Shown here piece after piece: positions 1-64,000 of a DNA stretch of 64,000 nucleotides. The notes beneath the pieces were generated by a model that did no database searches, was not told the origin of the DNA, and was given only the letters and a program-made list of their open reading frames with translations. The position numbers and the translations under genes were made by a program. The stretch spans positions 1 to 64,000 of the forward strand of contig JAQZDA010000005.1 in the NCBI GenBank assembly GCA_028751075.1, in the 5' to 3' direction. Each line of letters opens with the position of its first letter. Position 1 is the stretch's first letter. The stretch is from Euryarchaeota archaeon Ods02 (lineage in GTDB: Archaea > Halobacteriota > Halobacteria > Halobacteriales > Halorutilaceae).

Positions 1-561
1 GTTGACGAACATCGTGTCGAGGTCGCCGGCGACCTCGCCTTCGTAGTGTTCGTCGACTGGGTTCTCGTGCGCCTCCAGGGTGACGTGCTGCGGCTGGTCG
101 ACGTCGTAGTCGCTTCGGAGCGGGTGGCCGCGCCAGGTCTCCGGCAGGAGTATGCGGCGGAGGTCGGGGTGGTCTCTGTATCGGATGCCCATGAGGTCGT
201 AGCATTCGCGTTCATGCCAGTTCGCTCCGCTGAAGACGTGGCTGACGGTCTGGACCTCGGGGTCGTCTCTGTCGGCGGCTGCGACGACGTTTATCTCGTC
301 GAAGTCCTCCTGGTCGTCGGTGATCCGCCTGAGGTGGTAGACGCTTTCGAACCGGTCCTCGTACTCGACTCCTGTGACGCTGGACAGGTGGTTGTAGCCG
401 TTCTCCTTGAGCACGCTCAGTACCTCGTCGACCTGTCCGGGGTTGGCATGGATGGCGGCGGCGTTGGTGTGCCGTTCGAGGTTGAGGACGCTGTCGGGGA
501 ACTCCTTTTCGATGCTCTCCTGAAGCTCCTGATGCCTGCGTTTCACCTCGGCTTCGCTCAC
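1..561 (-). CDS. nuoC: NADH dehydrogenase-like complex subunit C (or fused CD), N-terminal part, cut by the window edge
   Basis: The minus strand reads open from a GTG at 561 off the left edge. The translation holds the 30-kDa subunit signature: WHERECYDLMGIRYRDHPDL followed by RRILLPETWRGHPLRSDY. A strong Shine-Dalgarno (GGAGGTG) sits just upstream of the GTG, which fixes this start. In haloarchaea the C and D subunits are normally fused and work in the peripheral arm of a complex I-like quinone reductase. The D part would lie outside the window, so fusion cannot be judged. It follows nuoA and nuoB in the usual order. Confidence 0.9.
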   Translation of the reverse strand, partial: MSEAEVKRRHQELQESIEKEFPDSVLNLERHTNAAAIHANPGQVDEVLSVLKENGYNHLSSVTGVEYEDRFESVYHLRRITDDQEDFDEINVVAAADRDDPEVQTVSHVFSGANWHERECYDLMGIRYRDHPDLRRILLPETWRGHPLRSDYDVDQPQHVTLEAHENPVDEHYEGEVAGDLDTMFVN

Positions 562-617
562 GCCGACACCTCCCTGTAGTCGTCCATCCGCTGCCGTAGG
601 TCTCTGCCGGAGTCCAT
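558..617 (-). CDS. 19-codon micro-ORF bridging nuoB and nuoC
   Basis: An ATG overlapping the nuoB stop (TGATG) opens a 19-residue frame, [19 protein letters not shown], whose stop overlaps the nuoC start (GTGA). Both junctions are the kind used for translational coupling, and the peptide covers exactly the space between the two subunits. It carries the nuoC ribosome binding site inside it. I recognise no family. It may be a coupling leader, a real micro-protein, or chance, because a 60-base stretch is short enough to be open by accident. Confidence 0.3.
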   Translation of the reverse strand: MDSGRDLRQRMDDYREVSA

Positions 618-1354
618 CAGTCGTCGGCCTCCTTCGGCGTCGTCCTGTTCCGCGCTTCGTCGACCTCGGTGTCGTCGAGCGCTTCCGGCGAATGCGTGTA
701 CTTCATCAGCATCTCGTCGTCCTCGAGCTCTAGTTCGTCCTCGAAGAAGTCCACTATCTCGTCCCTGCTCCAGTCCTGTAGCTCCCGTATCTCGTACGGC
801 TTCACCGTCACCGGTGCACTTTCCCCGCGTTTGGTCTTCTCCTGCATCTTCATCACGCCGTACAGCAGCGCCTCGGGTCGCGGCGGACAGCCTGGCACGT
901 GGATGTCGACGGGTGCGAAGGTCTCCAGGCCTTTGACGACGCAGTAGCCCTCCTGGAACGGGCCGCCGCTGATGGTGCACGAGCCCATGGAGACCACGAA
1001 CTTCGGCTCCGGGATCTGGTCGTACAGCCGTTTCACCCGGGGTGCGAGCTTCGCGTTGATGGTGCCTGGAACTATCATGAGGTCGGCCTGCCGGGGGCTG
1101 TTGCGGAAGACTCCGGCGCCGAACCTGTCCATGTCGTGTTTGATGGCGACGGTGTGCATCATCTCGATGCTGCAGCACGCGATGCCGAACTGGAACGGGA
1201 ACATCGAGGATGCACGCGCCCAGTTCATCACCTTGTCGAACGTAGTCGTCACCACGGGTACGTCGCCTAACATCTCCCGGAGCTTGCTGTTCATCCGGGG
1301 GTCTACGTCTCCCTCCCGTCGTTCCTTTATCGGTGTCTTGCTTTTGTCAAGCAT
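617..1354 (-). CDS. nuoB: NADH dehydrogenase-like complex subunit B
   Basis: A 245-residue PSST/NuoB protein. It shows the tandem cysteines C60-C61 in the segment [12 protein letters not shown]126 in [11 protein letters not shown] and C156 in [12 protein letters not shown]. These are the expected ligands of the terminal 4Fe-4S cluster (N2) that hands electrons to quinone. The N-terminal 30 residues and the acidic C-terminal tail ([17 protein letters not shown]) go beyond the core family, the latter typical of halophilic versions. It lies 3 bases after nuoA and its stop overlaps the micro-ORF at 558-617. It is certainly one transcription unit with its neighbours. Confidence 0.97.
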
Positions 1355-1357
1355 CTT

Positions 1358-1747
1358 TCACACATCCCTCGGACGCACGCGTTCACGGCCCTTCGGCCGA
1401 ATCCACTGGATGGCGCCGTTCCTCCACGCCCAACCCATCCCGATGAACAGTATCACTATGAAGACGAAGGCGGGGACGTAGGTGGATGGATCCTGGACGA
1501 GGTAGACGGCCCACGGTATCAACAGGACGACCTCGACGTCGAACACCAGGAACATCATCGCGACGAGGTAGTACTGGATGCTGAACCGGATGCGGGTGTC
1601 TCCCGTCGGAACCTCACCGCTCTCGTAGGTCTTCTGCTTCTGCCGCTCCGGCACCGACGGCCGCAGAAGCCGGCTCACGAGGACGACGCCTATGGGGAGG
1701 CCGCCCGCGACGACGACCATCGCCGCGATAGCAATCCAGTCGCTCAT
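1358..1747 (-). CDS. nuoA: NADH dehydrogenase-like complex subunit A
   Basis: A 129-residue membrane subunit with three hydrophobic helices (roughly residues 3-25, 60-82, 88-110). It contains the NuoA signature around KTYESGEVPTGDTRIRFSIQ followed by YYLVAMMFLVFDVEVVLLIPW. It is the first gene of the operon. A TATA-like TCTTAAAGC on the plus strand at 1779-1787 (CTTTAAGA on the coding strand) lies about 35 bases before the ATG, the right distance for a short-leader archaeal transcript. The 233-base gap up to the next gene holds only this promoter. Confidence 0.95.
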   Translation of the reverse strand: MSDWIAIAAMVVVAGGLPIGVVLVSRLLRPSVPERQKQKTYESGEVPTGDTRIRFSIQYYLVAMMFLVFDVEVVLLIPWAVYLVQDPSTYVPAFVFIVILFIGMGWAWRNGAIQWIRPKGRERVRPRDV

Positions 1748-1778
1748 CGAATCTGCCTGTACATTAGCGCCGCGCCGG

Positions 1779-1787
1779 TCTTAAAGC
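1779..1787 (-). promoter_or_regulatory. Probable TATA box of the nuo operon
   Basis: Read on the minus strand the element is GCTTTAAGA, an archaeal box A-like sequence about 35 bases upstream of the nuoA start at 1747. That fits a transcript with a very short leader. No purine-rich BRE is obvious directly upstream of it. The call rests on position and composition only. Confidence 0.4.
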
Positions 1788-1980
1788 TGTATGTATACCG
1801 GCTATCCTGGTGGACAGCCTTGAGTATCATCTTACGTGGGAACCCGGAAGAAAACCCGTCGGAGACTCGGAAGCCTTCGCGGCCGTATCAAGGGTTAACC
1901 TCCGGTTGGAGGGTTTCAGTCCACGCTGCCATCTGATGGCTCAAACCACCAGTTATGTAGTCGGAGTATTTCTAAGGGTG

Positions 1981-4900
1981 TTACGGTGGTCCTCCAGGTG
2001 CGTGTCCAGGTGGTCCACCACCGGGGGTTTCGTCAGGTGGACCCTGACCTGGGGGTTCTCCACCGTGTCCGGGTGGACAGGTCGGCGGACCGACAGGGGT
2101 GCCTGGGTTCTCCGGTGGAACCGGACAGCTGTCGACGACCTCGAACTCCAGCTCGTCTACCGTGACACCCGTACCGTCTATCTGCGCTGTTATCTCTCCC
2201 GAGTAGTTCCCTGTCGAGGTGTTCTCGGGTACGTCGACCGACGCGTTCACGGTGAGGGTGTCGCCGGCTTCCAGTAGATGCGACCGGTTCAGGGATACAC
2301 GAGTAGGCTGCAGAGTCGTGTTACCTTCCTCGTGGACTACCTTCGAGGGTGACAGCGAGACCGAGCGCACTCCGAGCAACGCCCTAGACTCGACCTCGAC
2401 GGGGATGACGCCGCTCGAGTTCCGCTCTATCTCAGGAACCCTCGTCTGGTTCACCGTCACCGGTGCTGCGTAATCCGCGTTCCAGGAGACCGACTCCCGC
2501 CGCTCCACGTTCCTGTCTTCGTCGACGGCTTTCACGGTGGCGTTGTACCTGCCTGTAGCGTTCTCGGCTAACGGCACCGTAGCGCGGTAGACGCCGGATG
2601 TCGTCTCGTCTAACGTTGCCTGCGTCTGGTCGCCGTCCGGAGTCTCTATCTCCGCAGTCACCGTCGCGCCCTCTATGGCTTCGGCCCCGAACAGCTCCGC
2701 GTCGATGGTGGCATTGCTGCCCGCGTAGTACTCGTTGCTCGAGGTGTAGGCCTCCAGCTGGGTGAGGCTGTTAGCCGTCACACGTGCTTCGAACTCGTTG
2801 CCTTCATCGCCACCCTGGACGTCGTAGGACCACTCCCCTGCTTCAGGGTCGGTGATCCGGTACACCGTCCGGTCCCCCAGAGTCGAGACCTCGACGGAGT
2901 CGGTTTCAGCTGGCTCCACCAGGGTGCCGTTCGGACGGTACAACCTAACGGTCCGGTTGACTGCATCTGAACCGCTCAGGTACTGGGACGAGATGGAGGT
3001 ACCGCTGTCACCTGCACCTGCTTCTCGAGACAGCTGGCGTTGCATCGCGGCAGGGTGTTCGGCGTCTAGGTCGACGAAGTCGCCGAGTCCACCTGTAGCT
3101 ACGTCGAGTATGACGTTGGACGTGCCTTCGTCGACGTGGAACGAGGACTCGAACAGTTCACCTGGTTGCACGAAACCCGTGAGCACCTGTATGATCTCGC
3201 TCGCGGTGAACTGCTGGGTCAGCTGGATGAAGTCCTCGATTATCTCGTCTCGCGAGTGGCTCTCGGTGTTCGAGCTGCAGCCTGCGGTGTCGGCGAGCGA
3301 GCGCTTGAACTCGTGGTCCGCGCCGTCACCCAAGGTGTTGGTCTGGAGGCAGATGTCGTTGGGGTTCATGCGGTCCCGTATCATGTCACGCATCGCGGAC
3401 TCGCTGGGGCCGCGGTTCCTTCCGCCGTCCGACATCAGTATCACGTTCTGCTGAACGCCGGCGGGGGCCTTCTGAACCTCGTCGATACCGTCACGCAACC
3501 CCGCCCCCATGTTCGTACCTCCTCCCGCGGACATCGACGCTATCGCGGACTTAGCGGAATCACGGCCTTCGTCCATCTGCGTCAGCCCCTGCCTGACGGT
3601 GGAGCCTGAGGAGAACCCTACGACCGCGAGGTAGTCGCTGTCCGCCTGCCGGTCTACGACTCCCTGAGCCGCGTCCTTCGCCGCCGACATCCGAGTCCCT
3701 CCTCCGACATCCGTGGCGCTCATACTACCGGAGGTGTCGACGACGACCGCTGTCGCAGTCTGCCCGCCAGCTTCACCTGGTTCGCTGTACACCGCTAGCT
3801 CCGGCTCCGACGCAGTCAACGTCTCATCCGTGGTCTTGAGCTCGACGTATACGTCGTACGAGCCGGCTTCCTCGACGTCGGGAGCGTCGAACCGCAGGGT
3901 TGCAGTCCGACCTAGGTCGTCCGAGGTGTCATCCGACAGATCCGCTTCGACGTCAACATCCACGCCAGCGACCACGAGGCTCCATCGCGCATCATCCAGA
4001 TCTAGCTGGCTATCACCTTTCACGAACACGTCGACGGACGTCCTCCGTGGGTCGTCCACAGTCCCAGCGTCGACGAAGCCGTCCTCCACTATCTCCAGCT
4101 CCGGCTCCGGCAGGCCATCGACTATCGACAGCGTCTCTACCTCTCGATCGAGCTCGTACGCGTCCTGGTAGACGTTCAACGTCGCCGTGAGATCGTGGTC
4201 TCCGGCCTCGTTCAAGCCCAGGTCCTGCAACGGCACCATCGCGCCGGCGACGTTCCGCGGATAGATCGAGTTCACGTAGAACCCGTAGCTCACGCTAGAA
4301 CCCCCTGCCTCCATACCCAGAACGAACTCGTGTGGCTGCATACCCGAGTTGATGACGTTGACACCGAGTTCGTCGTCGGCGTCCATGGTCCACCACATCC
4401 GTTCTTCGCCGTCCTCGGTTATCGTGTTAGGCGACACCAACGCAGGCGGAGCTTCGACACAGTTCGTCCACGGTTTCACGTCACAGAAGAAACCATCGTC
4501 GATGTCTGGGCGGACCACGCTCTCCTGGATACGGTCCTCGGGGTCGGACTGAGGTCCACGCAAGTCCGTGAACCTGTCATCCTCGTCCGAGAACTCAGCG
4601 TCGATCTGAGCAACGTCGGGGAACAGCCTGCGGTATCCGTCGTCGAACTCCGGACCCTCACCCTCGCTGGCCCACGCGCCCGGGTCGTCGAACTTCGGCC
4701 CCGTCTCCGTCGACAGGTTACCCGCGGTTGCGCCGGTGTCACGGGCCGGATCCAGTACGTCCATATCCTCGAGAGGCTGCGGATACGTGTAGATGTTGAC
4801 GGGTTCGTCCGACCAGCTCTCGTCGTTGGTCAGCACCGCTATCTCGTAGGTCTCGTCCACCTCCGACACCGCGGCGTCCTCGTGCGCCCAGGTGACGCCC

Positions 4901-6240
4901 TCCCCGTATCCGACAGGGTCGACGTAGTTCAGGACCAGCGACGCCAGCAAAGTACGGCTGGTGTCGCCGGGGTCGTCGACGTACTGGTCCTGATAGATGT
5001 ACTCGGGGCTCCTGTCACCCTCCCCTTGGCCCCTGACCTGTGCGTCCGTCTCGCCCGCGCTCTGGTTCGCGCCGAAGAAGTTCGAGTGCGCGCCTTCCGC
5101 TGGATAGATGACGGGTCGACCGTCGACGGTCTCCACGTGCTCCCACTTCCTGTACTCGCCACCCATGTGCTGCTGCGCCAGCACCCACTCGGGCTCACCG
5201 GTGTCCTGATCGAACAGGATGTAGAACGGCTCCTGGTCGCCTGTATGCGACGCCGCCCTGTCTGCTTCACGTGTCTCAGAGGGTTTCGGATCGTTCACGT
5301 AGAACATCCAGTAACCCACGGCGGTGTAGGTGCCGCCGTCGAGGTCGGAGGGGTCGGCGTCGGGGAACCGGTCGAGGTACGAGTCGTCCGGCTGGAAATA
5401 TACGTCCTCGACGAGGTTGGAGTACACCGTCGGCGGATACACGTCGGACTCCGACGGATCTAGATGCGTCAGCGAATCCCGGTCAGGAGCGACAGGACGT
5501 CCAACCCCGTAACCATTAGCCCAGCCGTTCCATTCATCCGTCAAAGCCTGCGGAAGAACGAACTCGAAGTAGTCCGCGTTCGCGTCATCGTCCGACCCGC
5601 GGTCCACCACCGAGAGATCGTAGAGGTTCGCGTCATCCAGCACCACCTCCTCGTCACCGTCGACCACCCGCCGGAGCTCCGAGTTCTCGAACAACGCCTC
5701 GTACCGCGTCGGATGATACAGCTCGTCCCCGTGGAAACGCAAGACAGGGGCGTGGTCCTGCATGACATCATACTCATTTGGATTCAACACGATTTCTCGT
5801 TGGTATGTGTACGTCTCTCCGTCGACATCGACTTCAAGTTTAACCCGAGTATCCTTCAAATCCGGAACTCGCAGGGCGGTGGTTCTGCCGTCGTGTGATG
5901 GTATGCTTTCTGTCTCAGAGCCATCGTGCAGTAGCTCGGCTTCAGAGTTGTTCACCGACCAACTGAAGCTCGCGTCCCTGTCTTCTACGAGTTCATGCGG
6001 GAACCCGAGCGCCAACGTCTCACCCACCTCTATACTTGCGTTATCCTGAGGGGGTGTTCTGGCGATGATGTCTACCGGTTCCTCAAAACCGTCTTGTTCG
6101 GAAACTTCCCCCGATTGCTCTGCATCTATCTCCATCGAACCGTCTGCAACTACCACTCCTGAAAGTAGGATAGTAAGTAGAACGAAGGTTATTCCAACTA
6201 TAGCTATGCTCCTGTACGCTCGTCTAGTGCTATCCCCCAT
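1981..6240 (-). CDS. Giant exported protein with VPS62-like and von Willebrand A domains (module A)
   Basis: 1419 residues from ATG 6240 (a TTG six bases earlier is possible; the paralog at 17923-22305 begins at the position equal to 6240). Residues 11-32 form a signal or anchor helix. Residues about 158-390 (APVLRFHGDELYHPTRY, HTGDQEPFYILFD, QQHMGGEYRKWEHVE, GRPVIYPAEGAHSNFF) resemble the VPS62/DUF946 fold. A vWA domain follows with the metal site D835-T-S-G-S at residues 835-839. Then come beta-sandwich-like regions and a Cys-flanked Pro/Gly/His tail (CPPGHGGEPPGQGPP) with no C-terminal membrane anchor. It is probably a cell-surface or released adhesin-like protein. It is divergent from the lipoprotein array that starts at 6370. 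No MoxR-type ATPase is nearby, so a chaperone-type vWA role is unlikely. The function is unknown. Confidence 0.88.
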   Translation of the reverse strand: MGDSTRRAYRSIAIVGITFVLLTILLSGVVVADGSMEIDAEQSGEVSEQDGFEEPVDIIARTPPQDNASIEVGETLALGFPHELVEDRDASFSWSVNNSEAELLHDGSETESIPSHDGRTTALRVPDLKDTRVKLEVDVDGETYTYQREIVLNPNEYDVMQDHAPVLRFHGDELYHPTRYEALFENSELRRVVDGDEEVVLDDANLYDLSVVDRGSDDDANADYFEFVLPQALTDEWNGWANGYGVGRPVAPDRDSLTHLDPSESDVYPPTVYSNLVEDVYFQPDDSYLDRFPDADPSDLDGGTYTAVGYWMFYVNDPKPSETREADRAASHTGDQEPFYILFDQDTGEPEWVLAQQHMGGEYRKWEHVETVDGRPVIYPAEGAHSNFFGANQSAGETDAQVRGQGEGDRSPEYIYQDQYVDDPGDTSRTLLASLVLNYVDPVGYGEGVTWAHEDAAVSEVDETYEIAVLTNDESWSDEPVNIYTYPQPLEDMDVLDPARDTGATAGNLSTETGPKFDDPGAWASEGEGPEFDDGYRRLFPDVAQIDAEFSDEDDRFTDLRGPQSDPEDRIQESVVRPDIDDGFFCDVKPWTNCVEAPPALVSPNTITEDGEERMWWTMDADDELGVNVINSGMQPHEFVLGMEAGGSSVSYGFYVNSIYPRNVAGAMVPLQDLGLNEAGDHDLTATLNVYQDAYELDREVETLSIVDGLPEPELEIVEDGFVDAGTVDDPRRTSVDVFVKGDSQLDLDDARWSLVVAGVDVDVEADLSDDTSDDLGRTATLRFDAPDVEEAGSYDVYVELKTTDETLTASEPELAVYSEPGEAGGQTATAVVVDTSGSMSATDVGGGTRMSAAKDAAQGVVDRQADSDYLAVVGFSSGSTVRQGLTQMDEGRDSAKSAIASMSAGGGTNMGAGLRDGIDEVQKAPAGVQQNVILMSDGGRNRGPSESAMRDMIRDRMNPNDICLQTNTLGDGADHEFKRSLADTAGCSSNTESHSRDEIIEDFIQLTQQFTASEIIQVLTGFVQPGELFESSFHVDEGTSNVILDVATGGLGDFVDLDAEHPAAMQRQLSREAGAGDSGTSISSQYLSGSDAVNRTVRLYRPNGTLVEPAETDSVEVSTLGDRTVYRITDPEAGEWSYDVQGGDEGNEFEARVTANSLTQLEAYTSSNEYYAGSNATIDAELFGAEAIEGATVTAEIETPDGDQTQATLDETTSGVYRATVPLAENATGRYNATVKAVDEDRNVERRESVSWNADYAAPVTVNQTRVPEIERNSSGVIPVEVESRALLGVRSVSLSPSKVVHEEGNTTLQPTRVSLNRSHLLEAGDTLTVNASVDVPENTSTGNYSGEITAQIDGTGVTVDELEFEVVDSCPVPPENPGTPVGPPTCPPGHGGEPPGQGPPDETPGGGPPGHAPGGPP

Positions 6241-6246
6241 TGTCAA

Positions 6247-6369
6247 CCCCGCAGTAGAAAACTCGTATTCCCCACTTAGTTTTTGATTTTGAAGGCGTAT
6301 ACTAACCTTTTAAATTGAAGTATACATAAGGTCGCAAACATTTTTGTTGTAGTATCCTATACTTCCGAT
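6247..6369. promoter_or_regulatory. Divergent promoter region shared by both copies of the vWA/lipoprotein module
   Basis: This AT-rich spacer separates the vWA gene (minus) from the lipoprotein array (plus). The stretch 6305-6360 is nearly the same as 22371-22428 in module B, including an unbroken identical run of about 25 bases that contains GCAAACATTTTTGTTGTAG. The element TTTAAATTGAAG (TTCAATTTAAA on the other strand) is a candidate TATA box for the vWA gene. Noncoding conservation of this kind points to shared regulation, or to a recent duplication. Confidence 0.6.
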
Positions 6370-7032
6370 ATGCCGCGTAGAAGGGGGGTACTCAGGAAAA
6401 CAGCTCTGACAGTTACAGCCACACTAACACCCGGCTGCATAATCGCAGACGACGCAGGAGACCCCGGCGTAGCACCAGAAGACCGAGACCGACCCTGCTG
6501 GCAGAACATCCACGGAGAACGTATCGATCTAGAGCCGTTCTTCGACCCAGAACTAGAAGACGAGATGGTTCCCCCCCAAGAAAAGATGCATTCTGTGTAC
6601 GAAAAATACGACGACGAAGACTACCCGGAATACAAAGCCTACATAGAGTCGATAGACGACTCAGTCGCAATACTACTCAAGGTAGATGTATATCCCACCG
6701 TCGAAGAAGCAGAAACCCACTACAACGAAAACGAAGAAAGCTACGACGAACCAAATACCTACGGATTCGCAGACGAAGCCGTAAAACAAGTCAACGGAGA
6801 CTACGCCGAAATGACCATAAGAGTATCAAACGCCGTCGGACACGTCATAAGCTACGTGCCCGACGAAGCACCAGAAGAGCCGGATGAAAGATGGACTTCG
6901 CCAAGCGCACGCGTCCTCGCATTCGGAGAAGATCTGCATGACTACTGGGCAGGAACAAGCGACTACAAAAATCAACCAGGCTTCTGCAGACAGGAAGTCA
7001 TGGACCTACAACAACCAAACGAAAACAACTGA
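6370..7032 (+). CDS. Tandem Tat-lipoprotein paralog A1
   Basis: 220 residues and first in an array of four. The start MPRRRGVLRKTALT is a twin-arginine signal, and PGC with C23 is a lipobox, so the mature protein is probably lipid-anchored outside the cell. Two further cysteines, C43 (RPCWQNI) and C206 (PGFCRQE), are kept in every copy and could form a disulfide. The body is very acidic, with shared blocks EPFFDPE, YDDEDYPEYKAYI, VSNAVGHVISYVP, DYWAGTS and LQQP. I recognise no known domain. Its last 90 bases are almost identical to the end of B3 (24366-24458), a sign of exchange between arrays. A2 follows after 3 bases. Confidence 0.9.
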   Translation: MPRRRGVLRKTALTVTATLTPGCIIADDAGDPGVAPEDRDRPCWQNIHGERIDLEPFFDPELEDEMVPPQEKMHSVYEKYDDEDYPEYKAYIESIDDSVAILLKVDVYPTVEEAETHYNENEESYDEPNTYGFADEAVKQVNGDYAEMTIRVSNAVGHVISYVPDEAPEEPDERWTSPSARVLAFGEDLHDYWAGTSDYKNQPGFCRQEVMDLQQPNENN

Positions 7033-7035
7033 AAA

Positions 7036-7698
7036 ATGCCGCGCAGAAGGGGGGTACTCAAGAAGACCGCGTTATCAGTTACTATTGTACCAGCTTCCGG
7101 CTGCATAATCGCCGACGACGCAGGAGACCCCGGAGTAGCACCTGAGAATCGTGACAGACCGTGTTGGCAGAACATACATGGAGAACGCATCGACCTAGAA
7201 CCCTTCTTCGACCCAGAAAGAGAACAAGAAATGGTGCTGTCAGAAGACGAGATACATTCTGTTTACGAAAAATACGACGACGAAGAATACCCGGAATACA
7301 AAGCATACATCGACACGATAGACAACTCAGTAACCGTACTCTTCAAAGTAGATGTCTACCCTACAGTCGAAGAAGCAGAAACCCACTACACAGAGACGAA
7401 AGAAAGCTATGAAGAACCAAAGGACTGGTGGTTCAAAGATCAGTCCGTTAAACAAACCGACGGAGACCACGCCGAAATGATCATAAGAGTCTCTAATGCT
7501 GTAGGACACGTCATCAGCTACGTACCCGAAAAAGCACCAGAAGACCCAGACGACAGAAGAACTACACCAAGAGGTCAAGTACTGGCATTCGCAAAAGATC
7601 TCCGCGACTACTGGGCAGGCACAGGCGACTACAGACAAAACCCCGGATTCTGCCGCGAAGAAGTCAAAGCACTACAACAACCAGACGAAAACGACTGA
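7036..7698 (+). CDS. Tandem Tat-lipoprotein paralog A2
   Basis: 220 residues, with the same layout as A1: twin-arginine start MPRRRGVLKKTAL, lipobox C23, the paired cysteines in RPCWQNI and PGFCREE, and the blocks EPFFDPE, YDDEEYPEYKAYID and SNAVGHVISYVP. After the lipobox it has the IIADDAGDPGVAP segment, which defines one of two sequence classes in the arrays (A1, A2, A3, B3). It begins 3 bases after A1 and ends 6 bases before A3, so the array is surely one operon. Function unknown. Confidence 0.9.
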   Translation: MPRRRGVLKKTALSVTIVPASGCIIADDAGDPGVAPENRDRPCWQNIHGERIDLEPFFDPEREQEMVLSEDEIHSVYEKYDDEEYPEYKAYIDTIDNSVTVLFKVDVYPTVEEAETHYTETKESYEEPKDWWFKDQSVKQTDGDHAEMIIRVSNAVGHVISYVPEKAPEDPDDRRTTPRGQVLAFAKDLRDYWAGTGDYRQNPGFCREEVKALQQPDEND

Positions 7699-7704
7699 AA
7701 ACAG

Positions 7705-8364
7705 ATGCCGCGCAGAAGGGAAATACTCAAGAAAACAGCTTTGGCTGCTATGGCTATAACAACATCCGGCTGTATACTCGCCGATGATGCAGGAGATCCC
7801 GGAGTCGCACCCGAAGATAGAGACCGGCCGTGCTGGGAGAACATCCACGGAGAACGCATCGACCTAGAGCCGTTCTTCGACCCAGAACGAGAAGATAAAA
7901 TGGTCCTCCCCGAGGAAGAGATGCTTTCTGTGTACGACACATACGAAGACGAAGACTACCCAGAATACAAAGCATACATCGATACAAGAGATCAAGCAAA
8001 TACAGTACTCTTCAACGTAGAAGTCTACCCCACAGTAGAGGAAGCAGAAACCCACTACAACGAAACAACTCAGGTCGACGGAGCAAAGGACTACGGATTC
8101 GGAGACCAAGCCGCGAAACACACCGACGGAGACTACGCCGAAATGACCATCAGGGTCTCCAACGCAGTAGGACACGTCATCAGCTACATACCAGAAGCAG
8201 CACCAGAAGACCCAGAAGACAGAACATTCTCCCCAAGAGGCCGAGTATTGAGATTCGCAGAAGAACTCCACGACTACTGGGCAGGCACCAGCAGCTTTGA
8301 GAATCAGCCCGGCTTCTGCCGCGACGAAGTCAAAGCACTACAACAACCAGACGAAGATAACTGA
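7705..8364 (+). CDS. Tandem Tat-lipoprotein paralog A3
   Basis: 219 residues. Twin-arginine start MPRRREILKKTAL, lipobox TSGC (C23), and the same class of post-lipobox segment as A1 and A2 (ILADDAGDPGVAP). It is one residue shorter in the middle, where the SYDEP block reads VDGAKDYGFGDQ. The paired cysteines (RPCWENI, PGFCRDE) and all other family blocks are present. It uses the A-rich codons (GAA, AAA, ATA, AGA) typical of the array and unlike the neighbouring trmI gene. Function unknown. Confidence 0.9.
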   Translation: MPRRREILKKTALAAMAITTSGCILADDAGDPGVAPEDRDRPCWENIHGERIDLEPFFDPEREDKMVLPEEEMLSVYDTYEDEDYPEYKAYIDTRDQANTVLFNVEVYPTVEEAETHYNETTQVDGAKDYGFGDQAAKHTDGDYAEMTIRVSNAVGHVISYIPEAAPEDPEDRTFSPRGRVLRFAEELHDYWAGTSSFENQPGFCRDEVKALQQPDEDN

Positions 8365-8370
8365 ATAGAA

Positions 8371-9037
8371 ATGCCGCGCAGAAGAGGGGTAATCAAGAAG
8401 ACAGCTTTAGCGACCATCACCGTTCCAGCATTCGGCTGTATAAAACTCCCTCGTGAAGGGGACCCAGCCAAACCACCAGAAGACCAAGACCGGCCATGCT
8501 GGCAGAACATCCAAGACGAAAGAATCGAACTAGAGCCGTTCTTCGACCCAGGTCGGGAAGACGAGATGGTGCTTTCAGAAGAAGAGATGCATTCTGTGTA
8601 CGACAAATACGACGACGAAAACTACCCTGAATACAAAGCCTACCTCGACACGGTAGACAACTCAGTCACCGTACTCTTCAACGCATATGTCCACCATACA
8701 GTAGACGGAGCAAAAACCCGCTACAACGAAAACAAAGAAAGCTACGAAGACCCAGATTACCTTCACCGGATTCGCCGACCAAGCCATAAGACACGACGAG
8801 GGAGATCACGCCGAGATTACCATAAGAGTATCCAACGCAGTAGGACACGTCATCAGCTACGTACCAGAAGAAGCACCAGAAGACCCTGATGAAAGACGAA
8901 CCACGCCAAGCGGACGGATCTTGGTATTCGCAGAACATCTTCGTGACTACTGGGCAGGCACCAGCAGCTACAAAAACCAACCCGGGTTCTGCCGAGAAGA
9001 AGTCAAAGAACTACAACAACCAGACGAAGCCGGATGA
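8371..9037 (+). pseudogene. Tandem Tat-lipoprotein paralog A4, interrupted by a +1 frameshift
   Basis: The first 129 codons encode a normal family member (MPRRRGVIKKTAL, lipobox C23, class-two segment IKLPREGDPAKPPED). At 8755-8760 the sequence GATTACC replaces GACACC of the close relative B3, one base too many, and the frame breaks (as read, it stops at 8889). Skipping one base near 8757-8758 restores TFTGFADQAIRHDEG onward, with SNAVGHVISYVP, DYWAGTS and PGFCREE intact to a TGA at 9035-9037. The undamaged second half shows the break is recent, a sequencing error, or bypassed. B4 breaks at the same place. Confidence 0.8.
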
Positions 9038-9051
9038 CTGAGTAGAGCCGG

Positions 9052-9786
9052 TTACCCCATCTTCCGCGCGAACGCGATGAACGCGGTGTGTGGCACGGTG
9101 TCGTGTTCGGGGCGGGCGGGGTAGCTGCTCCATTCGCGGCGGCCTATCTCCACGGTCTCCGAGTGTTCGAGCTCGTATTCTTCGAAGCTGTCGTGGCAGT
9201 CCCGTACCTGTTCGAAGACGGGGCAGTAGCATACGACGTAGCCGCCGCTTCGGACGGCTTCCGCCGCCGGCTCCACGGCTTCCTCGAGATGCATCATGTC
9301 GAGGAAGACGAGGTCGACGTCTTCGACGGTGAAGCCTTCTTCCTTGACGTCGCGGTGGTGGACGCTTACGTTGTCCGCGCCCGCTGCTTCGACGTTGTCG
9401 CGCGCGGTTTCGACGAACTCCTCCCGTACTTCGTAGCTGTCGACCTCGTTTACGACGTTCGCGAGCGTGAGCGCGGTGAACGCGCTTCCGGTGCCTGCGT
9501 CGGCGACCCGGCTCTCGCTGCCGACGCCGGTGCGTGCGACGACGTAGCCGAGATCCTCCTGCGGCGGCGTCTGCGTCCGCTGCTCCAAGCGGTGGCGGAA
9601 CACCTCCTCGAGATCGGGTTTCACCAGCCGGAACTCCTCGCCGACGTGGGTCTCGACGGTGGAGCCGTACTCAGCGGCGGTGGCTTCCTCCGAAAGCACG
9701 CCTTCGTGTAGCTCCACCCGTGTGCCGCGTTCACGGAGGTAGGTGTTGTCGTCGCCGACGAGGAGGACGAGGTCGTCGAACTCCAT
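9052..9786 (-). CDS. trmI: tRNA (adenine-N1)-methyltransferase, TrmI family
   Basis: 244 residues from ATG 9786 (MEFDDLVLLVGDDNTYL). An upstream TTG gives three more residues but has no better signal. The N-terminal beta domain is followed by a Rossmann methyltransferase with the SAM motif VADAGTGSAFTALTLAN and the catalytic-region block DLVFLDMMHLEEA. Archaeal TrmI methylates A57/A58 in the T-loop of tRNA. The first 58 bases of the gene reappear as a scar at 11553-11610. It sits tail to tail with the lipoprotein array, 14 bases from the end of A4. Confidence 0.93.
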   Translation of the reverse strand: MEFDDLVLLVGDDNTYLRERGTRVELHEGVLSEEATAAEYGSTVETHVGEEFRLVKPDLEEVFRHRLEQRTQTPPQEDLGYVVARTGVGSESRVADAGTGSAFTALTLANVVNEVDSYEVREEFVETARDNVEAAGADNVSVHHRDVKEEGFTVEDVDLVFLDMMHLEEAVEPAAEAVRSGGYVVCYCPVFEQVRDCHDSFEEYELEHSETVEIGRREWSSYPARPEHDTVPHTAFIAFARKMG

Positions 9787-9986
9787 GCACGGCAAAGGGA
9801 GGCGCGGGTGTTAGAACCACCGGAAAAGAGGTGCGGCGATTATATACCCCGGTTCTGGGAACTCGAAGATGCAGGGCAGACTAACTGACGCTCCTACTCC
9901 CTATCTCACAATCGACGGTCGATGTTCTTCGCCGACCATCAGAGCGCTCCTGATATCGTCCTCGGCGCCGCCGGCCCCCCGGCCCC

Positions 9987-10058
9987 GCTCTCGTCCACCA
10001 CCGCGTCCCTGTCTATCTCGTCGCCGCTACTCCGACCCGAAGATTCCATCGCATGGTC
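9987..10058 (-). pseudogene. Remnant of the 3' end of an FMN-dependent dehydrogenase gene
   Basis: On the minus strand this stretch reads DHAMESSGRSSGDEIDRD then AVVDES. It aligns with the C-terminus of the intact dehydrogenase at 25113-26282 (DLAMGLSGRSSVGEIDRS then AVVHES). No start or flavin-binding part is present. It is one of two such tail fragments near here and sits 84 bases from the 3' end of the lipoprotein gene at 10142. The rest of the 9787-10141 gap holds no gene that I can support; the plus-strand open frames there look like chance. Confidence 0.7.
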
Positions 10059-10141
10059 TAATCCCGAACGGAAGGAGAGGTAATTCCATTCAAAGCCTGA
10101 GACTCAGACTTCATGGAGCTAGGAGCTCAATCTCCGAATCT

Positions 10142-10642
10142 TCAGTCTTCGGCGTCTATACCTTCGAAAGGCGGGTCATTGTGCTTGGGATGTTCCTCAG
10201 GAACCCTGCGTTCCTCACCACACACGTCCATGTCCACAGGAGTACTCATCTCCGTGCCTACTAGCGCAATGTTACCATCGTCGTCGACTGTGATGCTAAG
10301 ATGCCTTCTACTGCAGTCGACACTCCAGTAGTACCTCCCGGAATCGAGCACCTCGGAACTCCGAATCTCAATCTCAACTTCATAAAGACCTGCTTCATCC
10401 ACAACATCCTCGAAAACACCCCTGACAGCCTGATCTTGCACTACGGAGGCTGAACCGGAGAACACCTCCCCGCCCCCTTCGAACACCTGAACTTCGACGG
10501 TAACATCTTCACCGTACTCGGAGGTCACGTCGACACCCACAGGTTCCGGCGGATCATACGCAGTGTTACGGCTATGTAGACATCCGCCAGAGAGAACCGC
10601 GGCCGAAACCCCCATGAACTCCCGACGGTCGATTCCTGTCAT
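10142..10642 (-). CDS. Tat lipoprotein, first of a tandem pair
   Basis: 166 residues. DRREFMGVSAAVLSGGC is a twin-arginine signal running into a lipobox (C21), so the protein is probably anchored to the outer face of the membrane. The mature part looks like one beta-sandwich (VDVTSEYGEDVTVEVQVFEG, GLYEVEIEIRSSEV), with two cysteines in YYWSVDCSRR and MDVCGEERRVPEE. The neighbour at 10828 is a clear paralog over its whole length. I recognise no domain. The pair lies between duplicated ends of dehydrogenase and trmI genes, so it arose by local duplication. Confidence 0.85.
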   Translation of the reverse strand: MTGIDRREFMGVSAAVLSGGCLHSRNTAYDPPEPVGVDVTSEYGEDVTVEVQVFEGGGEVFSGSASVVQDQAVRGVFEDVVDEAGLYEVEIEIRSSEVLDSGRYYWSVDCSRRHLSITVDDDGNIALVGTEMSTPVDMDVCGEERRVPEEHPKHNDPPFEGIDAED

Positions 10643-10721
10643 AACTATCGATATTCTGTCTCAAAGGCTCCAGAGTAAAAAACCTACGTCGATTTGGCCC
10701 TTCCTACCGAGATGAAGCATC

Positions 10722-10754
10722 TCAGACCTCGCTCTCGTGCGCCACGGCGTCGAA
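10722..10754 (-). pseudogene. Second, shorter remnant of the dehydrogenase gene 3' end
   Basis: The minus strand reads FDAVAHESEV followed by TGA, matching the very end (IDRSAVVHESEV-stop) of the dehydrogenase at 25113-26282. The 16 bases GACCTCGCTCTCGTGC are identical to that gene. It lies about 75 bases beyond the 3' end of the lipoprotein gene at 10828, a placement like that of the first remnant beside the gene at 10142. It is short, but the shared stop codon makes chance unlikely. Confidence 0.5.
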
Positions 10755-10827
10755 GCCAGTCTCCTACAGACTGTTACGACCGACAGAACCATCCGCAGGG
10801 TTCAAGTCCGGTAATTCTCTGTATTCT

Positions 10828-11322
10828 TCAGTCTTCGACCCCTCCCCGTTGAGGAAACTCATCGGGAACCCGTCGCTGCTCACCGCAAGCGTCAACCTGA
10901 GGTTCGACCTGGATTGTAGTTGCCCCATCAATATTCCCCTCGGCGTCGATGTCGATAACGAAGTTTCTGGAGGTGCAGCTAACACTCCAGTAGTAACTAC
11001 CGGAGTCTATAACGTCTGAATCACGAGTCTCGACCTCAACCTCATAAATTCCAGCCTCACTCACGACATCCTCGAACGTCCCGCTGACATCCTGAGGCGC
11101 TATGGTGGTTGAATCAGAGAAAACCTCCCTGTCGTCTTCGAAGACCTGAACACCCACGGTGACTTCTTCAGGGTATTCAGATACTTCTTCAACGTATTCG
11201 GATCTCACATCGATATCCACCGGGTCCGGCGGATCAGAAGCGGTGTTCCGGCTATGTAGACAGCCGGTAGAGAGAACTGCGGCCGAAACCCCCATGAACG
11301 CCCGACGGTCAATCCCGGTCAT
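10828..11322 (-). CDS. Tat lipoprotein, second of a tandem pair
   Basis: 164 residues, paralogous to the gene at 10142-10642: twin-arginine and lipobox DRRAFMGVSAAVLSTGC (C21), CLHSRNTASDPPDPVDIDV, a beta-rich middle, and the same paired cysteines in YYWSVSCTSR and VDACGEQRRVPDE. It carries an extra copy of an SEYVEEVSEYPEEV-like block near residue 42, which looks like a small internal duplication. Surface-anchored, function unknown. Confidence 0.85.
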   Translation of the reverse strand: MTGIDRRAFMGVSAAVLSTGCLHSRNTASDPPDPVDIDVRSEYVEEVSEYPEEVTVGVQVFEDDREVFSDSTTIAPQDVSGTFEDVVSEAGIYEVEVETRDSDVIDSGSYYWSVSCTSRNFVIDIDAEGNIDGATTIQVEPQVDACGEQRRVPDEFPQRGGVED

Positions 11323-11482
11323 AAGTATCTATGTATTCTACCAGTTCTCGATTATACTTTGGGTGCAGCTACTAACTTCGTCAATGAAGCACCAACTCCA
11401 CCAACAAAACCTCTACGTTTCATTTTTTATCCCTATGGCAGGTAATTCCACACATTCGAGGAACCAAAAACTTACGCCATAT

Positions 11483-11620
11483 TTAGTCCGTCTTAGTAGA
11501 TTGAAATAATAGACGGGACTTCGAACACATGTGCAATGCGAGCGCCACCCTAGTGCCGCGTTCACGGAGGTAGGTGTTGTCGTCGCCGGCGAGGAGGACG
11601 AGGTCGGTGAATCCCTTCAT
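11483..11620 (-). pseudogene. Remnant of the trmI 5' end
   Basis: The minus strand from ATG 11620 reads MKGFTDLVLLAGDDNTYLRE then RGTR, and after that loses similarity and stops at 11483. Bases 11553-11610 match 9722-9779 inside trmI with a single mismatch by eye. This truncated copy marks the far border of the duplicated segment that holds the two lipoproteins. The rest of the 11323-11756 gap is AT-rich with no supported gene. Confidence 0.75.
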
Positions 11621-11756
11621 CTACCTCCTCCGTCGGCGGCCGTGGTGTTAGGGATGTCGGAGTTCCGTCGGTAGAGGTAGGTCTCAGGGTGATTCGGCTG
11701 TGGACTGCGGTGGCGAAAGAGAAACGTGAAACACGTGGACGCTTTACACCGGTGTG

Positions 11757-12044
11757 ATGACCGAAGGAGTCTGGCGGAAGCGGGTGCGGCACCTGTTGTT
11801 GGTCGTGGGCGCAGTGCTGCTTGCGCCGTTGTTCTTCCTCAATCTGGACTCCGCTGCAGGGCTAGCTGTAGCTGGAGCGGGGCTACTGATGTTGATGACG
11901 GCGTTGGTTCTCTGGAAGCAAGCCGCAGACCGAGAGAGGAACAGGCGGAGAGACCTGCTCGCGGACGTCGGCGGGGAAGCCGACGTCGCCCCGGAGAACG
12001 GAGCGCTGCCAAGGAGGGATCCGTTTGAAGACGGTGACGGGTGA
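11757..12044 (+). CDS. Small two-helix membrane protein of unknown function
   Basis: 95 residues from ATG 11757 (an overlapping GTG lies directly before it). Two hydrophobic helices, residues about 11-31 and 34-53, are followed by an Arg-rich then acidic cytoplasmic tail (ADRERNRRRDLLADVGGEAD). I do not recognise the family. Its 3' end overlaps the start of the next gene by 20 bases, so the two are probably translated together. Confidence 0.7.
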   Translation: MTEGVWRKRVRHLLLVVGAVLLAPLFFLNLDSAAGLAVAGAGLLMLMTALVLWKQAADRERNRRRDLLADVGGEADVAPENGALPRRDPFEDGDG

Positions 12045-12747
12045 TCCTCACGAGCTCCTGGACGCGTTCGAACGCAGGTACAGGAGCCAGTCGACCCTGG
12101 ACGAAGTCTGCAGCGTCGAGAAGTACGACGAAGAGATCACGAGCCACCGAGACCGTCGATACAGTCAGATAGGCGTAAGGACGAACTTCCCCGTCGAAGT
12201 CGTCGAACGATGGGAGCCTGGTTTCGTCGCTCGTGAGGTCGTCGACGGCTTCGAACGCAGCGAGATAGGGTATGTCGCATCGCAGGTTACGGAGTCCCAC
12301 TCCTGCGAACGCGTCGACGCCGGGAACCCGAACGACCTCCTGGAGGTCGCCGCCGAAGAGAACCTCAGTCATCTGCTGGTGCCGATGGACCACGGATTAC
12401 TGAAGCAGCTACGGGATAGAGATGTGGTTTCGACACGGAAATCCGACGGAGCCAGCGTCGTCGAAGCCGGCCTCGGTGGCTCGCTCGAGCTCCATCTCTC
12501 GGATGGACAAGAGGTCGTCGCCGTCGCCGACGACACGGTGAACCTGGTTCAGAAGCACGGTGAAGACGCGTCACCGCCTGCGTTCGTTCACTTCGACGAG
12601 GCGAACCTGAACTACGCTAGAGAGTTCATGGTGTACTTCGGCAGCGAGGTCCGAGAGGTGAACGGTGAACGTTTCTTCGACCTGATGTACCGCGTGGTTC
12701 TGTCGGAGCCGGAGGTCGTAGGTGTCGCAGTCGAGTTCGAGTTCTGA
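12025..12747 (+). CDS. Conserved-looking protein of unknown function
   Basis: 240 residues from TTG 12025. GGAGG at 12013-12017 is well placed for this start (a GTG at 12034 is the alternative). The protein is soluble and acidic with no signal peptide. Segments such as YGYVASQVTESHSCERVDAG-like text near residue 76 and HLLVPMDHGLLKQLRDRDV give no family that I can name. Overlap with the upstream membrane protein suggests that they act together. Codon use and acidity support a real gene. Confidence 0.65.
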   Translation: MKTVTGDPHELLDAFERRYRSQSTLDEVCSVEKYDEEITSHRDRRYSQIGVRTNFPVEVVERWEPGFVAREVVDGFERSEIGYVASQVTESHSCERVDAGNPNDLLEVAAEENLSHLLVPMDHGLLKQLRDRDVVSTRKSDGASVVEAGLGGSLELHLSDGQEVVAVADDTVNLVQKHGEDASPPAFVHFDEANLNYAREFMVYFGSEVREVNGERFFDLMYRVVLSEPEVVGVAVEFEF

Positions 12748-12825
12748 ACGGTCGAAACTGTATAGACGGTAGAGTTCGGTCGACGCACGGCTGCCACCCC
12801 GTTAGGCCACTCCCCGAAACACCCT

Positions 12826-12843
12826 CTCGTGCGGTTGCACGAG
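12826..12843. other. Stem-loop (7-bp perfect stem, GGTT loop)
   Basis: CTCGTGC, loop GGTT, GCACGAG. It lies between the convergent 3' ends of the gene ending at 12747 and the minus-strand gene ending at 12962. It could serve as a terminator or RNA-processing hairpin. No T-run follows directly. Only the symmetry supports it. Confidence 0.3.
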
Positions 12844-12961
12844 CTACGTTTTCACTTCGTGGAACCTCCCACTTAACTCAACGGATGTTGAACTACTGAG
12901 AGATCGTTCAAAAAATGCGTCGGTGTCTCGGAGTAGCGCTGCCGCGGAGTAGCATCAGCAA

Positions 12962-13693
12962 CTAGATCTCGACGCCTTCGAAGTGACGGGCGTCACATCG
13001 GTATCGCTCGTAGATCTCCTCCGTCCAGGCGACGGCTTCCGGCGACCTGAAGAACAACGCTCCTTCGACGCGGCCGCGGTCGTCGTACACGACTATGCAG
13101 GAGCGGTCTCCGTCGAGTACGGCGTGTCCGAACGGGAGCTCCTCCTCCGTCACCAGCACCTCCATACCGTGCTCCAGTGAGGAGTGGAACAACTCGCCGT
13201 AGTTCTCCGCGAGCTCCCTGAGGACGTCCTGCTCCACCACGAACTCCGCGTCAAGATCGTTCTCCCGGATCATCTCGTCGGTCGCGGAGACGTACCGATG
13301 TAGGATAGTGGGAGCGAGGCCGCGTATCTTCGACGCTCTATCTATCTCGGTCTCTAACTTGTCGATAGGTCGTTGGGGGGCGTGGCGTTTCGGGAGAACC
13401 GGTCGCGCGTCCTCCAGAACCTCCGTGGGCACGTCCAAGCGCTCCCATAGCTCGGAGGCGTCGGAGATACGCTGCATCTTCCGGTAGTTCTCCAGCAACA
13501 GCCTACCCGTCACAGTGAGACTGTAGTCGTGGTCGTCGACGATCCCGTGCCCGCGCAGCTCACGTATCGCCTTGTACACCATGCTCTCGGAGACGTCGAG
13601 CTCCTGCGCCAGCTCACGTTTACCCCTGCATCCGTCCTCTATAGCTTCTACGTACTCCCTGCGGCTACACAGGACCTCCACCACGTCCGTCAT
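12962..13693 (-). CDS. Winged-helix transcriptional regulator with methanogen-AR-like (DUF1724) domain
   Basis: 243 residues from ATG 13693 (MTDVVEVLCSRREYV). An upstream ATG at 13741 would add 16 hydrophobic residues (AEIFYIVIVKVLW) that overlap a TATA-like stretch, so I prefer the inner start. The N-terminal HTH (GKRELAQELDVSESMVYKAI then RELRGHGIVDD) is followed by a C-terminal sensor-like domain ending in RVEGALFFRSPEAVAWTEEI. This pairing is frequent in haloarchaeal and methanogen regulators. The target is unknown; the divergent small exported proteins and the synthetase gene next door are candidates. Confidence 0.75.
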   Translation of the reverse strand: MTDVVEVLCSRREYVEAIEDGCRGKRELAQELDVSESMVYKAIRELRGHGIVDDHDYSLTVTGRLLLENYRKMQRISDASELWERLDVPTEVLEDARPVLPKRHAPQRPIDKLETEIDRASKIRGLAPTILHRYVSATDEMIRENDLDAEFVVEQDVLRELAENYGELFHSSLEHGMEVLVTEEELPFGHAVLDGDRSCIVVYDDRGRVEGALFFRSPEAVAWTEEIYERYRCDARHFEGVEI

Positions 13694-13773
13694 CCAGAGA
13701 ACCTTCACGATAACGATGTAAAAGATTTCCGCCGAATCCATCGACGGACAACGCCTTCGACGCGGTGACGGAG

Positions 13774-15738
13774 CTATCTCGCCTGCTCCAGCTCCTCCAG
13801 CGCCGACGGGTTCTCGATAGACGACAGGTCGCCGAGGTCCTCGCCCTTGTACGTCGCCTCGACGGCGCGACGGATGATCTTCCCGCTCTGCGTGAACGGA
13901 AGCTCGTCGACGAACAAGACCTCACGCGGGCGGAACGGCTTACCAAGCTCCTCACCCACCTGCTGCCGGAGCTCCTCCCGGACCTCGTCCGACTCCTCCG
14001 CGTCGTCCTCCAGGACGACGTAGACGACGACGGCGGTGCCCTTCGTGTCGTCCGGCGCGCCGACGGCTGCAGCCTGGTTCGCGGCGTCGTGGTCGACTAC
14101 CGCGCCCTCGACCTCGGCGGGACCGACCTTCCTGCCGGCTACGTTCAAGGCGTCGTCGCTCCTGCCGTGGAGGAACCAGAAGCCGTCGTCGTCCTTCTGC
14201 GCCCAGTCACCGTGGTTCCACATGTCCGGCCACTTCGACCAGTACTCCTCGAGATACCGTTCGTCACCGCTCCACAATGACTTCGTCATCGACGGACAGC
14301 TGTCGCGCGCGACGAGGTAGCCGCGTTCACCTGTGTCCGCGATGCTTTCACCGTCTTCGTCCACTATGTCGATGTCCATACCGAGGCCTGGACCTCCGAG
14401 GGTGCAGGGCTTCAGCGGCTGCGTCGGCATCGGCATCAGGAAGCAGCCGCAGATCTCGGTTCCGCCACTGATGTTGATTATGGGGGCTTCCTCGCGGCCG
14501 ACGTTCTCGTAGAACCACTGCCAGCTCTCGGTGTCCCAGGGTTCACCGGTGCTGCCGAGCAACCGCAGACTCGATAGATCGTAGCCCTCCACCCAGTCGT
14601 CTCCGTGCTTCCGGAGCGCGCGTATGGCGGTCGGCGAGATGCCGAACTGCGTGATACCGTGTCGGTCTATCATCCGCCAGAACCTGTCGGGTTCCGGGTG
14701 GTCGGGGGCGCCCTCGTACATGAAGATGGTTCCGCCGAAGTGATGGTTGCCGATCAACGTCCACGGCCCCATCATCCAGCCGATGTCCGACACCCAGAAG
14801 AACCGGTCGCCGGGCTTCTGATCGAAGCCGAAATGGATCTCCTTCGCACACTGCGTCAGCACGCCGGCGTGCGTGTGGACGATGCCCTTCGGCTTCCCCG
14901 TGGTTCCGCTGCTGTACAGGAGCATCGACTCCTGATCGCTCGGCAGAGACTTCGTCTCGTACTCGTCGCTCTGGGGTTCGACGGCGTCAGTCCACCACTC
15001 GTCCTGGCTGCTGTCCCACGGGATATCCGCATCCAGCCGGCTGTAGACGATGCAGTGTTCGACGCAGTCGGTCTCCTCGATGGCTTCGTCCGCCGTCTCC
15101 TTCAGCGTTATCTCGCCGCCCCTGCGCTGGAAGCCGTCACCCGTGAACAAGACGCTGCTCTCCGCGTCCTCGAGACGGGTGACGACGGCGTCGGTGGCGA
15201 ACCCGCTGAAGATAGGTACGGCGACCGCTCCGACCTTGAAGCAGCCGTACAGGATGGATATGACCTCCGGCACCATCGGCATGTACAGCGACACCGTGTC
15301 ACCGGTGTCGACGCCGCGCTCCTCCAGCGCGTTCGCCACCTTGTTCGACTGCCTGTGTAGCTCGTGATACGTCAGCTCCCTGATCTCTCCGTCCTCCGCC
15401 TCCCAGATACAGGCGACCTTGTTCCGGCGTTCCTCGGTGACGCCTGCGTGCCGGTCGACGACGTTGTGCGCGATGTTGAGCTCGCCGCCGGGGTACCAGT
15501 CCGTGAACTGCGGACCGTCGCTGTCGTCCCTGACCGCGGCGTAGGGCTCGTAGAACTCGACGTCGAGGTAGTCGACTATCTCGTCCCAGAACCAGTCGAC
15601 GTCGCCGCAGGTGCGGTCGATGAGCTCGTCGTAGTCGTCGATGCCGTGCTCCTGCATGAACCTGTAGACGTTGGTCGACTCCACGAACTCCCTGCTGGGT
15701 TCGTGGACGACCTCGTCCACCTCCTCAAGTCCCTCCAT
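13774..15738 (-). CDS. AMP-forming acyl-CoA synthetase (acetyl/propionyl-CoA synthetase family)
   Basis: 654 residues, the usual length for Acs-type ligases. Shown are the adenylation loop YSSGTTGKPKGIVHTHAG, the N-terminal block WYPGGELNIAHNVVDRH, the hinge region GRSDDALNVAGRKVGPAEVE and the catalytic lysine region TQSGKIIRR. It activates a short carboxylate with ATP and CoA. It is clearly distinct from the acetyl-CoA synthetase at 54265-56220, which has the more canonical VDDVVNVSGHRLGT hinge. The substrate here may be propionate or another short acid. It lies alone between a regulator and exported proteins. Confidence 0.9.
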   Translation of the reverse strand: MEGLEEVDEVVHEPSREFVESTNVYRFMQEHGIDDYDELIDRTCGDVDWFWDEIVDYLDVEFYEPYAAVRDDSDGPQFTDWYPGGELNIAHNVVDRHAGVTEERRNKVACIWEAEDGEIRELTYHELHRQSNKVANALEERGVDTGDTVSLYMPMVPEVISILYGCFKVGAVAVPIFSGFATDAVVTRLEDAESSVLFTGDGFQRRGGEITLKETADEAIEETDCVEHCIVYSRLDADIPWDSSQDEWWTDAVEPQSDEYETKSLPSDQESMLLYSSGTTGKPKGIVHTHAGVLTQCAKEIHFGFDQKPGDRFFWVSDIGWMMGPWTLIGNHHFGGTIFMYEGAPDHPEPDRFWRMIDRHGITQFGISPTAIRALRKHGDDWVEGYDLSSLRLLGSTGEPWDTESWQWFYENVGREEAPIINISGGTEICGCFLMPMPTQPLKPCTLGGPGLGMDIDIVDEDGESIADTGERGYLVARDSCPSMTKSLWSGDERYLEEYWSKWPDMWNHGDWAQKDDDGFWFLHGRSDDALNVAGRKVGPAEVEGAVVDHDAANQAAAVGAPDDTKGTAVVVYVVLEDDAEESDEVREELRQQVGEELGKPFRPREVLFVDELPFTQSGKIIRRAVEATYKGEDLGDLSSIENPSALEELEQAR

Positions 15739-15882
15739 TAGTTGTTCACCAGGCTAGGTAAACCGAGGGCATCGTATTAGTTCCTTTCCTACGGAGGTAC
15801 CGGAGCCATGGCTCTCGGGCGGAGACACAGGGAACGCGGTCGGGCAAGGAAAGAACCGAGAGGTGACCTTGAACCTGCTACC

Positions 15883-16518
15883 TTACTCCTCTAGCTCCAC
15901 GTCTCCATCGGAGTCCTCGACCTCGACGGTGAACTCGTCTCCTTCACGGTCTTCGACTTCGTCGATCTCCAGGGTCTCGAGGTCGTCGGCGTGCGCTACT
16001 CCGTCGACTTCGGGGTCGTTCACTGGTTCGAACGCTACGACCGAGGGGTCGTCGACGTCCACGTCTTCGGCTTCGACGACGAAGCCGTCGCTGCCGGCGA
16101 ACGTTGAACGCGATACCTCGGCTGCGTCGAAGCTGTGGCTGTGGTCGCCCTCGACGGCGGCTACGGGTACGTGGTAGTGGTCGGCTTCGCCTTCGTAACT
16201 GTCAATCCGGGGTTCGGCTTCCGAACCACTTCCATCCACCCCCTCCGCCTCTACTTCGAGGCGGACAACGTCACCGTCTTCTACTTCGTCGAGCTCACCG
16301 TCCGCTTCCTGACGGACACTCCATTCGACGTCGAAGGGTCCTTCACCGGATTCACCAGCTTCGACCTCCCACGACTCGACGTCTTCGGCGTCGACCTCAT
16401 GGGTTTCTAGCTCTAGCTCCTGCGGCTGTTCCACTGCTGCTGCACCCGCTGCCGCTGCCATCGCTACTGCGACGACGGCTGCGGCGGCGAGCAAGGTGTA
16501 ACGTGTTATCTCCGTCAT
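15883..16518 (-). CDS. Small exported acidic protein of unknown function
   Basis: 211 residues from ATG 16518 (MTEITRYTLLAAAAVVAVAM), which opens with a classic signal helix ending in AAAGAAAVEQ. The longer open frame upstream runs through inverted repeats and is rejected. The mature protein is more than a third Asp/Glu, with no cysteines seen and beta-like repeats (VDVDDPSVVAFEPVNDPEVD). A 13-base inverted repeat lies directly upstream (16520-16572). Not recognised. It faces the exported-protein and regulator pair at 16794-17919 and shares its style. Confidence 0.7.
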   Translation of the reverse strand: MTEITRYTLLAAAAVVAVAMAAAAGAAAVEQPQELELETHEVDAEDVESWEVEAGESGEGPFDVEWSVRQEADGELDEVEDGDVVRLEVEAEGVDGSGSEAEPRIDSYEGEADHYHVPVAAVEGDHSHSFDAAEVSRSTFAGSDGFVVEAEDVDVDDPSVVAFEPVNDPEVDGVAHADDLETLEIDEVEDREGDEFTVEVEDSDGDVELEE

Positions 16519-16519
16519 G

Positions 16520-16590
16520 GTTTCATCTGAAGCCACTTGGTGCGCGGCTTCAACCAGGACTTCAGATGAAACACCTGAAAGAGGTTTCAG
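16520..16590. promoter_or_regulatory. Nested inverted repeats between two divergent exported-protein genes
   Basis: GTTTCATCTGAAG at 16520-16532 is the exact reverse complement of CTTCAGATGAAAC at 16560-16572. Right after it comes the palindrome CTGAAA-GAGG-TTTCAG (16575-16590). The first arm starts 2 bases before the ATG at 16518, so any factor or RNA fold here would control that gene. TGAAA/TTTCA half-sites of a similar kind recur at 59125-59140 and 60699-60715. Operator or leader hairpin are both possible. Confidence 0.5.
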
Positions 16591-16793
16591 AGAACCAGGT
16601 GACAACGCAGAAGGAAACGGTTTTCACCAGACGGCGTCGGAGTCGGGGTTGGAGTGTTCGGTACGCCACCCTGGTTTTAACGAGTGCTTAACGGATTTTC
16701 GACGGATTAGATGGCCTGTCGTAACGTGTTGTCAACGCGTTCCCCGGCTGTTTCTGGAAAGACCGATAAACCAGCGCTTCTAACACACCGGTG

Positions 16794-17402
16794 ATGAGAA
16801 GAGGGTTCGTCGTCGCCGCCGCGCTCGCGTTCGGCTTGCTGGCCGCCGCTGCAGGAGCGGCGATTGCGCCGGCAACGGACTCCACCCCCGAGCTCCGGTT
16901 CGCGGAGGACGACGTGGTCTTCGACGACGGCGAAGAGGTTCGAACACTGGAGCTCGAACGCTCGACGGGGTTCGAGACCCTGGAGGTGTCCGCGGGCTCC
17001 ACGGGAGAGATAGACGTACGGGTGGTGGAGTCACGGGACATCGAGGACGACTTCAGCTTCGAGGGCTTCCAGAGCAACCGATCTGACGACGGATTCGACG
17101 AGGAAGACCTCGAGTTCGAAGCCGAGTACAGGTTCGAGATAGAGTCAGGTGAGGAAGAGGTCGAAGGAACCGACGACGTCGGAGGCGGCGACGTCGTACG
17201 CGTGTACCGGGAACCCGTCGACGTCAAGGTCGAGGTCGTGGACTCGGAAGACGTACAGGAGATCGAGGTGACGGAGTCCGGTGAACCCGAAGAAGGACAG
17301 GAGGTCGCCTTCGAGGTCGATGTCGCAGAAGAACACCAGATCGAACACGACGAAAGCGTGGAAGATAGTGCTGATGGTGGAGGTGACGGCGATGACAGAT
17401 AG
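16794..17402 (+). CDS. Exported acidic protein, partner of the membrane regulator downstream
   Basis: 202 residues from ATG 16794 (an adjoining GTG is ignored). The signal peptide is MRRGFVVAAALAFGLLAAAA up to about residue 25. The mature part is extremely acidic, with beta-like VEVVDSEDVQEIEVTESGEP and an Asp/Gly-rich end. Its stop overlaps the next gene, a membrane-anchored winged-helix protein, by 11 bases. An exported protein coupled to a membrane regulator suggests surface sensing, but this is inference. No family recognised. Confidence 0.75.
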   Translation: MRRGFVVAAALAFGLLAAAAGAAIAPATDSTPELRFAEDDVVFDDGEEVRTLELERSTGFETLEVSAGSTGEIDVRVVESRDIEDDFSFEGFQSNRSDDGFDEEDLEFEAEYRFEIESGEEEVEGTDDVGGGDVVRVYREPVDVKVEVVDSEDVQEIEVTESGEPEEGQEVAFEVDVAEEHQIEHDESVEDSADGGGDGDDR

Positions 17403-17919
17403 GGGTTTCAGCCGCGTCGACGTGCTCGCGGGCGTCGTGCTCGCGGCGGCGCTCGCCGTCCTCGGCGTCAAGCTCTTCAACCCCACTCCAATCGTTATAT
17501 CCGTGGAAGGAGGGTCGACGGAGGTCGAGCAGATACCCGGGTTCTACACCCGCGGCGACGTCCTCTCCATCGCCGCGGCAGCCGTCGTCGCAGGAGGCTC
17601 CACCATCTACCTCCTGCAGCCGTACCTCGACAGCGAGACATCAGACCCGCAGGAAAGCTCCGGCGACGTAGACGACGCCGAGGACCTCGTGGAGATACGC
17701 CGCAGGGAGCTCGAAGAAGGCGATGTATCTCTCAAGGACGGCGCCGAAGAGGTCTACGAATCCGTGCTCGAAGCAGGCGGCGAGGTCCGGCAGAGCAAGG
17801 TCGTCGACTACACCGACCTCTCGAAGTCACACGTCAGCCGGAAGCTCGACGTCCTCGAGAGCAAGGACCTCGTGGAACGCCGACGGGACGGCATGGGGAA
17901 CGTCGTCCAGCTGAAGTGA
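17392..17919 (+). CDS. Membrane-anchored winged-helix regulator
   Basis: 175 residues from ATG 17392 (MTDRGFSRVDVLAGVVLAAA). Helix one (residues about 11-27) and helix two (about 55-77) bracket a roughly 25-residue outside loop. The C-terminal 75 residues form a cytoplasmic winged helix: EEVYESVLEAGGEVRQSK then DLSKSHVSRKLDVLESKDLV and the wing ERRRDGMGNVVQL. Haloarchaea have many such membrane-bound HTH proteins. Translation is coupled to the exported protein before it. Its own upstream palindromes at 16520-16590 are possible targets. Convergent with vWA gene B, with only 3 bases between the stops. Confidence 0.85.
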   Translation: MTDRGFSRVDVLAGVVLAAALAVLGVKLFNPTPIVISVEGGSTEVEQIPGFYTRGDVLSIAAAAVVAGGSTIYLLQPYLDSETSDPQESSGDVDDAEDLVEIRRRELEEGDVSLKDGAEEVYESVLEAGGEVRQSKVVDYTDLSKSHVSRKLDVLESKDLVERRRDGMGNVVQLK

Positions 17920-17922
17920 CCT

Positions 17923-20900
17923 CTATGGCGGGCCTGCGCCCTGTCCGGGGTTGCCGTCGTCGTGACCAGGGGGGCCATCGGAGCCATCGTGTCCGGGTGG
18001 TATGTCATCCAACCCTGGAGGCGTGCCACCGTGTCCCGGTGGACAGTCCTCAGGACCCTCGGGGTCGCCGAGTGTGTCGGGTGTGTCGGGTGGGAGCGGG
18101 CAGTCGTCGACCACACGGACCTCTAGCTCGTCGACGGTGACGCCGCTGTCGTCGACGAATCCACCTGCCTCCGCGGTGTAGTTGCCAACCGCTGCGTCTT
18201 CGGGTGCAGAAACCGTGACGGGGACCTCCACCGTCTCGCCGGACTCCACGAGGTGCGAGCGGTCGAACGAGAGATACGAGCTCGACAACGTCTCGTTACC
18301 GGAGTCGTGACCTAGCTCCGACACAGATACCTCGACGGAGCGGATGCCCAGAAGCGCTTCAGGCTGTATCGTCAGAGTGGCTTCGGTCTCGCCACCTTGC
18401 TCCACCACCGGCGTCTCCGGCTGTGTTAGTGCGACGGGGGCGGCGTGCTCCGCCACCCACGAGACGGTCTCCTGTCTCTCGACGTGTCCGTCCTCGTCGT
18501 GAGCGGTTACCGTGGCTTCGTAGGTGCCCGAAGCGTTGTCGTCGAGACCGACGGTCGCACGGTAGACTCCGTCTTCCACCTCGTCGAACACGACCGTCTC
18601 CTTGGAGCCGTCGGGAGCCTCCACCCGGGCTTCCACGTCGGCGTCTCCGACGGCTTCGGTGCCGTACAGCTTGGCGGTGACGTCGGCTTCGCTGCCAGCG
18701 TAGTAGCGGTCGCTCGACGTGGCGACGTCGAGCTCTACCAGCGAGTTCGCAGTCACCCGGGTTTCGAACTCGACCGCTTCGTCTCTGCCGTCTATCTCGT
18801 AGCTCCAGGACCCTGCTTCGGGGTCGGTGAGCCTGTACACCGTTCTGTCGTCGGTCACCGACACCTCGACGTCGGAGTCGGCTCCTGGGTCGGCGATGGA
18901 GCCGTTCGGCCTGTAGATACGTACTTCCCTGTCCTCCGCTGCCACGGAAGCCGTCTCGATTCCGGAATCCATGACATCGACGTCGCCCTCCTCCGTGGCT
19001 TCGGCTTCGTCGTCGATGTCGCTTCTGTCGTCCCTGACGTCTATCTCGTGTCGCTCGGCGACGTCCTCCTGCCGCGTGGACTCTACCTGTAGCGACGACG
19101 TCTCAGTCTGTAGCTCCTCGACTGCGACGTCGAGGATCACGTTCGAGGCTTCGTCGTCGACCTCGAACGACCCTCCGAAGACGTCGTCGACCCCTATCTG
19201 TCCGGTGACGAGCTTCACTAGCTCGGACGCGGTGAACTCCTGGATTAGCTCGATGAAGTCCTGAACTATCTCGTCTCGGGTGAAGCTCTCGGTGACCTGC
19301 GAACAGTCAGAGGCATCCGCAAGCGAACGCTTGAACTCGAAGTCCGCGCCGTCACCCAGGGTGTTCGTCTGCAGGCAGATACCCTCGGGGTTCATGCGTT
19401 CGCGGATGGCGTCACGCATCGATGACTCGCTGGGCCCGCGGTTGCGGCCGCCGTCCGACATCAACACGACGTTCTGGTGGACGCCGTCGGGTGCCTTCTC
19501 GACCTCGTCGATGCCGTCGAACAGGCCGGCGCCCATGTTGGTGAGGCCGCCGGCGTTCATGCTGTCGATAGCCGCCTCGGCGTCGTCCCTGCCTTCGTCA
19601 AGCCGCGTCAACCCCTGCAGCACCGTGGAGCCGCTGGAGAACTCGACGATGGCGACGTAGTCGGAGTCGGACTTACGTTCGAGGTAGCCGTGGGCGGCGT
19701 CCTTCGCCGCCGACATACGGGTGCCGCCGCCGACGTCCCTTGCGCTCATGCTCCCCGAGACGTCGACGACGATAGCCGTCGCCGTCGCACCGGCTTCACC
19801 GGGCTCCATGTAAGCCAGGAGATCGTCCTCGGACGCCGACAGCGTCTGGTCCTCCGTCTCAAGCGTCACCGTGACGTCGTACGAACGGGCTTCGTCCTTG
19901 TCCGGTGCAGTGAACCGTAACGTGGCTTCACCGCGTAGGTCGGAGTCGCGCTCCAGACCATCGTACTCCGCCCACGCCGACACCTCCTCGCCTTCGACCT
20001 CCACCGACCAGTCACCATCTCTGACCTCGTCGGACGATAGACCGGAGACCACGAGATCCACGGAGACGGACCGCGGATCCTCCACCGTGCCAGCGTTCAC
20101 CTGTGCCTCGGTCGTTATATCGAGGGATGGTTCGGGTAGGCCGTCGGTCACCCTGAGGCTAAGGTCCTTGGAGTCGGTCTCGTACGTTTCAGGGTAGAGA
20201 GACAGAGTTGCGTCGAAATCGAAGTCGCGTATTGCCTCTGATCCTTCTTCGGCCACGTCAGACTCCGTGATTCCGACAGTGGACAACGGCACCTCTGCAC
20301 CCGCGACGTTCCTCGGATAGATGGAGTTCACGTAGAACGAGTAATCGGCTTGATGACCTGCATCTGTCGCGAGATCCAGGGTGAAGTCGTGAGGCTGCAT
20401 CCCCGGGTTGACGACGTTCACGCCTATCAAGTCGTCCGCCTCCGTCCACCCTATCAACTCGTCGTCGTGAGGCATCTGGTTCGGGGCGACCACGGCAGGT
20501 GGGGCTTCGACGCAGTTCACGTCGCCGGCAGCTTCGCAGACGTCGAAGAAGCCGGGTTCGTCACCGTCCTCAGGGCGGACCACCGACTGCTGTATCCTGT
20601 CTCCAACGTCCTCACGGATACCCCAGAACTCGTTCTCCTCGTCCGAGAACTCGCCGTCGACCTGAGCAATGTCGGGGAACAACCGACGTCCGTCTCCATC
20701 CTCAGCCCACTCACCCGGGTCGTCGAACTTGGGGCCTACTTGCTGGGGTATGGTTCCTTCGGTCGCGCCTGTGTCACTGGGTATCAGAGGTACTAACTCT
20801 TCGAATGGCTGAGGATACGTGTAGACGTTCCCGTCGTAGTCAGACCATGCTTCATCCCCGGTCAGAACCGATATCTCGTAGGCTTCATCGGTTGACCGCT

Positions 20901-22305
20901 GGATATCGGCGTCTTGGTGAGCCCAGGTTGTACCCGTGTCTTCGTAGGCAACAGGGTCGAGGTAGTTCAGACCTTCATCAGATAGAAAACTGCGGTCGGT
21001 GTTACCAGGGTCATCGAGGTACTGGTCCTGATAGATGTATCTGGGTTCCAGATCCCCATCCGACGGTGCTCTGACCTGTCTGTTGTCGCTCTGGTTAACT
21101 CCGAAGAAGTTCGAGTGAGCGCCTTCGGCCGGGTAGATCACCGGTCTTGCATCCTCTCGCTCGACGTGCTCCCACTTCCTGTACTCGCCGCCCATGTGCT
21201 GCTGCGCCAGCACCCACTCCGGCTCACCGGTGTCCTGATCGAACAGGATGTAGAATGGTTCCTGATCACCGGTATGTGCAGCGATCCTGTCAGCACTGAC
21301 CAAACCTTCTTCGACGGATATCAACGGTTTAGGGTCGTGGACGTAGACCATCCAGTACCCGATAGCTGTGTAGGTATCCTCTTGCATCTCAGAGGAGTCC
21401 GTGTCGGGGAACCGGTCGACGTAGGAGTCATCGGGTTCGAAGTCGACGTCCTCCACGAGGTTAGAGTAGACCGTCGGCGGATAGACGTCGGACTCCGACG
21501 GATCAAGGTGCGCCAACGAGTCGCGCTCCGGAGGCTCCGATACACCGTACCCCGAACTCCATCCACCCCATTCGCCAGTGAGGGCACGGGGGAGGATGAA
21601 CTCGAAGTAATCCTCTTCATAACCCACCTTCGACTCGTGATCTATCACCGACACGTCATACAGGTTAGCGTTGTCCAGCAGAACCTCCTCATCTTCATCC
21701 ACAACCCCCCTCAGCTCCGAGTTCTCGAACAACGCCTCGTACCGCGTCGGATGATACAGCTCATCCTCATGAAAACGGAGGACAGGGGCGTAATTTTGCA
21801 TCACATCGAAGCGAGGTTCGCCCAATACACCCTCAGCTGGCTCCGCCTCGATTACTCTTTGGTAGGTGTACGTCTGTCCGTCAACATTGACTTCCAGCTC
21901 GACCAGAGTATTCACGGCCTCCGTAACCCGTAGGGCGGTCGTTCTTCCGTCATGTGGAGGTACGTCCACTGTGTCAGATACAGAACCCTCGTGGAGCAAT
22001 TCGGCTTCTGAGTTGTTTACTGACCAAGTGAACGTTGCATCTCTATCTTCTAAGAGTTCCTTTGGAAACCCGAGCGTCAACGTCTCACCTACCGTAACCT
22101 CTACCCTTTCCTCCGGATCTGTCCTAGGTATGATATCTATCGGCTCCTCAAAAACGTCTTGACCCGAGACATCATCCGAAAACTCTACATTCGGCTCCGT
22201 CGAACCGTCTGAAACCGCTACACCTGAAATTACGATTGTGAGAAGAGCGAAGGTTATCGCTACTATAGCTATGCTCCTGTACGGTCGTCGTGTGCTACTC
22301 CCCAT
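17923..22305 (-). CDS. Giant exported protein with VPS62-like and von Willebrand A domains (module B)
   Basis: 1460 residues, paralog of the gene at 1981-6240 over its whole length. Start MGSSTRRPYRSIAIVAITFA (signal helix about 11-32). The VPS62-like part (APVLRFHEDELYHPTRY, HTGDQEPFYILFD, AEGAHSNFFG) is the best conserved. The vWA metal site D848-V-S-G-S lies in IVVDVSGSMSARDVGGGTRM. It carries an insertion after the vWA domain (ERHEIDVRDDRSDIDDEAEA) absent from copy A. The tail DDCPLPP to CPPGHGGTPPGLDDIPPGHD is again Cys-flanked and Pro/Gly/His-rich. Divergent from array B through a conserved spacer. Likely surface or released; function unknown. Confidence 0.88.
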   Translation of the reverse strand: MGSSTRRPYRSIAIVAITFALLTIVISGVAVSDGSTEPNVEFSDDVSGQDVFEEPIDIIPRTDPEERVEVTVGETLTLGFPKELLEDRDATFTWSVNNSEAELLHEGSVSDTVDVPPHDGRTTALRVTEAVNTLVELEVNVDGQTYTYQRVIEAEPAEGVLGEPRFDVMQNYAPVLRFHEDELYHPTRYEALFENSELRGVVDEDEEVLLDNANLYDVSVIDHESKVGYEEDYFEFILPRALTGEWGGWSSGYGVSEPPERDSLAHLDPSESDVYPPTVYSNLVEDVDFEPDDSYVDRFPDTDSSEMQEDTYTAIGYWMVYVHDPKPLISVEEGLVSADRIAAHTGDQEPFYILFDQDTGEPEWVLAQQHMGGEYRKWEHVEREDARPVIYPAEGAHSNFFGVNQSDNRQVRAPSDGDLEPRYIYQDQYLDDPGNTDRSFLSDEGLNYLDPVAYEDTGTTWAHQDADIQRSTDEAYEISVLTGDEAWSDYDGNVYTYPQPFEELVPLIPSDTGATEGTIPQQVGPKFDDPGEWAEDGDGRRLFPDIAQVDGEFSDEENEFWGIREDVGDRIQQSVVRPEDGDEPGFFDVCEAAGDVNCVEAPPAVVAPNQMPHDDELIGWTEADDLIGVNVVNPGMQPHDFTLDLATDAGHQADYSFYVNSIYPRNVAGAEVPLSTVGITESDVAEEGSEAIRDFDFDATLSLYPETYETDSKDLSLRVTDGLPEPSLDITTEAQVNAGTVEDPRSVSVDLVVSGLSSDEVRDGDWSVEVEGEEVSAWAEYDGLERDSDLRGEATLRFTAPDKDEARSYDVTVTLETEDQTLSASEDDLLAYMEPGEAGATATAIVVDVSGSMSARDVGGGTRMSAAKDAAHGYLERKSDSDYVAIVEFSSGSTVLQGLTRLDEGRDDAEAAIDSMNAGGLTNMGAGLFDGIDEVEKAPDGVHQNVVLMSDGGRNRGPSESSMRDAIRERMNPEGICLQTNTLGDGADFEFKRSLADASDCSQVTESFTRDEIVQDFIELIQEFTASELVKLVTGQIGVDDVFGGSFEVDDEASNVILDVAVEELQTETSSLQVESTRQEDVAERHEIDVRDDRSDIDDEAEATEEGDVDVMDSGIETASVAAEDREVRIYRPNGSIADPGADSDVEVSVTDDRTVYRLTDPEAGSWSYEIDGRDEAVEFETRVTANSLVELDVATSSDRYYAGSEADVTAKLYGTEAVGDADVEARVEAPDGSKETVVFDEVEDGVYRATVGLDDNASGTYEATVTAHDEDGHVERQETVSWVAEHAAPVALTQPETPVVEQGGETEATLTIQPEALLGIRSVEVSVSELGHDSGNETLSSSYLSFDRSHLVESGETVEVPVTVSAPEDAAVGNYTAEAGGFVDDSGVTVDELEVRVVDDCPLPPDTPDTLGDPEGPEDCPPGHGGTPPGLDDIPPGHDGSDGPPGHDDGNPGQGAGPP

Positions 22306-22436
22306 TTGTCAACCCCTCTGTAGAAGACTCAAATTTGTGACTTAGTTCTTGATTTTCAAAGCGTTTACGAACCCTTTAAATTGAAGTATACAGATGGTCG
22401 CAAACATTTTTGTTGTAGTACCCTGTACACCCATTT
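22306..22436. promoter_or_regulatory. Divergent promoter region of module B
   Basis: The AT-rich spacer between vWA gene B and array B. The part 22371-22428 repeats 6305-6360 of module A almost base for base, including CCTTTAAATTGAAGTATAC and the GCAAACATTTTTGTTGTAG run, while the surrounding 60 bases have drifted more. Selective conservation of the middle suggests shared promoter or operator elements for both divergent transcripts. Confidence 0.6.
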
Positions 22437-23105
22437 ATGCCGCGCAGAAGGGGGGTACTCAGGAAGGTAGCGTTAGCAGCTATCGCAATACCAGCATCCG
22501 GGTGCATAAGACTCCCTCGCGAAGGAGACCCAGCCAAACACCCAGAAGACAGAGACCGACCATGCTGGCAGAACATCGAAGACGAAAGAATAGACCAAGA
22601 ACCCTTCTTCGACCCGGAAAGAGAAGACGAGATGGTAATACCAGAAGATGAGATGCACTTCCAGTACGACGAATACGATGACGAAGACTACCCAGAATAC
22701 AAAGCCTATATCGATACAGTAGATCACTCAAATACCGTACTCTTCAAAGCAAACGTCTACGCTACGGTCGAAGAAGCGATAGAAAGCTACAGCGAGGTCC
22801 ACGAGTCCTTCGAAGATCCAGATAGTTTCGGCGTCGGTGACGAGGCAATGGAACAAGAAGCTCGGGACGGGAAATTCGCTGAGATGGTATTCAGGAAATC
22901 CAACGCAGTAGGACACGTAATCAGCTACATACCCGGCGAAGCACCCGAAGACCCAGACGACAGAAGATTCCGGCCAAGAAGCCGAGTATCGAGATACTCT
23001 CGACAACTCCGCGACTACTGGGGCGGCACCAGCGACTACAAAGACCACCCCGGATTCTGCAGACAGGAAGTCATGGACCTACAACAACCAGACGAAGATG
23101 ACTGA
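22437..23105 (+). CDS. Tandem Tat-lipoprotein paralog B1
   Basis: 222 residues. Twin-arginine start MPRRRGVLRKVAL, lipobox ASGC (C23), then the class-two segment IRLPREGDPAKHPED shared with A4, B2 and B4. The family cysteines are in RPCWQNI and PGFCRQE. It differs from the others in the middle (MEQEARDGKFAEMVFRKSNA). First gene of array B; B2 starts 6 bases after it. Probably membrane-anchored outside the cell. Function unknown. Confidence 0.9.
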   Translation: MPRRRGVLRKVALAAIAIPASGCIRLPREGDPAKHPEDRDRPCWQNIEDERIDQEPFFDPEREDEMVIPEDEMHFQYDEYDDEDYPEYKAYIDTVDHSNTVLFKANVYATVEEAIESYSEVHESFEDPDSFGVGDEAMEQEARDGKFAEMVFRKSNAVGHVISYIPGEAPEDPDDRRFRPRSRVSRYSRQLRDYWGGTSDYKDHPGFCRQEVMDLQQPDEDD

Positions 23106-23111
23106 ACAATA

Positions 23112-23786
23112 ATGCCACGCAGAAGGAGGGTACTCAAGAAGACAGCGCTAACAACCGCAGCTGCCACACCATTATCCGGCTGTATAAAACTCCCCCGTGA
23201 AGGAGACCCGGCCAAACCACCAGAAGACCGAGACAGACCCTGCTGGCAGAACATCCAAGACGAAAGAATCGAACTAGAACCATTCTTCGACCCGGAACGA
23301 GAAGACAAAATGGTGATCCCAGAAGACGAGATGCACTTCCAGTACGAAGAGTACGACGACGAAGACTACCCAGAATACAAAGCCTACATCGACACAGAAG
23401 ACTACTCCAACACCATACTCTTCAAAACAAACGTCTACTCCACTGTCGACGAAGCAAAATCCCATTACAATGTAACGAAACAAAGCTACGACGAACCAAA
23501 CACCTTCGGAACCGGAGACCAAGCCGCGAAACAAGATGACGGAGACCACGCTGAAACAATCATGAGAGTCTCCAACGCAGTAGGGCATGTAGTTAGCTAC
23601 GTACCCGACGAAGCACCAGAAGATCCAGAAGACAGAAGGTTCCAGCCGAGGACACGGGCGACAGGTTATGCACGTGAGCTTCGCGACTACTGGGGCGGAA
23701 CCAGCAGCTTCGAAGACCACCCCGGCTTCTGCCGCGAAGAAGTCAAAGCACTCCAACAACCAGACGAACCAGACGAAAACGAGTGA
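23112..23786 (+). CDS. Tandem Tat-lipoprotein paralog B2
   Basis: 224 residues, the longest copy. Start MPRRRRVLKKTALTTAAATP with lipobox LSGC (C24), class-two segment IKLPREGDPAKPPED, and family cysteines in RPCWQNI and PGFCREE. The C-terminus has one extra acidic repeat (QQPDEPDENE). The 5' half is nearly identical to A4 in the IKLPREG region, evidence of mixing between the two arrays. B3 starts 6 bases later. Confidence 0.9.
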   Translation: MPRRRRVLKKTALTTAAATPLSGCIKLPREGDPAKPPEDRDRPCWQNIQDERIELEPFFDPEREDKMVIPEDEMHFQYEEYDDEDYPEYKAYIDTEDYSNTILFKTNVYSTVDEAKSHYNVTKQSYDEPNTFGTGDQAAKQDDGDHAETIMRVSNAVGHVVSYVPDEAPEDPEDRRFQPRTRATGYARELRDYWGGTSSFEDHPGFCREEVKALQQPDEPDENE

Positions 23787-23792
23787 AAACAG

Positions 23793-24458
23793 ATGCCGCG
23801 CAGACGGGGGGTACTCAAGAAGACCGTGTTAACGGTTACTGCGATATCAGCGTCCGGCTGCCTCATCGCCGACGATGCAGGCGACCCCGGAGTCGCACCA
23901 GAAGACAGAGACCGACCATGCTGGCAGAACATCGACGGAGAACGCATAGACCAAGAACCATTCTTCGATCCAGGCCGGGAAGACGAGATGGTGCTTTCAG
24001 ACGATGAGATGCATTCTGTTTATGACTCGTACGACGACGAAGACTATCCGGAATACAACGCATTCATCGACACGGTAGACAACTCAGTCACCGTACTCTT
24101 CAACGCATATGTCCACCACACGGTAGACGGAGCAAAAACCCGCTACAACGAAAACAAAGACAGCTACGACGACCCAGACACCTTCACCGGATTCGCCGAC
24201 CAAGCCATAAGACACACCGGCGAAGACTATGCCGAGATGACAATCAGAGTCTCCAATGCAGTCGGACACGTCATCAGCTACGTACCAGACGAAGCACCCG
24301 AAGACCCAGACGACAGAAGAACCACACCAAGAATGAAGGTATTTGGGTTCGGCCAAGATCTCCACGACTACTGGGCAGGAACAAGCGACTACAAAAATCA
24401 ACCAGGCTTCTGCAGACAGGAAGTCATGGACCTACAACAACCAGACGAAAACAACTGA
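23793..24458 (+). CDS. Tandem Tat-lipoprotein paralog B3
   Basis: 221 residues. Start MPRRRGVLKKTVL, lipobox ASGC (C23), class-one segment LIADDAGDPGVAPED as in A1-A3. The middle (NAYVHHTVDGAKTRYNENK) is almost identical at DNA level to A4 (about 8660-8755 against 24081-24176), and the last 90 bases match A1. It is therefore a mosaic of array A sequences inside array B. All family blocks and both cysteines are intact, which makes it the reference for placing the break in A4. Confidence 0.9.
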   Translation: MPRRRGVLKKTVLTVTAISASGCLIADDAGDPGVAPEDRDRPCWQNIDGERIDQEPFFDPGREDEMVLSDDEMHSVYDSYDDEDYPEYNAFIDTVDNSVTVLFNAYVHHTVDGAKTRYNENKDSYDDPDTFTGFADQAIRHTGEDYAEMTIRVSNAVGHVISYVPDEAPEDPDDRRTTPRMKVFGFGQDLHDYWAGTSDYKNQPGFCRQEVMDLQQPDENN

Positions 24459-24461
24459 AAA

Positions 24462-25116
24462 ATGCCACGGAGAAGGGGGGTACTTAGGAAGACATTTTTA
24501 GCAGTTGCTGCCATACCGGTATCCGGCTGCATAAAACTGCCTCGTGAAGGAGAAAATCCGATTCCCCCAGAAGAAATAGATCGGCCCTGCTGGGAGAACA
24601 TAGAGGGAAAACGCATCGACCAAGAACCATTCTTCGACCCAGAAACCCAAGCCGAGATGGTTCTCGATCTTGAAGATGTAAGCGACGTATACGAGCAGTT
24701 TACTGACGAGGATTACCCCGAATTCGACGCATTTATCGACACCAGAGACAACTCCAACATAGTCCTCATAAACGTAGAAGTCCCCAGAGAAGTATCAGAC
24801 TCAATCGACTACTACAACGAAACCAAACGGAGTTACGACTCCCCCCCAACCACTCCATAGAGGGGATGAATCAGCAATCCAGAACCTGGACGAGATGGCA
24901 AAGGGAGTCCTAAGACTCTCCAACGCAGTTGGAGAAGTCATATCCTACGTCCCCGAAGACCCCAGGCCCGCTGAAGAACGATATTTCACCCCCGAGCAAC
25001 GAATAGATTGGACCTGTAGAATAATGGTCGATTACTGGGGAGGAACCAACAGATTCGACGACCACCCCGGCTTCTGCCGCGAAGAAGTCAAAGCACTACA
25101 ACAACCAGAAAGCTAG
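24462..25116 (+). pseudogene. Tandem Tat-lipoprotein paralog B4, interrupted by a +1 frameshift in a C7 tract
   Basis: The start MPRRRGVLRKTFL and lipobox C23 are normal. The frame runs to a TAG at 24858-24860 because of a run of seven C at 24841-24847. With six C the reading continues as QPLHRGDESAIQNLDEMAKG, then VLRLSNAVGEVISYVP, DYWGGTN and PGFCREE to a TAG at 25116, restoring the full family layout. This is the most diverged copy (many substitutions in the first half). The break falls at residue 127, the same alignment position as in A4. Phase-variable slippage, decay or sequencing error are all possible. It overlaps the convergent dehydrogenase gene by 4 bases. Confidence 0.8.
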
Positions 25117-26282
25117 ACCTCGCTCTCGTGCACGACCGCGCTCCGGTCTATCTCCCCCACGCTGCTTCGTCCCGAGAGCCCCATCGCGAGGTCGAAGTCC
25201 GCGATGAGGTTCCGTACGACGTGTTCGACTCCCTTCTGGCCGTCAGCGGCGAGTCCGTAGACGAACGGGCGGCCGAGGAGGCAGGCGTCGGCTCCGAGGG
25301 CGAGGGCGCGGTAGACGTCGCTGCCGCGGCGGATGCCGGAGTCGAACGTCACCGTGGCTTCCCCTTCGACCTCGTCGACCACGGAAGGCAAGGCCTCCAG
25401 TGCGGTGATGCTGCCGTCGACCTGTCGGCCGCCGTGCGTGGAGACTCCGACGGCTTCCGCGCCGGCGTCCACCGCTTCGCGGGCGTCCCCGGGGTGGAGT
25501 ACGCCTTTCACCGCGACCGGCAGGTCGGTGTTGTCGAAGAGGAAGTCGAGGTCGCTCCACCGGAGGGAGCTGTCGCCGAAGATCTCTAGGAACTCCTCGA
25601 CGGCGGCGCGTGGGTCGTCCTCCGGCGGCTGGTCGAGCCTCGCGCGGAACGCGGGGTCGGTGAAGTAGTTGGCGACGCCTTCGCCTTCGAGGAAGGGGTA
25701 GTAGCCGCGGCTGACGAGGCGTTCGCGCCAGCCGAGGATGGGGGCGTCGACGGTGAGGACGACGCCGTCGTAGCCGGCGTCCTCCGCCCGCCGGAGGAAC
25801 GAACGCGCTACGTCCTCGTCGGACGACCAGTAGAACTGATAGTACTTCGGCGTGTCGCCGAGCGTTGCGGCGACGTCCTCCATCGGCGTCGAAGATAATG
25901 ACGACAGCACGTAGGGTACGTCGAGCTCGCTGGCGGCTCTGGCGCTCGCGAGCTCGCCCTCGGGGTGGACGAGGGACTGGACGCCGAGCGGCGTCAGCGC
26001 GAGCGGGTACTGGATCTCGCGGCCGAGGAACTCCGTCGAGAGGTCGCGGTCGGCGACGTCCTGCAGCATCCTTGGGACGATACGCCACTCGCTGAAGTCC
26101 TGCTCCCGTCGGAACGTCTCCTCGGCGCCGGCGCCGCCGTGGACGTACGCCCGCGCCTCCTCCGACATCGCCTCGTGCGCCAGCGCGCGGAGGTCCTCGT
26201 AGCTCGCCGGCAGCTCCGGCGGAGAGTCGTCGAGCATCCCCTTCCTGTAGATGTCGTTGAGGACGTCTTCTCCGTATCTCAT
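25113..26282 (-). CDS. FMN-dependent alpha-hydroxy acid dehydrogenase (lactate oxidase/dehydrogenase family)
   Basis: 389 residues of the glycolate oxidase/LldD fold. Visible are the substrate and flavin regions VPYVLSSLSSTPMEDVAA, YYQFYWSSDED, GVVLTVDAPILGWRERL, LPVAVKGVLHPGDAREAV, GVSTHGGRQVDGSITALEAL with the active-site His, and VTFDSGIRRGSDVYRAL. It oxidises a 2-hydroxy acid, most likely lactate, passing electrons to the membrane or to oxygen. It is convergent with array B (4-base overlap). Two broken copies of its 3' end lie at 9987-10058 and 10722-10754. Confidence 0.92.
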   Translation of the reverse strand: MRYGEDVLNDIYRKGMLDDSPPELPASYEDLRALAHEAMSEEARAYVHGGAGAEETFRREQDFSEWRIVPRMLQDVADRDLSTEFLGREIQYPLALTPLGVQSLVHPEGELASARAASELDVPYVLSSLSSTPMEDVAATLGDTPKYYQFYWSSDEDVARSFLRRAEDAGYDGVVLTVDAPILGWRERLVSRGYYPFLEGEGVANYFTDPAFRARLDQPPEDDPRAAVEEFLEIFGDSSLRWSDLDFLFDNTDLPVAVKGVLHPGDAREAVDAGAEAVGVSTHGGRQVDGSITALEALPSVVDEVEGEATVTFDSGIRRGSDVYRALALGADACLLGRPFVYGLAADGQKGVEHVVRNLIADFDLAMGLSGRSSVGEIDRSAVVHESEV

Positions 26283-26352
26283 ACGTGGATGGACGAGGGG
26301 AGGGGGCTTAGTGGCTGTGGGACGACGACGGGGTTAGCCGTGTAAGATGACG

Positions 26353-27543
26353 TTACTCGTCTCCCGGCCTCTCGGCGTGGTAGGGGGTGTCGTACTCTCC
26401 GGGTTCGTCGTCGATGCGGTCGGGGTTGACGCGGCCACCGAGCAGCATGAAGTCGAGGATGGTGACGTAGAGCATCGCTTCAACTACGGGAACTCCGCGC
26501 GGCGGCAGCGATGGGTCGTGGCGTCCGATGACCTGCGCGTCGTCTATCACCTCACCGGTGTCCCAGTCCACCGTCTGCTGCTCCTTCGGTATCGACGTCG
26601 GCGCATGGAGGGTGAGCTCGCCGTAGATGGGTTCACCGGTGGTGATGCCGCCCTGCAGGCCGCCGTGGTCGTTGCCCTCGGGGACTGGGTCGCCTTCCTC
26701 GGCGACGGTGTCCGGCCTGGTGTCACCGTCTTCGAAGGTCCAGTCCTCGTTACGTTGCTTGCCCTTGACCTCTCTGGCTCTTCGGCCGAGGCCGAACTCG
26801 AACGCGGACGCGGCGGGCACCGCCATCAACGCTCGGCCGAGACGGCTGGGGAAGCTGTCGAACCTTGGTGCGCCGAGGCCTCGGGGGACGCCGCGGCACT
26901 CCCAGTAGATGCTGCCGCCGACGCTGTCGCCTTCCTCCTGCACGCGTTCGAGGAGCTCCCGGATCTCCTCAGCTTTCTCGGGGTCGGCACACCTTACTTC
27001 GTTCTCCTCCGTGTGTTCGAGCATCTCCTCCCACGAGACGTCCTCTGTCTTGACGTCGTGGAGCTGGTTGACGTGCGCCTTCACCTCGACGTCGTACTCG
27101 GACTGGTCTAGCACCTGTCTGGCGACGGCGCCGGCGGCCACCCAGTTCACGGTCTCACGCGCCGAGGAGCGGCCGCCGCCTCCCCAGTTCCTGGTGCCGA
27201 ACTTCGCGCTGTACGTGTAGTCGCCGTGCGAGGGTCGCGGCGCCGTCACGAAGGGTTCGTACTTCCCGCTGCGGGCGTCTTTGTTCTGTATCACCATGCC
27301 GATGGGTGTGCCGGTGGTGTAGCCGTCCTGTAAGCCGCTGTTGATGGATACGCTGTCGGGTTCGTCCCTGCTCGTGGTTATTTGGCTCTGACCGGGTCGC
27401 CTGCGGTCGAGCTCCCGCTGGACGTCTTCCTCGCTAAGCTCGACGCCTGCGGGACAGCCGCTGACGGTACATCCCATGGCGTCGCCGTGGCTTTCGCCGT
27501 ACGTCGTCATCTGATACAGCCTGCCGAACCGGTTGCCGTTCAT
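26353..27543 (-). CDS. aroC: Chorismate synthase
   Basis: 396 residues from ATG 27543; a TTG codon just before is not needed. The FMN-dependent chorismate synthase signatures are present: GESHGDAMGCTVSGCPAG at the N-terminus, RRPGQSQITTSRDEPD, the RPSHGDYTYSAKFG and NWGGGGRSSARETV blocks, and GGLQGGITTGEPIYGEL. It makes chorismate from EPSP, the last shared step of aromatic amino acid synthesis. No other shikimate gene is in the window, as usual for archaea where the genes are scattered. Confidence 0.96.
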   Translation of the reverse strand: MNGNRFGRLYQMTTYGESHGDAMGCTVSGCPAGVELSEEDVQRELDRRRPGQSQITTSRDEPDSVSINSGLQDGYTTGTPIGMVIQNKDARSGKYEPFVTAPRPSHGDYTYSAKFGTRNWGGGGRSSARETVNWVAAGAVARQVLDQSEYDVEVKAHVNQLHDVKTEDVSWEEMLEHTEENEVRCADPEKAEEIRELLERVQEEGDSVGGSIYWECRGVPRGLGAPRFDSFPSRLGRALMAVPAASAFEFGLGRRAREVKGKQRNEDWTFEDGDTRPDTVAEEGDPVPEGNDHGGLQGGITTGEPIYGELTLHAPTSIPKEQQTVDWDTGEVIDDAQVIGRHDPSLPPRGVPVVEAMLYVTILDFMLLGGRVNPDRIDDEPGEYDTPYHAERPGDE

Positions 27544-27657
27544 CAACCCGACATAGAGGCGGGGGCTATAAAGGGCGTCGGATACTACACGGGGTATGCA
27601 GACCGGTTCGACAGACGAGACACAGCATACAATCGGCTTACATCAGGTGGTTTCGCT

Positions 27658-28650
27658 TTGGCTTCTCCACTGAGGTTCCGCGTCAGCCACGAGACCTGGC
27701 ACCGCGAACGTTTCGAGAACGAGGTAGTGAACCCCCTCGACAACAAGTTCGGCGTCGAGGTCACGGAGACCTCGGAGCCCGAGGAGTTCGAGGCTTATCG
27801 GCTCAGGATGGGTAACGGCGACACGGCGTTGTTCGCGTGGAACGGCACCGGATACTGGGTCGGTAACACGGAGACGCCGAAGGCGCTGTGGCAGACGGAG
27901 AAGCAGTCGTTCGAGGAGGTCGACGACGGACTCGGCGAGTGGGCGCAGCGGGAGTTCTACCGCGTCCTCAAGGACGAGGCGCCGTGGCTCACCGAGTACA
28001 CGCGGCTCGCGTGGTTCTTCCTCCCGGTGTTCATGTCGAAGAACGGCAGCGAGGCGACGCGGGAGTTCTTCCAGCGGGGCGCGGGCTTCCCCGACGCGTC
28101 GGCGGAGGAGGCGATGGAGTTCTACGAAACCGTGCTCGAGAGCGGGGTGTTCGAGGAGTCGAGGTACGAGATGGCGTCGAAGCTCGGCACCGGAGAGAAC
28201 GTCGACGAGGTCCGGATGGCCGCCGCCATGGGTGAGTTCAACGCCGCCGGAGTGCTCGACGACGCAGGATACCGCTTGGAGCCGGAGCCCGCGGTCTCCA
28301 ACGGCCACAAGCTCGACTACGAGGCGTTCGGCGAAGGCGCGGAAGACGGAGTGTACGTCGAGGTCACGCGGCCGGTGCCGCCGGAGGACCGCGCCGCCGA
28401 CAGCCCCCTCCGCGCCGTCAGGGAGACCGCGAGCCGGAAGAGCGAAGGCCAGCTGAAGGAAGACGACGGCCTCCTGATGGTGGACTGCACGAGCTTCGGC
28501 GAAGAAGACTGGCGGACGCTCGCGGAGAACCGGCCGTCGGTCGGCCACACGCCATCGTTGTTCTACAGGACGACGCCGGACGGAGAATCCGAGGCGTTCC
28601 TCGAAGGAGTTACGGGACTCCGGCTCAGCGGCGGCGTCAACTGGGTCTGA
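27658..28650 (+). CDS. DUF5784 family protein
   Basis: 330 residues from TTG 27658, chosen because AGGTGG sits 7 bases upstream; the open frame to the left (from 27382) is antisense to aroC. The start LASPLRFRVSHETWHRERFE and the blocks EFYRVLKDEAPWLTEYTRLA and WFFLPVFMSKNGSEATREFF match the haloarchaeal DUF5784 family as I remember it. Soluble, acidic, no signal. Function unknown. It is divergent from aroC, with a TATA-like CTATAAAG near 27563. Confidence 0.8.
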   Translation: MASPLRFRVSHETWHRERFENEVVNPLDNKFGVEVTETSEPEEFEAYRLRMGNGDTALFAWNGTGYWVGNTETPKALWQTEKQSFEEVDDGLGEWAQREFYRVLKDEAPWLTEYTRLAWFFLPVFMSKNGSEATREFFQRGAGFPDASAEEAMEFYETVLESGVFEESRYEMASKLGTGENVDEVRMAAAMGEFNAAGVLDDAGYRLEPEPAVSNGHKLDYEAFGEGAEDGVYVEVTRPVPPEDRAADSPLRAVRETASRKSEGQLKEDDGLLMVDCTSFGEEDWRTLAENRPSVGHTPSLFYRTTPDGESEAFLEGVTGLRLSGGVNWV

Positions 28651-28671
28651 AGGGTTACTCACCGCCGAAGT

Positions 28672-29391
28672 TCAGACCTCCTTGGCCGAAACCAGGAGGC
28701 CGTCCTCCATCGGCAGCAACGACGACGTGAACTCCTTCGCACTCTCCACAGCCTTCAAGTACTCCAGAACCCCCCGTGTGCCGGCTAGAGCGCCGTCCGG
28801 CATCGAGACGTCCTCCAATGACCGCTCCCCGCCGTACACCTCCGCGACTGCGGGGAAGTTCACGACGTCGCCCTCCAGCTCGTTCCCCGCCCACATCACG
28901 TTGTCCGCCACCACGAGACCTCCCGCGTTCACCCTATCTCGGACGGTATCGAAGGCTTCCGGGTATGCTGTCTTGTCGATGTCGATGAACACGACGTCGA
29001 ACGATCCCTCCAGTTCGTCCACCGTCTCCACTGCGTCCCCCGACATGAACGTGAACTCCGGGGGGTAGCCGCCACGCCCGAGATAGTCCTCCGAGTCCTC
29101 CAGAAGGTCGGCGTCGTACTCCGTGAGCAGTATCTCGCCGTCGTCCTGCATTCCGCGTGCGAACCAGGTGGCGCTGTATCCGTAGCCGGAACCCATCTCG
29201 AGCACCCTGTCTGCATCTGATACACGGGCGAGCACCATGAGCCAGGCTCCGGCCGCGGCACCGACGACGGGGAAACCGCTCTCTCGGGCGCGGTCCATCA
29301 TATCCCGCTGCACCGCGTCGGGTTCCGGCGCGATAGATTCGGAGAAGCCGGCGACGGTGGCGTCGAGCCGGCCTTCGGTGGAACCAGTCAT
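28672..29391 (-). CDS. SAM-dependent O-methyltransferase (catechol/caffeoyl-CoA O-methyltransferase family)
   Basis: 239 residues from ATG 29391. SAM-binding motif VLEMGSGYGYSATWFARGM, acidic loop LLTEYDAD, metal/substrate region FDVVFIDIDKTAYPEAFD and GGLVVADNVMWAGNE are typical of the small cation-dependent O-methyltransferases. The substrate is not predictable. Upstream, toward the channel gene, are two 20-base direct repeats that may be an operator. Confidence 0.88.
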   Translation of the reverse strand: MTGSTEGRLDATVAGFSESIAPEPDAVQRDMMDRARESGFPVVGAAAGAWLMVLARVSDADRVLEMGSGYGYSATWFARGMQDDGEILLTEYDADLLEDSEDYLGRGGYPPEFTFMSGDAVETVDELEGSFDVVFIDIDKTAYPEAFDTVRDRVNAGGLVVADNVMWAGNELEGDVVNFPAVAEVYGGERSLEDVSMPDGALAGTRGVLEYLKAVESAKEFTSSLLPMEDGLLVSAKEV

Positions 29392-29432
29392 CACCCTACG
29401 TATGGGTCGACGTGACTTAGTAGACCGTGGGT

Positions 29433-29472
29433 CGAGTAGATACCTACTGATGCGAGTAGATACCTACTGATG
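29433..29472. repeat. Two perfect 20-bp direct repeats, each holding a near-palindrome
   Basis: The unit CGAGTAGATACCTACTGATG occurs twice in a row. Inside each is AGTAG-ATAC-CTACT. A 20-base spacing puts both palindromes on the same face of the helix, as expected of a tandem operator. It lies 42 bases before the O-methyltransferase start and 65 before the potassium channel start, in a spacer of 146 bases between divergent genes. Confidence 0.7.
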
Positions 29473-29537
29473 CAGCCGGCTGTCCGGCGACGGACCAGGG
29501 GTAAACTGTTTTTGTCCTCCGCCTCCGTTAAGCTTCC

Positions 29538-31220
29538 ATGAATCTACGTCTCCGGCTACCCGAGATGGATCTCTGGAAACGCCGGGTTGTCGTCAGCGTC
29601 GTCGCCGTCAACGTGATGATCCTGCTGTCCTCCCTGATCTATCACTACCTCATGGTGTACGTCGAAGGTGTTCCGGCAGAGGTCGCGCATCTCGACGGCC
29701 TCGCGCTGTACTTCCACTCCCTACAGGTGGTGGTGGAGACGTTCTCAGGCACGGGTTTCGGCTCGGACTCCCCGTGGGAGACCGCGGTCATGAACCTCTT
29801 CGTCTCCGCGATGGACCTCTCGACGTTCCTACTGCTTTTCGTCATACTGCCGTACGTATTCCGCCCCGTCCTCGACGAGGTGCTGTCACCCGACGTCCCC
29901 ACCGACACCGACCTCACGGACCACACCGTGGTATGCGACTACACCGAACGCACTGAGAAGCTCGTCGGCGAGTTCGAGAGACGTAGTGCAGACTACGTCG
30001 TGCTCCTCGACGACGAACAGCAGACGGTAGAGCTACTGGAGGAAGGAGTCAACGTCGTAGCAGGCGATCCCTCATCCGTCGAAGGCCTGCAGCGCGCGAA
30101 CACCGGTGAGGCCGCCAGCGTCGTCGTCGACACACAGGACGCGGAGTCCGCGAGCGTCGTGCTCGCGGTACGGGAGATCTCCGACGACGTCCCCATAACG
30201 GTGCTCGTCCGAGACCTCTCGCTGGAGAAGTACCTCCGGTACGCCGGCGCCACCTCGGTGCTGACACCGAGGAGGCTGCTCGGCAACCGTATCGCGGAAC
30301 GCATCGAAGCCGAGATAGACCCTGGTGTAACGGACACTGCCTCGCTCTCGGATGGCTACGTGATATCCGAGATACCGGTGAAGGACGACAGCCCGGCCGA
30401 AGGCAAGAGTTTGGCCGAGATTGATTCTCTGGACGAAGCCGACGTCACCGTCTCCGCCCTGTGGAAGGACGGCGACTTCGTCGCGTCCCCCGCCGACGAC
30501 ACCGTGGTGGAAGCCCACGACCAGCTCGTCGTCGTGGGTCCGAAGGAAGCGGTGGAGGCGGCCGAGGAGGAGATACATCCGGGTATGGATGACGGAGGGT
30601 TGGTAGTCGTCGCCGGTTACGGCGAGGTCGGCTCCACCGTCAGCGAACACCTGCGCCGGCACGACAGAGCCTGCAGGGTCGTCGACGTCCGAGAGGAGGA
30701 GGGAGTCGACGTCTTAGGTGACGCCACAGACGAGGACGTCCTCCGCGACGCCGGGGTCGAGGAGGCGTCGGTGTTCGTCTCCACGGTGCAGGGCGACGAC
30801 ACCGCGATACTCTCCGTGCTGGTGGCTCGGGAGCTAGCGGAAGAGCTGGATATAATCGCACGCGTCAACAGCTCCGGCAACCAGAACAAGATACGGCGGG
30901 CGGGCGCGGACTACGTGCTGAGCTTGCCGGACATCAGCGGCCGCATCCTCGCTACCGCGGTGCTCCACGAGAACGTCACGTCGTTCGACCGACAGCTCAG
31001 GGTCGTCGGCGTCGACGGCGGGGAGTACGCCGGCAAGGTCTGCGCCGACCTCTCGGAGGAAGGAGAGAGATGTGTCGTCGTCGCCCTGGAACGCGGCGGA
31101 GACGTCATGACGGAAGTTCCTAAGGAACTCGAGTTCCAGGAGGGAGACCTCATCTTCGTCGCCGGAGACGACGACGTCCTCGACGACCTCGGGCGGCTGA
31201 AGACGTTGGCGGACAGATAG
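29538..31220 (+). CDS. Ion channel with two RCK (TrkA-N/TrkA-C) units, probable potassium channel
   Basis: 560 residues. Two transmembrane helices (about 15-40 and 84-107) flank a pore loop with TGFGSD at residues 72-77 in place of the usual TxGYGD filter. Then come RCK1 (VVCDYTERTEKLVGEF, about 125 onward) with a TrkA-C part (VISEIPVKDDSPAEGKSL), and RCK2 (VVVAGYGEVGSTVSEHLR, about 353 onward, followed by VDVREEEGVDVLGDATDED) with its own TrkA-C end. The acidic glycine-rich nucleotide motif is better kept in RCK2 than in RCK1. Potassium is the main compatible solute of haloarchaea, so gating of K+ flux is expected. Confidence 0.88.
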   Translation: MNLRLRLPEMDLWKRRVVVSVVAVNVMILLSSLIYHYLMVYVEGVPAEVAHLDGLALYFHSLQVVVETFSGTGFGSDSPWETAVMNLFVSAMDLSTFLLLFVILPYVFRPVLDEVLSPDVPTDTDLTDHTVVCDYTERTEKLVGEFERRSADYVVLLDDEQQTVELLEEGVNVVAGDPSSVEGLQRANTGEAASVVVDTQDAESASVVLAVREISDDVPITVLVRDLSLEKYLRYAGATSVLTPRRLLGNRIAERIEAEIDPGVTDTASLSDGYVISEIPVKDDSPAEGKSLAEIDSLDEADVTVSALWKDGDFVASPADDTVVEAHDQLVVVGPKEAVEAAEEEIHPGMDDGGLVVVAGYGEVGSTVSEHLRRHDRACRVVDVREEEGVDVLGDATDEDVLRDAGVEEASVFVSTVQGDDTAILSVLVARELAEELDIIARVNSSGNQNKIRRAGADYVLSLPDISGRILATAVLHENVTSFDRQLRVVGVDGGEYAGKVCADLSEEGERCVVVALERGGDVMTEVPKELEFQEGDLIFVAGDDDVLDDLGRLKTLADR

Positions 31221-31244
31221 TGAAAGGGGGGTCTCGTCAGGTGT

Positions 31245-31547
31245 TCACGCCGCCGACATACTGTTGTACAGCCACGCCCACAGGTACACGACGACGAACG
31301 CGAACACCGCAGCCTCTACGATTCCCGCGATTGTTCCCGCCACCGTGGGTTCGAAGAACAGATGCCACTCCTGCATCATACCGACACCTCCCTCGTACAG
31401 CCCAGCTGCACCCAGCACTCCGAGTATCAGCATGCCTGCGGCCGAAAGAATGGCGGCTGCCGCCGCGAACATCGTCTCGTCCAGCTCCTTCACTCCGGGC
31501 TGGACGGTCTCTGCTTCTGCACCGATCGAACCCGTGTCGTGTGACAT
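31245..31547 (-). CDS. Small two-helix membrane protein (holin-like / DUF5676-like)
   Basis: 100 residues from ATG 31547 (MSHDTGSIGAEAETVQPGVK). The upstream extension in the open frame is Phe-rich AT-coded sequence and is rejected. Helices at about residues 28-50 and 71-95 (AGIVEAAVFAFVVVYLWAWL, then YNS) resemble haloarchaeal proteins often named bacteriophage holin, which are not proven holins. The 265-base spacer to the divergent CuA gene is AT-rich and holds both promoters. Confidence 0.65.
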   Translation of the reverse strand: MSHDTGSIGAEAETVQPGVKELDETMFAAAAAILSAAGMLILGVLGAAGLYEGGVGMMQEWHLFFEPTVAGTIAGIVEAAVFAFVVVYLWAWLYNSMSAA

Positions 31548-31812
31548 GTTCGTAGGTAGAGTTCCGTGGATATTCAAATACCGAGAGAGTTCCCGAGATA
31601 TGAGAAACATGAAAGACCATATGCTGAAGAAGGTAAACCCTCGACGTTCTTCACCTTTTTCCGGCGGAAAACGCAATCTGTTGAAGCAGCAGAATATAAA
31701 AAATCCAGTCGGCCACACCGTGTTGGACGTTCGATTCGTCGCTATGGTACGACGTTATAGATTCCTTAGAACCGCACGGAGGCTTTAACCCTTTAGACAG
31801 TCTATCTGAAGT

Positions 31813-32577
31813 ATGTACCAGGATGGTGTGGTTTCGGCGGCATCGCGGAGGGACTTCCTGGCTGCGGTGGCGGCGTCTGCGACTGTGGCGAGCGCGGGCT
31901 GTATCGACGGCGAGCCAGCGGAGGAGACGTACTACGTCGCGACGTTCCACTGGGGTTTCGCCACTTTCGACGAGGACGGCGAGGAGGTTGAGGAGATAAG
32001 AGTGGAGGAGGGCGCGGAGGTCACTCTGTACGCCGTGAACGACCACGCCTACGACGCGATAGAGGGGCTTCCGGACGCGGTAGCGGAGTCCGTGAGCGAG
32101 CTGGACGCTCTGGAGAGAACGAAGGAGAGGGTGGAGGCTGGCGAGATACCGGAGCCGGAGGACTCCACCATCGAGGAGGAGTACGATGCAGTGCACGCCG
32201 TCCTCCACGATATCGAGGACGACCACGAGCACGGAGACGACGGCTATGGCGACGACGACCATCACGACGATGACGGACACCACGATGACGAGCATGACGG
32301 GAACGACCACGGCCACGATGAGGAAGACGGCCACAACGACGATGAAGACCACCACGACGATCATGCGCACGACGATCATGGATACGACGAGACGGTGCTC
32401 GACCACTTCGTCGTAATCGACGAGTTCGACGTATCCACCGAATCTTCGGCGCAGTTCCAAGAACCACGTAGCGAGACCTTCGTAGCGGACGAGACCGGTT
32501 CGTTCGACGTCTACTGCCCGCACCCATGTGGCTACGGCCACGCCTGGATGCGTCAGGAGATGTTCCACGTCGAGTGA
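31813..32577 (+). CDS. CuA-type cupredoxin Tat lipoprotein with a histidine-rich insert
   Basis: 254 residues. SRRDFLAAVAASATVASAGC is a twin-arginine signal with lipobox C30. The C-terminus CPHPCGYGHAWMRQEM carries the CuA spacing CxxxCxxxHxxM (C235, C239, H243, M246), and H198 in LDHFVVIDEF fits the remaining ligand, as in cytochrome c oxidase subunit II and N2O reductase. Between the first strands and H198 lies a low-complexity Asp/His segment (about 132-190) with sixteen histidines, likely a metal-binding loop. No oxidase subunit I is next to it, so it may be a copper receptor or electron carrier rather than a CoxB subunit. Confidence 0.78.
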   Translation: MYQDGVVSAASRRDFLAAVAASATVASAGCIDGEPAEETYYVATFHWGFATFDEDGEEVEEIRVEEGAEVTLYAVNDHAYDAIEGLPDAVAESVSELDALERTKERVEAGEIPEPEDSTIEEEYDAVHAVLHDIEDDHEHGDDGYGDDDHHDDDGHHDDEHDGNDHGHDEEDGHNDDEDHHDDHAHDDHGYDETVLDHFVVIDEFDVSTESSAQFQEPRSETFVADETGSFDVYCPHPCGYGHAWMRQEMFHVE

Positions 32578-34086
<1,509 letters not shown>

Positions 34087-34144
34087 ATGGAAACATAACG
34101 GTTTGTCACCAACGTTTATACGACGTGGGTTCGAAGTCCGCGCG

Positions 34145-34930
34145 ATGGACGGTACGCTGGGGAGCGGCATGAGGGAGCGTGGAGACGGCGGGGTGAGGGT
34201 TCTCTGTGTCGACGACGAGAAGGGTTTCGGGGACATGTCGGCGGCCCAGCTCGAACGCAGGTTCGACCGTCTGACGGTGTCCGCGACGACCGACCCAGCC
34301 AGCGTGGTCGAGCTGCTAGAGGATGGGTTCGACTGCGTCGTCAGCGACTACGAGATGCCGGAGTTCGACGGACTGGAGCTCCTCCGACGCGTCAGAAGAG
34401 CACATCCTAACCTTCCGTTCATCCTCCACACCGGGAGGGGTTCGGAGGACGTGGCGATGGAGGCGATAGAGGAGGGGGTGACCGACTACCTCAGGAAGGA
34501 CTCAGGGTCGGCGCAGTACGACATCCTCGGGAACCGAGTGCTGAACTCCGTCGACCGGTACCGCAACCGGGAGGCGTTGGAGTACAGCGAAGAACGATGC
34601 CGGAGGCTGATCGACAGCAGCCCACACCCTATCTCCATCGTAGTAGGTTCCGAGGTGGTGTACGCGAACCAGGCGTTCGTCAGGCTGGTGGACGCGGACT
34701 CCATCGATGACGTCGAAGGAGAGAGATATCTCGAGTTCGTCGGTGAGAGGTACAGGGACGACGTCCGGAACCTGGTGTCAAGGGTGGCGGAGGACAGCGT
34801 GTCGTTCGACAGGCGGGAAGGAGCGGTGTCGACGTTGACGGGTCGAGAGATACCGGTGTCCGTGGTGACGACGCCCATACTGTACGAGGGTGAGAAAGCG
34901 GTTCAGGTGGTCTTCACCGAGGTCCGCTGA
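34145..34930 (+). CDS. Response regulator receiver with PAS domain, no kinase
   Basis: 261 residues from ATG 34145 (a second Met lies 8 codons on). The receiver domain (about 17-135) has the acidic pair in VLCVDDEKGF, the phospho-acceptor Asp in DCVVSDYEMPEFDGLELL, Thr in ILHTGRGSE and Lys in DYLRKDSG. A PAS domain follows (about 150-258, LIDSSPHPISIVVGSEVVYA to PVSVVTTPILYEGEKAVQVV). It stops there, with no histidine kinase or HTH part. Such proteins are common in haloarchaea as intermediates in phosphorelays. No cognate kinase in the window. Confidence 0.85.
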   Translation: MDGTLGSGMRERGDGGVRVLCVDDEKGFGDMSAAQLERRFDRLTVSATTDPASVVELLEDGFDCVVSDYEMPEFDGLELLRRVRRAHPNLPFILHTGRGSEDVAMEAIEEGVTDYLRKDSGSAQYDILGNRVLNSVDRYRNREALEYSEERCRRLIDSSPHPISIVVGSEVVYANQAFVRLVDADSIDDVEGERYLEFVGERYRDDVRNLVSRVAEDSVSFDRREGAVSTLTGREIPVSVVTTPILYEGEKAVQVVFTEVR

Positions 34931-34999
34931 CCCCTGCACGCGGTCCGTCACCTTCCTTTTCCACAAGAGTTAACAGGTTACGTCAACGTCGACAGGAGT

Positions 35000-36067
35000 A
35001 TGGTTGACGAAGCGTTCGTCGCCGAGATGAAGGAGAAAGCTCTCCGCGGCGAAGGCGTCACGGAGGAGGAGGCGCTGGAGCTCGCGGACGCCCCCGTCGA
35101 CGTCGTCGTCAGGTCCGCCGACGAGATACGGGAAGGTAACATGGGCGACGGAGTCGACACCTGCAGCATCATCAACGCGAAGAGCGGTAACTGCGCGGAG
35201 GACTGCGGGTTCTGCGCGCAGAGCAAGCACTTCGACACGGGCATCGACGAGTACGACTACCTCGAACCCGACGAGATCGTGGAGGCGGCGAAGCGCGCGG
35301 AGGCCGACGGCGCCAACCGGTTCGGCGTCGTAGTCGCCGAACGCGGCATCGACAGCGAACGACGGCCCAAGGAGTTCGAGAAGGTTCTGGAGTCCATACG
35401 ACGCATACGCGACGAGACCGACATCGAACCCGACGCCTCCCTCGGCCTCATCACCGAGGAAGAAGCCAGGGAGCTACGTGAAGCGGGGTTGAAGCACTTC
35501 AACCACAACATCGAGACCGCGCCCTCGTACTTCGACGAGGTCGTCTCCACCCACGACTTCGAGGACCGCATCAGAGCCATCGAGGTCGCGCAGGACGCGG
35601 GTCTGAAGGTCTGCGCAGGCGTCATCTTCGGGATGGGTGAATCCGTGGAACACCGCGTCGAGGCCGCCGTCGCCCTGAGGGACGTCGGCGTCGACACCGT
35701 ACCCGTCAACGTCCTCAACCCCGTGCCCGGCACGCCGTTCGAGAACTACAGCAAGATAACCGTCGACGAGATACTGCAGGGCGTAGCGCTCTACAGGTTC
35801 CTGATGCCCCAGAAGGTCATCCGCTTGACAGGCGGCCGAGAGGAGAACCTCCGGAGCCGGCAGGGCGACGTCCTCCAGGCCGGCGCCAACGGCCTGCTCA
35901 TCGGCGACTACCTGACGACGGAGGGACAGGACCCCGAGGGCGACCGGGAGATGATAGAGAGCGTCGGCATGGAGATAAAGGACGTCGAAGGCTGCAGCGG
36001 AGGAGAGATAGAGTACGGAGACCCCGAAGGAGGCGACGCCCTCGAGGGGCGCACCGACGACGACTGA
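35000..36067 (+). CDS. bioB: Biotin synthase
   Basis: 355 residues. Radical SAM motif CAEDCGFCAQSKHF with the CxxxCxxC cluster cysteines near the N-terminus, then RFGVVVAERGIDSERRP and HNIETAPSYFDEVVSTHDFE, typical of BioB. It inserts sulfur into dethiobiotin. First gene of the biotin operon at 35000-39012. GGAG just before the ATG gives a ribosome site. Confidence 0.95.
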   Translation: MVDEAFVAEMKEKALRGEGVTEEEALELADAPVDVVVRSADEIREGNMGDGVDTCSIINAKSGNCAEDCGFCAQSKHFDTGIDEYDYLEPDEIVEAAKRAEADGANRFGVVVAERGIDSERRPKEFEKVLESIRRIRDETDIEPDASLGLITEEEARELREAGLKHFNHNIETAPSYFDEVVSTHDFEDRIRAIEVAQDAGLKVCAGVIFGMGESVEHRVEAAVALRDVGVDTVPVNVLNPVPGTPFENYSKITVDEILQGVALYRFLMPQKVIRLTGGREENLRSRQGDVLQAGANGLLIGDYLTTEGQDPEGDREMIESVGMEIKDVEGCSGGEIEYGDPEGGDALEGRTDDD

Positions 36068-36150
36068 GTCGTACGAGGGTACATAGACAGATAGACGAAC
36101 GACTCGAACACACGAAACCAAAACGAACACATCGAACATATCGAACAAAC

Positions 36151-37158
36151 ATGAGAACCGACGAACCCATCGACGTAGCGGTCTTAGGCACGGGAGGCAT
36201 AGGCAAGCGGACGCTCGAACACATCGAACACGAGGACGACGTCACGCCGGTCGCGGTCTGTGACAGCGGCGGCGTCGCCGTCGACCTCGACGGAGTGGAC
36301 TACTGCGATCTCGTGGCGGCGGACGGAGGAGCGGTGGCGCAGCAGGGCGGCAGCGAGGTCGCCGCGCTACCGGACGGCCGCTCCACCGACGACTCCATCG
36401 CCGACGTCATAGAGGTCCACGAGGAGGTCGACGCCGTCGTGATGGCGCTGCCGAACATCCCTCACTCGTTCATCCCCGACACCGTGGAACGGTTCCTCGA
36501 CGCGGGCTACAGCGGCGTCATGGTCGACGTGCTGAAACGCAGCCGCGTCATCGACTGGCTGGAGGAGATGGAGCCGGAGCTAGAGGACGCGGGAGTCACC
36601 TTCGTCTGCGGCGCGGGTGCGACGCCGGGCTTCCTCACGGGCGCCGCCGCGGTCGCGGCGCAGAGCTTCGTCGAGGTGGAGGAGATAGAGATCTGGTGGG
36701 GCGTCGGCATCGAAAGCGCGTACGAGGAGAACAGGGGCACCGTCCGCGAGGACATCGCACACCTCGACGGCTACGACCTCGAATCCGTGGCGGAGATGTC
36801 GGACGACGAGATACAGGAGGTCTTGGACGAACACGACGGCCGCTTGGAGTTCCACGACATGGAGCACGCGGACGACCGCCTGCTGGAGCGCGCGGGGTTC
36901 TGCAGCGCAGACGACGTCGAGGTCGGCGGCATCCTCGACGTCACGCAGGACGAGAAACCCACGACTACAACTGTGAAGGTCACGGGTACGACGTTCGACG
37001 GCACCACGGCGACGAACACGTTCCAGCTGGACGACGAGACGTCGATGGCGGCGAACGTCAACGGCCCCGCCATAGGGTACATGAAGGCCGGTGTGTTCTA
37101 CAACCGCAACGGGATATACGGCTTGCATGGACCCGCCGAGCTGATGCCCGGGTTCTAG
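36151..37158 (+). CDS. bioU: BioU-like saccharopine-dehydrogenase-fold enzyme in the biotin operon
   Basis: 335 residues with an N-terminal nucleotide-binding motif VAVLGTGGIGKRTLEHI and a saccharopine/amino-acid dehydrogenase-like body (ALPNIPHSFIPDTVERFLDA, GAGATPGFLTGAAAVAAQ). It sits between bioB and bioF exactly where a bioA aminotransferase would be expected, and no bioA is present. Cyanobacterial BioU makes diaminopelargonate from KAPA, using its own lysine as amino donor, and relatives are reported from haloarchaea. K129 in VDVLKRSRVIDW is one of very few lysines here and the candidate equivalent. The assignment rests on fold, length and context. Confidence 0.7.
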   Translation: MRTDEPIDVAVLGTGGIGKRTLEHIEHEDDVTPVAVCDSGGVAVDLDGVDYCDLVAADGGAVAQQGGSEVAALPDGRSTDDSIADVIEVHEEVDAVVMALPNIPHSFIPDTVERFLDAGYSGVMVDVLKRSRVIDWLEEMEPELEDAGVTFVCGAGATPGFLTGAAAVAAQSFVEVEEIEIWWGVGIESAYEENRGTVREDIAHLDGYDLESVAEMSDDEIQEVLDEHDGRLEFHDMEHADDRLLERAGFCSADDVEVGGILDVTQDEKPTTTTVKVTGTTFDGTTATNTFQLDDETSMAANVNGPAIGYMKAGVFYNRNGIYGLHGPAELMPGF

Positions 37159-37171
37159 CGGAGGACCGCCG

Positions 37172-39012
<1,841 letters not shown>

Positions 39013-39058
39013 CGAAACCGCAACCTGTTAACGCCGCCGTGTCGTCGGCTAACCCAAG

Positions 39059-39616
39059 ATGAAGGTCGTGGCGACGGTGGGACTGCCTGGAAGCGGTAAG
39101 AGCGTCTTCGAGGACGTGGCGGAGGAGCTCGACGTACCTGTCGTGTCGATGGGTGACGTCATCCGGAGGGAGGTGTCCCGTCGGGGGCTGGAGCGCACGG
39201 ACGAGAACATGGGCAGGGTCGCCGTCGAGCTTCGTGAGGAGGAGGGTGACGCCGCCGTTGCCGAGAGATGCGTCGACCTCGTCCGCGACGCTGTCGAGGA
39301 GTCGGAGTCCGACGTCGTGCTCGTCGACGGCGTCAGGGGTCAGGCGGAGGTGGAGAGGTTCCGCGACGAGTTCGGCGACGACCTTGAGGTAGTGGCTATC
39401 GAGGTTCCGTTCGACGTCAGGCTGGAGAGGCTTCGGGAGCGCGCCAGGGAGGACGACATGTCGTCGGAGGAGGAGCTTCGGCGGCGTGACGAACGCGAGA
39501 GGGGTTACGGCCTCGGGGAGGCGATGGAGGAGGCGGATATACGGGTAGAGAACCTGGGAACGATAAACGAGTTTAAAGAGGTTGTTCGTGGCATTCTGCA
39601 AGACGGCGGCCGTTAG
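39059..39616 (+). CDS. UPF0200 family P-loop kinase-like protein
   Basis: 185 residues. P-loop at the N-terminus (VVATVGLPGSGKSVFEDVAE), then VPVVSMGDVIRREVSRRGLE and VVLVDGVRGQAEVERFRDEF with LERLRERAREDDMSSEEELR and INEFKEV near the end. This matches archaeal UPF0200, a nucleotide-kinase-like family of unknown substrate. It follows the biotin operon after 46 bases, perhaps with its own promoter. Confidence 0.85.
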   Translation: MKVVATVGLPGSGKSVFEDVAEELDVPVVSMGDVIRREVSRRGLERTDENMGRVAVELREEEGDAAVAERCVDLVRDAVEESESDVVLVDGVRGQAEVERFRDEFGDDLEVVAIEVPFDVRLERLRERAREDDMSSEEELRRRDERERGYGLGEAMEEADIRVENLGTINEFKEVVRGILQDGGR

Positions 39617-39675
39617 TAGAGAGATAAGAACAAAGGTTTTTTATGTAACCGCCTTGTAGAAAGGACAGAAAGCAC

Positions 39676-39825
39676 ATGTCCAAATGCAACAGATGCGGGT
39701 CGTACGTGAGTGAAAGCTACGCCAAGGTGTTCGGAAACAACGAAGACGAGGTGTACGCCTGCCCCTCCTGTGAGCGCAGCCGCGGCATGGACACGGAAGC
39801 CAGCGGCGGAATGGTGAAGACCTGA
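39676..39825 (+). CDS. 49-residue CxxC zinc-finger micro-protein
   Basis: MSKCNRCGSYVSESYAKVFG then NNEDEVYACPSCERSRGMD: two knuckles CxxC...CxxC. The layout matches the many small haloarchaeal zinc-finger proteins (DUF7563-like) that start with M-x-x-C-x-x-C-G-S-x-V. Probably a nucleic-acid or protein-binding micro-protein. The 183 bases after it hold nothing that I can support. Confidence 0.8.
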   Translation: MSKCNRCGSYVSESYAKVFGNNEDEVYACPSCERSRGMDTEASGGMVKT

Positions 39826-40008
39826 CGTATCGGCCCGACACAGCTGACCCGAACCGGTAACACAGACGCACCCGTCGCTGTCACCCACCTGCCCCCTCGA
39901 TCTCGCGTTTGGAACAGTTCTCGCCGCCGACATACCCGCCCTGAAGCTCTCTGAAGCTACATCTGTAACGTACAGCTATAAACCTGTAGAGCGGCTACGA
40001 CCTACAAG

Positions 40009-40770
40009 ATGGAATCTCTCTGTAGAGACGTCGCCGACGCCGTACAGGAGGCGGTGGAGCCGATGGCCGGCAGGGAAGCCGCCGGCGAGGTCATGGGGAT
40101 GGGCGCCGACGGAACCCCGACGAAACGCATAGACGAAGCGGCGGAGGAAGCCGCGCTCGAGGTCTTCGAAGAACACGGCGACATCCGTGTCGTCAGCGAG
40201 GAGTTCGGCAGCGTAAGCTACGGAGACCCCATCTACACCGTAGCCATGGACCCCCTCGACGGCACCTACAACGCCTCCAAAGGCATACCGCTGTACGCCG
40301 TCAGCCTCGCCGTCGCCGACGGAGACACCGTCGAAGACGTCTTCTACAGCTACGTACGCGAGCTCAACACCGGCCGAACCTACACCGCTCGACAGGGCGA
40401 AGGCGCGGAGTTCAACGGCAACCCCATCGAGGTCACGAACGGAGTCGGCACAGACGAGATGACCGTCGGAGGAGTCTACAACATCGAGCACTTCGACCCC
40501 GGCGTCTTCGACCGCGTCCGCCTGCTCGGCTGCAGCAGCCTAGAGATGTGCTACGTAGCCGCCGGCCGCCTCCATGGCTTCGTCGACATGCGCGCCTACC
40601 TCCGCGTCCTCGACTTCGCCGCAGCCAAGCTCGCCATAGAGGAAGCCGGCGGCAAGGTCACCACCGGCGGCGGCGACAGGATAGACGAGAAGCTCGAAGC
40701 CGACCGACGGAGCAGCGTCGTCGCAGCCGCACCCGACAGCCACAAAGCCATCATGGAGGTCGTGCGATGA
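40009..40770 (+). CDS. Inositol monophosphatase-family phosphatase / archaeal fructose-1,6-bisphosphatase
   Basis: 253 residues. The metal-binding motifs are VVSEEFGS, MDPLDGTYNASKGIPLYAVS and the C-terminal RVLDFAAAKLAIEEAGG, typical of the archaeal IMPase/FBPase family. It hydrolyses inositol phosphate or fructose bisphosphate. The stop overlaps the NAD kinase start (ATGA); in other archaea the two are fused or adjacent, which supports the assignment. Confidence 0.9.
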   Translation: MESLCRDVADAVQEAVEPMAGREAAGEVMGMGADGTPTKRIDEAAEEAALEVFEEHGDIRVVSEEFGSVSYGDPIYTVAMDPLDGTYNASKGIPLYAVSLAVADGDTVEDVFYSYVRELNTGRTYTARQGEGAEFNGNPIEVTNGVGTDEMTVGGVYNIEHFDPGVFDRVRLLGCSSLEMCYVAAGRLHGFVDMRAYLRVLDFAAAKLAIEEAGGKVTTGGGDRIDEKLEADRRSSVVAAAPDSHKAIMEVVR

Positions 40771-41663
40771 CCGCCGACGACGGAGACAGAGTCAGGGACG
40801 TCGACACCGTCGGCGTCGTCTCCTACTACGTCCGCGGCGACGACTACGTACCACGCAGCGACAGCGAGAACCACCGCATCGACCGCTCCACCGAGATCGT
40901 GGAAGCCATCACCGAACACCTCAGAGGCCAGGACGTCAGCTGCCTCCTGAACCAGGAAGCCGCCGACGGCCTCAGCGAAGAAGGAGTCGCCGTCTCCACG
41001 ATGGCGGAGCAGGCGGACTTCGTCGTCACCGTCGGAGGAGACGGCACCGTCCTCCGCGCCCTCGGCGCCATGAACCCCCCCGTGCCCATCCTCGGCGTCA
41101 ACACCGGACGCGTCGGCTTCCTCGCAGACGTCGAACCCCCGGACGCAGTCGACGCCCTGGACGAGGCGCTCCAGGGCTTCCAGGTGGAACGCCGCGGCCG
41201 GCTCTCCGTCGAGGTCAACGGCGAACCCCTGCCGCCCGCGCTCAACGAGACCGTCATCGTCACCAGTCGACCGGCGAAGATCATGGCGTTCGACGTCTAC
41301 CACGACGGAGACGAGGTCGAATCCATGCGCAGCGACGGAGTCGTCGTCGCCACACCGACGGGGTCGACGGCGTACAGCATGAGCGCCGGCGGCCCCCTCG
41401 TCGACCCACGCGTCGACGCCCGCCTCGTGGTGCCGCTCGCGCCCTTCCGAATCAACGTCGCACCCTGGGTGCTCGGCATGGACGGCGAGACCACCGTCGT
41501 ACCCACACGGATCGAGAAGAACGCATCCGTCGTCGTAGACGGCGCAGACCTCGCCGACGTCGGCCGCGGAGACGAGGTCACCTTCGGACGCGCCGACACC
41601 GACGCCCTGTTCGTCGACACCGGACTGACGTTCTTCGAACGAGTGCAGGAGAAGCTCTACTGA
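40767..41663 (+). CDS. nadK: NAD kinase
   Basis: 298 residues from ATG 40767, which overlaps the phosphatase stop. The NAD kinase motif VVTVGGDGTVLRALGAM and downstream ILGVNTGRVGFLADVEP, SDGVVVATPTGSTAYSMSAG and TRIEKNASVVVDG are all present. It makes NADP from NAD. Longer frames upstream are antisense or out-of-frame readings of the phosphatase gene. Confidence 0.95.
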   Translation: MTADDGDRVRDVDTVGVVSYYVRGDDYVPRSDSENHRIDRSTEIVEAITEHLRGQDVSCLLNQEAADGLSEEGVAVSTMAEQADFVVTVGGDGTVLRALGAMNPPVPILGVNTGRVGFLADVEPPDAVDALDEALQGFQVERRGRLSVEVNGEPLPPALNETVIVTSRPAKIMAFDVYHDGDEVESMRSDGVVVATPTGSTAYSMSAGGPLVDPRVDARLVVPLAPFRINVAPWVLGMDGETTVVPTRIEKNASVVVDGADLADVGRGDEVTFGRADTDALFVDTGLTFFERVQEKLY

Positions 41664-41738
41664 CCCTCCGCCGCGCAGTCCCGACCGCAGACAATAGACC
41701 GCGCAAGAGTTTTTGGAGACGCCGACGACCGCTGACAC

Positions 41739-42134
41739 ATGGTTGGCGGATACATCGACCACACGATGATACGCGTCGAGGACCGCGAGGAAAGCGTGGA
41801 GTGGTACCGCGACAAGCTCGACTGGGTGGTGCACCGGGAGAGCGGCGGCAGCGACTTCGACCTAATCTTCATGGGACCCGAGGACGCCGGCGGCCGCGAA
41901 CACCTCATCGAGCTCACGTACAACCACCCCGACCCCGAACCACGGGAGTACGAACTCGGGGACGCCTGGGGGCACTTCGCCGTCGCCGTCGACGACGTCC
42001 ACGAAGCCTACAGAGAGCTGATGAACCGCGGCGTCGACGACTACCGCGACCCCCAGAGCTGCGGCGGCAGCTACGCCTTCGTCCGGGACCCCGACGGCCA
42101 CGAGATAGAGCTCGTGGAACGCAGCGACGTCTGA
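41739..42134 (+). CDS. VOC (glyoxalase I-like) family protein
   Basis: 131 residues, one vicinal-oxygen-chelate unit pair: HTMIRVEDREESVEWYRDKL, EHLIELTYNHP, HFAVAVDDVHEAYRELMNRG and the end FVRDPDGHEIELVE. The metal ligands of lactoylglutathione lyases (H8, E, H, E) look conserved. It may detoxify methylglyoxal, but the family is diverse. Preceded by a T-rich TATA-like element near 41708. Confidence 0.88.
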   Translation: MVGGYIDHTMIRVEDREESVEWYRDKLDWVVHRESGGSDFDLIFMGPEDAGGREHLIELTYNHPDPEPREYELGDAWGHFAVAVDDVHEAYRELMNRGVDDYRDPQSCGGSYAFVRDPDGHEIELVERSDV

Positions 42135-42195
42135 CCTAACCCGTCAGAGACTCATCCACGTAACATCTAAATGCCTGGCTGGAATAGCCGGGAGT

Positions 42196-42522
42196 ATGGA
42201 GACGGTGGAGTCAGCCGCGGTCGGCGACCTCGCTCTAGCCACCGCCTTCGAAGAATCGAGCTACCTCGTCTTCGCCTTCGCGCTCATGTTCGGACTTATG
42301 GCGTTCCACATCGCCTGGATGGCGAAGAACAGGGGAGAACGCCGGAATCAGGAGAAGGGTCAGCCGGTGGACGCCGAGGAAGACGGCATGGTCGTCTGCC
42401 CCGAATGCTCCAGCCCCACCGAGGTCGAGTACAGGTACTGCCAGCACTGCGTCGCCGACCTCGGCAGCAGCTTCGTAGACCTCGGCGGAGAAGACGGCGG
42501 CGAACGCAGCGGGATGTTCTAG
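42196..42522 (+). CDS. Membrane-anchored zinc-ribbon protein
   Basis: 108 residues. One hydrophobic helix (about 22-41, SYLVFAFALMFGLMAFHIAW) is followed by basic residues and a zinc ribbon VVCPECSSPTEVEYRYCQHC (CxxC-x12-CxxC). Similar small proteins are frequent in haloarchaea. Function unknown. Confidence 0.75.
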   Translation: METVESAAVGDLALATAFEESSYLVFAFALMFGLMAFHIAWMAKNRGERRNQEKGQPVDAEEDGMVVCPECSSPTEVEYRYCQHCVADLGSSFVDLGGEDGGERSGMF

Positions 42523-42641
42523 ACGTCGAGAGCCCGAGACCCTGCCCTACACCCCTTAGAGCTATTCTACCGTCGACTCCGCCCCTCCAACCCAGACGTT
42601 TTTGACTGTGGAGCCCTTACGTGTAACCGGAGCTACAATCC

Positions 42642-42803
42642 ATGGGGATGGGCGCCTACGACGAAAGCGAACAGAACAGAAGAGAGGAGAACAAGGACGT
42701 GGAAGACGACAGCGAAGCGATAACTACCACGAAGTACGACGGCGAGGTCTCCTACGACACACCCGAAAGCGTCGACGACCTCCTCGACAACTTCCAGGGC
42801 TGA
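42642..42803 (+). CDS. DUF5786 family micro-protein
   Basis: 53 residues: MGMGAYDESEQNRREENKD, then EVSYDTPESVDDLLDNFQG. The start M-G-x-G-x-Y-D-E-S-E-Q and the end with a short acidic helix match the haloarchaeal DUF5786 family, so the first of the two ATGs is the start. Function unknown. It stands alone, with 114 bases to the ABC operon. Confidence 0.8.
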   Translation: MGMGAYDESEQNRREENKDVEDDSEAITTTKYDGEVSYDTPESVDDLLDNFQG

Positions 42804-42917
42804 CGTCTACGGTTTACCTCCGCCGCCGACGATGGAGCCTCCCGAAACCGGCTGCAGCCGATGCAGTCGCCGCAGTTCCACATCGTTTAACACCGCGTAG
42901 CCGGCGGTTCAACCTGG

Positions 42918-43879
<962 letters not shown>

Positions 43880-43883
<4 letters not shown>

Positions 43884-44680
43884 ACATCGGCGGCGCCTCC
43901 GCGTCGATACCGTTCACCACGGGGTTCCGGACCCTGATGCGTCGGGAGATCCTCAGGTACATCCGTCGACCGAGGAACACCTTCATGCCGCCGCTCATCA
44001 CGAACGTACTGTACTTCAGCGTCTTCGGAGTCATCCTCGGCGAACGCGTCGGCACCGTCCTCGGAGTCGAGTACATACTGTTCCTCCTGCCCGGCCTCGT
44101 CGTCCTCGGCGCGATATCGAACTCGTTCGAGAACAGCAGCTTCTCGATATTCCACGGCCGATGGAACGAGTACATACACGCCACGGTGACGTCGCCGCTG
44201 AGCTACACCGAGATGGTGTTAGCGTACGTCCTGTCGAGCGCGCTCCGCGGCGTCATAATCGGCGTCCTCATCGCGTTAGTCGGCGCGGTGTTCATACGAC
44301 CCGTACCAGTCGAACACCCCGTCTACCTCGTCGCGTTCATGGCCGTCATCACCACGCTGTTCGCCGCGCTCGGAGTCATCGGCGGACTCTGGGCCCGTGA
44401 CTTCGACTACCTCACCGTGATGAACCAGTTCATCCTCCGCCCCCTCGTGTTCTTCGGCGGCGTCTTCTACAGCATCCGCGAGCTACCCCGCACCTGGGAG
44501 CTCGTCAGCCTGCTGAACCCCATGGTCTACATGGTGAACGGCGTCAGATACGGCTTCCTCGGACCAGAAGCCGTCGACGTCGGACCCAACGTCGCACTCG
44601 TCGTGCTGACGACCGCGACCGTCGTCGTCGTCGCGTTCGACATCTATCTGTTCCACCGCGGATACGGCTTGACGGAGTAA
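43880..44680 (+). CDS. ABC-2 type transporter permease
   Basis: 266 residues from TTG 43880, inside the end of the ATPase gene, with GGAGG about 6 bases upstream. Six hydrophobic helices (from about residue 36 on) and the ABC-2 signature region FFGGVFYSIRELPRTWELVS then LLNPMVYMVNGVRYGFLG. The last 14 codons (YLFHRGYGLTE-stop) are repeated in the chimeric remnant at 45756-45974, showing that the duplicated segment began inside this gene. Confidence 0.93.
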
Positions 44681-44781
44681 CTAGCTCTTGGAAAACTTCA
44701 TACCGTGTTCCTCGTGCGTCAGTGCTCCAGCCCGAAAATAACAGCTTCATTTTAAGTGGCCAAGAAAAGTACAGTACACCC

Positions 44782-45477
44782 GTGAACAGAAGGGCGTTCT
44801 TGTCTACACTCCCGTCACTGTCTCTCGCCGGATGTATAGAACGGTTCGGTGAAAGCGAACCCGAACACGTGAACGGTGGAGAGCCATCCTTGAACTTAAC
44901 ACAGACACACGAGGACCCTGAAACACCAGAGCTTACCTTCGAAGCCGAAATGGTGCGACCGAGACCGACGGCGGAGGCTCCGCCATCGTTCAGAGTAGGT
45001 GTAAGGAACGACACAGACGACGTAGTGTTCCTACCGGAGGGTGTATTCCAGTCTACCATCACCGGCCCCCTATACATCGGAGGAGGGTACTCAAGTCACG
45101 AAGAAGATCCGGAGTGTTGGAACGGTTGGGGTCCATCTTACTTCGGCGGAAGTCCCTCGGTTTTCCTCGAACCAGGGGAATGGAGGTACGACGAAAAAGC
45201 AGTGGTTAACCTGGCAGACACTGGCTTCGTAAGAGAGTTGATAGAAAGGGATGAGATAGACACCGACACAGACGAGCTAGAGTCATGTTATCCATCAGGG
45301 AGATACGGTTTCCAGACGGATTACAGACCCCACAGCACTATGAAGTCCGAAGACCAGTCAGCACCCATCGTCTCCGACAACAGAACAGTAATCGACGACA
45401 ACGACGGAACGATGATAGAGAAAGACGAAGAAATATCCTCGTTTACCTGGGGGATCGAGATAACAGTTGAGAACTGA
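44782..45477 (+). CDS. Tat lipoprotein, first copy of a duplicated pair
   Basis: 231 residues from GTG 44782 (NRRAFLSTLPSLSLAGC, twin-arginine and lipobox C18). Translation from 44722 would run through the promoter (ATTTTAAG near 44750). Acidic beta-type protein with FEAEMVRPRPTAEAPPSFRV, DDVVFLPEGVFQSTITGPLY, CWNGWGPSYFGG, CYPSGRYGF and a final FTWGIEITVE. Its paralog at 46021 keeps the CW..., CYP.G.Y.F and FTWG.E blocks. Surface lipoprotein of unknown function. Confidence 0.82.
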   Translation: MNRRAFLSTLPSLSLAGCIERFGESEPEHVNGGEPSLNLTQTHEDPETPELTFEAEMVRPRPTAEAPPSFRVGVRNDTDDVVFLPEGVFQSTITGPLYIGGGYSSHEEDPECWNGWGPSYFGGSPSVFLEPGEWRYDEKAVVNLADTGFVRELIERDEIDTDTDELESCYPSGRYGFQTDYRPHSTMKSEDQSAPIVSDNRTVIDDNDGTMIEKDEEISSFTWGIEITVEN

Positions 45478-45755
45478 CCAAACAAGGACAGATTCCCCGG
45501 GGAAGCATCATCGTCGTTCGAACCCAAGAAGTGAACCCCCCCTCTACCGTTCCTAACCCCTAGCAAGGCTCAACCACTGACCTGCAGTCGAACAGTCAGA
45601 GCACCGGCTGCGACGGCATCCCTAAACCGCAGATAGACAAGACCGCTGCATGGTACTAAACAAACGACAGAATACAGCACCCAACACAAGAAAGCCCCAG
45701 TAACCACGCCCGCCGAACTGCTTCCGAAGAACGCATACACCACCGACTCCACCCC

Positions 45756-45974
45756 ATGCAGCTAAGCTGGAGCCAACGCGAGCTAACCCATCTCGCCGTC
45801 GCCTGGCTCGCGCTCTGCTGGGTTCGCCCTCCTCCTCGAAGGCCCGATAGCACACGTCACCGACCCCGACCCACGCACCCTCTCCCGACGTTCATACTCG
45901 CTTTCGCTTCCGCCGGCACGGGGTTCCTGTTCGACGTCTGGCTGTTCCACCGCGGATACGGCTTGACGGAGTGA
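45756..45974 (+). pseudogene. Chimeric scar: M50-protease 5' end joined to ABC-permease 3' end
   Basis: The first 150 bases repeat the start of the protease gene at 46731 (MQLSWSQRELTHLAVAWLAL, later PTFILAFASAGTGFL), with small indels in between. At about 45925 the sequence switches to the permease end (WLFHRGYGLTE-stop, as at 44645-44680). This is the exact joint expected of a tandem duplication running from inside the permease to inside the protease. The 45478-45755 gap before it holds only about 40 bases resembling the protease upstream region and otherwise nothing that I can support. Confidence 0.85.
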
Positions 45975-46020
45975 CGGGACGCCTAACCATTAACAGCCCG
46001 TCCATCCTACGTGTTCACGG

Positions 46021-46662
46021 ATGCACCGACGCACGCTGCTCGCCACGCTACCAGCCGCCATCGCGCTGACTGGCTGCGTCGACGTCGCCGACACCCCGCC
46101 CGACGACGAGGAACACCAGGGCGACGACCGCGATGTAGAGGACCGGAACGGCGACGTAGAGGTGACCGTCGAGGACACGACGCCGGACGACGTCACCCTC
46201 GAGTTTGAGGTCGAGGTCGTACAGGGCGCGATCACGGACGAAGCTCCACCCACGATAGAGGTCGAAGTCTTCAACGTAGGTGACAAACCGGTCATCCTGA
46301 GGACAGGAACTCATCTGTTCATGCCCCACTCGATCGCTGGTGAAACCGATGAACAACCCGTCCTGCTCGGTTTCGAGGATACACCGGAGTACGACAAAGA
46401 CACCGATTGCTGGCGCGCGCCCGGAGTCAGGTACTTCCACGGAAACAGATGGCTAGTGCTGGAGCCCGGAGAGAGCGACGGCATCACCAAGGCGCTAGCC
46501 ACCCGCGAAGACACCGACGGATGCTACCCCGCCGGAACCTACAGGTTCGAAGACAGCTACGAGGTAGAAGACATCGACGAAGGAACCTCCGACGACCAGC
46601 CCCGACCGGGCCAACCCATCGCGGAGTTCACCTGGGGCTTCGAGCTGGAGATACACGGCTGA
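46021..46662 (+). CDS. Tat lipoprotein, second copy of a duplicated pair
   Basis: 213 residues. MHRRTLLATLPAAIALTGC is a short twin-arginine signal with lipobox C19. The mature part parallels the lipoprotein at 44782: EFEVEVVQGAITDEAPPTIE, KPVILRTGTHLFMP, DCWRAPGVRYFHG, CYPAGTYRF and FTWGFELEIHG. Cysteines in DCW and GCYP are shared and may pair. The gene follows a copy of the permease end by 46 bases, as its sister follows the real permease. Function unknown. Confidence 0.85.
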   Translation: MHRRTLLATLPAAIALTGCVDVADTPPDDEEHQGDDRDVEDRNGDVEVTVEDTTPDDVTLEFEVEVVQGAITDEAPPTIEVEVFNVGDKPVILRTGTHLFMPHSIAGETDEQPVLLGFEDTPEYDKDTDCWRAPGVRYFHGNRWLVLEPGESDGITKALATREDTDGCYPAGTYRFEDSYEVEDIDEGTSDDQPRPGQPIAEFTWGFELEIHG

Positions 46663-46730
46663 AACCACGCGCCGACGCAGGCCGCCGTCTTCCGAAGGAA
46701 GCATACCCGTACACCACCGACCTCCTCCAT

Positions 46731-47345
46731 ATGCAGCTAAGCTGGAGCCAACGCGAGCTAACCCATCTCGCCGTCGCATGGCTCGCCCTCAGCCTCGGCT
46801 TCGCCCTCCTCCTCGAAGGCCCCATCCACCACGTCAGCCAGCTCGACCCACGCACCTTGGCGCCGACGTTCGCCCTGGCGTTCGTCACCGCGGGCACGGG
46901 GTTCCTGCTGCACGAGCTCGCGCACAAGGTCGCCGCACAGCGGTATGGCTTCTGGGCGGAGTTCCGCGCCGACTTCCGGATGCTCGCGCTCGCCGTCGTC
47001 AGCGGCGCGCTCGGCTTCCTTTTCGCCGCACCCGGCGCCGTCGAGATACGCAGCCGCCGCGGCATCACCCGCCGACAGAACGGATTGACCGCCGTCGCCG
47101 GCCCCGTCACCAACCTCGCCTTGTTCGCCTTCTTCGCGCCGCTCGCGCTGGTCTTCACCACGGGGTTGCTCGGCCGAGTGATGGCGTTCGGCGCGTTGAT
47201 AAACGCCTTCCTCGCCGCCTTCAACATGCTGCCTTACGGACCCCTCGACGGCAGGAAGGTGAAGGAATGGAGCCTCCCCGTCTTCGCCGCGGTGTTCGCC
47301 GTGTCGGCGGCGTTGACGTTGTACTCGTTCCTGTATCTGCTGTAG
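46731..47345 (+). CDS. M50/S2P-like membrane metalloprotease
   Basis: 204 residues and four to six hydrophobic segments. The zinc motif HELAHK (H61-E62-x-x-H65) lies at the end of a helix, and a second motif, FNMLPYGPLDGRKVKEWS, supplies the Asp of the site-2 protease fold. Such small proteins cleave in or near the membrane; the target is unknown. The first 150 bases and about 40 bases of upstream sequence are duplicated at 45720-45905. Confidence 0.88.
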   Translation: MQLSWSQRELTHLAVAWLALSLGFALLLEGPIHHVSQLDPRTLAPTFALAFVTAGTGFLLHELAHKVAAQRYGFWAEFRADFRMLALAVVSGALGFLFAAPGAVEIRSRRGITRRQNGLTAVAGPVTNLALFAFFAPLALVFTTGLLGRVMAFGALINAFLAAFNMLPYGPLDGRKVKEWSLPVFAAVFAVSAALTLYSFLYLL

Positions 47346-47360
47346 AAAGTCGGATTCCGA

Positions 47361-47636
47361 TCAGATGTCGTCGTAGATGTTCCTTCGGTGCCCTACAGCG
47401 TGCACCTCTAACACTCCATCGTCCCTAACGAGGAGGATTATGGCTCTGTAGTCACCGACTCTCAGCTTATGGTAGGGCAGGCTTTCCAGCTCTTCGAGCC
47501 AGTCAGGGGGTTCGCGGAGCTCTGACTCGACGACGTCCTCCAGCTTCTGGACGACCCGTTCCGCGGTGTCTTCGTCGAGGCTGCGTAGGTCGTCTCTCGC
47601 TTGCTCGGTGAACCGGTAGGTCCAGTCGGCGGTCAT
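47361..47636 (-). CDS. relE: RelE/ParE-family toxin
   Basis: 91 residues with the RelE fold features: YRFTEQARDDLRSLDEDTAE, RVVQKLEDVV, YHKLRVGDYRAIILLVRDDG and HAVGHRRNIYDDI. Archaeal RelE cleaves mRNA on the ribosome. It lies 4 bases after the ribbon-helix-helix gene, a standard antitoxin-toxin order. Confidence 0.9.
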   Translation of the reverse strand: MTADWTYRFTEQARDDLRSLDEDTAERVVQKLEDVVESELREPPDWLEELESLPYHKLRVGDYRAIILLVRDDGVLEVHAVGHRRNIYDDI

Positions 47637-47640
47637 CCCG

Positions 47641-47898
47641 TCAGCTTTCGAGGAACTCTTCCTTGATCTCGCTGCGTTCGACGTAATCGCCCTCCTTCGC
47701 CTGTTCCGCGCTTATCAGGAGGCTCTCTAGAGCGGACGACGACAGCTGGGTGTCGCGGACGGCGTCGCGGCACGCCTGTCGTATGAACTCGGAGCGGCTG
47801 TTGAACCCCTCCTTCTTCCAGGTCTCGTCGATGGCTTCGAGCAAGTCCGTGTTGATGCGGACGTTGACATTCTCAGTGTCCGTATCCGTTTCCGGCAT
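47641..47898 (-). CDS. Ribbon-helix-helix antitoxin (CopG/Arc type)
   Basis: 85 residues. The N-terminal strand and helices VNVRINTDLLEAIDETWKKE then GFNSRSEFIRQACRDAV form an RHH DNA-binding domain. The C-terminal helix (EGDYVERSEIKEEFLES) would wrap the toxin. Likely represses its own promoter, in the 163-base spacer toward purM. Confidence 0.88.
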   Translation of the reverse strand: MPETDTDTENVNVRINTDLLEAIDETWKKEGFNSRSEFIRQACRDAVRDTQLSSSALESLLISAEQAKEGDYVERSEIKEEFLES

Positions 47899-48061
47899 AC
47901 AGATGTATTACAAACGCGGGGTGGTTAAATGTACCGTCGGCACGCCCACCACCCCCTCGCTAAAATCCTCGGCCGTGCACGACAGACGTACCCACGACCT
48001 GAACACCTCTTCATCGCCGCCGAACCCTAACTCACATGTCCCCTGCCCCCAGAGGATAGGT

Positions 48062-49015
48062 ATGGACTACAGCGATGCGGGCGTCGACATCGACGCCAGC
48101 GAGGCCGCGGTCGCCGCGCTCGCGGAGGCCGGCGACGTCGACCACGGCGACTACGCCGGCTTAGTCGACATGGGGGAGAGCTACCTCGGTTTGACGACGG
48201 ACGGCGTCGGCACCAAGATACTCGTCGCCGCCGCAGTCGACGACTACAGCACGGTAGGCGTCGACTGCGTCGCGATGAACGCGAACGACCACGTGGCGAT
48301 GAACCACCGGCCGCTCGCGGTCGTCGACAACCAAGTCGTCGAGGAACCCAACAAACGCGTGAGCGAGGAGATCGGTGAAGGACTCCGCGACGGCTGCAGT
48401 CAGGCGGGCTGTAGACTGGTCGGCGGTGAGACCGCGGTGATGCCGGAGGTCGTCGACGGCGTCGACCTCGCCGGCAGCTGCGTCGGCGTCGCCGCGAAAG
48501 ACAGCGTCGTCGACGGCTCCCGAGTGGAGGCCGGCGACCGTATCGTGGGTCTGCCGTCGAACGGCGTGCACTCGAACGGCCTCACGCTCGCCCGGAAAGC
48601 CGTCACCCGCGACCACAGCTACAGCGACCCCTGCCCCTTCGACGACAGCCGCACGATAGGAGAGGAGCTTCTGCGGCCCACGCGTATCTACACGGAGGCT
48701 CTCGCCGCCGCGAGGGAGCACGACGTCCGCGGAATGGCGCACGTCACCGGCGGCGGCTACACCAACCTCTCGCGGATAAGCAGCCACCGATACGTCGTCG
48801 ACAGTCCCCTCCCGGTGCCGCCGGTGTTCGACTTCATCGCGGAGGAGGGTGACGTCTCCAGCGTGGAGATGCATCGGACGTTCAACATGGGGATGGGTTT
48901 CGTTCTGGTGGCGCCGAAGGAGGAAGCCAAAGACGTCGCCGACCTGGTTGAGGGTGAGGTCGTCGGACGTGTAGAGGAAGGCAGCGGTGTAGAGGTGCGG
49001 GGTCTGGAGCTCTAG
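48062..49015 (+). CDS. purM: Phosphoribosylformylglycinamidine cyclo-ligase
   Basis: 317 residues from ATG 48062 (MDYSDAGVDIDASEAAVAAL). PurM motifs GESYLGLTTDGVGTKILVAA, VDCVAMNANDHVAMNHRPLA, CRLVGGETAVMPEVV, IVGLPSNGVHSNGLTLARKA and MAHVTGGGYTNLSRI. It makes AIR, the precursor used by ThiC and purine synthesis. The upstream in-frame extension overlaps the antitoxin promoter and is rejected. Confidence 0.95.
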   Translation: MDYSDAGVDIDASEAAVAALAEAGDVDHGDYAGLVDMGESYLGLTTDGVGTKILVAAAVDDYSTVGVDCVAMNANDHVAMNHRPLAVVDNQVVEEPNKRVSEEIGEGLRDGCSQAGCRLVGGETAVMPEVVDGVDLAGSCVGVAAKDSVVDGSRVEAGDRIVGLPSNGVHSNGLTLARKAVTRDHSYSDPCPFDDSRTIGEELLRPTRIYTEALAAAREHDVRGMAHVTGGGYTNLSRISSHRYVVDSPLPVPPVFDFIAEEGDVSSVEMHRTFNMGMGFVLVAPKEEAKDVADLVEGEVVGRVEEGSGVEVRGLEL

Positions 49016-49063
49016 CGCACCGGAGATTTCGACGGAGAGCGATTAGCTCCCATTAGACCGGCG

Positions 49064-49140
49064 GTAAGTATATTCGTACAGCGTCTAAACTCCCGTCTAT
49101 GAACCGGCGACCTACCTACGAGGGAGGGGTGGTGGTTTGA
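49064..49140 (+). promoter_or_regulatory. TATA box and 13-codon leader ORF ahead of the acyltransferase
   Basis: TAAGTATATT at about 49064-49073 lies 26-35 bases before an ATG at 49099, the spacing of a leaderless transcript. That ATG opens MNRRPTYEGGVVV, whose TGA (49138-49140) overlaps the TTG start of the large gene. The Shine-Dalgarno for the TTG lies inside this mini-ORF. This looks like a coupling leader. Confidence 0.45.
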
Positions 49141-50534
49141 TCTGGGACCGATTCGGCGACAACTACCTCGGGGACGTCGACAACGCCTGGCTCAGGATGG
49201 ACGACCGCACCAACCGTATGGTGATAACCGCGGTCTTGACATTCGACGACCCCGTGGAGTACGACGACCTAGTCGCACGGTTCAGAGACCGCCTGGTTAT
49301 CTTCGACAGGTTCAGGCAGAAGCTCGTGGAGCCCTGGCACGGCGGCCGACTGAAGTGGAAGGAGGACCCGTTGTTCGACGTCGAAGATCACGTCAGCCAC
49401 GTCGCACTGCCGGAGCCACAGGGCGACGCCGAGCTACAGGAGTTCGTCGCCGACAGATTAGATGAAGGCCTCGACATCGACCGACCGCTCTGGCACGCCT
49501 GGCTCGTCGACGGCGTCGACGGCTCCAACGCCCTCGTAGTCCGCATCCACCACGCAGTCGCCGACGGCTTCGCGCTTATGTACGTGCTCTACGGCCTCGC
49601 CGACAATCCCGGTGACATCGAGCTACCGGTCGGCGACCTCCCGCCGCTGCCGGGCGAAGAAGGGTTCAGTGAACACATGGAGAGCAAGGGCGAGCTATCG
49701 CGTGAGGGAGGAGGTGGTAGTCTCCGCGACCGGCTGGACCTCGACAGCATACGCGAGGACCTCGAGGGCGGACGAGACGCCGTGGAAGCCGTCGTCGATA
49801 CTCTACAGCTAGACCGTGAACCCGACACACCGCTCCGCGGGGATCTCGGGGCGTCGAAAGGCGTAGCCTGGACGGATGAGCTCGACCTCGAGGAGCTGAA
49901 GAAAGCCGGGAAGATTCACGGCGGAACGGTGAACGACTTCCTGCTGGCCGCGGCCGCAGGGGCGTTCGGCAGGTACCTGGAAGAAAGGGAATACGAGACG
50001 TCGGAGGACCTCGACATCCGGTCGGGAGTCCCCGTCAACCTGGAGCCCCTAGAGCACAGGGAGGAGCAGCTGGGGAACTACTTCGGCTTCGGCTTCGTCG
50101 AGCTACCCGTCGGCGTCGACGACCACGCGGAACGCATGAGGTTGATACAGGAGCGGACGGGTCCGCTGAAGCAGGGGAGCGACGCCCACATGATGTATCG
50201 GGCGCTCGAGACCGTGGGCGCGATGCCGGACAGGGTGCAGGATCTCGCGTCACTGGGGTTCCGGAACCGGTTGACGGCGGTGATATCCAACGTACCCGGA
50301 CCCGTGGATTCGCTGGAGATAGCGGGTTCGGAGGTCGACGACGTGATGTTCTGGGTGCCTACGCAGGAGGACGTAGGCGTCGGAGTCAGCATCTTCAGCT
50401 ACGACGGAGGCGTCCGCGTCGGAGTCGCCTGCGACGACAACCTCGTATCCGACGTAGAAAGGCTGGCGGAGGCTTTCGAGGACGAGGCCGAAGACATGGT
50501 GGAGGAGACGTTAGCCGAGGTCGGAGACAGCTGA
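49137..50534 (+). CDS. Wax ester synthase / diacylglycerol acyltransferase (WS/DGAT) family protein
   Basis: 465 residues from TTG 49137, preceded by a purine-rich GGAGGGG. The N-terminal half contains HHAVADG (residues 138-144), the HHxxxDG acyltransferase centre, after FRQKLVEPWHGGRLKWKEDP and PLWHAWLVDGV. The C-terminal half has TVNDFLLAAAAGAFGRYLEE, NYFGFGFVELPVGVDD and SNVPGP, all standard in bacterial WS/DGAT enzymes of 450-480 residues. Those make wax esters or triacylglycerols from acyl-CoA. Archaeal lipids are isoprenoid ethers, so the true substrate here is open. Confidence 0.85.
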   Translation: MIWDRFGDNYLGDVDNAWLRMDDRTNRMVITAVLTFDDPVEYDDLVARFRDRLVIFDRFRQKLVEPWHGGRLKWKEDPLFDVEDHVSHVALPEPQGDAELQEFVADRLDEGLDIDRPLWHAWLVDGVDGSNALVVRIHHAVADGFALMYVLYGLADNPGDIELPVGDLPPLPGEEGFSEHMESKGELSREGGGGSLRDRLDLDSIREDLEGGRDAVEAVVDTLQLDREPDTPLRGDLGASKGVAWTDELDLEELKKAGKIHGGTVNDFLLAAAAGAFGRYLEEREYETSEDLDIRSGVPVNLEPLEHREEQLGNYFGFGFVELPVGVDDHAERMRLIQERTGPLKQGSDAHMMYRALETVGAMPDRVQDLASLGFRNRLTAVISNVPGPVDSLEIAGSEVDDVMFWVPTQEDVGVGVSIFSYDGGVRVGVACDDNLVSDVERLAEAFEDEAEDMVEETLAEVGDS

Positions 50535-50564
50535 CCAAGTGCTGTAGGGAAGGCTGCTCCGGCG

Positions 50565-51365
50565 TCAGCTAGATGTCACGCGGGTGTACAGGGTTTCGAC
50601 GTCGGCGTCGACGCCTTGCTTGCTGAAGTACCGGGCGACGTTCCTGCAGTCCTGGCGAAGCAAGTCGTCGCTGTTGGGGTGATGCAGGGTGACCGCCTGT
50701 CCGACGTCGATGACGACGAGGTCGCCGTCGTCGACTAAGACGTTGTACTCGCTGAGGTCGCCGTGAACCAAGCCGGAGCTGTAGAGGCGTTCGAGGTAGG
50801 TGGAGACTACGTCGAACGCGGTGCCGGGGTTCTCTAGCTCGACCTCCTCCAGTCTGGGGGCGGGGCTGCCGGCGCTGCCGACGAACTCCATCGCGAGGAC
50901 GTTCCGCTCGTGAGCTATGGGTGTGGGTACGCGGACTCCTGCGTCGGCGGCGCGTCTGAGGTTCGAGGCCTCCTTCGTCACCCAGGCTTGGACGACGTCC
51001 AATTTGCTGCCGCCGATGCCTTCGAACCGTGGGTCGCCTTCGAAGTAGTAACGCATGTCGTCGAAGCTCGAGGTCTCGACGCGGTAGATCTTGAGTGCGA
51101 CGTCGTCGCCGTCGCAGAGGGCTTCGAAGACGTTGGCTTCCTTCCCCGTCGACACCGCGCCTCCGACGGCGTCGATGGCTCCGTCGTGCACGAGCTTGTA
51201 CAAGGCCTTCAGGGTGGCGACGTCGAACACCTCGGCTTCGACCTCGAGGTCCTCGTTGTCCTGCACCCTGCTGCCGAACTCCTGGAACTCGTCGCCGTCG
51301 AAGAAAGGCTCCTCCTCGTACCTCGCCTCCTGCGGGGGTTCGAGCTCCTCCGCGTCGTCTTCCAT
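50565..51365 (-). CDS. rio1: RIO1-family serine/threonine protein kinase
   Basis: 266 residues from ATG 51365. A start at 51419 (MLEAADKIDIPLDRLTP) is possible, but it would overlap the TATA-like ATATCTATTTT at 51391-51401 that serves the divergent gene. RIO1 marks: AVSTGKEANVFEALCDG (flexible P-loop), ALKIYRVETSSFDDMRYYFE, LAMEFVG hinge, LVHGDLSEYNVLV catalytic loop and VVIDVGQAV metal loop. Acts in ribosome small-subunit maturation. Confidence 0.93.
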   Translation of the reverse strand: MEDDAEELEPPQEARYEEEPFFDGDEFQEFGSRVQDNEDLEVEAEVFDVATLKALYKLVHDGAIDAVGGAVSTGKEANVFEALCDGDDVALKIYRVETSSFDDMRYYFEGDPRFEGIGGSKLDVVQAWVTKEASNLRRAADAGVRVPTPIAHERNVLAMEFVGSAGSPAPRLEEVELENPGTAFDVVSTYLERLYSSGLVHGDLSEYNVLVDDGDLVVIDVGQAVTLHHPNSDDLLRQDCRNVARYFSKQGVDADVETLYTRVTSS

Positions 51366-51425
51366 CGTCGGAGTTAGGCGGTCGAGTGGGATATCTATTT
51401 TGTCCGCGGCCTCCAACATCCATCG

Positions 51426-51719
51426 GTGTCTTCGGTGGCGGCGTTCTCGCTGATGGTCGCGGGTGGTGTGCTCGTAGCTGCAGGCTACCTGCTCAGGCTG
51501 GGGTGGCTGGCGTCGCTTGCGGAAGGCGATGTGTTCTCGCTGGAGGAGGATATGGAGGAGTTCGTCGGCGGTCGGACGGTGTTCACCGGGGGAGTGGTAG
51601 TGTTCTGGGGTGGCCTGCTGTCGGCGTGGCCCACCGACGTCGTGTTCTGGCTGGGGCTGGCTGCCGTCTCCGGAGTGTTCTACTGGACGTATCTCGACGC
51701 CCGAAAGGTAGTGGCTTAA
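51426..51719 (+). CDS. Small three-helix membrane protein
   Basis: 97 residues from GTG 51426, about 30 bases after a TATA-like ATATCTATTTT, so probably leaderless. Hydrophobic helices at about residues 5-24, 49-67 and 70-88 (DVVFWLGLAAVSGVFYWTYL). Family not recognised, though such proteins occur next to many haloarchaeal genes. Confidence 0.65.
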   Translation: MSSVAAFSLMVAGGVLVAAGYLLRLGWLASLAEGDVFSLEEDMEEFVGGRTVFTGGVVVFWGGLLSAWPTDVVFWLGLAAVSGVFYWTYLDARKVVA

Positions 51720-51774
51720 TCTTACGTAGTATAGACCCTCACCCCTACTTTATCGGGTTTGTAATCGTATAGAA

Positions 51775-51800
51775 ATCAAACGTAGATTCATCCGTTTGAT
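51775..51800. other. Perfect 8-bp inverted repeat with 10-base loop
   Basis: ATCAAACG, loop TAGATTCATC, CGTTTGAT. It lies 55 bases after the membrane protein stop at 51719 and 135 bases before the lipoprotein start. It may be a transcription end hairpin or an operator. The AT-rich spacer 51720-51934 otherwise contains no gene that I can support. Confidence 0.35.
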
Positions 51801-51934
51801 GGACTCATAAGAGATTCAGCAACACCTATAGAATCCAAAGTAGTGCAATCGTTAACCTTTCCCGCCACAAGATTGAAGTAATATGCTCCACGGTTTTCGC
51901 TATTGTGGGGGACAAAACTCTTGACCTACAGAAG

Positions 51935-52423
51935 ATGAACCGCCGTCGGTGTGTAAAGTCGCTCTCATTAGCAGTTATTTTATCCGGGTGCCTACACACG
52001 AACTCCGATACAGACGACAGAGATGACGAAGATGGAGAAGACACTGAGACAGTAGAACCATCTATTCAGGAAGTAGTTGTCTACTTTGTAGTAGCGGAGT
52101 TACCTGAAAACGTAGAGGTAACTTCTGTTGTAGACATAGAAAGTGATGTAGTGAAGGGTATTGTCGAAGAAGCCGACAACTACGTTAGAGACTATGAGAA
52201 CCGTGATAGACTGATAGAAGCATCGGAAGAAACAGATCAAGGAGCAGTACATGTACCTGCAGCGGGAGGGACGTTGGACGAAGAAAAATACCATGAGATA
52301 CAGGAAGCTTTAGATAATCTTCCCCGTTCGGACCCCGAAGAAGACGGTCATCAGGTTCGAACCACTCTGGAAGGACCGCTCGTCGAATCGGGAGAGGATT
52401 ACGTTTACGTAATCGCATACTGA
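51935..52423 (+). CDS. Tat lipoprotein of low GC content, unknown function
   Basis: 162 residues from ATG 51935. MNRRRCVKSLSLAVILSGC gives twin arginines and lipobox C19. An Asp/Glu-rich linker (DTDDRDDEDGEDTET) follows, then a compact domain with VVVYFVVAELPENVEVTSVV and GPLVESGEDYVYVIAY. The gene is much richer in A and T than its neighbours (GTAGTAG, GAAGAT codons), which suggests recent arrival. No relatives in the window beyond the signal type. The earlier in-frame codon at 51905 would shift the signal inward and is rejected. Confidence 0.75.
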   Translation: MNRRRCVKSLSLAVILSGCLHTNSDTDDRDDEDGEDTETVEPSIQEVVVYFVVAELPENVEVTSVVDIESDVVKGIVEEADNYVRDYENRDRLIEASEETDQGAVHVPAAGGTLDEEKYHEIQEALDNLPRSDPEEDGHQVRTTLEGPLVESGEDYVYVIAY

Positions 52424-52601
52424 CCTTGGTCTCAGGACGAAGGATACGGTTTAGCAAGAACCAGTTCCCGCCGTATTTCCTTAATGTACCTGACCATCAA
52501 CAACAGGCGAGTAATATGGGTTGTGCGCATCTCCGCTTCAGTAACTGTTCACGACCACGGGTATCGGAACTCTTTAGCACATCCTGCTTTCAACTGTAGC
52601 C

Positions 52602-53801
52602 ATGGAACGCAACATCCGAGTCCGGGAGCTCGACTCCAGGCCTATGGAGCAGCGGGAGATAGAGCTCGTGGAGCGGAAGGGCATCGGACACCCCGACACA
52701 CTGTGTGACGGGGTGGCGGAGTCGGTGATGAGGGCGTTATCTCAGGAGTACCTCGACAGGTTCGGTTCGGTGCTTCATCATAACACCGACGAAGCCCAGC
52801 TGGTCGCCGGCAGGTCGAACCCCGAGTTCGGCGGAGGCGAAGTCATCGAACCCATCTACATCCTCATCGTCGGACGGGCGACGAAGGAGTTCCAGGGAGA
52901 GTACGTGCCGACCGACAGCCTCGCCCTGAAGGCCGCACGTGAGTACATCCGCGACAGCCTGCACAACGTCGACATGGAGACCGACGTCGTCGTAGACGTC
53001 AAGATAGGTGAGGGGTCGACCGACCTCAAGGACGTCTTCGAACTGGACGACGGCGAAGCCCCGAACGCCAACGACACGTCGTTCGGCGTAGGGTACGCGC
53101 CGTTCAGCGACACAGAGAGGACGGTGTACGAGATAGAACGCGGGATCTACGACGACCTCCGTGAACGGAACCCTGCGGTGGGTGAGGATGTCAAGGTGAT
53201 GGGTAAACGCGAGGGCGACACGCTAGATCTCACGGTCGCCGTCGCTTCGGTTTCGGAGCACGTCGACGACGTCGACGGATACGTCAGCCTGATGGACGAC
53301 GTCGAGGAGTACGTCTACGGTGTCGCGGAGGAGCACACGGACTGCGACGTAGACGTCTACCTGAACACCGCTGACGACCGCGAGGAAGGCAGCCTGTATC
53401 TCACTGAGACCGGTACTTCGGCGGAGATGGGGGACGACGGCAGCGTCGGCAGAGGCAACCGCGCAAACGGCCTCATCACACCGGGTCGGGAGATGAGTCT
53501 GGAGGCGGCGAGCGGCAAGAACCCCTTCAACCACATCGGGAAGATCTACAACATACTGGCGCACGATCTCGCGGAAGACGTCGCCGCGGAGATAGAGGAG
53601 GTCGACGAGGTCGGTATCAAGCTTCTGTCGCAGATAGGTAGTCCGATCGACCAGCCTCAGGTGGCGGCGGTGAACCTCCACGCCGAAGATGGTATCACCA
53701 GTGATATCGAGTACGAGGCGGAGTCCATCGTCGACGACGGCCTGGAGGACGTGACTTCGGTGACCGAACGTATAATCCGTGGTGACGTCTCTACGTTCTG
53801 A
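52602..53801 (+). CDS. mat: Archaeal-type methionine adenosyltransferase
   Basis: 399 residues, the length of archaeal MATs and unlike bacterial MetK. Blocks [75 protein letters not shown] and [16 protein letters not shown]-like [20 protein letters not shown] are diagnostic. Makes S-adenosylmethionine from methionine and ATP. A TATA-like CTCTTTAGC at about 52570 is about 30 bases before the ATG. Confidence 0.97.
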
Positions 53802-53927
53802 CCTTTTCAGGGCGACGGGTTGGCTTCTAGTGCATGAAACCCTCGTACACGACGGGGAAAAGAATATATGCGCAGGCATGTTAGGTTGTACCAAGGTTGG
53901 GCAAGCCAACCCGTAATCAAAAGTGAG

Positions 53928-54212
53928 ATGATGAAACGAACCGAGGTCTGGAAGATCAAGGACCAAGTCTGCACCGCCTGCGGAGAAGAGCTCGACGAAG
54001 AGACCTTCGAGCTGTATCACCGCGAGGACACCGACGAAGTCGAGGCGGACGGCGTAGACATGATGTGCCCAAGCTGCCACGAACGTATCACCGACAACGA
54101 CGCCGACAGAGGAGAGACCGAGGATCTGTTGGAGGAGATAGAGGAGGAGATGCCGGACGCGTCTAGGGAACGGAAGACCCTGGAGTACCTACGGCGGTTC
54201 AGCGGGAACTAG
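53928..54212 (+). CDS. Small zinc-binding protein (CxxC...CxxC), unknown function
   Basis: 94 residues from ATG 53928, followed by a second ATG. GTGAG precedes it. The frame is open back to 53868, but GAATATATG at about 53858 is a likely TATA box, so the transcript cannot include that start. Metal motif VCTACGEELDEETFELYHRE then MCPSCHERITD, distantly like an HNH or zinc-ribbon protein. The acidic helix LLEEIEEEMPDASRERKTLE ends it. No clear family. Confidence 0.72.
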   Translation: MMKRTEVWKIKDQVCTACGEELDEETFELYHREDTDEVEADGVDMMCPSCHERITDNDADRGETEDLLEEIEEEMPDASRERKTLEYLRRFSGN

Positions 54213-54264
54213 AGACGGACCCCACCTCAGTTCGTAGTATTAGCTGTTCATCCTTCTAGGTGGT

Positions 54265-56220
54265 TCACTCGACCTGACCCCGTATATCCTCGACGACGTC
54301 GGGGTTCCGTAGGGTGCTGGTGTCGCCGAGGGGTTCCCCGCTGGCGACGTCCTCCAGCAGCCGACGCATTATCTTCCCTGAACGAGTCTTCGGCAGATCC
54401 GGAGTGAACACCACCTCCTCCGGACGAGCGAAAGGCCCTATCTCCCCCTCCACGGCCTCCACTATCTCCCCCCTGAGTTCGTCGCCAGCGTCCGCGTCCT
54501 CCTCCGCGATGACGTAGACGTAGACAGCTTCGCCTTTCACGTCGTGGCTTCCTCCGACGACGGCGGCTTCGGCGACGCCTTCGACGCCGACGACCGCGCT
54601 CTCCAGCTCCATCGTGCCGAGACGGTGACCCGACACGTTGACGACGTCGTCGACGCGGCCTAACACGGTGATGTAGCCGTCGTCGTCGACCTTCGCTCCG
54701 TCCTCGGGGAAGTAGATCCACTCGTCCTCGTCGGGGTCGCTGTACTCGCTCCAGTACTCCTCGATGTACCGTTCGTCGTCGCCGTAGACGGTGCGGAGCA
54801 TCCCCGGCCACGGCTTGTGTACCGTGAGGTAGCCTGCGCCGTCGTCGACCTCTTCGCCTTCACCGGTGACGACCCTTGCGTCGATGCCCGGCAGCGGTAG
54901 ACCGGCACTCCCTGGCTTCATCTCTCCGATGCCGGGCAGCGTCGTCACCATCATACCCCCGGTCTCCGTCTGCCACCAGGTGTCGACGACCGGGCAGCTT
55001 TCGCCGCCGATGTACCTGTAGTACCACTTCCAGGCACGGGGGTTGATGGGTTCGCCGACGGTGCCCAGCAGCCTGAGGGACGAGAGGTCGTGGCTTTCGG
55101 GGTAGTCGGTACCCCATTTCATGAAAGCACGAACTGCGGTGGGGGCGGTGTAGAAGACGTCCACCATGTACCGTTCCACCATCTCCCAGAGTCGGTCCTT
55201 GTCGGGGTGGTCGGGTGCGCCTTCGTACATCACCGTGGTGGTGCCGAGGGCGAGGGGACCGTAGACGATGTAGCTGTGGCCGGTTATCCAGCCGATGTCG
55301 GCGGCGCACCAGTAGGTGTCCTCCGGAGTGAGGTCAAGCACCGCGTGCGCTGTCCACGCGACGTACGATAGGTAGCCACCGGTGGTGTGCTTCACTCCCT
55401 TCGGCGTCCCCGTGGTGCCAGACGTGTACATCAGGAACAGCATGTCCTCGCTGTCCCGTTCGACGGGTTCGACCTCGGTGCCGCGGTGGCCGTCGACGAG
55501 CTCGCGGTAGCCGTGAGGGCCTTCTCCGCTCCAGGGTTCCCTGCGGCCGAGCACCACGGCTTCGACGTCGTGCTCCACCGACGCGAGCGCGTCGTCGACC
55601 TTGCTCTCGTGGTCGAGCAGCTCGCCGCGGCGGAGGTAGCCGTCAACGGTGACGAGGTACTCGCTGTCGCTGTTCTCCATCCGCGTCGCCAACGCGTCCG
55701 AGCTGAACCCCGCGAACACTACGTTGTGCGGTGCGCCGATTCGCGCGCACGCGAGCATCACGATAGGTAGCTCCGGCAGCATCGGCATGTACACCGAGAC
55801 GACGTCGTCCTCCCCGACCCCGATGTCCTGCAGCGCTGCGGCGACAGCGTTCACCTCCTCGTGTAGGTCCTCGTACGTGAACTGTCTCTTCTCCCCGTTC
55901 TCGCCCTCCCACTGGATAGCGAGCTCGTCGCCGCGTTCCGGTAGATGTCGGTCGACGCATTCGTAGCAGGCGTTTAGGCTGCCTCCGGTGAACCATTCGT
56001 AGAAGGGTTCATCGGATGTGTCTAGCACCTGGTCGTGGACGTCGTACCAGTCGAGCAAGGTCGCGGCTTCCTCCCAGCACTCGGGCCAGTCGCTCTCGAA
56101 CCTCTCGTATATCGAGGAGTCGGTGTAGTTCGCCTGGTCGACGAACTCCTCCGGTGGTTCGAACGAATCCTCCTCCGGCAGCCTGGCTTCTATCTCATCT
56201 GACATATCGTCATCTGACAT
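54265..56220 (-). CDS. acs: Acetyl-CoA synthetase (AMP-forming)
   Basis: 651 residues. Signatures: WFTGGSLNACYECVDRHLPE, MYTSGTTGTPKGVKHTTGGY, YWCAADIGWITGHSYIVYGP, TWWQTETGGMMVT, GRVDDVVNVSGHRLGTMELE and TRSGKIMRRLL with the catalytic (and acetylation-prone) lysine. It activates acetate to acetyl-CoA. A TATA-like GCTTTATT on the minus strand near 56250 suggests a leaderless start. The first codons are a small tandem duplication (56196-56225), so MSDD or MSDE may be the true start. Confidence 0.96.
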   Translation of the reverse strand: MSDDDMSDEIEARLPEEDSFEPPEEFVDQANYTDSSIYERFESDWPECWEEAATLLDWYDVHDQVLDTSDEPFYEWFTGGSLNACYECVDRHLPERGDELAIQWEGENGEKRQFTYEDLHEEVNAVAAALQDIGVGEDDVVSVYMPMLPELPIVMLACARIGAPHNVVFAGFSSDALATRMENSDSEYLVTVDGYLRRGELLDHESKVDDALASVEHDVEAVVLGRREPWSGEGPHGYRELVDGHRGTEVEPVERDSEDMLFLMYTSGTTGTPKGVKHTTGGYLSYVAWTAHAVLDLTPEDTYWCAADIGWITGHSYIVYGPLALGTTTVMYEGAPDHPDKDRLWEMVERYMVDVFYTAPTAVRAFMKWGTDYPESHDLSSLRLLGTVGEPINPRAWKWYYRYIGGESCPVVDTWWQTETGGMMVTTLPGIGEMKPGSAGLPLPGIDARVVTGEGEEVDDGAGYLTVHKPWPGMLRTVYGDDERYIEEYWSEYSDPDEDEWIYFPEDGAKVDDDGYITVLGRVDDVVNVSGHRLGTMELESAVVGVEGVAEAAVVGGSHDVKGEAVYVYVIAEEDADAGDELRGEIVEAVEGEIGPFARPEEVVFTPDLPKTRSGKIMRRLLEDVASGEPLGDTSTLRNPDVVEDIRGQVE

Positions 56221-56225
56221 ATCGC
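56196..56225. repeat. 15-bp tandem duplication across the acs start codon
   Basis: The unit CATCTGACATATCGT occurs twice in a row, with one difference at the last base. On the coding strand it supplies two ATGs (MSDDD-MSDE). The duplication therefore doubles the start codon and its immediate context of a gene that seems to be leaderless. Confidence 0.75.
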
Positions 56226-56299
56226 GTACTTCACCGCGTCGGCCAATAAAGCTAGGGAGCTACCGTAACATCGACGTAGCCGGACGTCGTATACGGCCC

Positions 56300-56693
56300 G
56301 TGGAACACAGCCGGTACTTCACCGTGGAGGAAGCCAACGAGGCGCTGGAGCATCTGGAGCCCCTGGTGAAGGAGGTTCTGGAGATACGTCACGACCTCGA
56401 CGCCACGGGTTTCGACCTCCCGAGCCAGAGCTTCGTCAGGGAGCACACGGAGGACGACGTCGAACGCGTGAACCAGAAGCTGGACCGGTTAGAGGAGGTA
56501 TTGGAGGAGATGCACGACACCGGCGCGCTGTACAAGGATCCGTCGTTCGAGAAAGGTACGCTGGACTTCCCGCACCTGATGGAGGACGACGACGGCGGTA
56601 CCCGTGAGGTCTATCTCTGCTGGATGGAAGGTGAGGAAGAGGTGTTACTGGCATCCGATGGACGAGGGGATGCGAGGCCGTCAACCGCTCTAG
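56300..56693 (+). pseudogene. DUF2203 family protein with a C-terminal frameshift
   Basis: From GTG 56300 the reading EHSRYFTVEEANEALEHLEP and VRTHTEDD-like VREHTEDDVERVNQKL, then KGTLDFPHLMEDDDGGTREV and YLCWMEGEEEV is a standard DUF2203 protein. The frame then runs on into antisense of the next gene. One frame over, directly after GAGGTGTTAC, the sequence reads WHPMDEGMRGRQPL-stop (56654-56693), which is the conserved end of the family. So about two bases are missing or one is extra near 56648. Decay or sequencing error. Confidence 0.75.
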
Positions 56694-56710
56694 CTCTCGA
56701 GAACAGTGGT

Positions 56711-56884
56711 TCAGTCGTCTGTTGCTTCTACGGTGCCGGAGTCTGTTTCACCGGATCCCGCAGGAGGTTCCTCCTGAGCTTCCGCGGTGGCTTCCTCCAT
56801 AGCCTGTGTCGTACCCGTGGCTGTCGCCTCCCCTTCCGAGGCCTCGAACGTCCGGTCTATCACGTCCTTGAGGTCGAGGGCGGA
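56711..56884 (-). other. In-frame acidic continuation after the TAA of the phosphodiesterase gene
   Basis: Directly after the TAA at 56885-56887 the same frame stays open for 57 codons to a TGA at 56711-56713. It reads SALDLKDVIDRTFEASEGEA, then an Ala/Glu/Thr-rich tail ending TDSGTVEATDD. Composition and codons are typical of the host. It stops 17 bases from the DUF2203 end, filling the space neatly. This looks like the true C-terminus cut off by a nonsense change, or a readthrough tail. Confidence 0.6.
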
Positions 56885-57757
56885 TTAGGCGACCTCGATG
56901 GCTTCGGCGTCGGTGGAGGCGATGTACGCGTCCATCGTGTGTCGCCCGTCGCGGTTCCCGTGGTCGCTGACGACGACGAGCTCGTCGTCTTCCTCCATGA
57001 ACTCCCGGACGGTGTCGGTCAACGCGGCTGCCTTGTTGTACGCTCGTTCCTGCCATTCGGGTTCGTCGAAGTCCCTTTCGACGGCGGGTACGGTGTGTCC
57101 GATGGTGTCGAGGTACGGCAGCCACGCGAACACGAGGTCGTAGTCCTCGTCTGCGGCCGAGAGAACGGCACCTATCTTCTCGCTGGACTCCGCCAGAAGC
57201 CATTCGTCGATGCGTTCCGGTGGTTTCTTCGGCCTGTACACAACTCTTTCTTCGCGAAGTTCGGCGTCGGCGTGCAGCATCTCAGCGTGCTTGCTGTTCC
57301 ACCCTATCTCGAGCCCGACGTCTTCGTCTTCCTCGGTGACGTAGTTAGGTACGGTGATTGCGCGGCTGTCGCGGCCGTCGAACACGGTCGGGACGCCGCG
57401 TTCGCGGTACCACTCCGGGGTCTTCTGAGACAGTGAGAAACCCATGTTACGTAGCTTGAGTCCTATCCAGACGCGGGCGTCTGTGGGTAGAACCTTGTGC
57501 ACGGTCTCCGCTCCGTAGCTCAGGAGCCTGCTGTCGAAGCTCGCGCCCACGTCGTCGTCTATCAGCTGTACCCCGTGTACGTCCGGCTCGGTCCCCGTTA
57601 TCATCGAAGGCCACATCTCGTAGGTGTCGGGTTTCCCGAGCACGGGGTTCTCGAGTGACTCGATGCCCCTGTCGAAGGGCGCGAACTCCCCTGATAGGCC
57701 GAACTCCTCGCAGAGCCTGGCATCGAGTCCATCCCATCCTAACACGTACGTCGTCAT
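56885..57757 (-). CDS. Alkaline-phosphatase-superfamily phosphodiesterase/nucleotide pyrophosphatase, apparently truncated
   Basis: 290 residues. Starts MTTYVLGWDGLDARLCEEFG with the first metal Asp, then the nucleophile region YEMWPSMITGTEPDVHGVQL, DTIGHTVPAVERD and the last metal motif SDHGNRDGRHTMDAYIA. This is the archaeal type I phosphodiesterase/nucleotide pyrophosphatase family. The substrate is unknown. The stop TAA is followed in frame by 57 acidic codons (56711-56884), so the natural protein may be 348 residues. The catalytic core looks complete without the tail. Confidence 0.85.
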   Translation of the reverse strand: MTTYVLGWDGLDARLCEEFGLSGEFAPFDRGIESLENPVLGKPDTYEMWPSMITGTEPDVHGVQLIDDDVGASFDSRLLSYGAETVHKVLPTDARVWIGLKLRNMGFSLSQKTPEWYRERGVPTVFDGRDSRAITVPNYVTEEDEDVGLEIGWNSKHAEMLHADAELREERVVYRPKKPPERIDEWLLAESSEKIGAVLSAADEDYDLVFAWLPYLDTIGHTVPAVERDFDEPEWQERAYNKAAALTDTVREFMEEDDELVVVSDHGNRDGRHTMDAYIASTDAEAIEVA

Positions 57758-57843
57758 CCCTCTGTCAGTAGGATGTCAGCACCTAACTATCTTCTGGGGA
57801 ACTGTATGTCGGTGGCATGACAGCTACACCGGGGTTCACCGGT

Positions 57844-58293
57844 TCAATCTGTTCGGAACTCGCTTTCGTCGATACGGGTGACGACGGTGAACTCGCTCTC
57901 CGCGAGGTCGTACTCCGGTGGCTCCTCCCTGGCGTACAGCGGTTCGAGCAGCTCGCCCTCCGACACCCCTCTGACCTTGAGGTACTCACGGGTGTCTTCT
58001 GGCTGTAGGTCGGTCTCGTAGAGCTTCCGCGCCAGCTCCCTGCTCAGCCACTCGTCCTCGCTGACCTCGGGGTCCAGCAGCTCGGCGGCGCGGCAGTAAC
58101 GTCGGACGTACCAGTTGAGGTCGTTGAGCAAGGCCAGCGACGCACCGATGGTCGAGGTCTCCACCTCGACGACGTTGTTCAACGGAGTGTACTTGAACTC
58201 GTACGTCGATAGCGCCTTGCGCGAGGTCTCGCTCGACCGCAGCTCCGCCTTCAGGTCGTACTCGTCGCTTCCGATCAACCTCACTCGCGTCAT
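57844..58293 (-). CDS. DUF5804 family protein
   Basis: 149 residues from ATG 58293, overlapping the stop of the zinc-ribbon gene (TGATG). MTRVRLIGSDEYDLKAELRS, SLALLNDLNWYVRRYCRAA, DEWLSRELARKLYETDLQPE and EPPEYDLAESEFTVVTRIDE match the haloarchaeal DUF5804 family as I recall it. Soluble, function unknown. The further N-terminal reading is an out-of-frame view of the zinc-ribbon gene. Confidence 0.8.
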   Translation of the reverse strand: MTRVRLIGSDEYDLKAELRSSETSRKALSTYEFKYTPLNNVVEVETSTIGASLALLNDLNWYVRRYCRAAELLDPEVSEDEWLSRELARKLYETDLQPEDTREYLKVRGVSEGELLEPLYAREEPPEYDLAESEFTVVTRIDESEFRTD

Positions 58294-58472
58294 CAGGCCT
58301 TCAGGTTGTCGTAGACCTCGAGGTCGCGTTCGCTCTCGAGGAACTCCGGCATAGCGGCGCTTCGGCCGCAGCTGCATTCGTAGTCGTCGTCGGGACCCGG
58401 CAGGTCGGAGACGCGGCGTGACTGGTCGTAGCCGCATTCGATGCAGTGGACGTTGACCCAGGATTCCTTCAT
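58293..58472 (-). CDS. 59-residue zinc-ribbon protein
   Basis: MKESWVNVHCIECGYDQSRR then DDDYECSCGRSAAMPEFLE: HC-x2-C...C-x-C metal site. The stop overlaps the DUF5804 start, so both are one operon. Similar mini zinc ribbons are widespread in haloarchaea. Role unknown, perhaps binding RNA or a partner protein. Confidence 0.75.
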   Translation of the reverse strand: MKESWVNVHCIECGYDQSRRVSDLPGPDDDYECSCGRSAAMPEFLESERDLEVYDNLKA

Positions 58473-58581
58473 GTACTTCCTTCCTGTTATAGGCGTAAGA
58501 AGCTTAGGTCTAGCTCGAATGCCTCGGAAGCGTGAACTGTGTGGCGAAGATACTTGACGGCGCCCGCCGTTACCGACGCAT

Positions 58582-59127
58582 ATGGAAAGAAGGCGGTTGC
58601 TGGCGGCGCTGGCGGCTTCATCCGTGGCCCTGACGGGGTGTCTACACGACGACGCGCCTGAAGAGACGGAGGACGAGTACGTGGACGACGTCGACTCCGA
58701 TGACGACGATGTAGACGACGGCGTAGGAGACGATGGACTGCACGATGAAGAGGAGGTGCCGACAGGTGTGTCCCTGGTGTCGACGGAGTTCGAGGTGGTG
58801 GACCGGGTCGCGGGGAACGCCGAAGACGCCGCCGACGTAGAGTTCGACGTCGCGGAGGAAGCCGTCGTGGTCGCGGGGTTGATTCCGGGCGCCAACTCCT
58901 GCAAGACCGCTGACCTCGAGTCCGCGGGATACGACGAAGACGTCGATGTCCTCGAGGTACGCGTGGAGACCGTCGACCTCCCGGACGTCGAGGAGGTCTG
59001 CACTCCCGTGATAATGGAGAACTCATACAGGTTCGAGGCTGCGTTCACCAGTGGACTCCCTGGAACCGTGTCGGTGTACCACGACGACGAACTCGTGGTA
59101 TCGGTGGAAGAGGGTTCGGATAGCTGA
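58582..59127 (+). CDS. Tat lipoprotein, family of paired-cysteine domains, copy 1
   Basis: 181 residues. MERRRLLAALAASSVALTGC gives twin arginines and lipobox C20, then a long Asp/Glu linker (DEYVDDVDSDDDDVDDGVGD). One domain of about 110 residues follows: FEVVDRV, VVVAGLIPGANSCKTADLES, VETVDLPDVEEVCTPVIMEN, YRFEAAF and GTVSVYHDDELV. The two cysteines are kept in all four neighbours and probably bond. Its stop is part of the palindrome at 59125-59140. Confidence 0.85.
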   Translation: MERRRLLAALAASSVALTGCLHDDAPEETEDEYVDDVDSDDDDVDDGVGDDGLHDEEEVPTGVSLVSTEFEVVDRVAGNAEDAADVEFDVAEEAVVVAGLIPGANSCKTADLESAGYDEDVDVLEVRVETVDLPDVEEVCTPVIMENSYRFEAAFTSGLPGTVSVYHDDELVVSVEEGSDS

Positions 59128-59140
59128 AACCGCTGTTTCA
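59125..59140. promoter_or_regulatory. Palindrome TGAAAC-N4-GTTTCA at a lipoprotein promoter
   Basis: TGAAAC CGCT GTTTCA is a perfect 6+6 inverted repeat whose first bases are the stop codon of the upstream gene. The next bases CTCTACGTAACCCCTA are repeated with few changes after the palindrome at 60699. A TATA-like TAAATTAAA follows at about 59153-59161. Likely an operator or promoter element of the lipoprotein at 59184. Confidence 0.5.
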
Positions 59141-59183
59141 CTCTACGTAACCCCTAAATTAAACCGGCCCCTATGTGTGCTCG

Positions 59184-59990
59184 ATGAGACGCAGAACCAT
59201 CTTGAAAATCGGTGCAGCCGCGACGGCCTTCGGCGTCGCAGGCTGCGTTCACCAGGAAGGCGACGGACTAGACGACGGTTCCACGGTGACGGTCGAATCC
59301 TTCAGTTCCTCGGTTATGCAGGACGGCGATGCCCGCGAGTCGGCGTCTTACTCCTTCGAAGACGGCGGGTTACACGTCACCGGAGTTATCTTGGGTTCGG
59401 ACGCCTGCAAGGACGCCGACCTCGACTCCGTGGAGTACGAAGACGGACGTCTAGTATTCGACGTAGTCACCGTAGATGCCGAGGACGCAGGAGACGCATG
59501 CGCTGAAGTTCTGACGCCGATAAGGTACGAAGCAGTGGTCGAGATTACGTACCAAGTTCAACCTGCGGTCGTCGTCAGGCACGACGGCGAAGAGGTCGAG
59601 GCGACGGAGGGTACGGGCGAAGGCGGCGGAGGCGAGGTGGGCGCTCTCACGGGCTCCGAGTTCGAGGTCGTCGAACAGCATGGCGAATACGAGGAATCGG
59701 CGGAAGCCACCTGGAACGAAGACGATGGCTCCTTGACCGTTGAAGGAGTGATCGAAGGCAGCAACCTGTGTTACACCGCGGAGCTCGAAGACGCAGAGCT
59801 GCTGCCTGACTCCCTCGACGAACAGCTACGGGTCAGCGTCCGGAGCTTCGAAGACGCCGCCGAGGACGAGATGTGCGGTCAGCAGATGGTGGGCGTCGGG
59901 TACAGCTTCACCGCCGAGTTCGAAGGCGGGCTGCCGAGCTCCGTCTACGTCGTCCACAGCACGGGTTGGGAGCAGGAGATACAGCGGTGA
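59184..59990 (+). CDS. Tat lipoprotein with two paired-cysteine domains, copy 2
   Basis: 268 residues from ATG 59184 (MRRRTILKIGAAATAFGVAG, lipobox C21). It has two copies of the family domain. The first has VTGVILGSDACKDADLDSVE, DAGDACAEVLTPIRYEAVVE and VVVRHDGEEV. After a Gly/Glu linker (TEGTGEGGGGEVGALTG) the second has VEGVIEGSNLCYTAELEDAE, DEMCGQQMVGVGYSFTAEFE and SVYVVHSTGWEQEI. So the family grew both by tandem gene copies and by internal doubling. Surface-anchored, function unknown. Confidence 0.85.
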   Translation: MRRRTILKIGAAATAFGVAGCVHQEGDGLDDGSTVTVESFSSSVMQDGDARESASYSFEDGGLHVTGVILGSDACKDADLDSVEYEDGRLVFDVVTVDAEDAGDACAEVLTPIRYEAVVEITYQVQPAVVVRHDGEEVEATEGTGEGGGGEVGALTGSEFEVVEQHGEYEESAEATWNEDDGSLTVEGVIEGSNLCYTAELEDAELLPDSLDEQLRVSVRSFEDAAEDEMCGQQMVGVGYSFTAEFEGGLPSSVYVVHSTGWEQEIQR

Positions 59991-60045
59991 AGCACCGTGG
60001 ACCACCGTAAAGGAGTTAAACGAGGCCGAGCGACCATCCCCTGTA

Positions 60046-60615
60046 ATGAGACGGAGGAGCCTCGTGAAGCACGTTGGAGCATTAGGAGTTCTACCCATAG
60101 CGGGGTGTCTTCACTCGGAAGAGACCGCGGGAGACAGGGGCGACGCCGACGAGACTAGAGATCCAGCAGACGACGAACGTGAGACAGAGGACGACAGCCC
60201 CGAGGGAACCCAGGAGTCCGGCGAAACCGACGGCGTGGCATGGAACCTCGAGATCGCGGGTGTACGGGAAGGAGACGACCTCGACGAGACCGAGGTGGAC
60301 GTGACGGGGTCGGCGGAAGTCGAGTTCGAAGACGACGGCGTCAGCGTGGTCGTGGAGGGAGTGATATACGGTAGAGACTGTGATACAGCAACACTGGATT
60401 CGTTGGAGGTCATGGACGACGTCGGCGACGAGGACATCCAGGTACTGAGCATCGAGGTGGTTACCGAGGACCACGAAGCCGAGCAACCACCCTGCAGCAT
60501 GGACCCCAGGGAGATACAGTACCGCGTCGAGTTCGACATGGGAGACAGACCCCGCGACCACGTATCCGTGAACCACGATGGACGAGGCGTCGTCGACGTC
60601 CAGCGGGACGGATGA
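60046..60615 (+). CDS. Tat lipoprotein, family of paired-cysteine domains, copy 3
   Basis: 189 residues. MRRRSLVKHVGALGVLPIAG with lipobox C21, an acidic Asp/Glu linker, then one family domain: WNLEIAGVREGDDLDETEVD, VVVEGVIYGRDCDTATLDSL, EQPPCSMDPREIQYRVEFDM and HVSVNHDGRGVVD. More diverged than the other copies, but it keeps the paired cysteines and the final N/R-H-D-G block. Confidence 0.82.
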   Translation: MRRRSLVKHVGALGVLPIAGCLHSEETAGDRGDADETRDPADDERETEDDSPEGTQESGETDGVAWNLEIAGVREGDDLDETEVDVTGSAEVEFEDDGVSVVVEGVIYGRDCDTATLDSLEVMDDVGDEDIQVLSIEVVTEDHEAEQPPCSMDPREIQYRVEFDMGDRPRDHVSVNHDGRGVVDVQRDG

Positions 60616-60698
60616 CCACTGGACTCCGGTGGTGTCGCTGTCGTTAGGGACGACGGATGGGTAGCTGTAAACCGTAGCCGGAGACCCGTATAGAACAC

Positions 60699-60715
60699 TG
60701 AAACCCCCTGTTTCA
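60699..60715. promoter_or_regulatory. Palindrome TGAAAC-N5-GTTTCA at a second lipoprotein promoter
   Basis: TGAAAC CCCCT GTTTCA repeats the element at 59125-59140 with a 5-base spacer. Flanking CCCTACGTAAGCCCTA also parallels that copy. It lies 44 bases before the lipoprotein start at 60759. A duplicated noncoding block ahead of two of the four paralogs supports a shared control site. Confidence 0.5.
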
Positions 60716-60758
60716 CCCTACGTAAGCCCTACAAAGACGCGGCGTCAATCCGAGGATG

Positions 60759-61322
60759 ATGAACCGAAGACATCTGCTGAAGGCGGCGGCTACGGGTGCG
60801 ACGTTCACCGTGGCCGGCTGCCTCCACGACGACGGAGAACCCGAGAACGGTGACGGCGATGACGACGGAAACGACGGAGAAGGTGGAGACGCTGAAGACG
60901 TCGGAAGGACGGACGAAGGCGAGGAGAGACAGTTCACGTGGACCTTCGAAGTCACGCGTCTCGAAGCCGGTGACGACGTCGACGAAGCCGACGTTGAGTT
61001 CGACCGCGACGCCAACGAGGTCGTCGTCAGGGGCACGACGTGGGGAAGCGATCTCTGCAAGACCGCCGAGCTCGATTCCGCCAGCATCTTGACCGACGTC
61101 GGTGAAGAAGGGTTGAGACAGCTTCACGTCGGCGTCGCCACCCGTGACGTCGAAGATGCGGGAGACCTTTGTGCGGAGGCTATCCGGGAGATAGACTATG
61201 AGGCGACCTTCAGCTTCGACGACGAAGACAGCTACCCCGACAGCGTCAGGATCCGGCACGACGGTAGAGAGGTCGCAGGTGCAGCCTGGGACGGAGACAC
61301 GGTAGAGCTCGACGACGAGTGA
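60759..61322 (+). CDS. Tat lipoprotein, family of paired-cysteine domains, copy 4
   Basis: 187 residues from the second of two joined ATGs (MNRRHLLKAAATGATFTVAG, lipobox C21). After a Gly/Asp linker the family domain reads FTWTFEVTRLEAGDDVDEAD, VVVRGTTWGSDLCKTAELDS, DAGDLCAEAIREIDYEATFS and SVRIRHDGREV. It is closest to copies 1 and 2. It is convergent with the aminopeptidase, 14 bases apart. Confidence 0.85.
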   Translation: MNRRHLLKAAATGATFTVAGCLHDDGEPENGDGDDDGNDGEGGDAEDVGRTDEGEERQFTWTFEVTRLEAGDDVDEADVEFDRDANEVVVRGTTWGSDLCKTAELDSASILTDVGEEGLRQLHVGVATRDVEDAGDLCAEAIREIDYEATFSFDDEDSYPDSVRIRHDGREVAGAAWDGDTVELDDE

Positions 61323-61336
61323 ACTGATAACTACCT

Positions 61337-62260
61337 CTACTGCGGTAGCTGGAACTCCTCGCCGTCCGCGTACACCTCTGGTTCGGTGACGACACCGTCG
61401 AGGTGGACGTCGCAGTCGACGTCACCGCCGAAACCCGAGCTGTCGCCGACGGCGACATGTACGGTGCCCGCGACCTTCTCGTCCTGCAGGACGTTCCCAA
61501 TCAACGACGCAGACGGGTTGACGCCGACGCCGACCTCGGCGAGGTTGCGGCCGCATTCGCCGGCGGCGTCCACGGTGTCCGCAAGCCCCTCGTGGCTGAT
61601 GTCGACGGCGCGTCCGTCTTCGAAGGTTATCTCGATGGGGCTGTCGGGGAGGCCGACGCTGGACATGGTGCCGTCGACGACGAGTGTGCCGGAGCCGGTG
61701 GTGGGTGCGGTGTAGACCTCGCCGGCGGGGAGGTTGGTGACGCATCCGGCTTCGTGGCAGACGCCGGTGTCGGGCTTCCAGCTTCGTTCCCCGACAGCGA
61801 GCGTGAGGTCGGTGCCCTGCGGCGACGTGATACGAAGCGTGTCGACGTCTTCCAACCGGGTGAGGAGCTCGTGGGCGCGGCGTTCGACCTCCCGGTAGTC
61901 CGCCTGCATCGCACCCTGCATCACCTCCTCCGTGATGGAGGGCATCGTCGCGACACGAACGCCTGCGTCGCATGCATCGATGCGGGCGCGCGTGTGGGTG
62001 AGGCTGCGGGTCGTCGGCGCTACGACGACGTCCGACGCCTTCATAGCGGCGGCGACGGATGCCGGCGGCTCCCTCCCATGGTGTTCGTCGTCCTCTATCT
62101 CCAGGTAGACGGCTTCCTCCGCGCGTTCGACGGCGGCAGAGTGGATTGCGCGGCCGATGTCTCGCCGTAGCTCGTCGGTGACGACTAGCATGGATTCGTC
62201 GCTGGCGACCGCCATGCAGTCCTCGACGGCGACGCGAGCGCTCTCCCTCATATCTGTCAT
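61337..62260 (-). CDS. Leucyl aminopeptidase-like (M29-related) peptidase
   Basis: 307 residues from ATG 62260 (MTDMRESARVAVEDCMAVAS). It resembles archaeal aminopeptidases of the M29/aminopeptidase T group: DVVVAPTTRSLTHTRARIDA, RVATMPSITEEVMQGAMQAD, CHEAGCVTNLPAGEVYTAPT, and GLADTVDAAGECGRNLAEVG with VGDSSGFGGDVDCDVHLDGV. The Glu of PAGEVY and the His/Asp of DCDVHLD would be metal ligands. Probable cytoplasmic peptide turnover. Confidence 0.85.
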   Translation of the reverse strand: MTDMRESARVAVEDCMAVASDESMLVVTDELRRDIGRAIHSAAVERAEEAVYLEIEDDEHHGREPPASVAAAMKASDVVVAPTTRSLTHTRARIDACDAGVRVATMPSITEEVMQGAMQADYREVERRAHELLTRLEDVDTLRITSPQGTDLTLAVGERSWKPDTGVCHEAGCVTNLPAGEVYTAPTTGSGTLVVDGTMSSVGLPDSPIEITFEDGRAVDISHEGLADTVDAAGECGRNLAEVGVGVNPSASLIGNVLQDEKVAGTVHVAVGDSSGFGGDVDCDVHLDGVVTEPEVYADGEEFQLPQ

Positions 62261-62346
62261 ACCCCGTCGTTGAACCCCGCCGGTTAAACCTCCATCGCAG
62301 CACCATCGCAACCGTTAAAACCGAATCACGCCCTACGGTTAGACGC

Positions 62347-62419
62347 GCCGTCGTAGCTCAGCTGGTAGAGCGAGTCCTTCGTAAGGACTAGGTCGTGGGT
62401 TCAAATCCCACCGACGGCT
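62347..62419 (+). tRNA. tRNA-Thr (CGU anticodon)
   Basis: Acceptor stem GCCGTCG (62347-62353) pairs with CGACGGC (62412-62418), with discriminator T at 62419 and no encoded CCA. D-arm GCTCAGCTGGTAGAGC. The anticodon stem AGTCC/GGACT closes the loop TTCGTAA, anticodon CGT at 62380-62382 (threonine ACG codons). T-arm GTGGGTTCAAATCCCAC. No intron. Confidence 0.97.
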
Positions 62420-62444
62420 AAGCGACCGAAGGGAGCGCAGCCAG

Positions 62445-62534
62445 AGGTGGGATTTGAACTCTGTCAGTGGCAGCCCGCGCAGCGTACGCGAGCAGGAACC
62501 TCTGACACCAAGTTCGAAATCCCATCGACGGCTA
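62445..62534. repeat. Inverted and direct partial copies of the tRNA-Thr T-arm and 3' end
   Basis: GGTGGGATTTGAAC (62446-62459) is the reverse complement of the tRNA T-arm. Further on, GTTCGAAATCCCATCGACGG then CTA (to 62534) is a direct, slightly altered copy of the tRNA 3' end (GTTCAAATCCCACCGACGG then CTA). The two copies can also fold on each other. A direct copy of a tRNA end is the classic trace of site-specific integration. The rest of 62420-62579 holds no gene. Confidence 0.6.
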
Positions 62535-62579
62535 GCAGATTGTTAGAACGAGTCCGTCTTTCGTGTCCCGTGACTCCAG

Positions 62580-62750
62580 CTACTCCTCGTGTTCAGCGGT
62601 GGTCAGGAGCCCCCAGAGGAAAAGCAGGAGGCCGGGTACGAGGACGGCCATGCCCTGGACGGCGTAACCTGGGTGGAGGGAGACGAACGCGCCGCCGGCT
62701 ACCGACATCGTGAACCCTGCGGCGAGCGCGAGGTCTCTCCTGCGGGCCAT
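62580..62750 (-). CDS. Small two-helix membrane protein
   Basis: 56 residues from ATG 62750 (MARRRDLALAAGFTMSVAGG). An ORF reading from 62780 would add 10 residues without support. Helices at about residues 8-23 and 31-50 (GMAVLVPGLLLFLWGLL) and an acidic end (TAEHEE). Similar short two-helix proteins are common in haloarchaea (DUF7333-like, from memory). Function unknown. Confidence 0.65.
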   Translation of the reverse strand: MARRRDLALAAGFTMSVAGGAFVSLHPGYAVQGMAVLVPGLLLFLWGLLTTAEHEE

Positions 62751-62986
62751 GCCATCAATGACGACTGAGATGCAACTCAAACTGCCGGTTTAAACCGCCT
62801 GATCGCTGACCGTTCGGTGACGTTGTACCTTCATCCCTACGCCGTTCGTCGGTTATTACACGGGGGTTCTCGTGGGGTCGACGACTGTGTGAGCAGGTCT
62901 GATGGCGGGTCGGAGAGAGGATGCAGTCGGTCGGTTCAGGGTTCTCTCGCGCCCGACGGCTTGGAGGACAGAGGTGGGTGGTTACG

Positions 62987-63925
62987 TCATCCCTCTTCCC
63001 AGACGGGTAACGGCTCCCCCTCCGTGATGGGTTCCTCCGCCACCCTGCGGTCGTGTAGCACGCAGGCGGATGTGGCGAGTAGTGCGGCGACGGCTCCCGC
63101 GGCGCCGACGGGGGAGACGAGGATGTCGCTGGCGCCTGCGCCGGTGAGGAGTATCAGGTAGAGGGAGCCGACTCCGTTGAAGGAGCCGTGGAGGAAGGCG
63201 GCGGCGAAGACGGAGTTCGCGCGCACCGTGACGTAGGTGTACACCGGGGTGACGGCGGTCACCGCCGCCGTCATCACGAAGACGCCGAGAACTGGGTGTT
63301 CGGGGAAGTTGTGACCCTGGAGGACAAGGGGTGCGTGCCAGAAACCCCAGATAACTCCAGTCACAAGCGAGACCTTCCAGAAACCAAGTGTAGCGAGTTC
63401 GTTCAGCATGAGCCCTCGCCAGCCGAGCTCCTCGCCCAGCGCGGCGACGGCGTTCACCGTCAAGCCGGCGAGCAACCCCTGTAGCACGAACAACGCGGCC
63501 GGCGGAACCGGAAGCGCGTCGAGGGCAGCGAGAGCTTCCTGTATCTGTTCCTCCGTGAGCCCTGCGTCCTCGAGGAAGGCTGTGTAGTCGGTGGTATACG
63601 ACACCTCCGGCAGCAAGGTCGCGACCGCCACCGTCACCGCTAGCAAGGCGACGGGTAACAGCCACGCAAGCGCCAGCCACCGTACTCTGCCGAGGCGGAC
63701 GCCGAGCTCCCGTCGGATGGAGCGGTCGTACTGGCGGTAGACGATGATGGCTGCGACGGCGGGCGCCCACATGTAGACTGCTACCAAGAGGAGAGACCCC
63801 GCGACAGACGTTATCTCGACGTCGCTGAGGTAGAACATTATGGCGCCTGTCCAGGAGATAGCGAACGCGAGCACGAGGAACAGAGATAGAACCCGTCTAT
63901 CGACCTCCGACATCTGTTCAGCCAT
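62987..63925 (-). CDS. CPBP-family intramembrane metalloprotease
   Basis: 312 residues with about eight hydrophobic segments. The three CPBP/Abi motifs are intact: EELGWR (E165, E166, R170), VIWGFWHAPLV (H197) and FLHGSFNG (H246, N250), the glutamate and histidine/asparagine centre of this Rce1-like family. It probably cleaves membrane proteins or peptides; the substrate is unknown. The 62751-62986 spacer before its end holds nothing that I can support. Confidence 0.93.
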   Translation of the reverse strand: MAEQMSEVDRRVLSLFLVLAFAISWTGAIMFYLSDVEITSVAGSLLLVAVYMWAPAVAAIIVYRQYDRSIRRELGVRLGRVRWLALAWLLPVALLAVTVAVATLLPEVSYTTDYTAFLEDAGLTEEQIQEALAALDALPVPPAALFVLQGLLAGLTVNAVAALGEELGWRGLMLNELATLGFWKVSLVTGVIWGFWHAPLVLQGHNFPEHPVLGVFVMTAAVTAVTPVYTYVTVRANSVFAAAFLHGSFNGVGSLYLILLTGAGASDILVSPVGAAGAVAALLATSACVLHDRRVAEEPITEGEPLPVWEEG

Positions 63926-64000
63926 AGGTATCGTAAGGAGCTGCTAACGGGATTACTTTTACTCAGCCGATAGAGTCACCCCCTCCCCCCACCCGCTCTC

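Follow-up and report, generated by a model that had tools for sequence, protein, structure and literature searches.

A duplicated, lineage-restricted module pairing a large vWA protein gene with a putative Tat lipoprotein array in a haloarchaeal genome

Module layout, second copy and insertion sites

The window analyzed here, a 64-kb stretch of contig C34 in a haloarchaeal assembly (G000; 2.27 Mb, 56 contigs), contains a divergent module at positions 1981–9037. A large gene on the minus strand (1981–6240; start ATG at 6240), encoding a putatively exported protein of 1419 a.a, stands head to head with four lipoprotein genes on the plus strand, A1 (6370–7032), A2 (7036–7698), A3 (7705–8364) and A4 (8371–9037), with only the divergent intergenic region (6241–6369) between the two sides. 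Using 1981–9037 as the query in an assembly-wide DNA search, we identified a second, diverged copy within the same window (17923–25116; E = 0, 72% identity over 4.8 kb), which is co-oriented with the first and has the same head-to-head layout and four-gene array. An initial sequence-only reading had recognized the divergent layout of copy A, which we confirm, and had overlooked copy B; its statement that no named system shares this layout agrees with our finding of none in Pfam, NCBIfam or PADLOC. The remaining hits in the 2.27-Mb assembly were two 39-base matches, and no third copy was found. The second copy strengthens the pairing of the large protein and the lipoproteins inside this genome.

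In copy B, the large gene (17923–22305, minus strand) encodes 1460 a.a, and the array comprises B1 (22437–23105), B2 (23112–23786), B3 (23793–24458) and B4 (24462–25116), all on the plus strand. The intergenic region of copy B (22306–22436) is identical to that of copy A at 100 of 123 compared bases (81%), which exceeds the 72% identity of the aligned module DNA as a whole. In a core surrounding a TTTAAA box and the block GGTCGCAAACATTTTTGTTGTAGTA, identity rises to ~93%. Both gene sides would be transcribed from the conserved intergenic region and may be co-expressed. The module ends showed no flanking repeats (≥8 bp).

The neighborhoods of both copies are preserved in a member of the same family (G001), which keeps nuoB, nuoA, a SAM methyltransferase (window 9052–9795) and an acyl-CoA synthetase (13774), as well as an FMN-type oxidoreductase (25113) and chorismate synthase (26353). 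Both sites are empty in this genome: the methyltransferase ends ~95 bp before nuoA at site A, and just a small transmembrane (TM) protein lies between the oxidoreductase and the synthetase at site B. Site A is also empty in G002, where no module lies beside nuoA, and neither profile nor sequence searches found the module lipoprotein in G001–G003. The GC content at third codon positions (GC3) is 0.48–0.60 in the lipoprotein genes and 0.72–0.74 in the large genes, with a window median of 0.79. Given the empty sites and the low GC3 of the lipoproteins, the module is lineage-specific and was probably acquired, a gain in this lineage being likelier than several losses. The lower GC3 of the lipoproteins relative to the large genes also raises the possibility that the histories of the two sides differ.

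Several other genes in the window are worth recording. Between the two modules lies an unrelated pair of paralogous lipoprotein genes (10142–10642 and 10828–11322, minus strand; GCLHSRNTA lipobox, GC3 ~0.55), which is missing from the syntenic stretch of G001. At 51905–52423 (plus strand), GC3 falls to 0.405, lower than in any other gene candidate of the window. The product of the gene at 31813–32577 (plus strand) is a Tat lipoprotein whose long linker is rich in His and Asp; it also has a CPHPCGYGHAWM motif resembling a CuA copper site, which we liken to the site of cytochrome oxidase subunit II-like proteins.

The large vWA protein and its relatives

The large protein of copy A comprises, in order, a signal sequence, an Ig-like and Vps62-like part, a vWA domain with a metal ion-dependent adhesion site (MIDAS), an MG2/NEW3-like Ig part, and a tail that in both copies is rich in Cys and Pro/Gly/His and lacks a TM segment; the two copies are 62% identical across their full length. 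The vWA domain was matched by Pfam VWA_2 (E = 1.4e-16 in copy A, 8.9e-16 in copy B), and the MIDAS elements used to define vWA membership (DxSxS, T, D) are all present by eye in the alignment, as DxSGS at D837-S839-S841, T911 and D940. The Vps62 match (PF06101) is weak, scoring 16.4 bits in copy A and 22.4 bits in copy B against a gathering score of 22.1, while a protein of genome G432 that exceeds this cut-off (26.6 bits) was matched by a fragment of copy A at E = 2.9e-9. The description of a 1419-residue exported protein with a Vps62-like part and a vWA metal site, made from the letters of the DNA, is upheld, with a weak match for the former part. PDB sequence searches gave no usable match, and the predicted structure of the 780-residue N-terminal part was too poor to use (pLDDT 36), with a 6-row alignment that included the counterpart gene of SHR40.

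A profile of the large protein matched 77 genomes, mostly through the vWA stretch alone, and such matches were not counted as homologues. Collinear homologues were identified in Halorubrum salipaludis WN019 and Halorubrum sp. 48-1-W (loci L059 and L060), with the same N-terminal Ig-like, Vps62-like, vWA and C-terminal Ig-like parts. Unlike the window proteins, they measure 1800 and 2150 a.a and end in a PGF-CTERM-like TM anchor, which was read by sequence in both (the Pfam score for WN019 is 17.4 bits against a cut-off of 18.8). Among plasmids, the only match besides generic vWA hits was that of Natrialbaceae archaeon CCL63 (CP134701.1, L028), where a relative of the Vps62-like part is followed after ~6 bp by the gene of a vWA protein; the same split pair occurs in SHR40 (L065). 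These pairs resemble the window protein in placing the two parts directly side by side, but differ in being two genes with Tat-type N-termini, and both CCL63 proteins have C-terminal TM-like segments that the window copies lack. The adjacency in CCL63 suggests that Vps62-like and vWA domains work together, and the window protein joins in one chain parts that are also found as neighbors. Judged by its sequence, the large protein represents a variation on an architecture already known from haloarchaea (Vps62-like, vWA and Ig-like). Viral-contig and phage searches gave no match.

A second SHR40 locus (L066) encodes a Vps62-like relative with GLUG repeats, which is likewise without a C-terminal TM segment. 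An adjoining cluster of exported proteins (L066:6452–16912) shares similar dockerin-like C-terminal repeats (IDTDLLREVVxAWQSGEP). In G115 (L061:5737–11777), a vWA domain and a window-like C-terminal part are joined to a metallopeptidase-like N-terminal part instead, and the product of the next, overlapping gene has a TM segment at its C-terminus. No lipoprotein array was present beside the homologues at the Halorubrum, CCL63 plasmid and SHR40 loci.

Haloarchaeal surface proteins can be anchored by way of PGF-CTERM and archaeosortase A (ArtA) (PMC8875312 and references therein). Neither large protein of the window has a C-terminal hydrophobic segment, and neither locus was among the genome-wide TIGR04126 matches or combined a PGF motif with a TM segment and a basic tail. 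ArtA is encoded in the host genome (E = 2e-78), which also gave at least nine PGF-CTERM matches over the cut-off, so the anchor is missing from the window proteins and not from the lineage. The absence of the C-terminal anchor of their homologues lends weight to the idea that the lipoproteins serve as the anchor, although the homologue at L066, with neither a TM segment nor an array, indicates that anchor loss does not require lipoproteins.

A large secreted protein next to lipoproteins in several copies recalls, in general terms, effector/immunity layouts, in which the secreted protein would harm neighboring cells and the lipoproteins would shield the producer at its membrane. The sequence-only reading had drawn this comparison, for which we found no positive evidence beyond the layout itself: Pfam, NCBIfam and PADLOC searches returned no toxin or defense family, and homologues of the large protein occur without any such lipoprotein. 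We regard this explanation as very improbable.

The lipoprotein arrays

The first three proteins of array A are intact paralogues (A2 and A3 are 73% and 70% identical to A1) with an RR signal, a G-C lipobox and two further invariant cysteines (C43 and C206 in A1), encoded by genes spaced 3–6 nt apart. By sequence, the RR signal and a lipobox cysteine near residue 23 are present in eight of the eight array genes. These are the features of haloarchaeal Tat lipoproteins, so the array products are probably exported and lipidated, and would be attached to the membrane through Cys23. The extra cysteines lie in an N-terminal DRPCWxNI and a C-terminal PGFCRxEV extension, both common to all array members, and a disulfide may link these two ends. 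The lipoproteins had no match near the cut-off in Pfam or NCBIfam and none in PADLOC or PHROGs, and the predicted structure of A1 was likewise too poor to use (pLDDT 34; 7-row alignment).

Four lipoproteins had been described in array A; the lipobox and cysteines are as stated and A1–A3 are intact, but A4 is frameshifted. It carries one extra T at ~8758–8761 relative to its nearest paralogue B3 (a +1 shift); the end at 9037 is reached only by a frame change, and the downstream part still reads as a family member. B4, the most diverged member, changes frame at ~24850, within C-rich sequence close to a G-run (24840–24880), and its 3′ end overlaps a convergent gene. Both shifts fall near codon 130, leaving three intact lipoproteins per array. 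Given that the sites are unrelated in sequence and that A4 and B4 are not each other's closest relatives, the two frameshifts look like independent events. General assembly error is less likely, since the syntenic housekeeping genes recognized through G001 are intact in the window. Against the intact paralogues, dN/dS is 0.23–0.44 in the downstream part of A4 and mostly higher, 0.43–0.63, in that of B4, indicating a more relaxed constraint. We also considered programmed frameshifting; the downstream parts are still coding-like, but the site sequences are unrelated and nothing positive speaks for it.

The intact lipoproteins are under purifying selection (dN/dS ~0.2–0.5). They are also mosaic: A1 and B3 share an identical 78-bp block at their 3′ ends although their overall identity is only ~80%, B3 and A4 share an identical block of 52 bp, and two alternative cassettes after the lipobox, IADDAGDPGVAPED and KLPREGDPAKPPED, are spread over both arrays. 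The 78-bp run was longer than in all 2000 codon-column shuffles, and trees of the N-terminal, middle and C-terminal segments conflict. The simplest reading of these sequences is gene conversion between arrays A and B.

Such exchange of cassettes, together with the broken last gene in both arrays, fits an account in which the lipoproteins form an independent varying surface array, diversified by conversion, that binds ligands or presents decoys or receptor variants towards viruses or neighbors, while the large protein acts separately as an adhesin. Bacteria offer a parallel in their tandem lipoprotein islands. The lpl cluster of Staphylococcus aureus (PMC4470592) is likewise a genomic island with paralogous lipoprotein genes in tandem; the window arrays differ from it in that their Tat lipoproteins are archaeal and accompany a giant vWA protein, and no sequence relationship is indicated, the window lipoproteins lacking a Pfam or NCBIfam match. 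The observed dN/dS signifies constraint and not diversifying selection overall, however, and gene conversion can homogenize as well as diversify, and we consider this account unlikely, if credible.

Distant relatives of the lipoproteins were found only in G014, G656, G080 and G669, in searches that each covered up to 394 genomes from overlapping samples; a scan of genome contigs with a single lipoprotein query gave no match. They are 20–26% identical to A1 (31% over the aligned part for G014) and share with the arrays a core with an R-x-S/A-N-A-V-G motif, which is degenerate in G656 and G669, as well as a C-terminal W. Those of G014, G656 and G080 are likewise Tat lipoproteins, whereas that of G669 has no lipobox. 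Unlike the array members, all four are single copies without the DRPCWxNI and PGFCRxEV extensions and their two extra cysteines. The window lipoproteins are, by these comparisons, an undescribed and divergent family.

Relationship between the two sides

No vWA or Vps62 gene was recognized in the 9–17 kb examined around each of these four relatives. Co-occurrence of the two families in other genomes, on which the sequence-only reading had staked its proposed association, thus fails outside this lineage on both sides. This favors a rival account in which the large protein and the array are surface genes without a functional tie that came in, or were copied, together on one DNA segment, their head-to-head order reflecting merely a shared promoter region. 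The differing GC3 of the two sides agrees with it, and a single duplication would account for both pairings. It is harder to reconcile with the layout and the strongly conserved intergenic region having been kept in both units despite ~38% protein divergence.

Our best explanation, tentative and on present data equally probable as this main rival, is a duplicated, lineage-specific surface system in which the array lipoproteins dock or retain the anchorless large protein at the cell surface. The vWA part of the protein held there would bind a ligand, possibly in adhesion, and conversion between arrays would vary the lipoproteins while their end extensions are kept. Several observations favor such a system: the unit is present twice with an intergenic region better conserved than the rest; site A is empty in G001 and G002 and site B in G001, and lipoprotein GC3 is low; the intact lipoproteins combine purifying selection with mosaic runs; the C-terminal anchor is missing from the window copies while the host has ArtA and PGF-CTERM proteins; and the Cys-bearing extensions occur in all array members and in none of the four singleton relatives. 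Against docking count the lack of co-occurrence of both families outside this genome, the differing GC3 of the lipoproteins and the large genes, and the possibility that an N-terminal hydrophobic segment, if left uncleaved, anchors the large protein itself. The more specific proposal that docking to disulfide-clamped lipoproteins took the place of an ancestral sortase-type C-terminal anchor after its loss, with conversion between the arrays keeping the lipoproteins variable, is doubtful.

With its observed anatomy, duplication, empty sites, missing anchor, host anchoring machinery and mosaicism, the module is real, duplicated and lineage-restricted, while a two-component system is not demonstrated. 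Regardless of docking, the locus puts on record a duplicated surface island, confined to this lineage, whose lipoprotein arrays recombine; a divergent family of Tat lipoproteins that had not been described; and an association of Vps62-like and vWA parts that recurs in haloarchaea, both fused and as adjacent genes. Should the lipoproteins indeed dock the large protein, haloarchaea would be able to give up archaeosortase as the means of anchoring giant surface proteins in favor of lipoproteins.

Follow-up and report, generated by a model that had tools for sequence, protein, structure and literature searches.

Layout of the lipoprotein gene arrays

The window, i.e. the whole stretch of 64,000 nucleotides that was analysed, is contig 34 of a 2.27-Mb genome bin (56 contigs, 89.85% complete), and its gene content appears to be of haloarchaeal character. 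It contains two tandem four-gene arrays on the plus strand, A1-A4 (6370-9037) and B1-B4 (22437-25116), each of which is divergent from one large minus-strand gene coding for a VWA-domain protein. The partner of array A (1981-6246) encodes 1421 amino acids, that of array B (17923-22305) 1460 amino acids. Since the VWA proteins show 61% identity to each other and each gene is divergent from an array, we conclude that the whole unit, VWA gene plus array, has been duplicated. The intergenic regions between VWA gene and array (6247-6369 and 22306-22436) have a near-identical block in common, TTTAAATTGAAGTATACA...GGTCGCAAACATTTTTGTTGTAGTA, which is likely to be a duplicated divergent promoter. On another contig, a third stretch (L022, G000:C46:11238-11864; 33% identity) is related to the C-terminal region of the VWA proteins.

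Six of the eight array genes are intact: A1 (6370-7032, 220 amino acids), A2 (7036-7698, 220), A3 (7705-8364, 219), B1 (22437-23105, 222), B2 (23112-23786, 224) and B3 (23793-24458, 221). The last gene of each array, A4 (8371-9037) and B4 (24462-25116), is frameshifted. The six intact proteins of 219-224 amino acids have a conserved C-terminal half in common, and a twin-arginine start (MPRRR) and the lipobox G-C are invariant in all six, as in Tat-type lipoproteins. No Pfam family was matched by any of them, and an AlphaFold2 model computed from the six copies (pLDDT 30) was too poor for a fold search. Searches of the bin itself located members of the lipoprotein arrays on contig 34 only; neither an array ortholog nor a sister strain was detected in plasmids, genome contigs (two scans), viral contigs and 59 + 392 genomes. 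Three further genomes of the order each have a weak single-copy relative of the lipoprotein, and the SNAVG/SNGVG block is clear in two of these. Third-position GC is 0.48-0.60 in the array genes, 0.72-0.74 in the VWA partners and 0.84-0.90 in neighbouring housekeeping genes; the low values of the array genes suggest foreign origin or unusual selection.

Position and products of the two frame breaks

According to the first-pass annotation, the last gene of both arrays requires one base to be skipped, at 8755-8761 in A4 and at 24841-24847 in B4. The assembly has GATTACC and a C7 tract, respectively, at these places, and the frames beyond both breaks are open to the expected stops, at 9037 and 25116; the N-E-x-K-x-S-Y block was also correctly placed ahead of both breaks. 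All possible skip positions were then scored against the six intact paralogues. A4 is homologous in frame 0 over codons 1-129 (8371-8757) and in the next frame over 8759-9037, where a TGA ends it; its break, where it has one base more than B3, lies in 8751-8770, with the best-scoring skips at 8754-8761. B4 is homologous in frame 0 over codons 1-126 (24462-24839) and in the next frame over 24862-25116, with a TAG stop at 25114-25116; its break, which is known only to about 20 nucleotides, lies in 24839-24858 together with the C7 tract. The two breaks were originally described as occupying the same alignment position, which is true within about ±7 codons but not at single-base resolution. At 25113-25116, B4 and a convergent gene on the minus strand, which codes for an FMN-dependent dehydrogenase (25113-26282), have overlapping stop codons.

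In frame 0, A4 continues after codon 129 with 43 foreign, arginine-rich codons to a double stop, giving a product of 172 amino acids. B4 continues after codon 126 for about six residues to a TAG at 24858-24860, giving 132 amino acids. As these products are unlike, there is no truncated protein common to A4 and B4. Relative to the intact paralogues, both genes carry a frame-disrupting indel, as pseudogenes do.

The coincidence of the two positions had been considered unlikely to arise by chance, which proved to be an overstatement. For two uniformly placed breaks to fall 4-7 codons apart or less and in the same direction, P is 0.02-0.03, and the location of both in the last of four genes contributes a further factor of about 1/16, both calculated post hoc. 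The internal in-frame indels of the intact copies (one codon fewer in A3, one more in B3, two more in B1) cluster at codons about 124-143, and both breaks sit in this loop, the sole internal one where intact copies carry such indels. The coincidence becomes smaller still if mutations also arise preferentially in this loop, but not if the loop only tolerates indels. It is mildly improbable that two of eight genes should be caught shortly after breaking with loop, direction and array position all in agreement.

Independent origin and past constraint

In A4 and B3 only 5 of 149 nucleotides differ between gene positions 275 and 423 (B3 numbering; 8645-8794 in A4), as compared to 124 of 511 elsewhere (P 2e-12). 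Such near-identity marks this segment as a sequence-exchange tract, and the A4 break (gene position 387-388) lies within it. Since B3 is intact, A4 must have been intact at the time of the exchange and have broken later, whichever copy was the donor. No such tract was found in B4, the sequence at its break is unrelated to that of A4, and in the tree of the 5' parts B4 is basal to a group made up of A4, B1 and B2. The match of the A4 tract to intact B3, the unrelated sequence of B4 and the topology of the 5' tree show that the two breaks are separate events. Both an ancestral break common to A4 and B4 and a break copied by gene conversion were rejected, because the sequence flanking the A4 break matches that of intact B3 and because A4 and B4 do not group as a pair in the 5' tree. 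The argument of the first-pass annotation against one broken state copied between the arrays was therefore right.

Selection was estimated by fitting two-ratio codon models separately to the gene portions on either side of the break. Beyond the break, terminal-branch dN/dS was 0.08 for A4 and 0.03 for B4, values which are rough because the copies exchange sequence and saturation on the branch of B4 weakens the trees. Neutrality was rejected there for both genes, with 2dlnL of 5.7 (A4) and 24.4 (B4). When the final 10% of the branch was made neutral, B4 lost 4 log-likelihood units, which puts its neutral fraction below about 10%; A4 tolerated about a third, its break being dated instead by its position within the tract exchanged with intact B3. 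In simple pairwise estimates the far part of B4 shows somewhat greater divergence (0.41-0.61) than do pairs of intact copies, and some relaxation there is possible. Purifying selection beyond the breaks implies that they are recent, or errors, or decoded; its persistence to the present is equally expected from an error or from a decoded frameshift.

Interpretation of the breaks

We favour, with moderate confidence, the interpretation that A4 and B4, the promoter-distal copies, each acquired a one-base insertion recently and independently of the other. In two duplicated units, each made up of a VWA gene and four tandem Tat-lipoprotein genes, the terminal gene would have been hit recently in the variable loop located after the N-E-x-K-x-S-Y block. 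The insertions would have arisen separately by ordinary slippage or base duplication, in B4 by growth of the C tract and in A4 by duplication of a T or an equivalent event. With six close intact paralogues left, and with no polar effect on downstream genes to be expected from a break at this place, loss of a terminal copy might be tolerated; A4 and B4 would then be newborn pseudogenes or segregating null alleles. That such lesions occur in this genome is indicated by an apparent DUF6069 membrane protein gene on another contig (L053:6203-6626, G000:C8), the second half of which (Pfam E 6e-9) is encoded, starting at about 6430-6450, in the next frame, a break of the one-base-extra type. Other frameshift candidates were rejected, L046 and L044 as shadow-frame artefacts and L060 as a normal overlapping gene pair. 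In the literature on terminal-copy decay in tandem arrays, nothing directly applicable was found.

The main rival is that the genes are intact in the organism and that an error of sequencing or assembly produced one of the breaks or both in this bin (56 contigs, 90% complete), which we regard as rather unlikely. A C7 homopolymer, as at the B4 break, is a classic site of indel errors; A1, however, has the same C7 string, TCCCCCCCAA, within an intact frame (6571-6577), and the A4 site has no homopolymer longer than two bases. The arrays are repetitive, A4 and B3 having identical runs of 36-52 nucleotides, but these runs are shorter than a typical short read. Selection on the parts beyond the breaks as in an intact gene also agrees with an error. 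On the other hand, the assembly is not rich in indels: there were no true frameshifts in about 150 kb of genome DNA covered by homology to ORFs from two other genomes, and a codon-usage frame scan, which recovered 40 of 60 (67%) planted single-base insertions, had the apparent DUF6069 gene as its single hit in coding sequence totalling about 281 kb, a base rate that holds for typical genes only because the arrays read as non-coding and the scan is blind to them. Two of the three known breaks fall in the 5.3 kb that the arrays occupy (P about 0.001). Uniform sequencing error is thus disfavoured, whereas an error specific to repeats or homopolymers is still compatible with the data. Unlike the arrays, the yardstick genes are conserved, and part of the excess of breaks may reflect weaker selection.

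Phase variation, in which slippage in the C7 tract would toggle B4 on and off and the assembly would have caught the off state, is conceivable for B4 only: the tract is in a frame-setting position, the 3' part is intact and constrained, and long G/C runs (10-16) are present elsewhere in the genome. A4 has no repeat tract at its break, seven bases are short for a contingency locus, and the in-frame C7 of A1 indicates that such a tract is not reserved for a switch; we consider this explanation improbable. G/C homopolymers 9-19 in length occur more often in the sampled sequence of this genome than in the two genomes of the order with which it was compared (L059:3232, G16; L058:19416, G10; L060:4039, G11; L053:19649, C9; L055:19-115), and may represent hypermutable tracts or, for L055 close to the start of its contig, an assembly artefact. 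Programmed +1 ribosomal frameshifting yielding full-length protein from both terminal genes would fit the constraint on the shifted frame, and CCC-C in B4 would allow tRNA-Pro to re-pair after a +1 slip, re-pairing of this type being treated in PMC7803779 and PMC4519876. It fails at A4, where, on inspection of codon-anticodon pairing, GAT TAC C offers no P-site codon able to re-pair in +1 and there is neither a stop nor an evident slow codon. Moreover, downstream folding is unremarkable (z +0.9 for A4, -1.6 for B4), the two sites have no sequence in common, and the intact paralogues need no such device, all of which makes programmed shifting highly improbable. In the control region, the A1 RNA at 6751-6870, folding was better than in 200 of 200 shuffles (z -3.8). 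Even less credence can be given to selected truncation, with a short secreted N-terminal product of the terminal copy as the functional form. Both breaks do follow the conserved N-E-x-K-x-S-Y block and precede the SNAVG block, but neutrality beyond the break is rejected, most strongly for B4, and the products differ, A4 gaining a 43-residue arginine-rich tail and B4 about six residues. It is very improbable that a frame change in a fixed loop, by decoding or switching, provides each array with three full lipoproteins and one whose long or short form depends on a +1 shift or slippage. Among the options listed in the first-pass annotation, recent decay and error remain; its breaks are real in the assembly and are not one copied state, but a special mechanism shared by the two genes is not needed.

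As the evidence stands, the breaks in A4 and B4 are ordinary. If real, they would show on a small scale how two duplicated arrays, between which sequence is still being exchanged, have each lost the gene farthest from the promoter, recently and in parallel. If decoded, they would add a cellular case of +1 recoding to the archaea; in a 2021 review (PMC8211752), the established cellular example from archaea is a single -1 shift, and the only +1 example, from a haloarchaeal virus, is described as apparent.

With haloarchaeal Tat-type lipoproteins the array genes have the MPRRR twin-arginine start and the lipobox G-C in common, but here there are eight copies in two four-gene arrays. B4 resembles phase-variable poly-C/G contingency genes in that it breaks at a short C tract and its downstream frame is conserved; it differs in having a tract of only seven, and A4 has none. 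Genes with programmed +1 shifts (prfB, antizyme and that of the haloarchaeal virus HSTV-2, PMC8211752) are similar to A4 and B4 in the conserved downstream frame and the +1 direction, whereas A4 and B4 lack a common slippery motif, a stop codon at the slip site and a stimulator. Recent frameshift pseudogenes in tandem paralogue arrays, like A4 and B4, have a single-base indel in an otherwise intact frame, intact paralogues close by and exchange between copies. In contrast to such pseudogenes, the present pair, if real in the organism, involves two arrays with the break in the same loop of the same, last copy.
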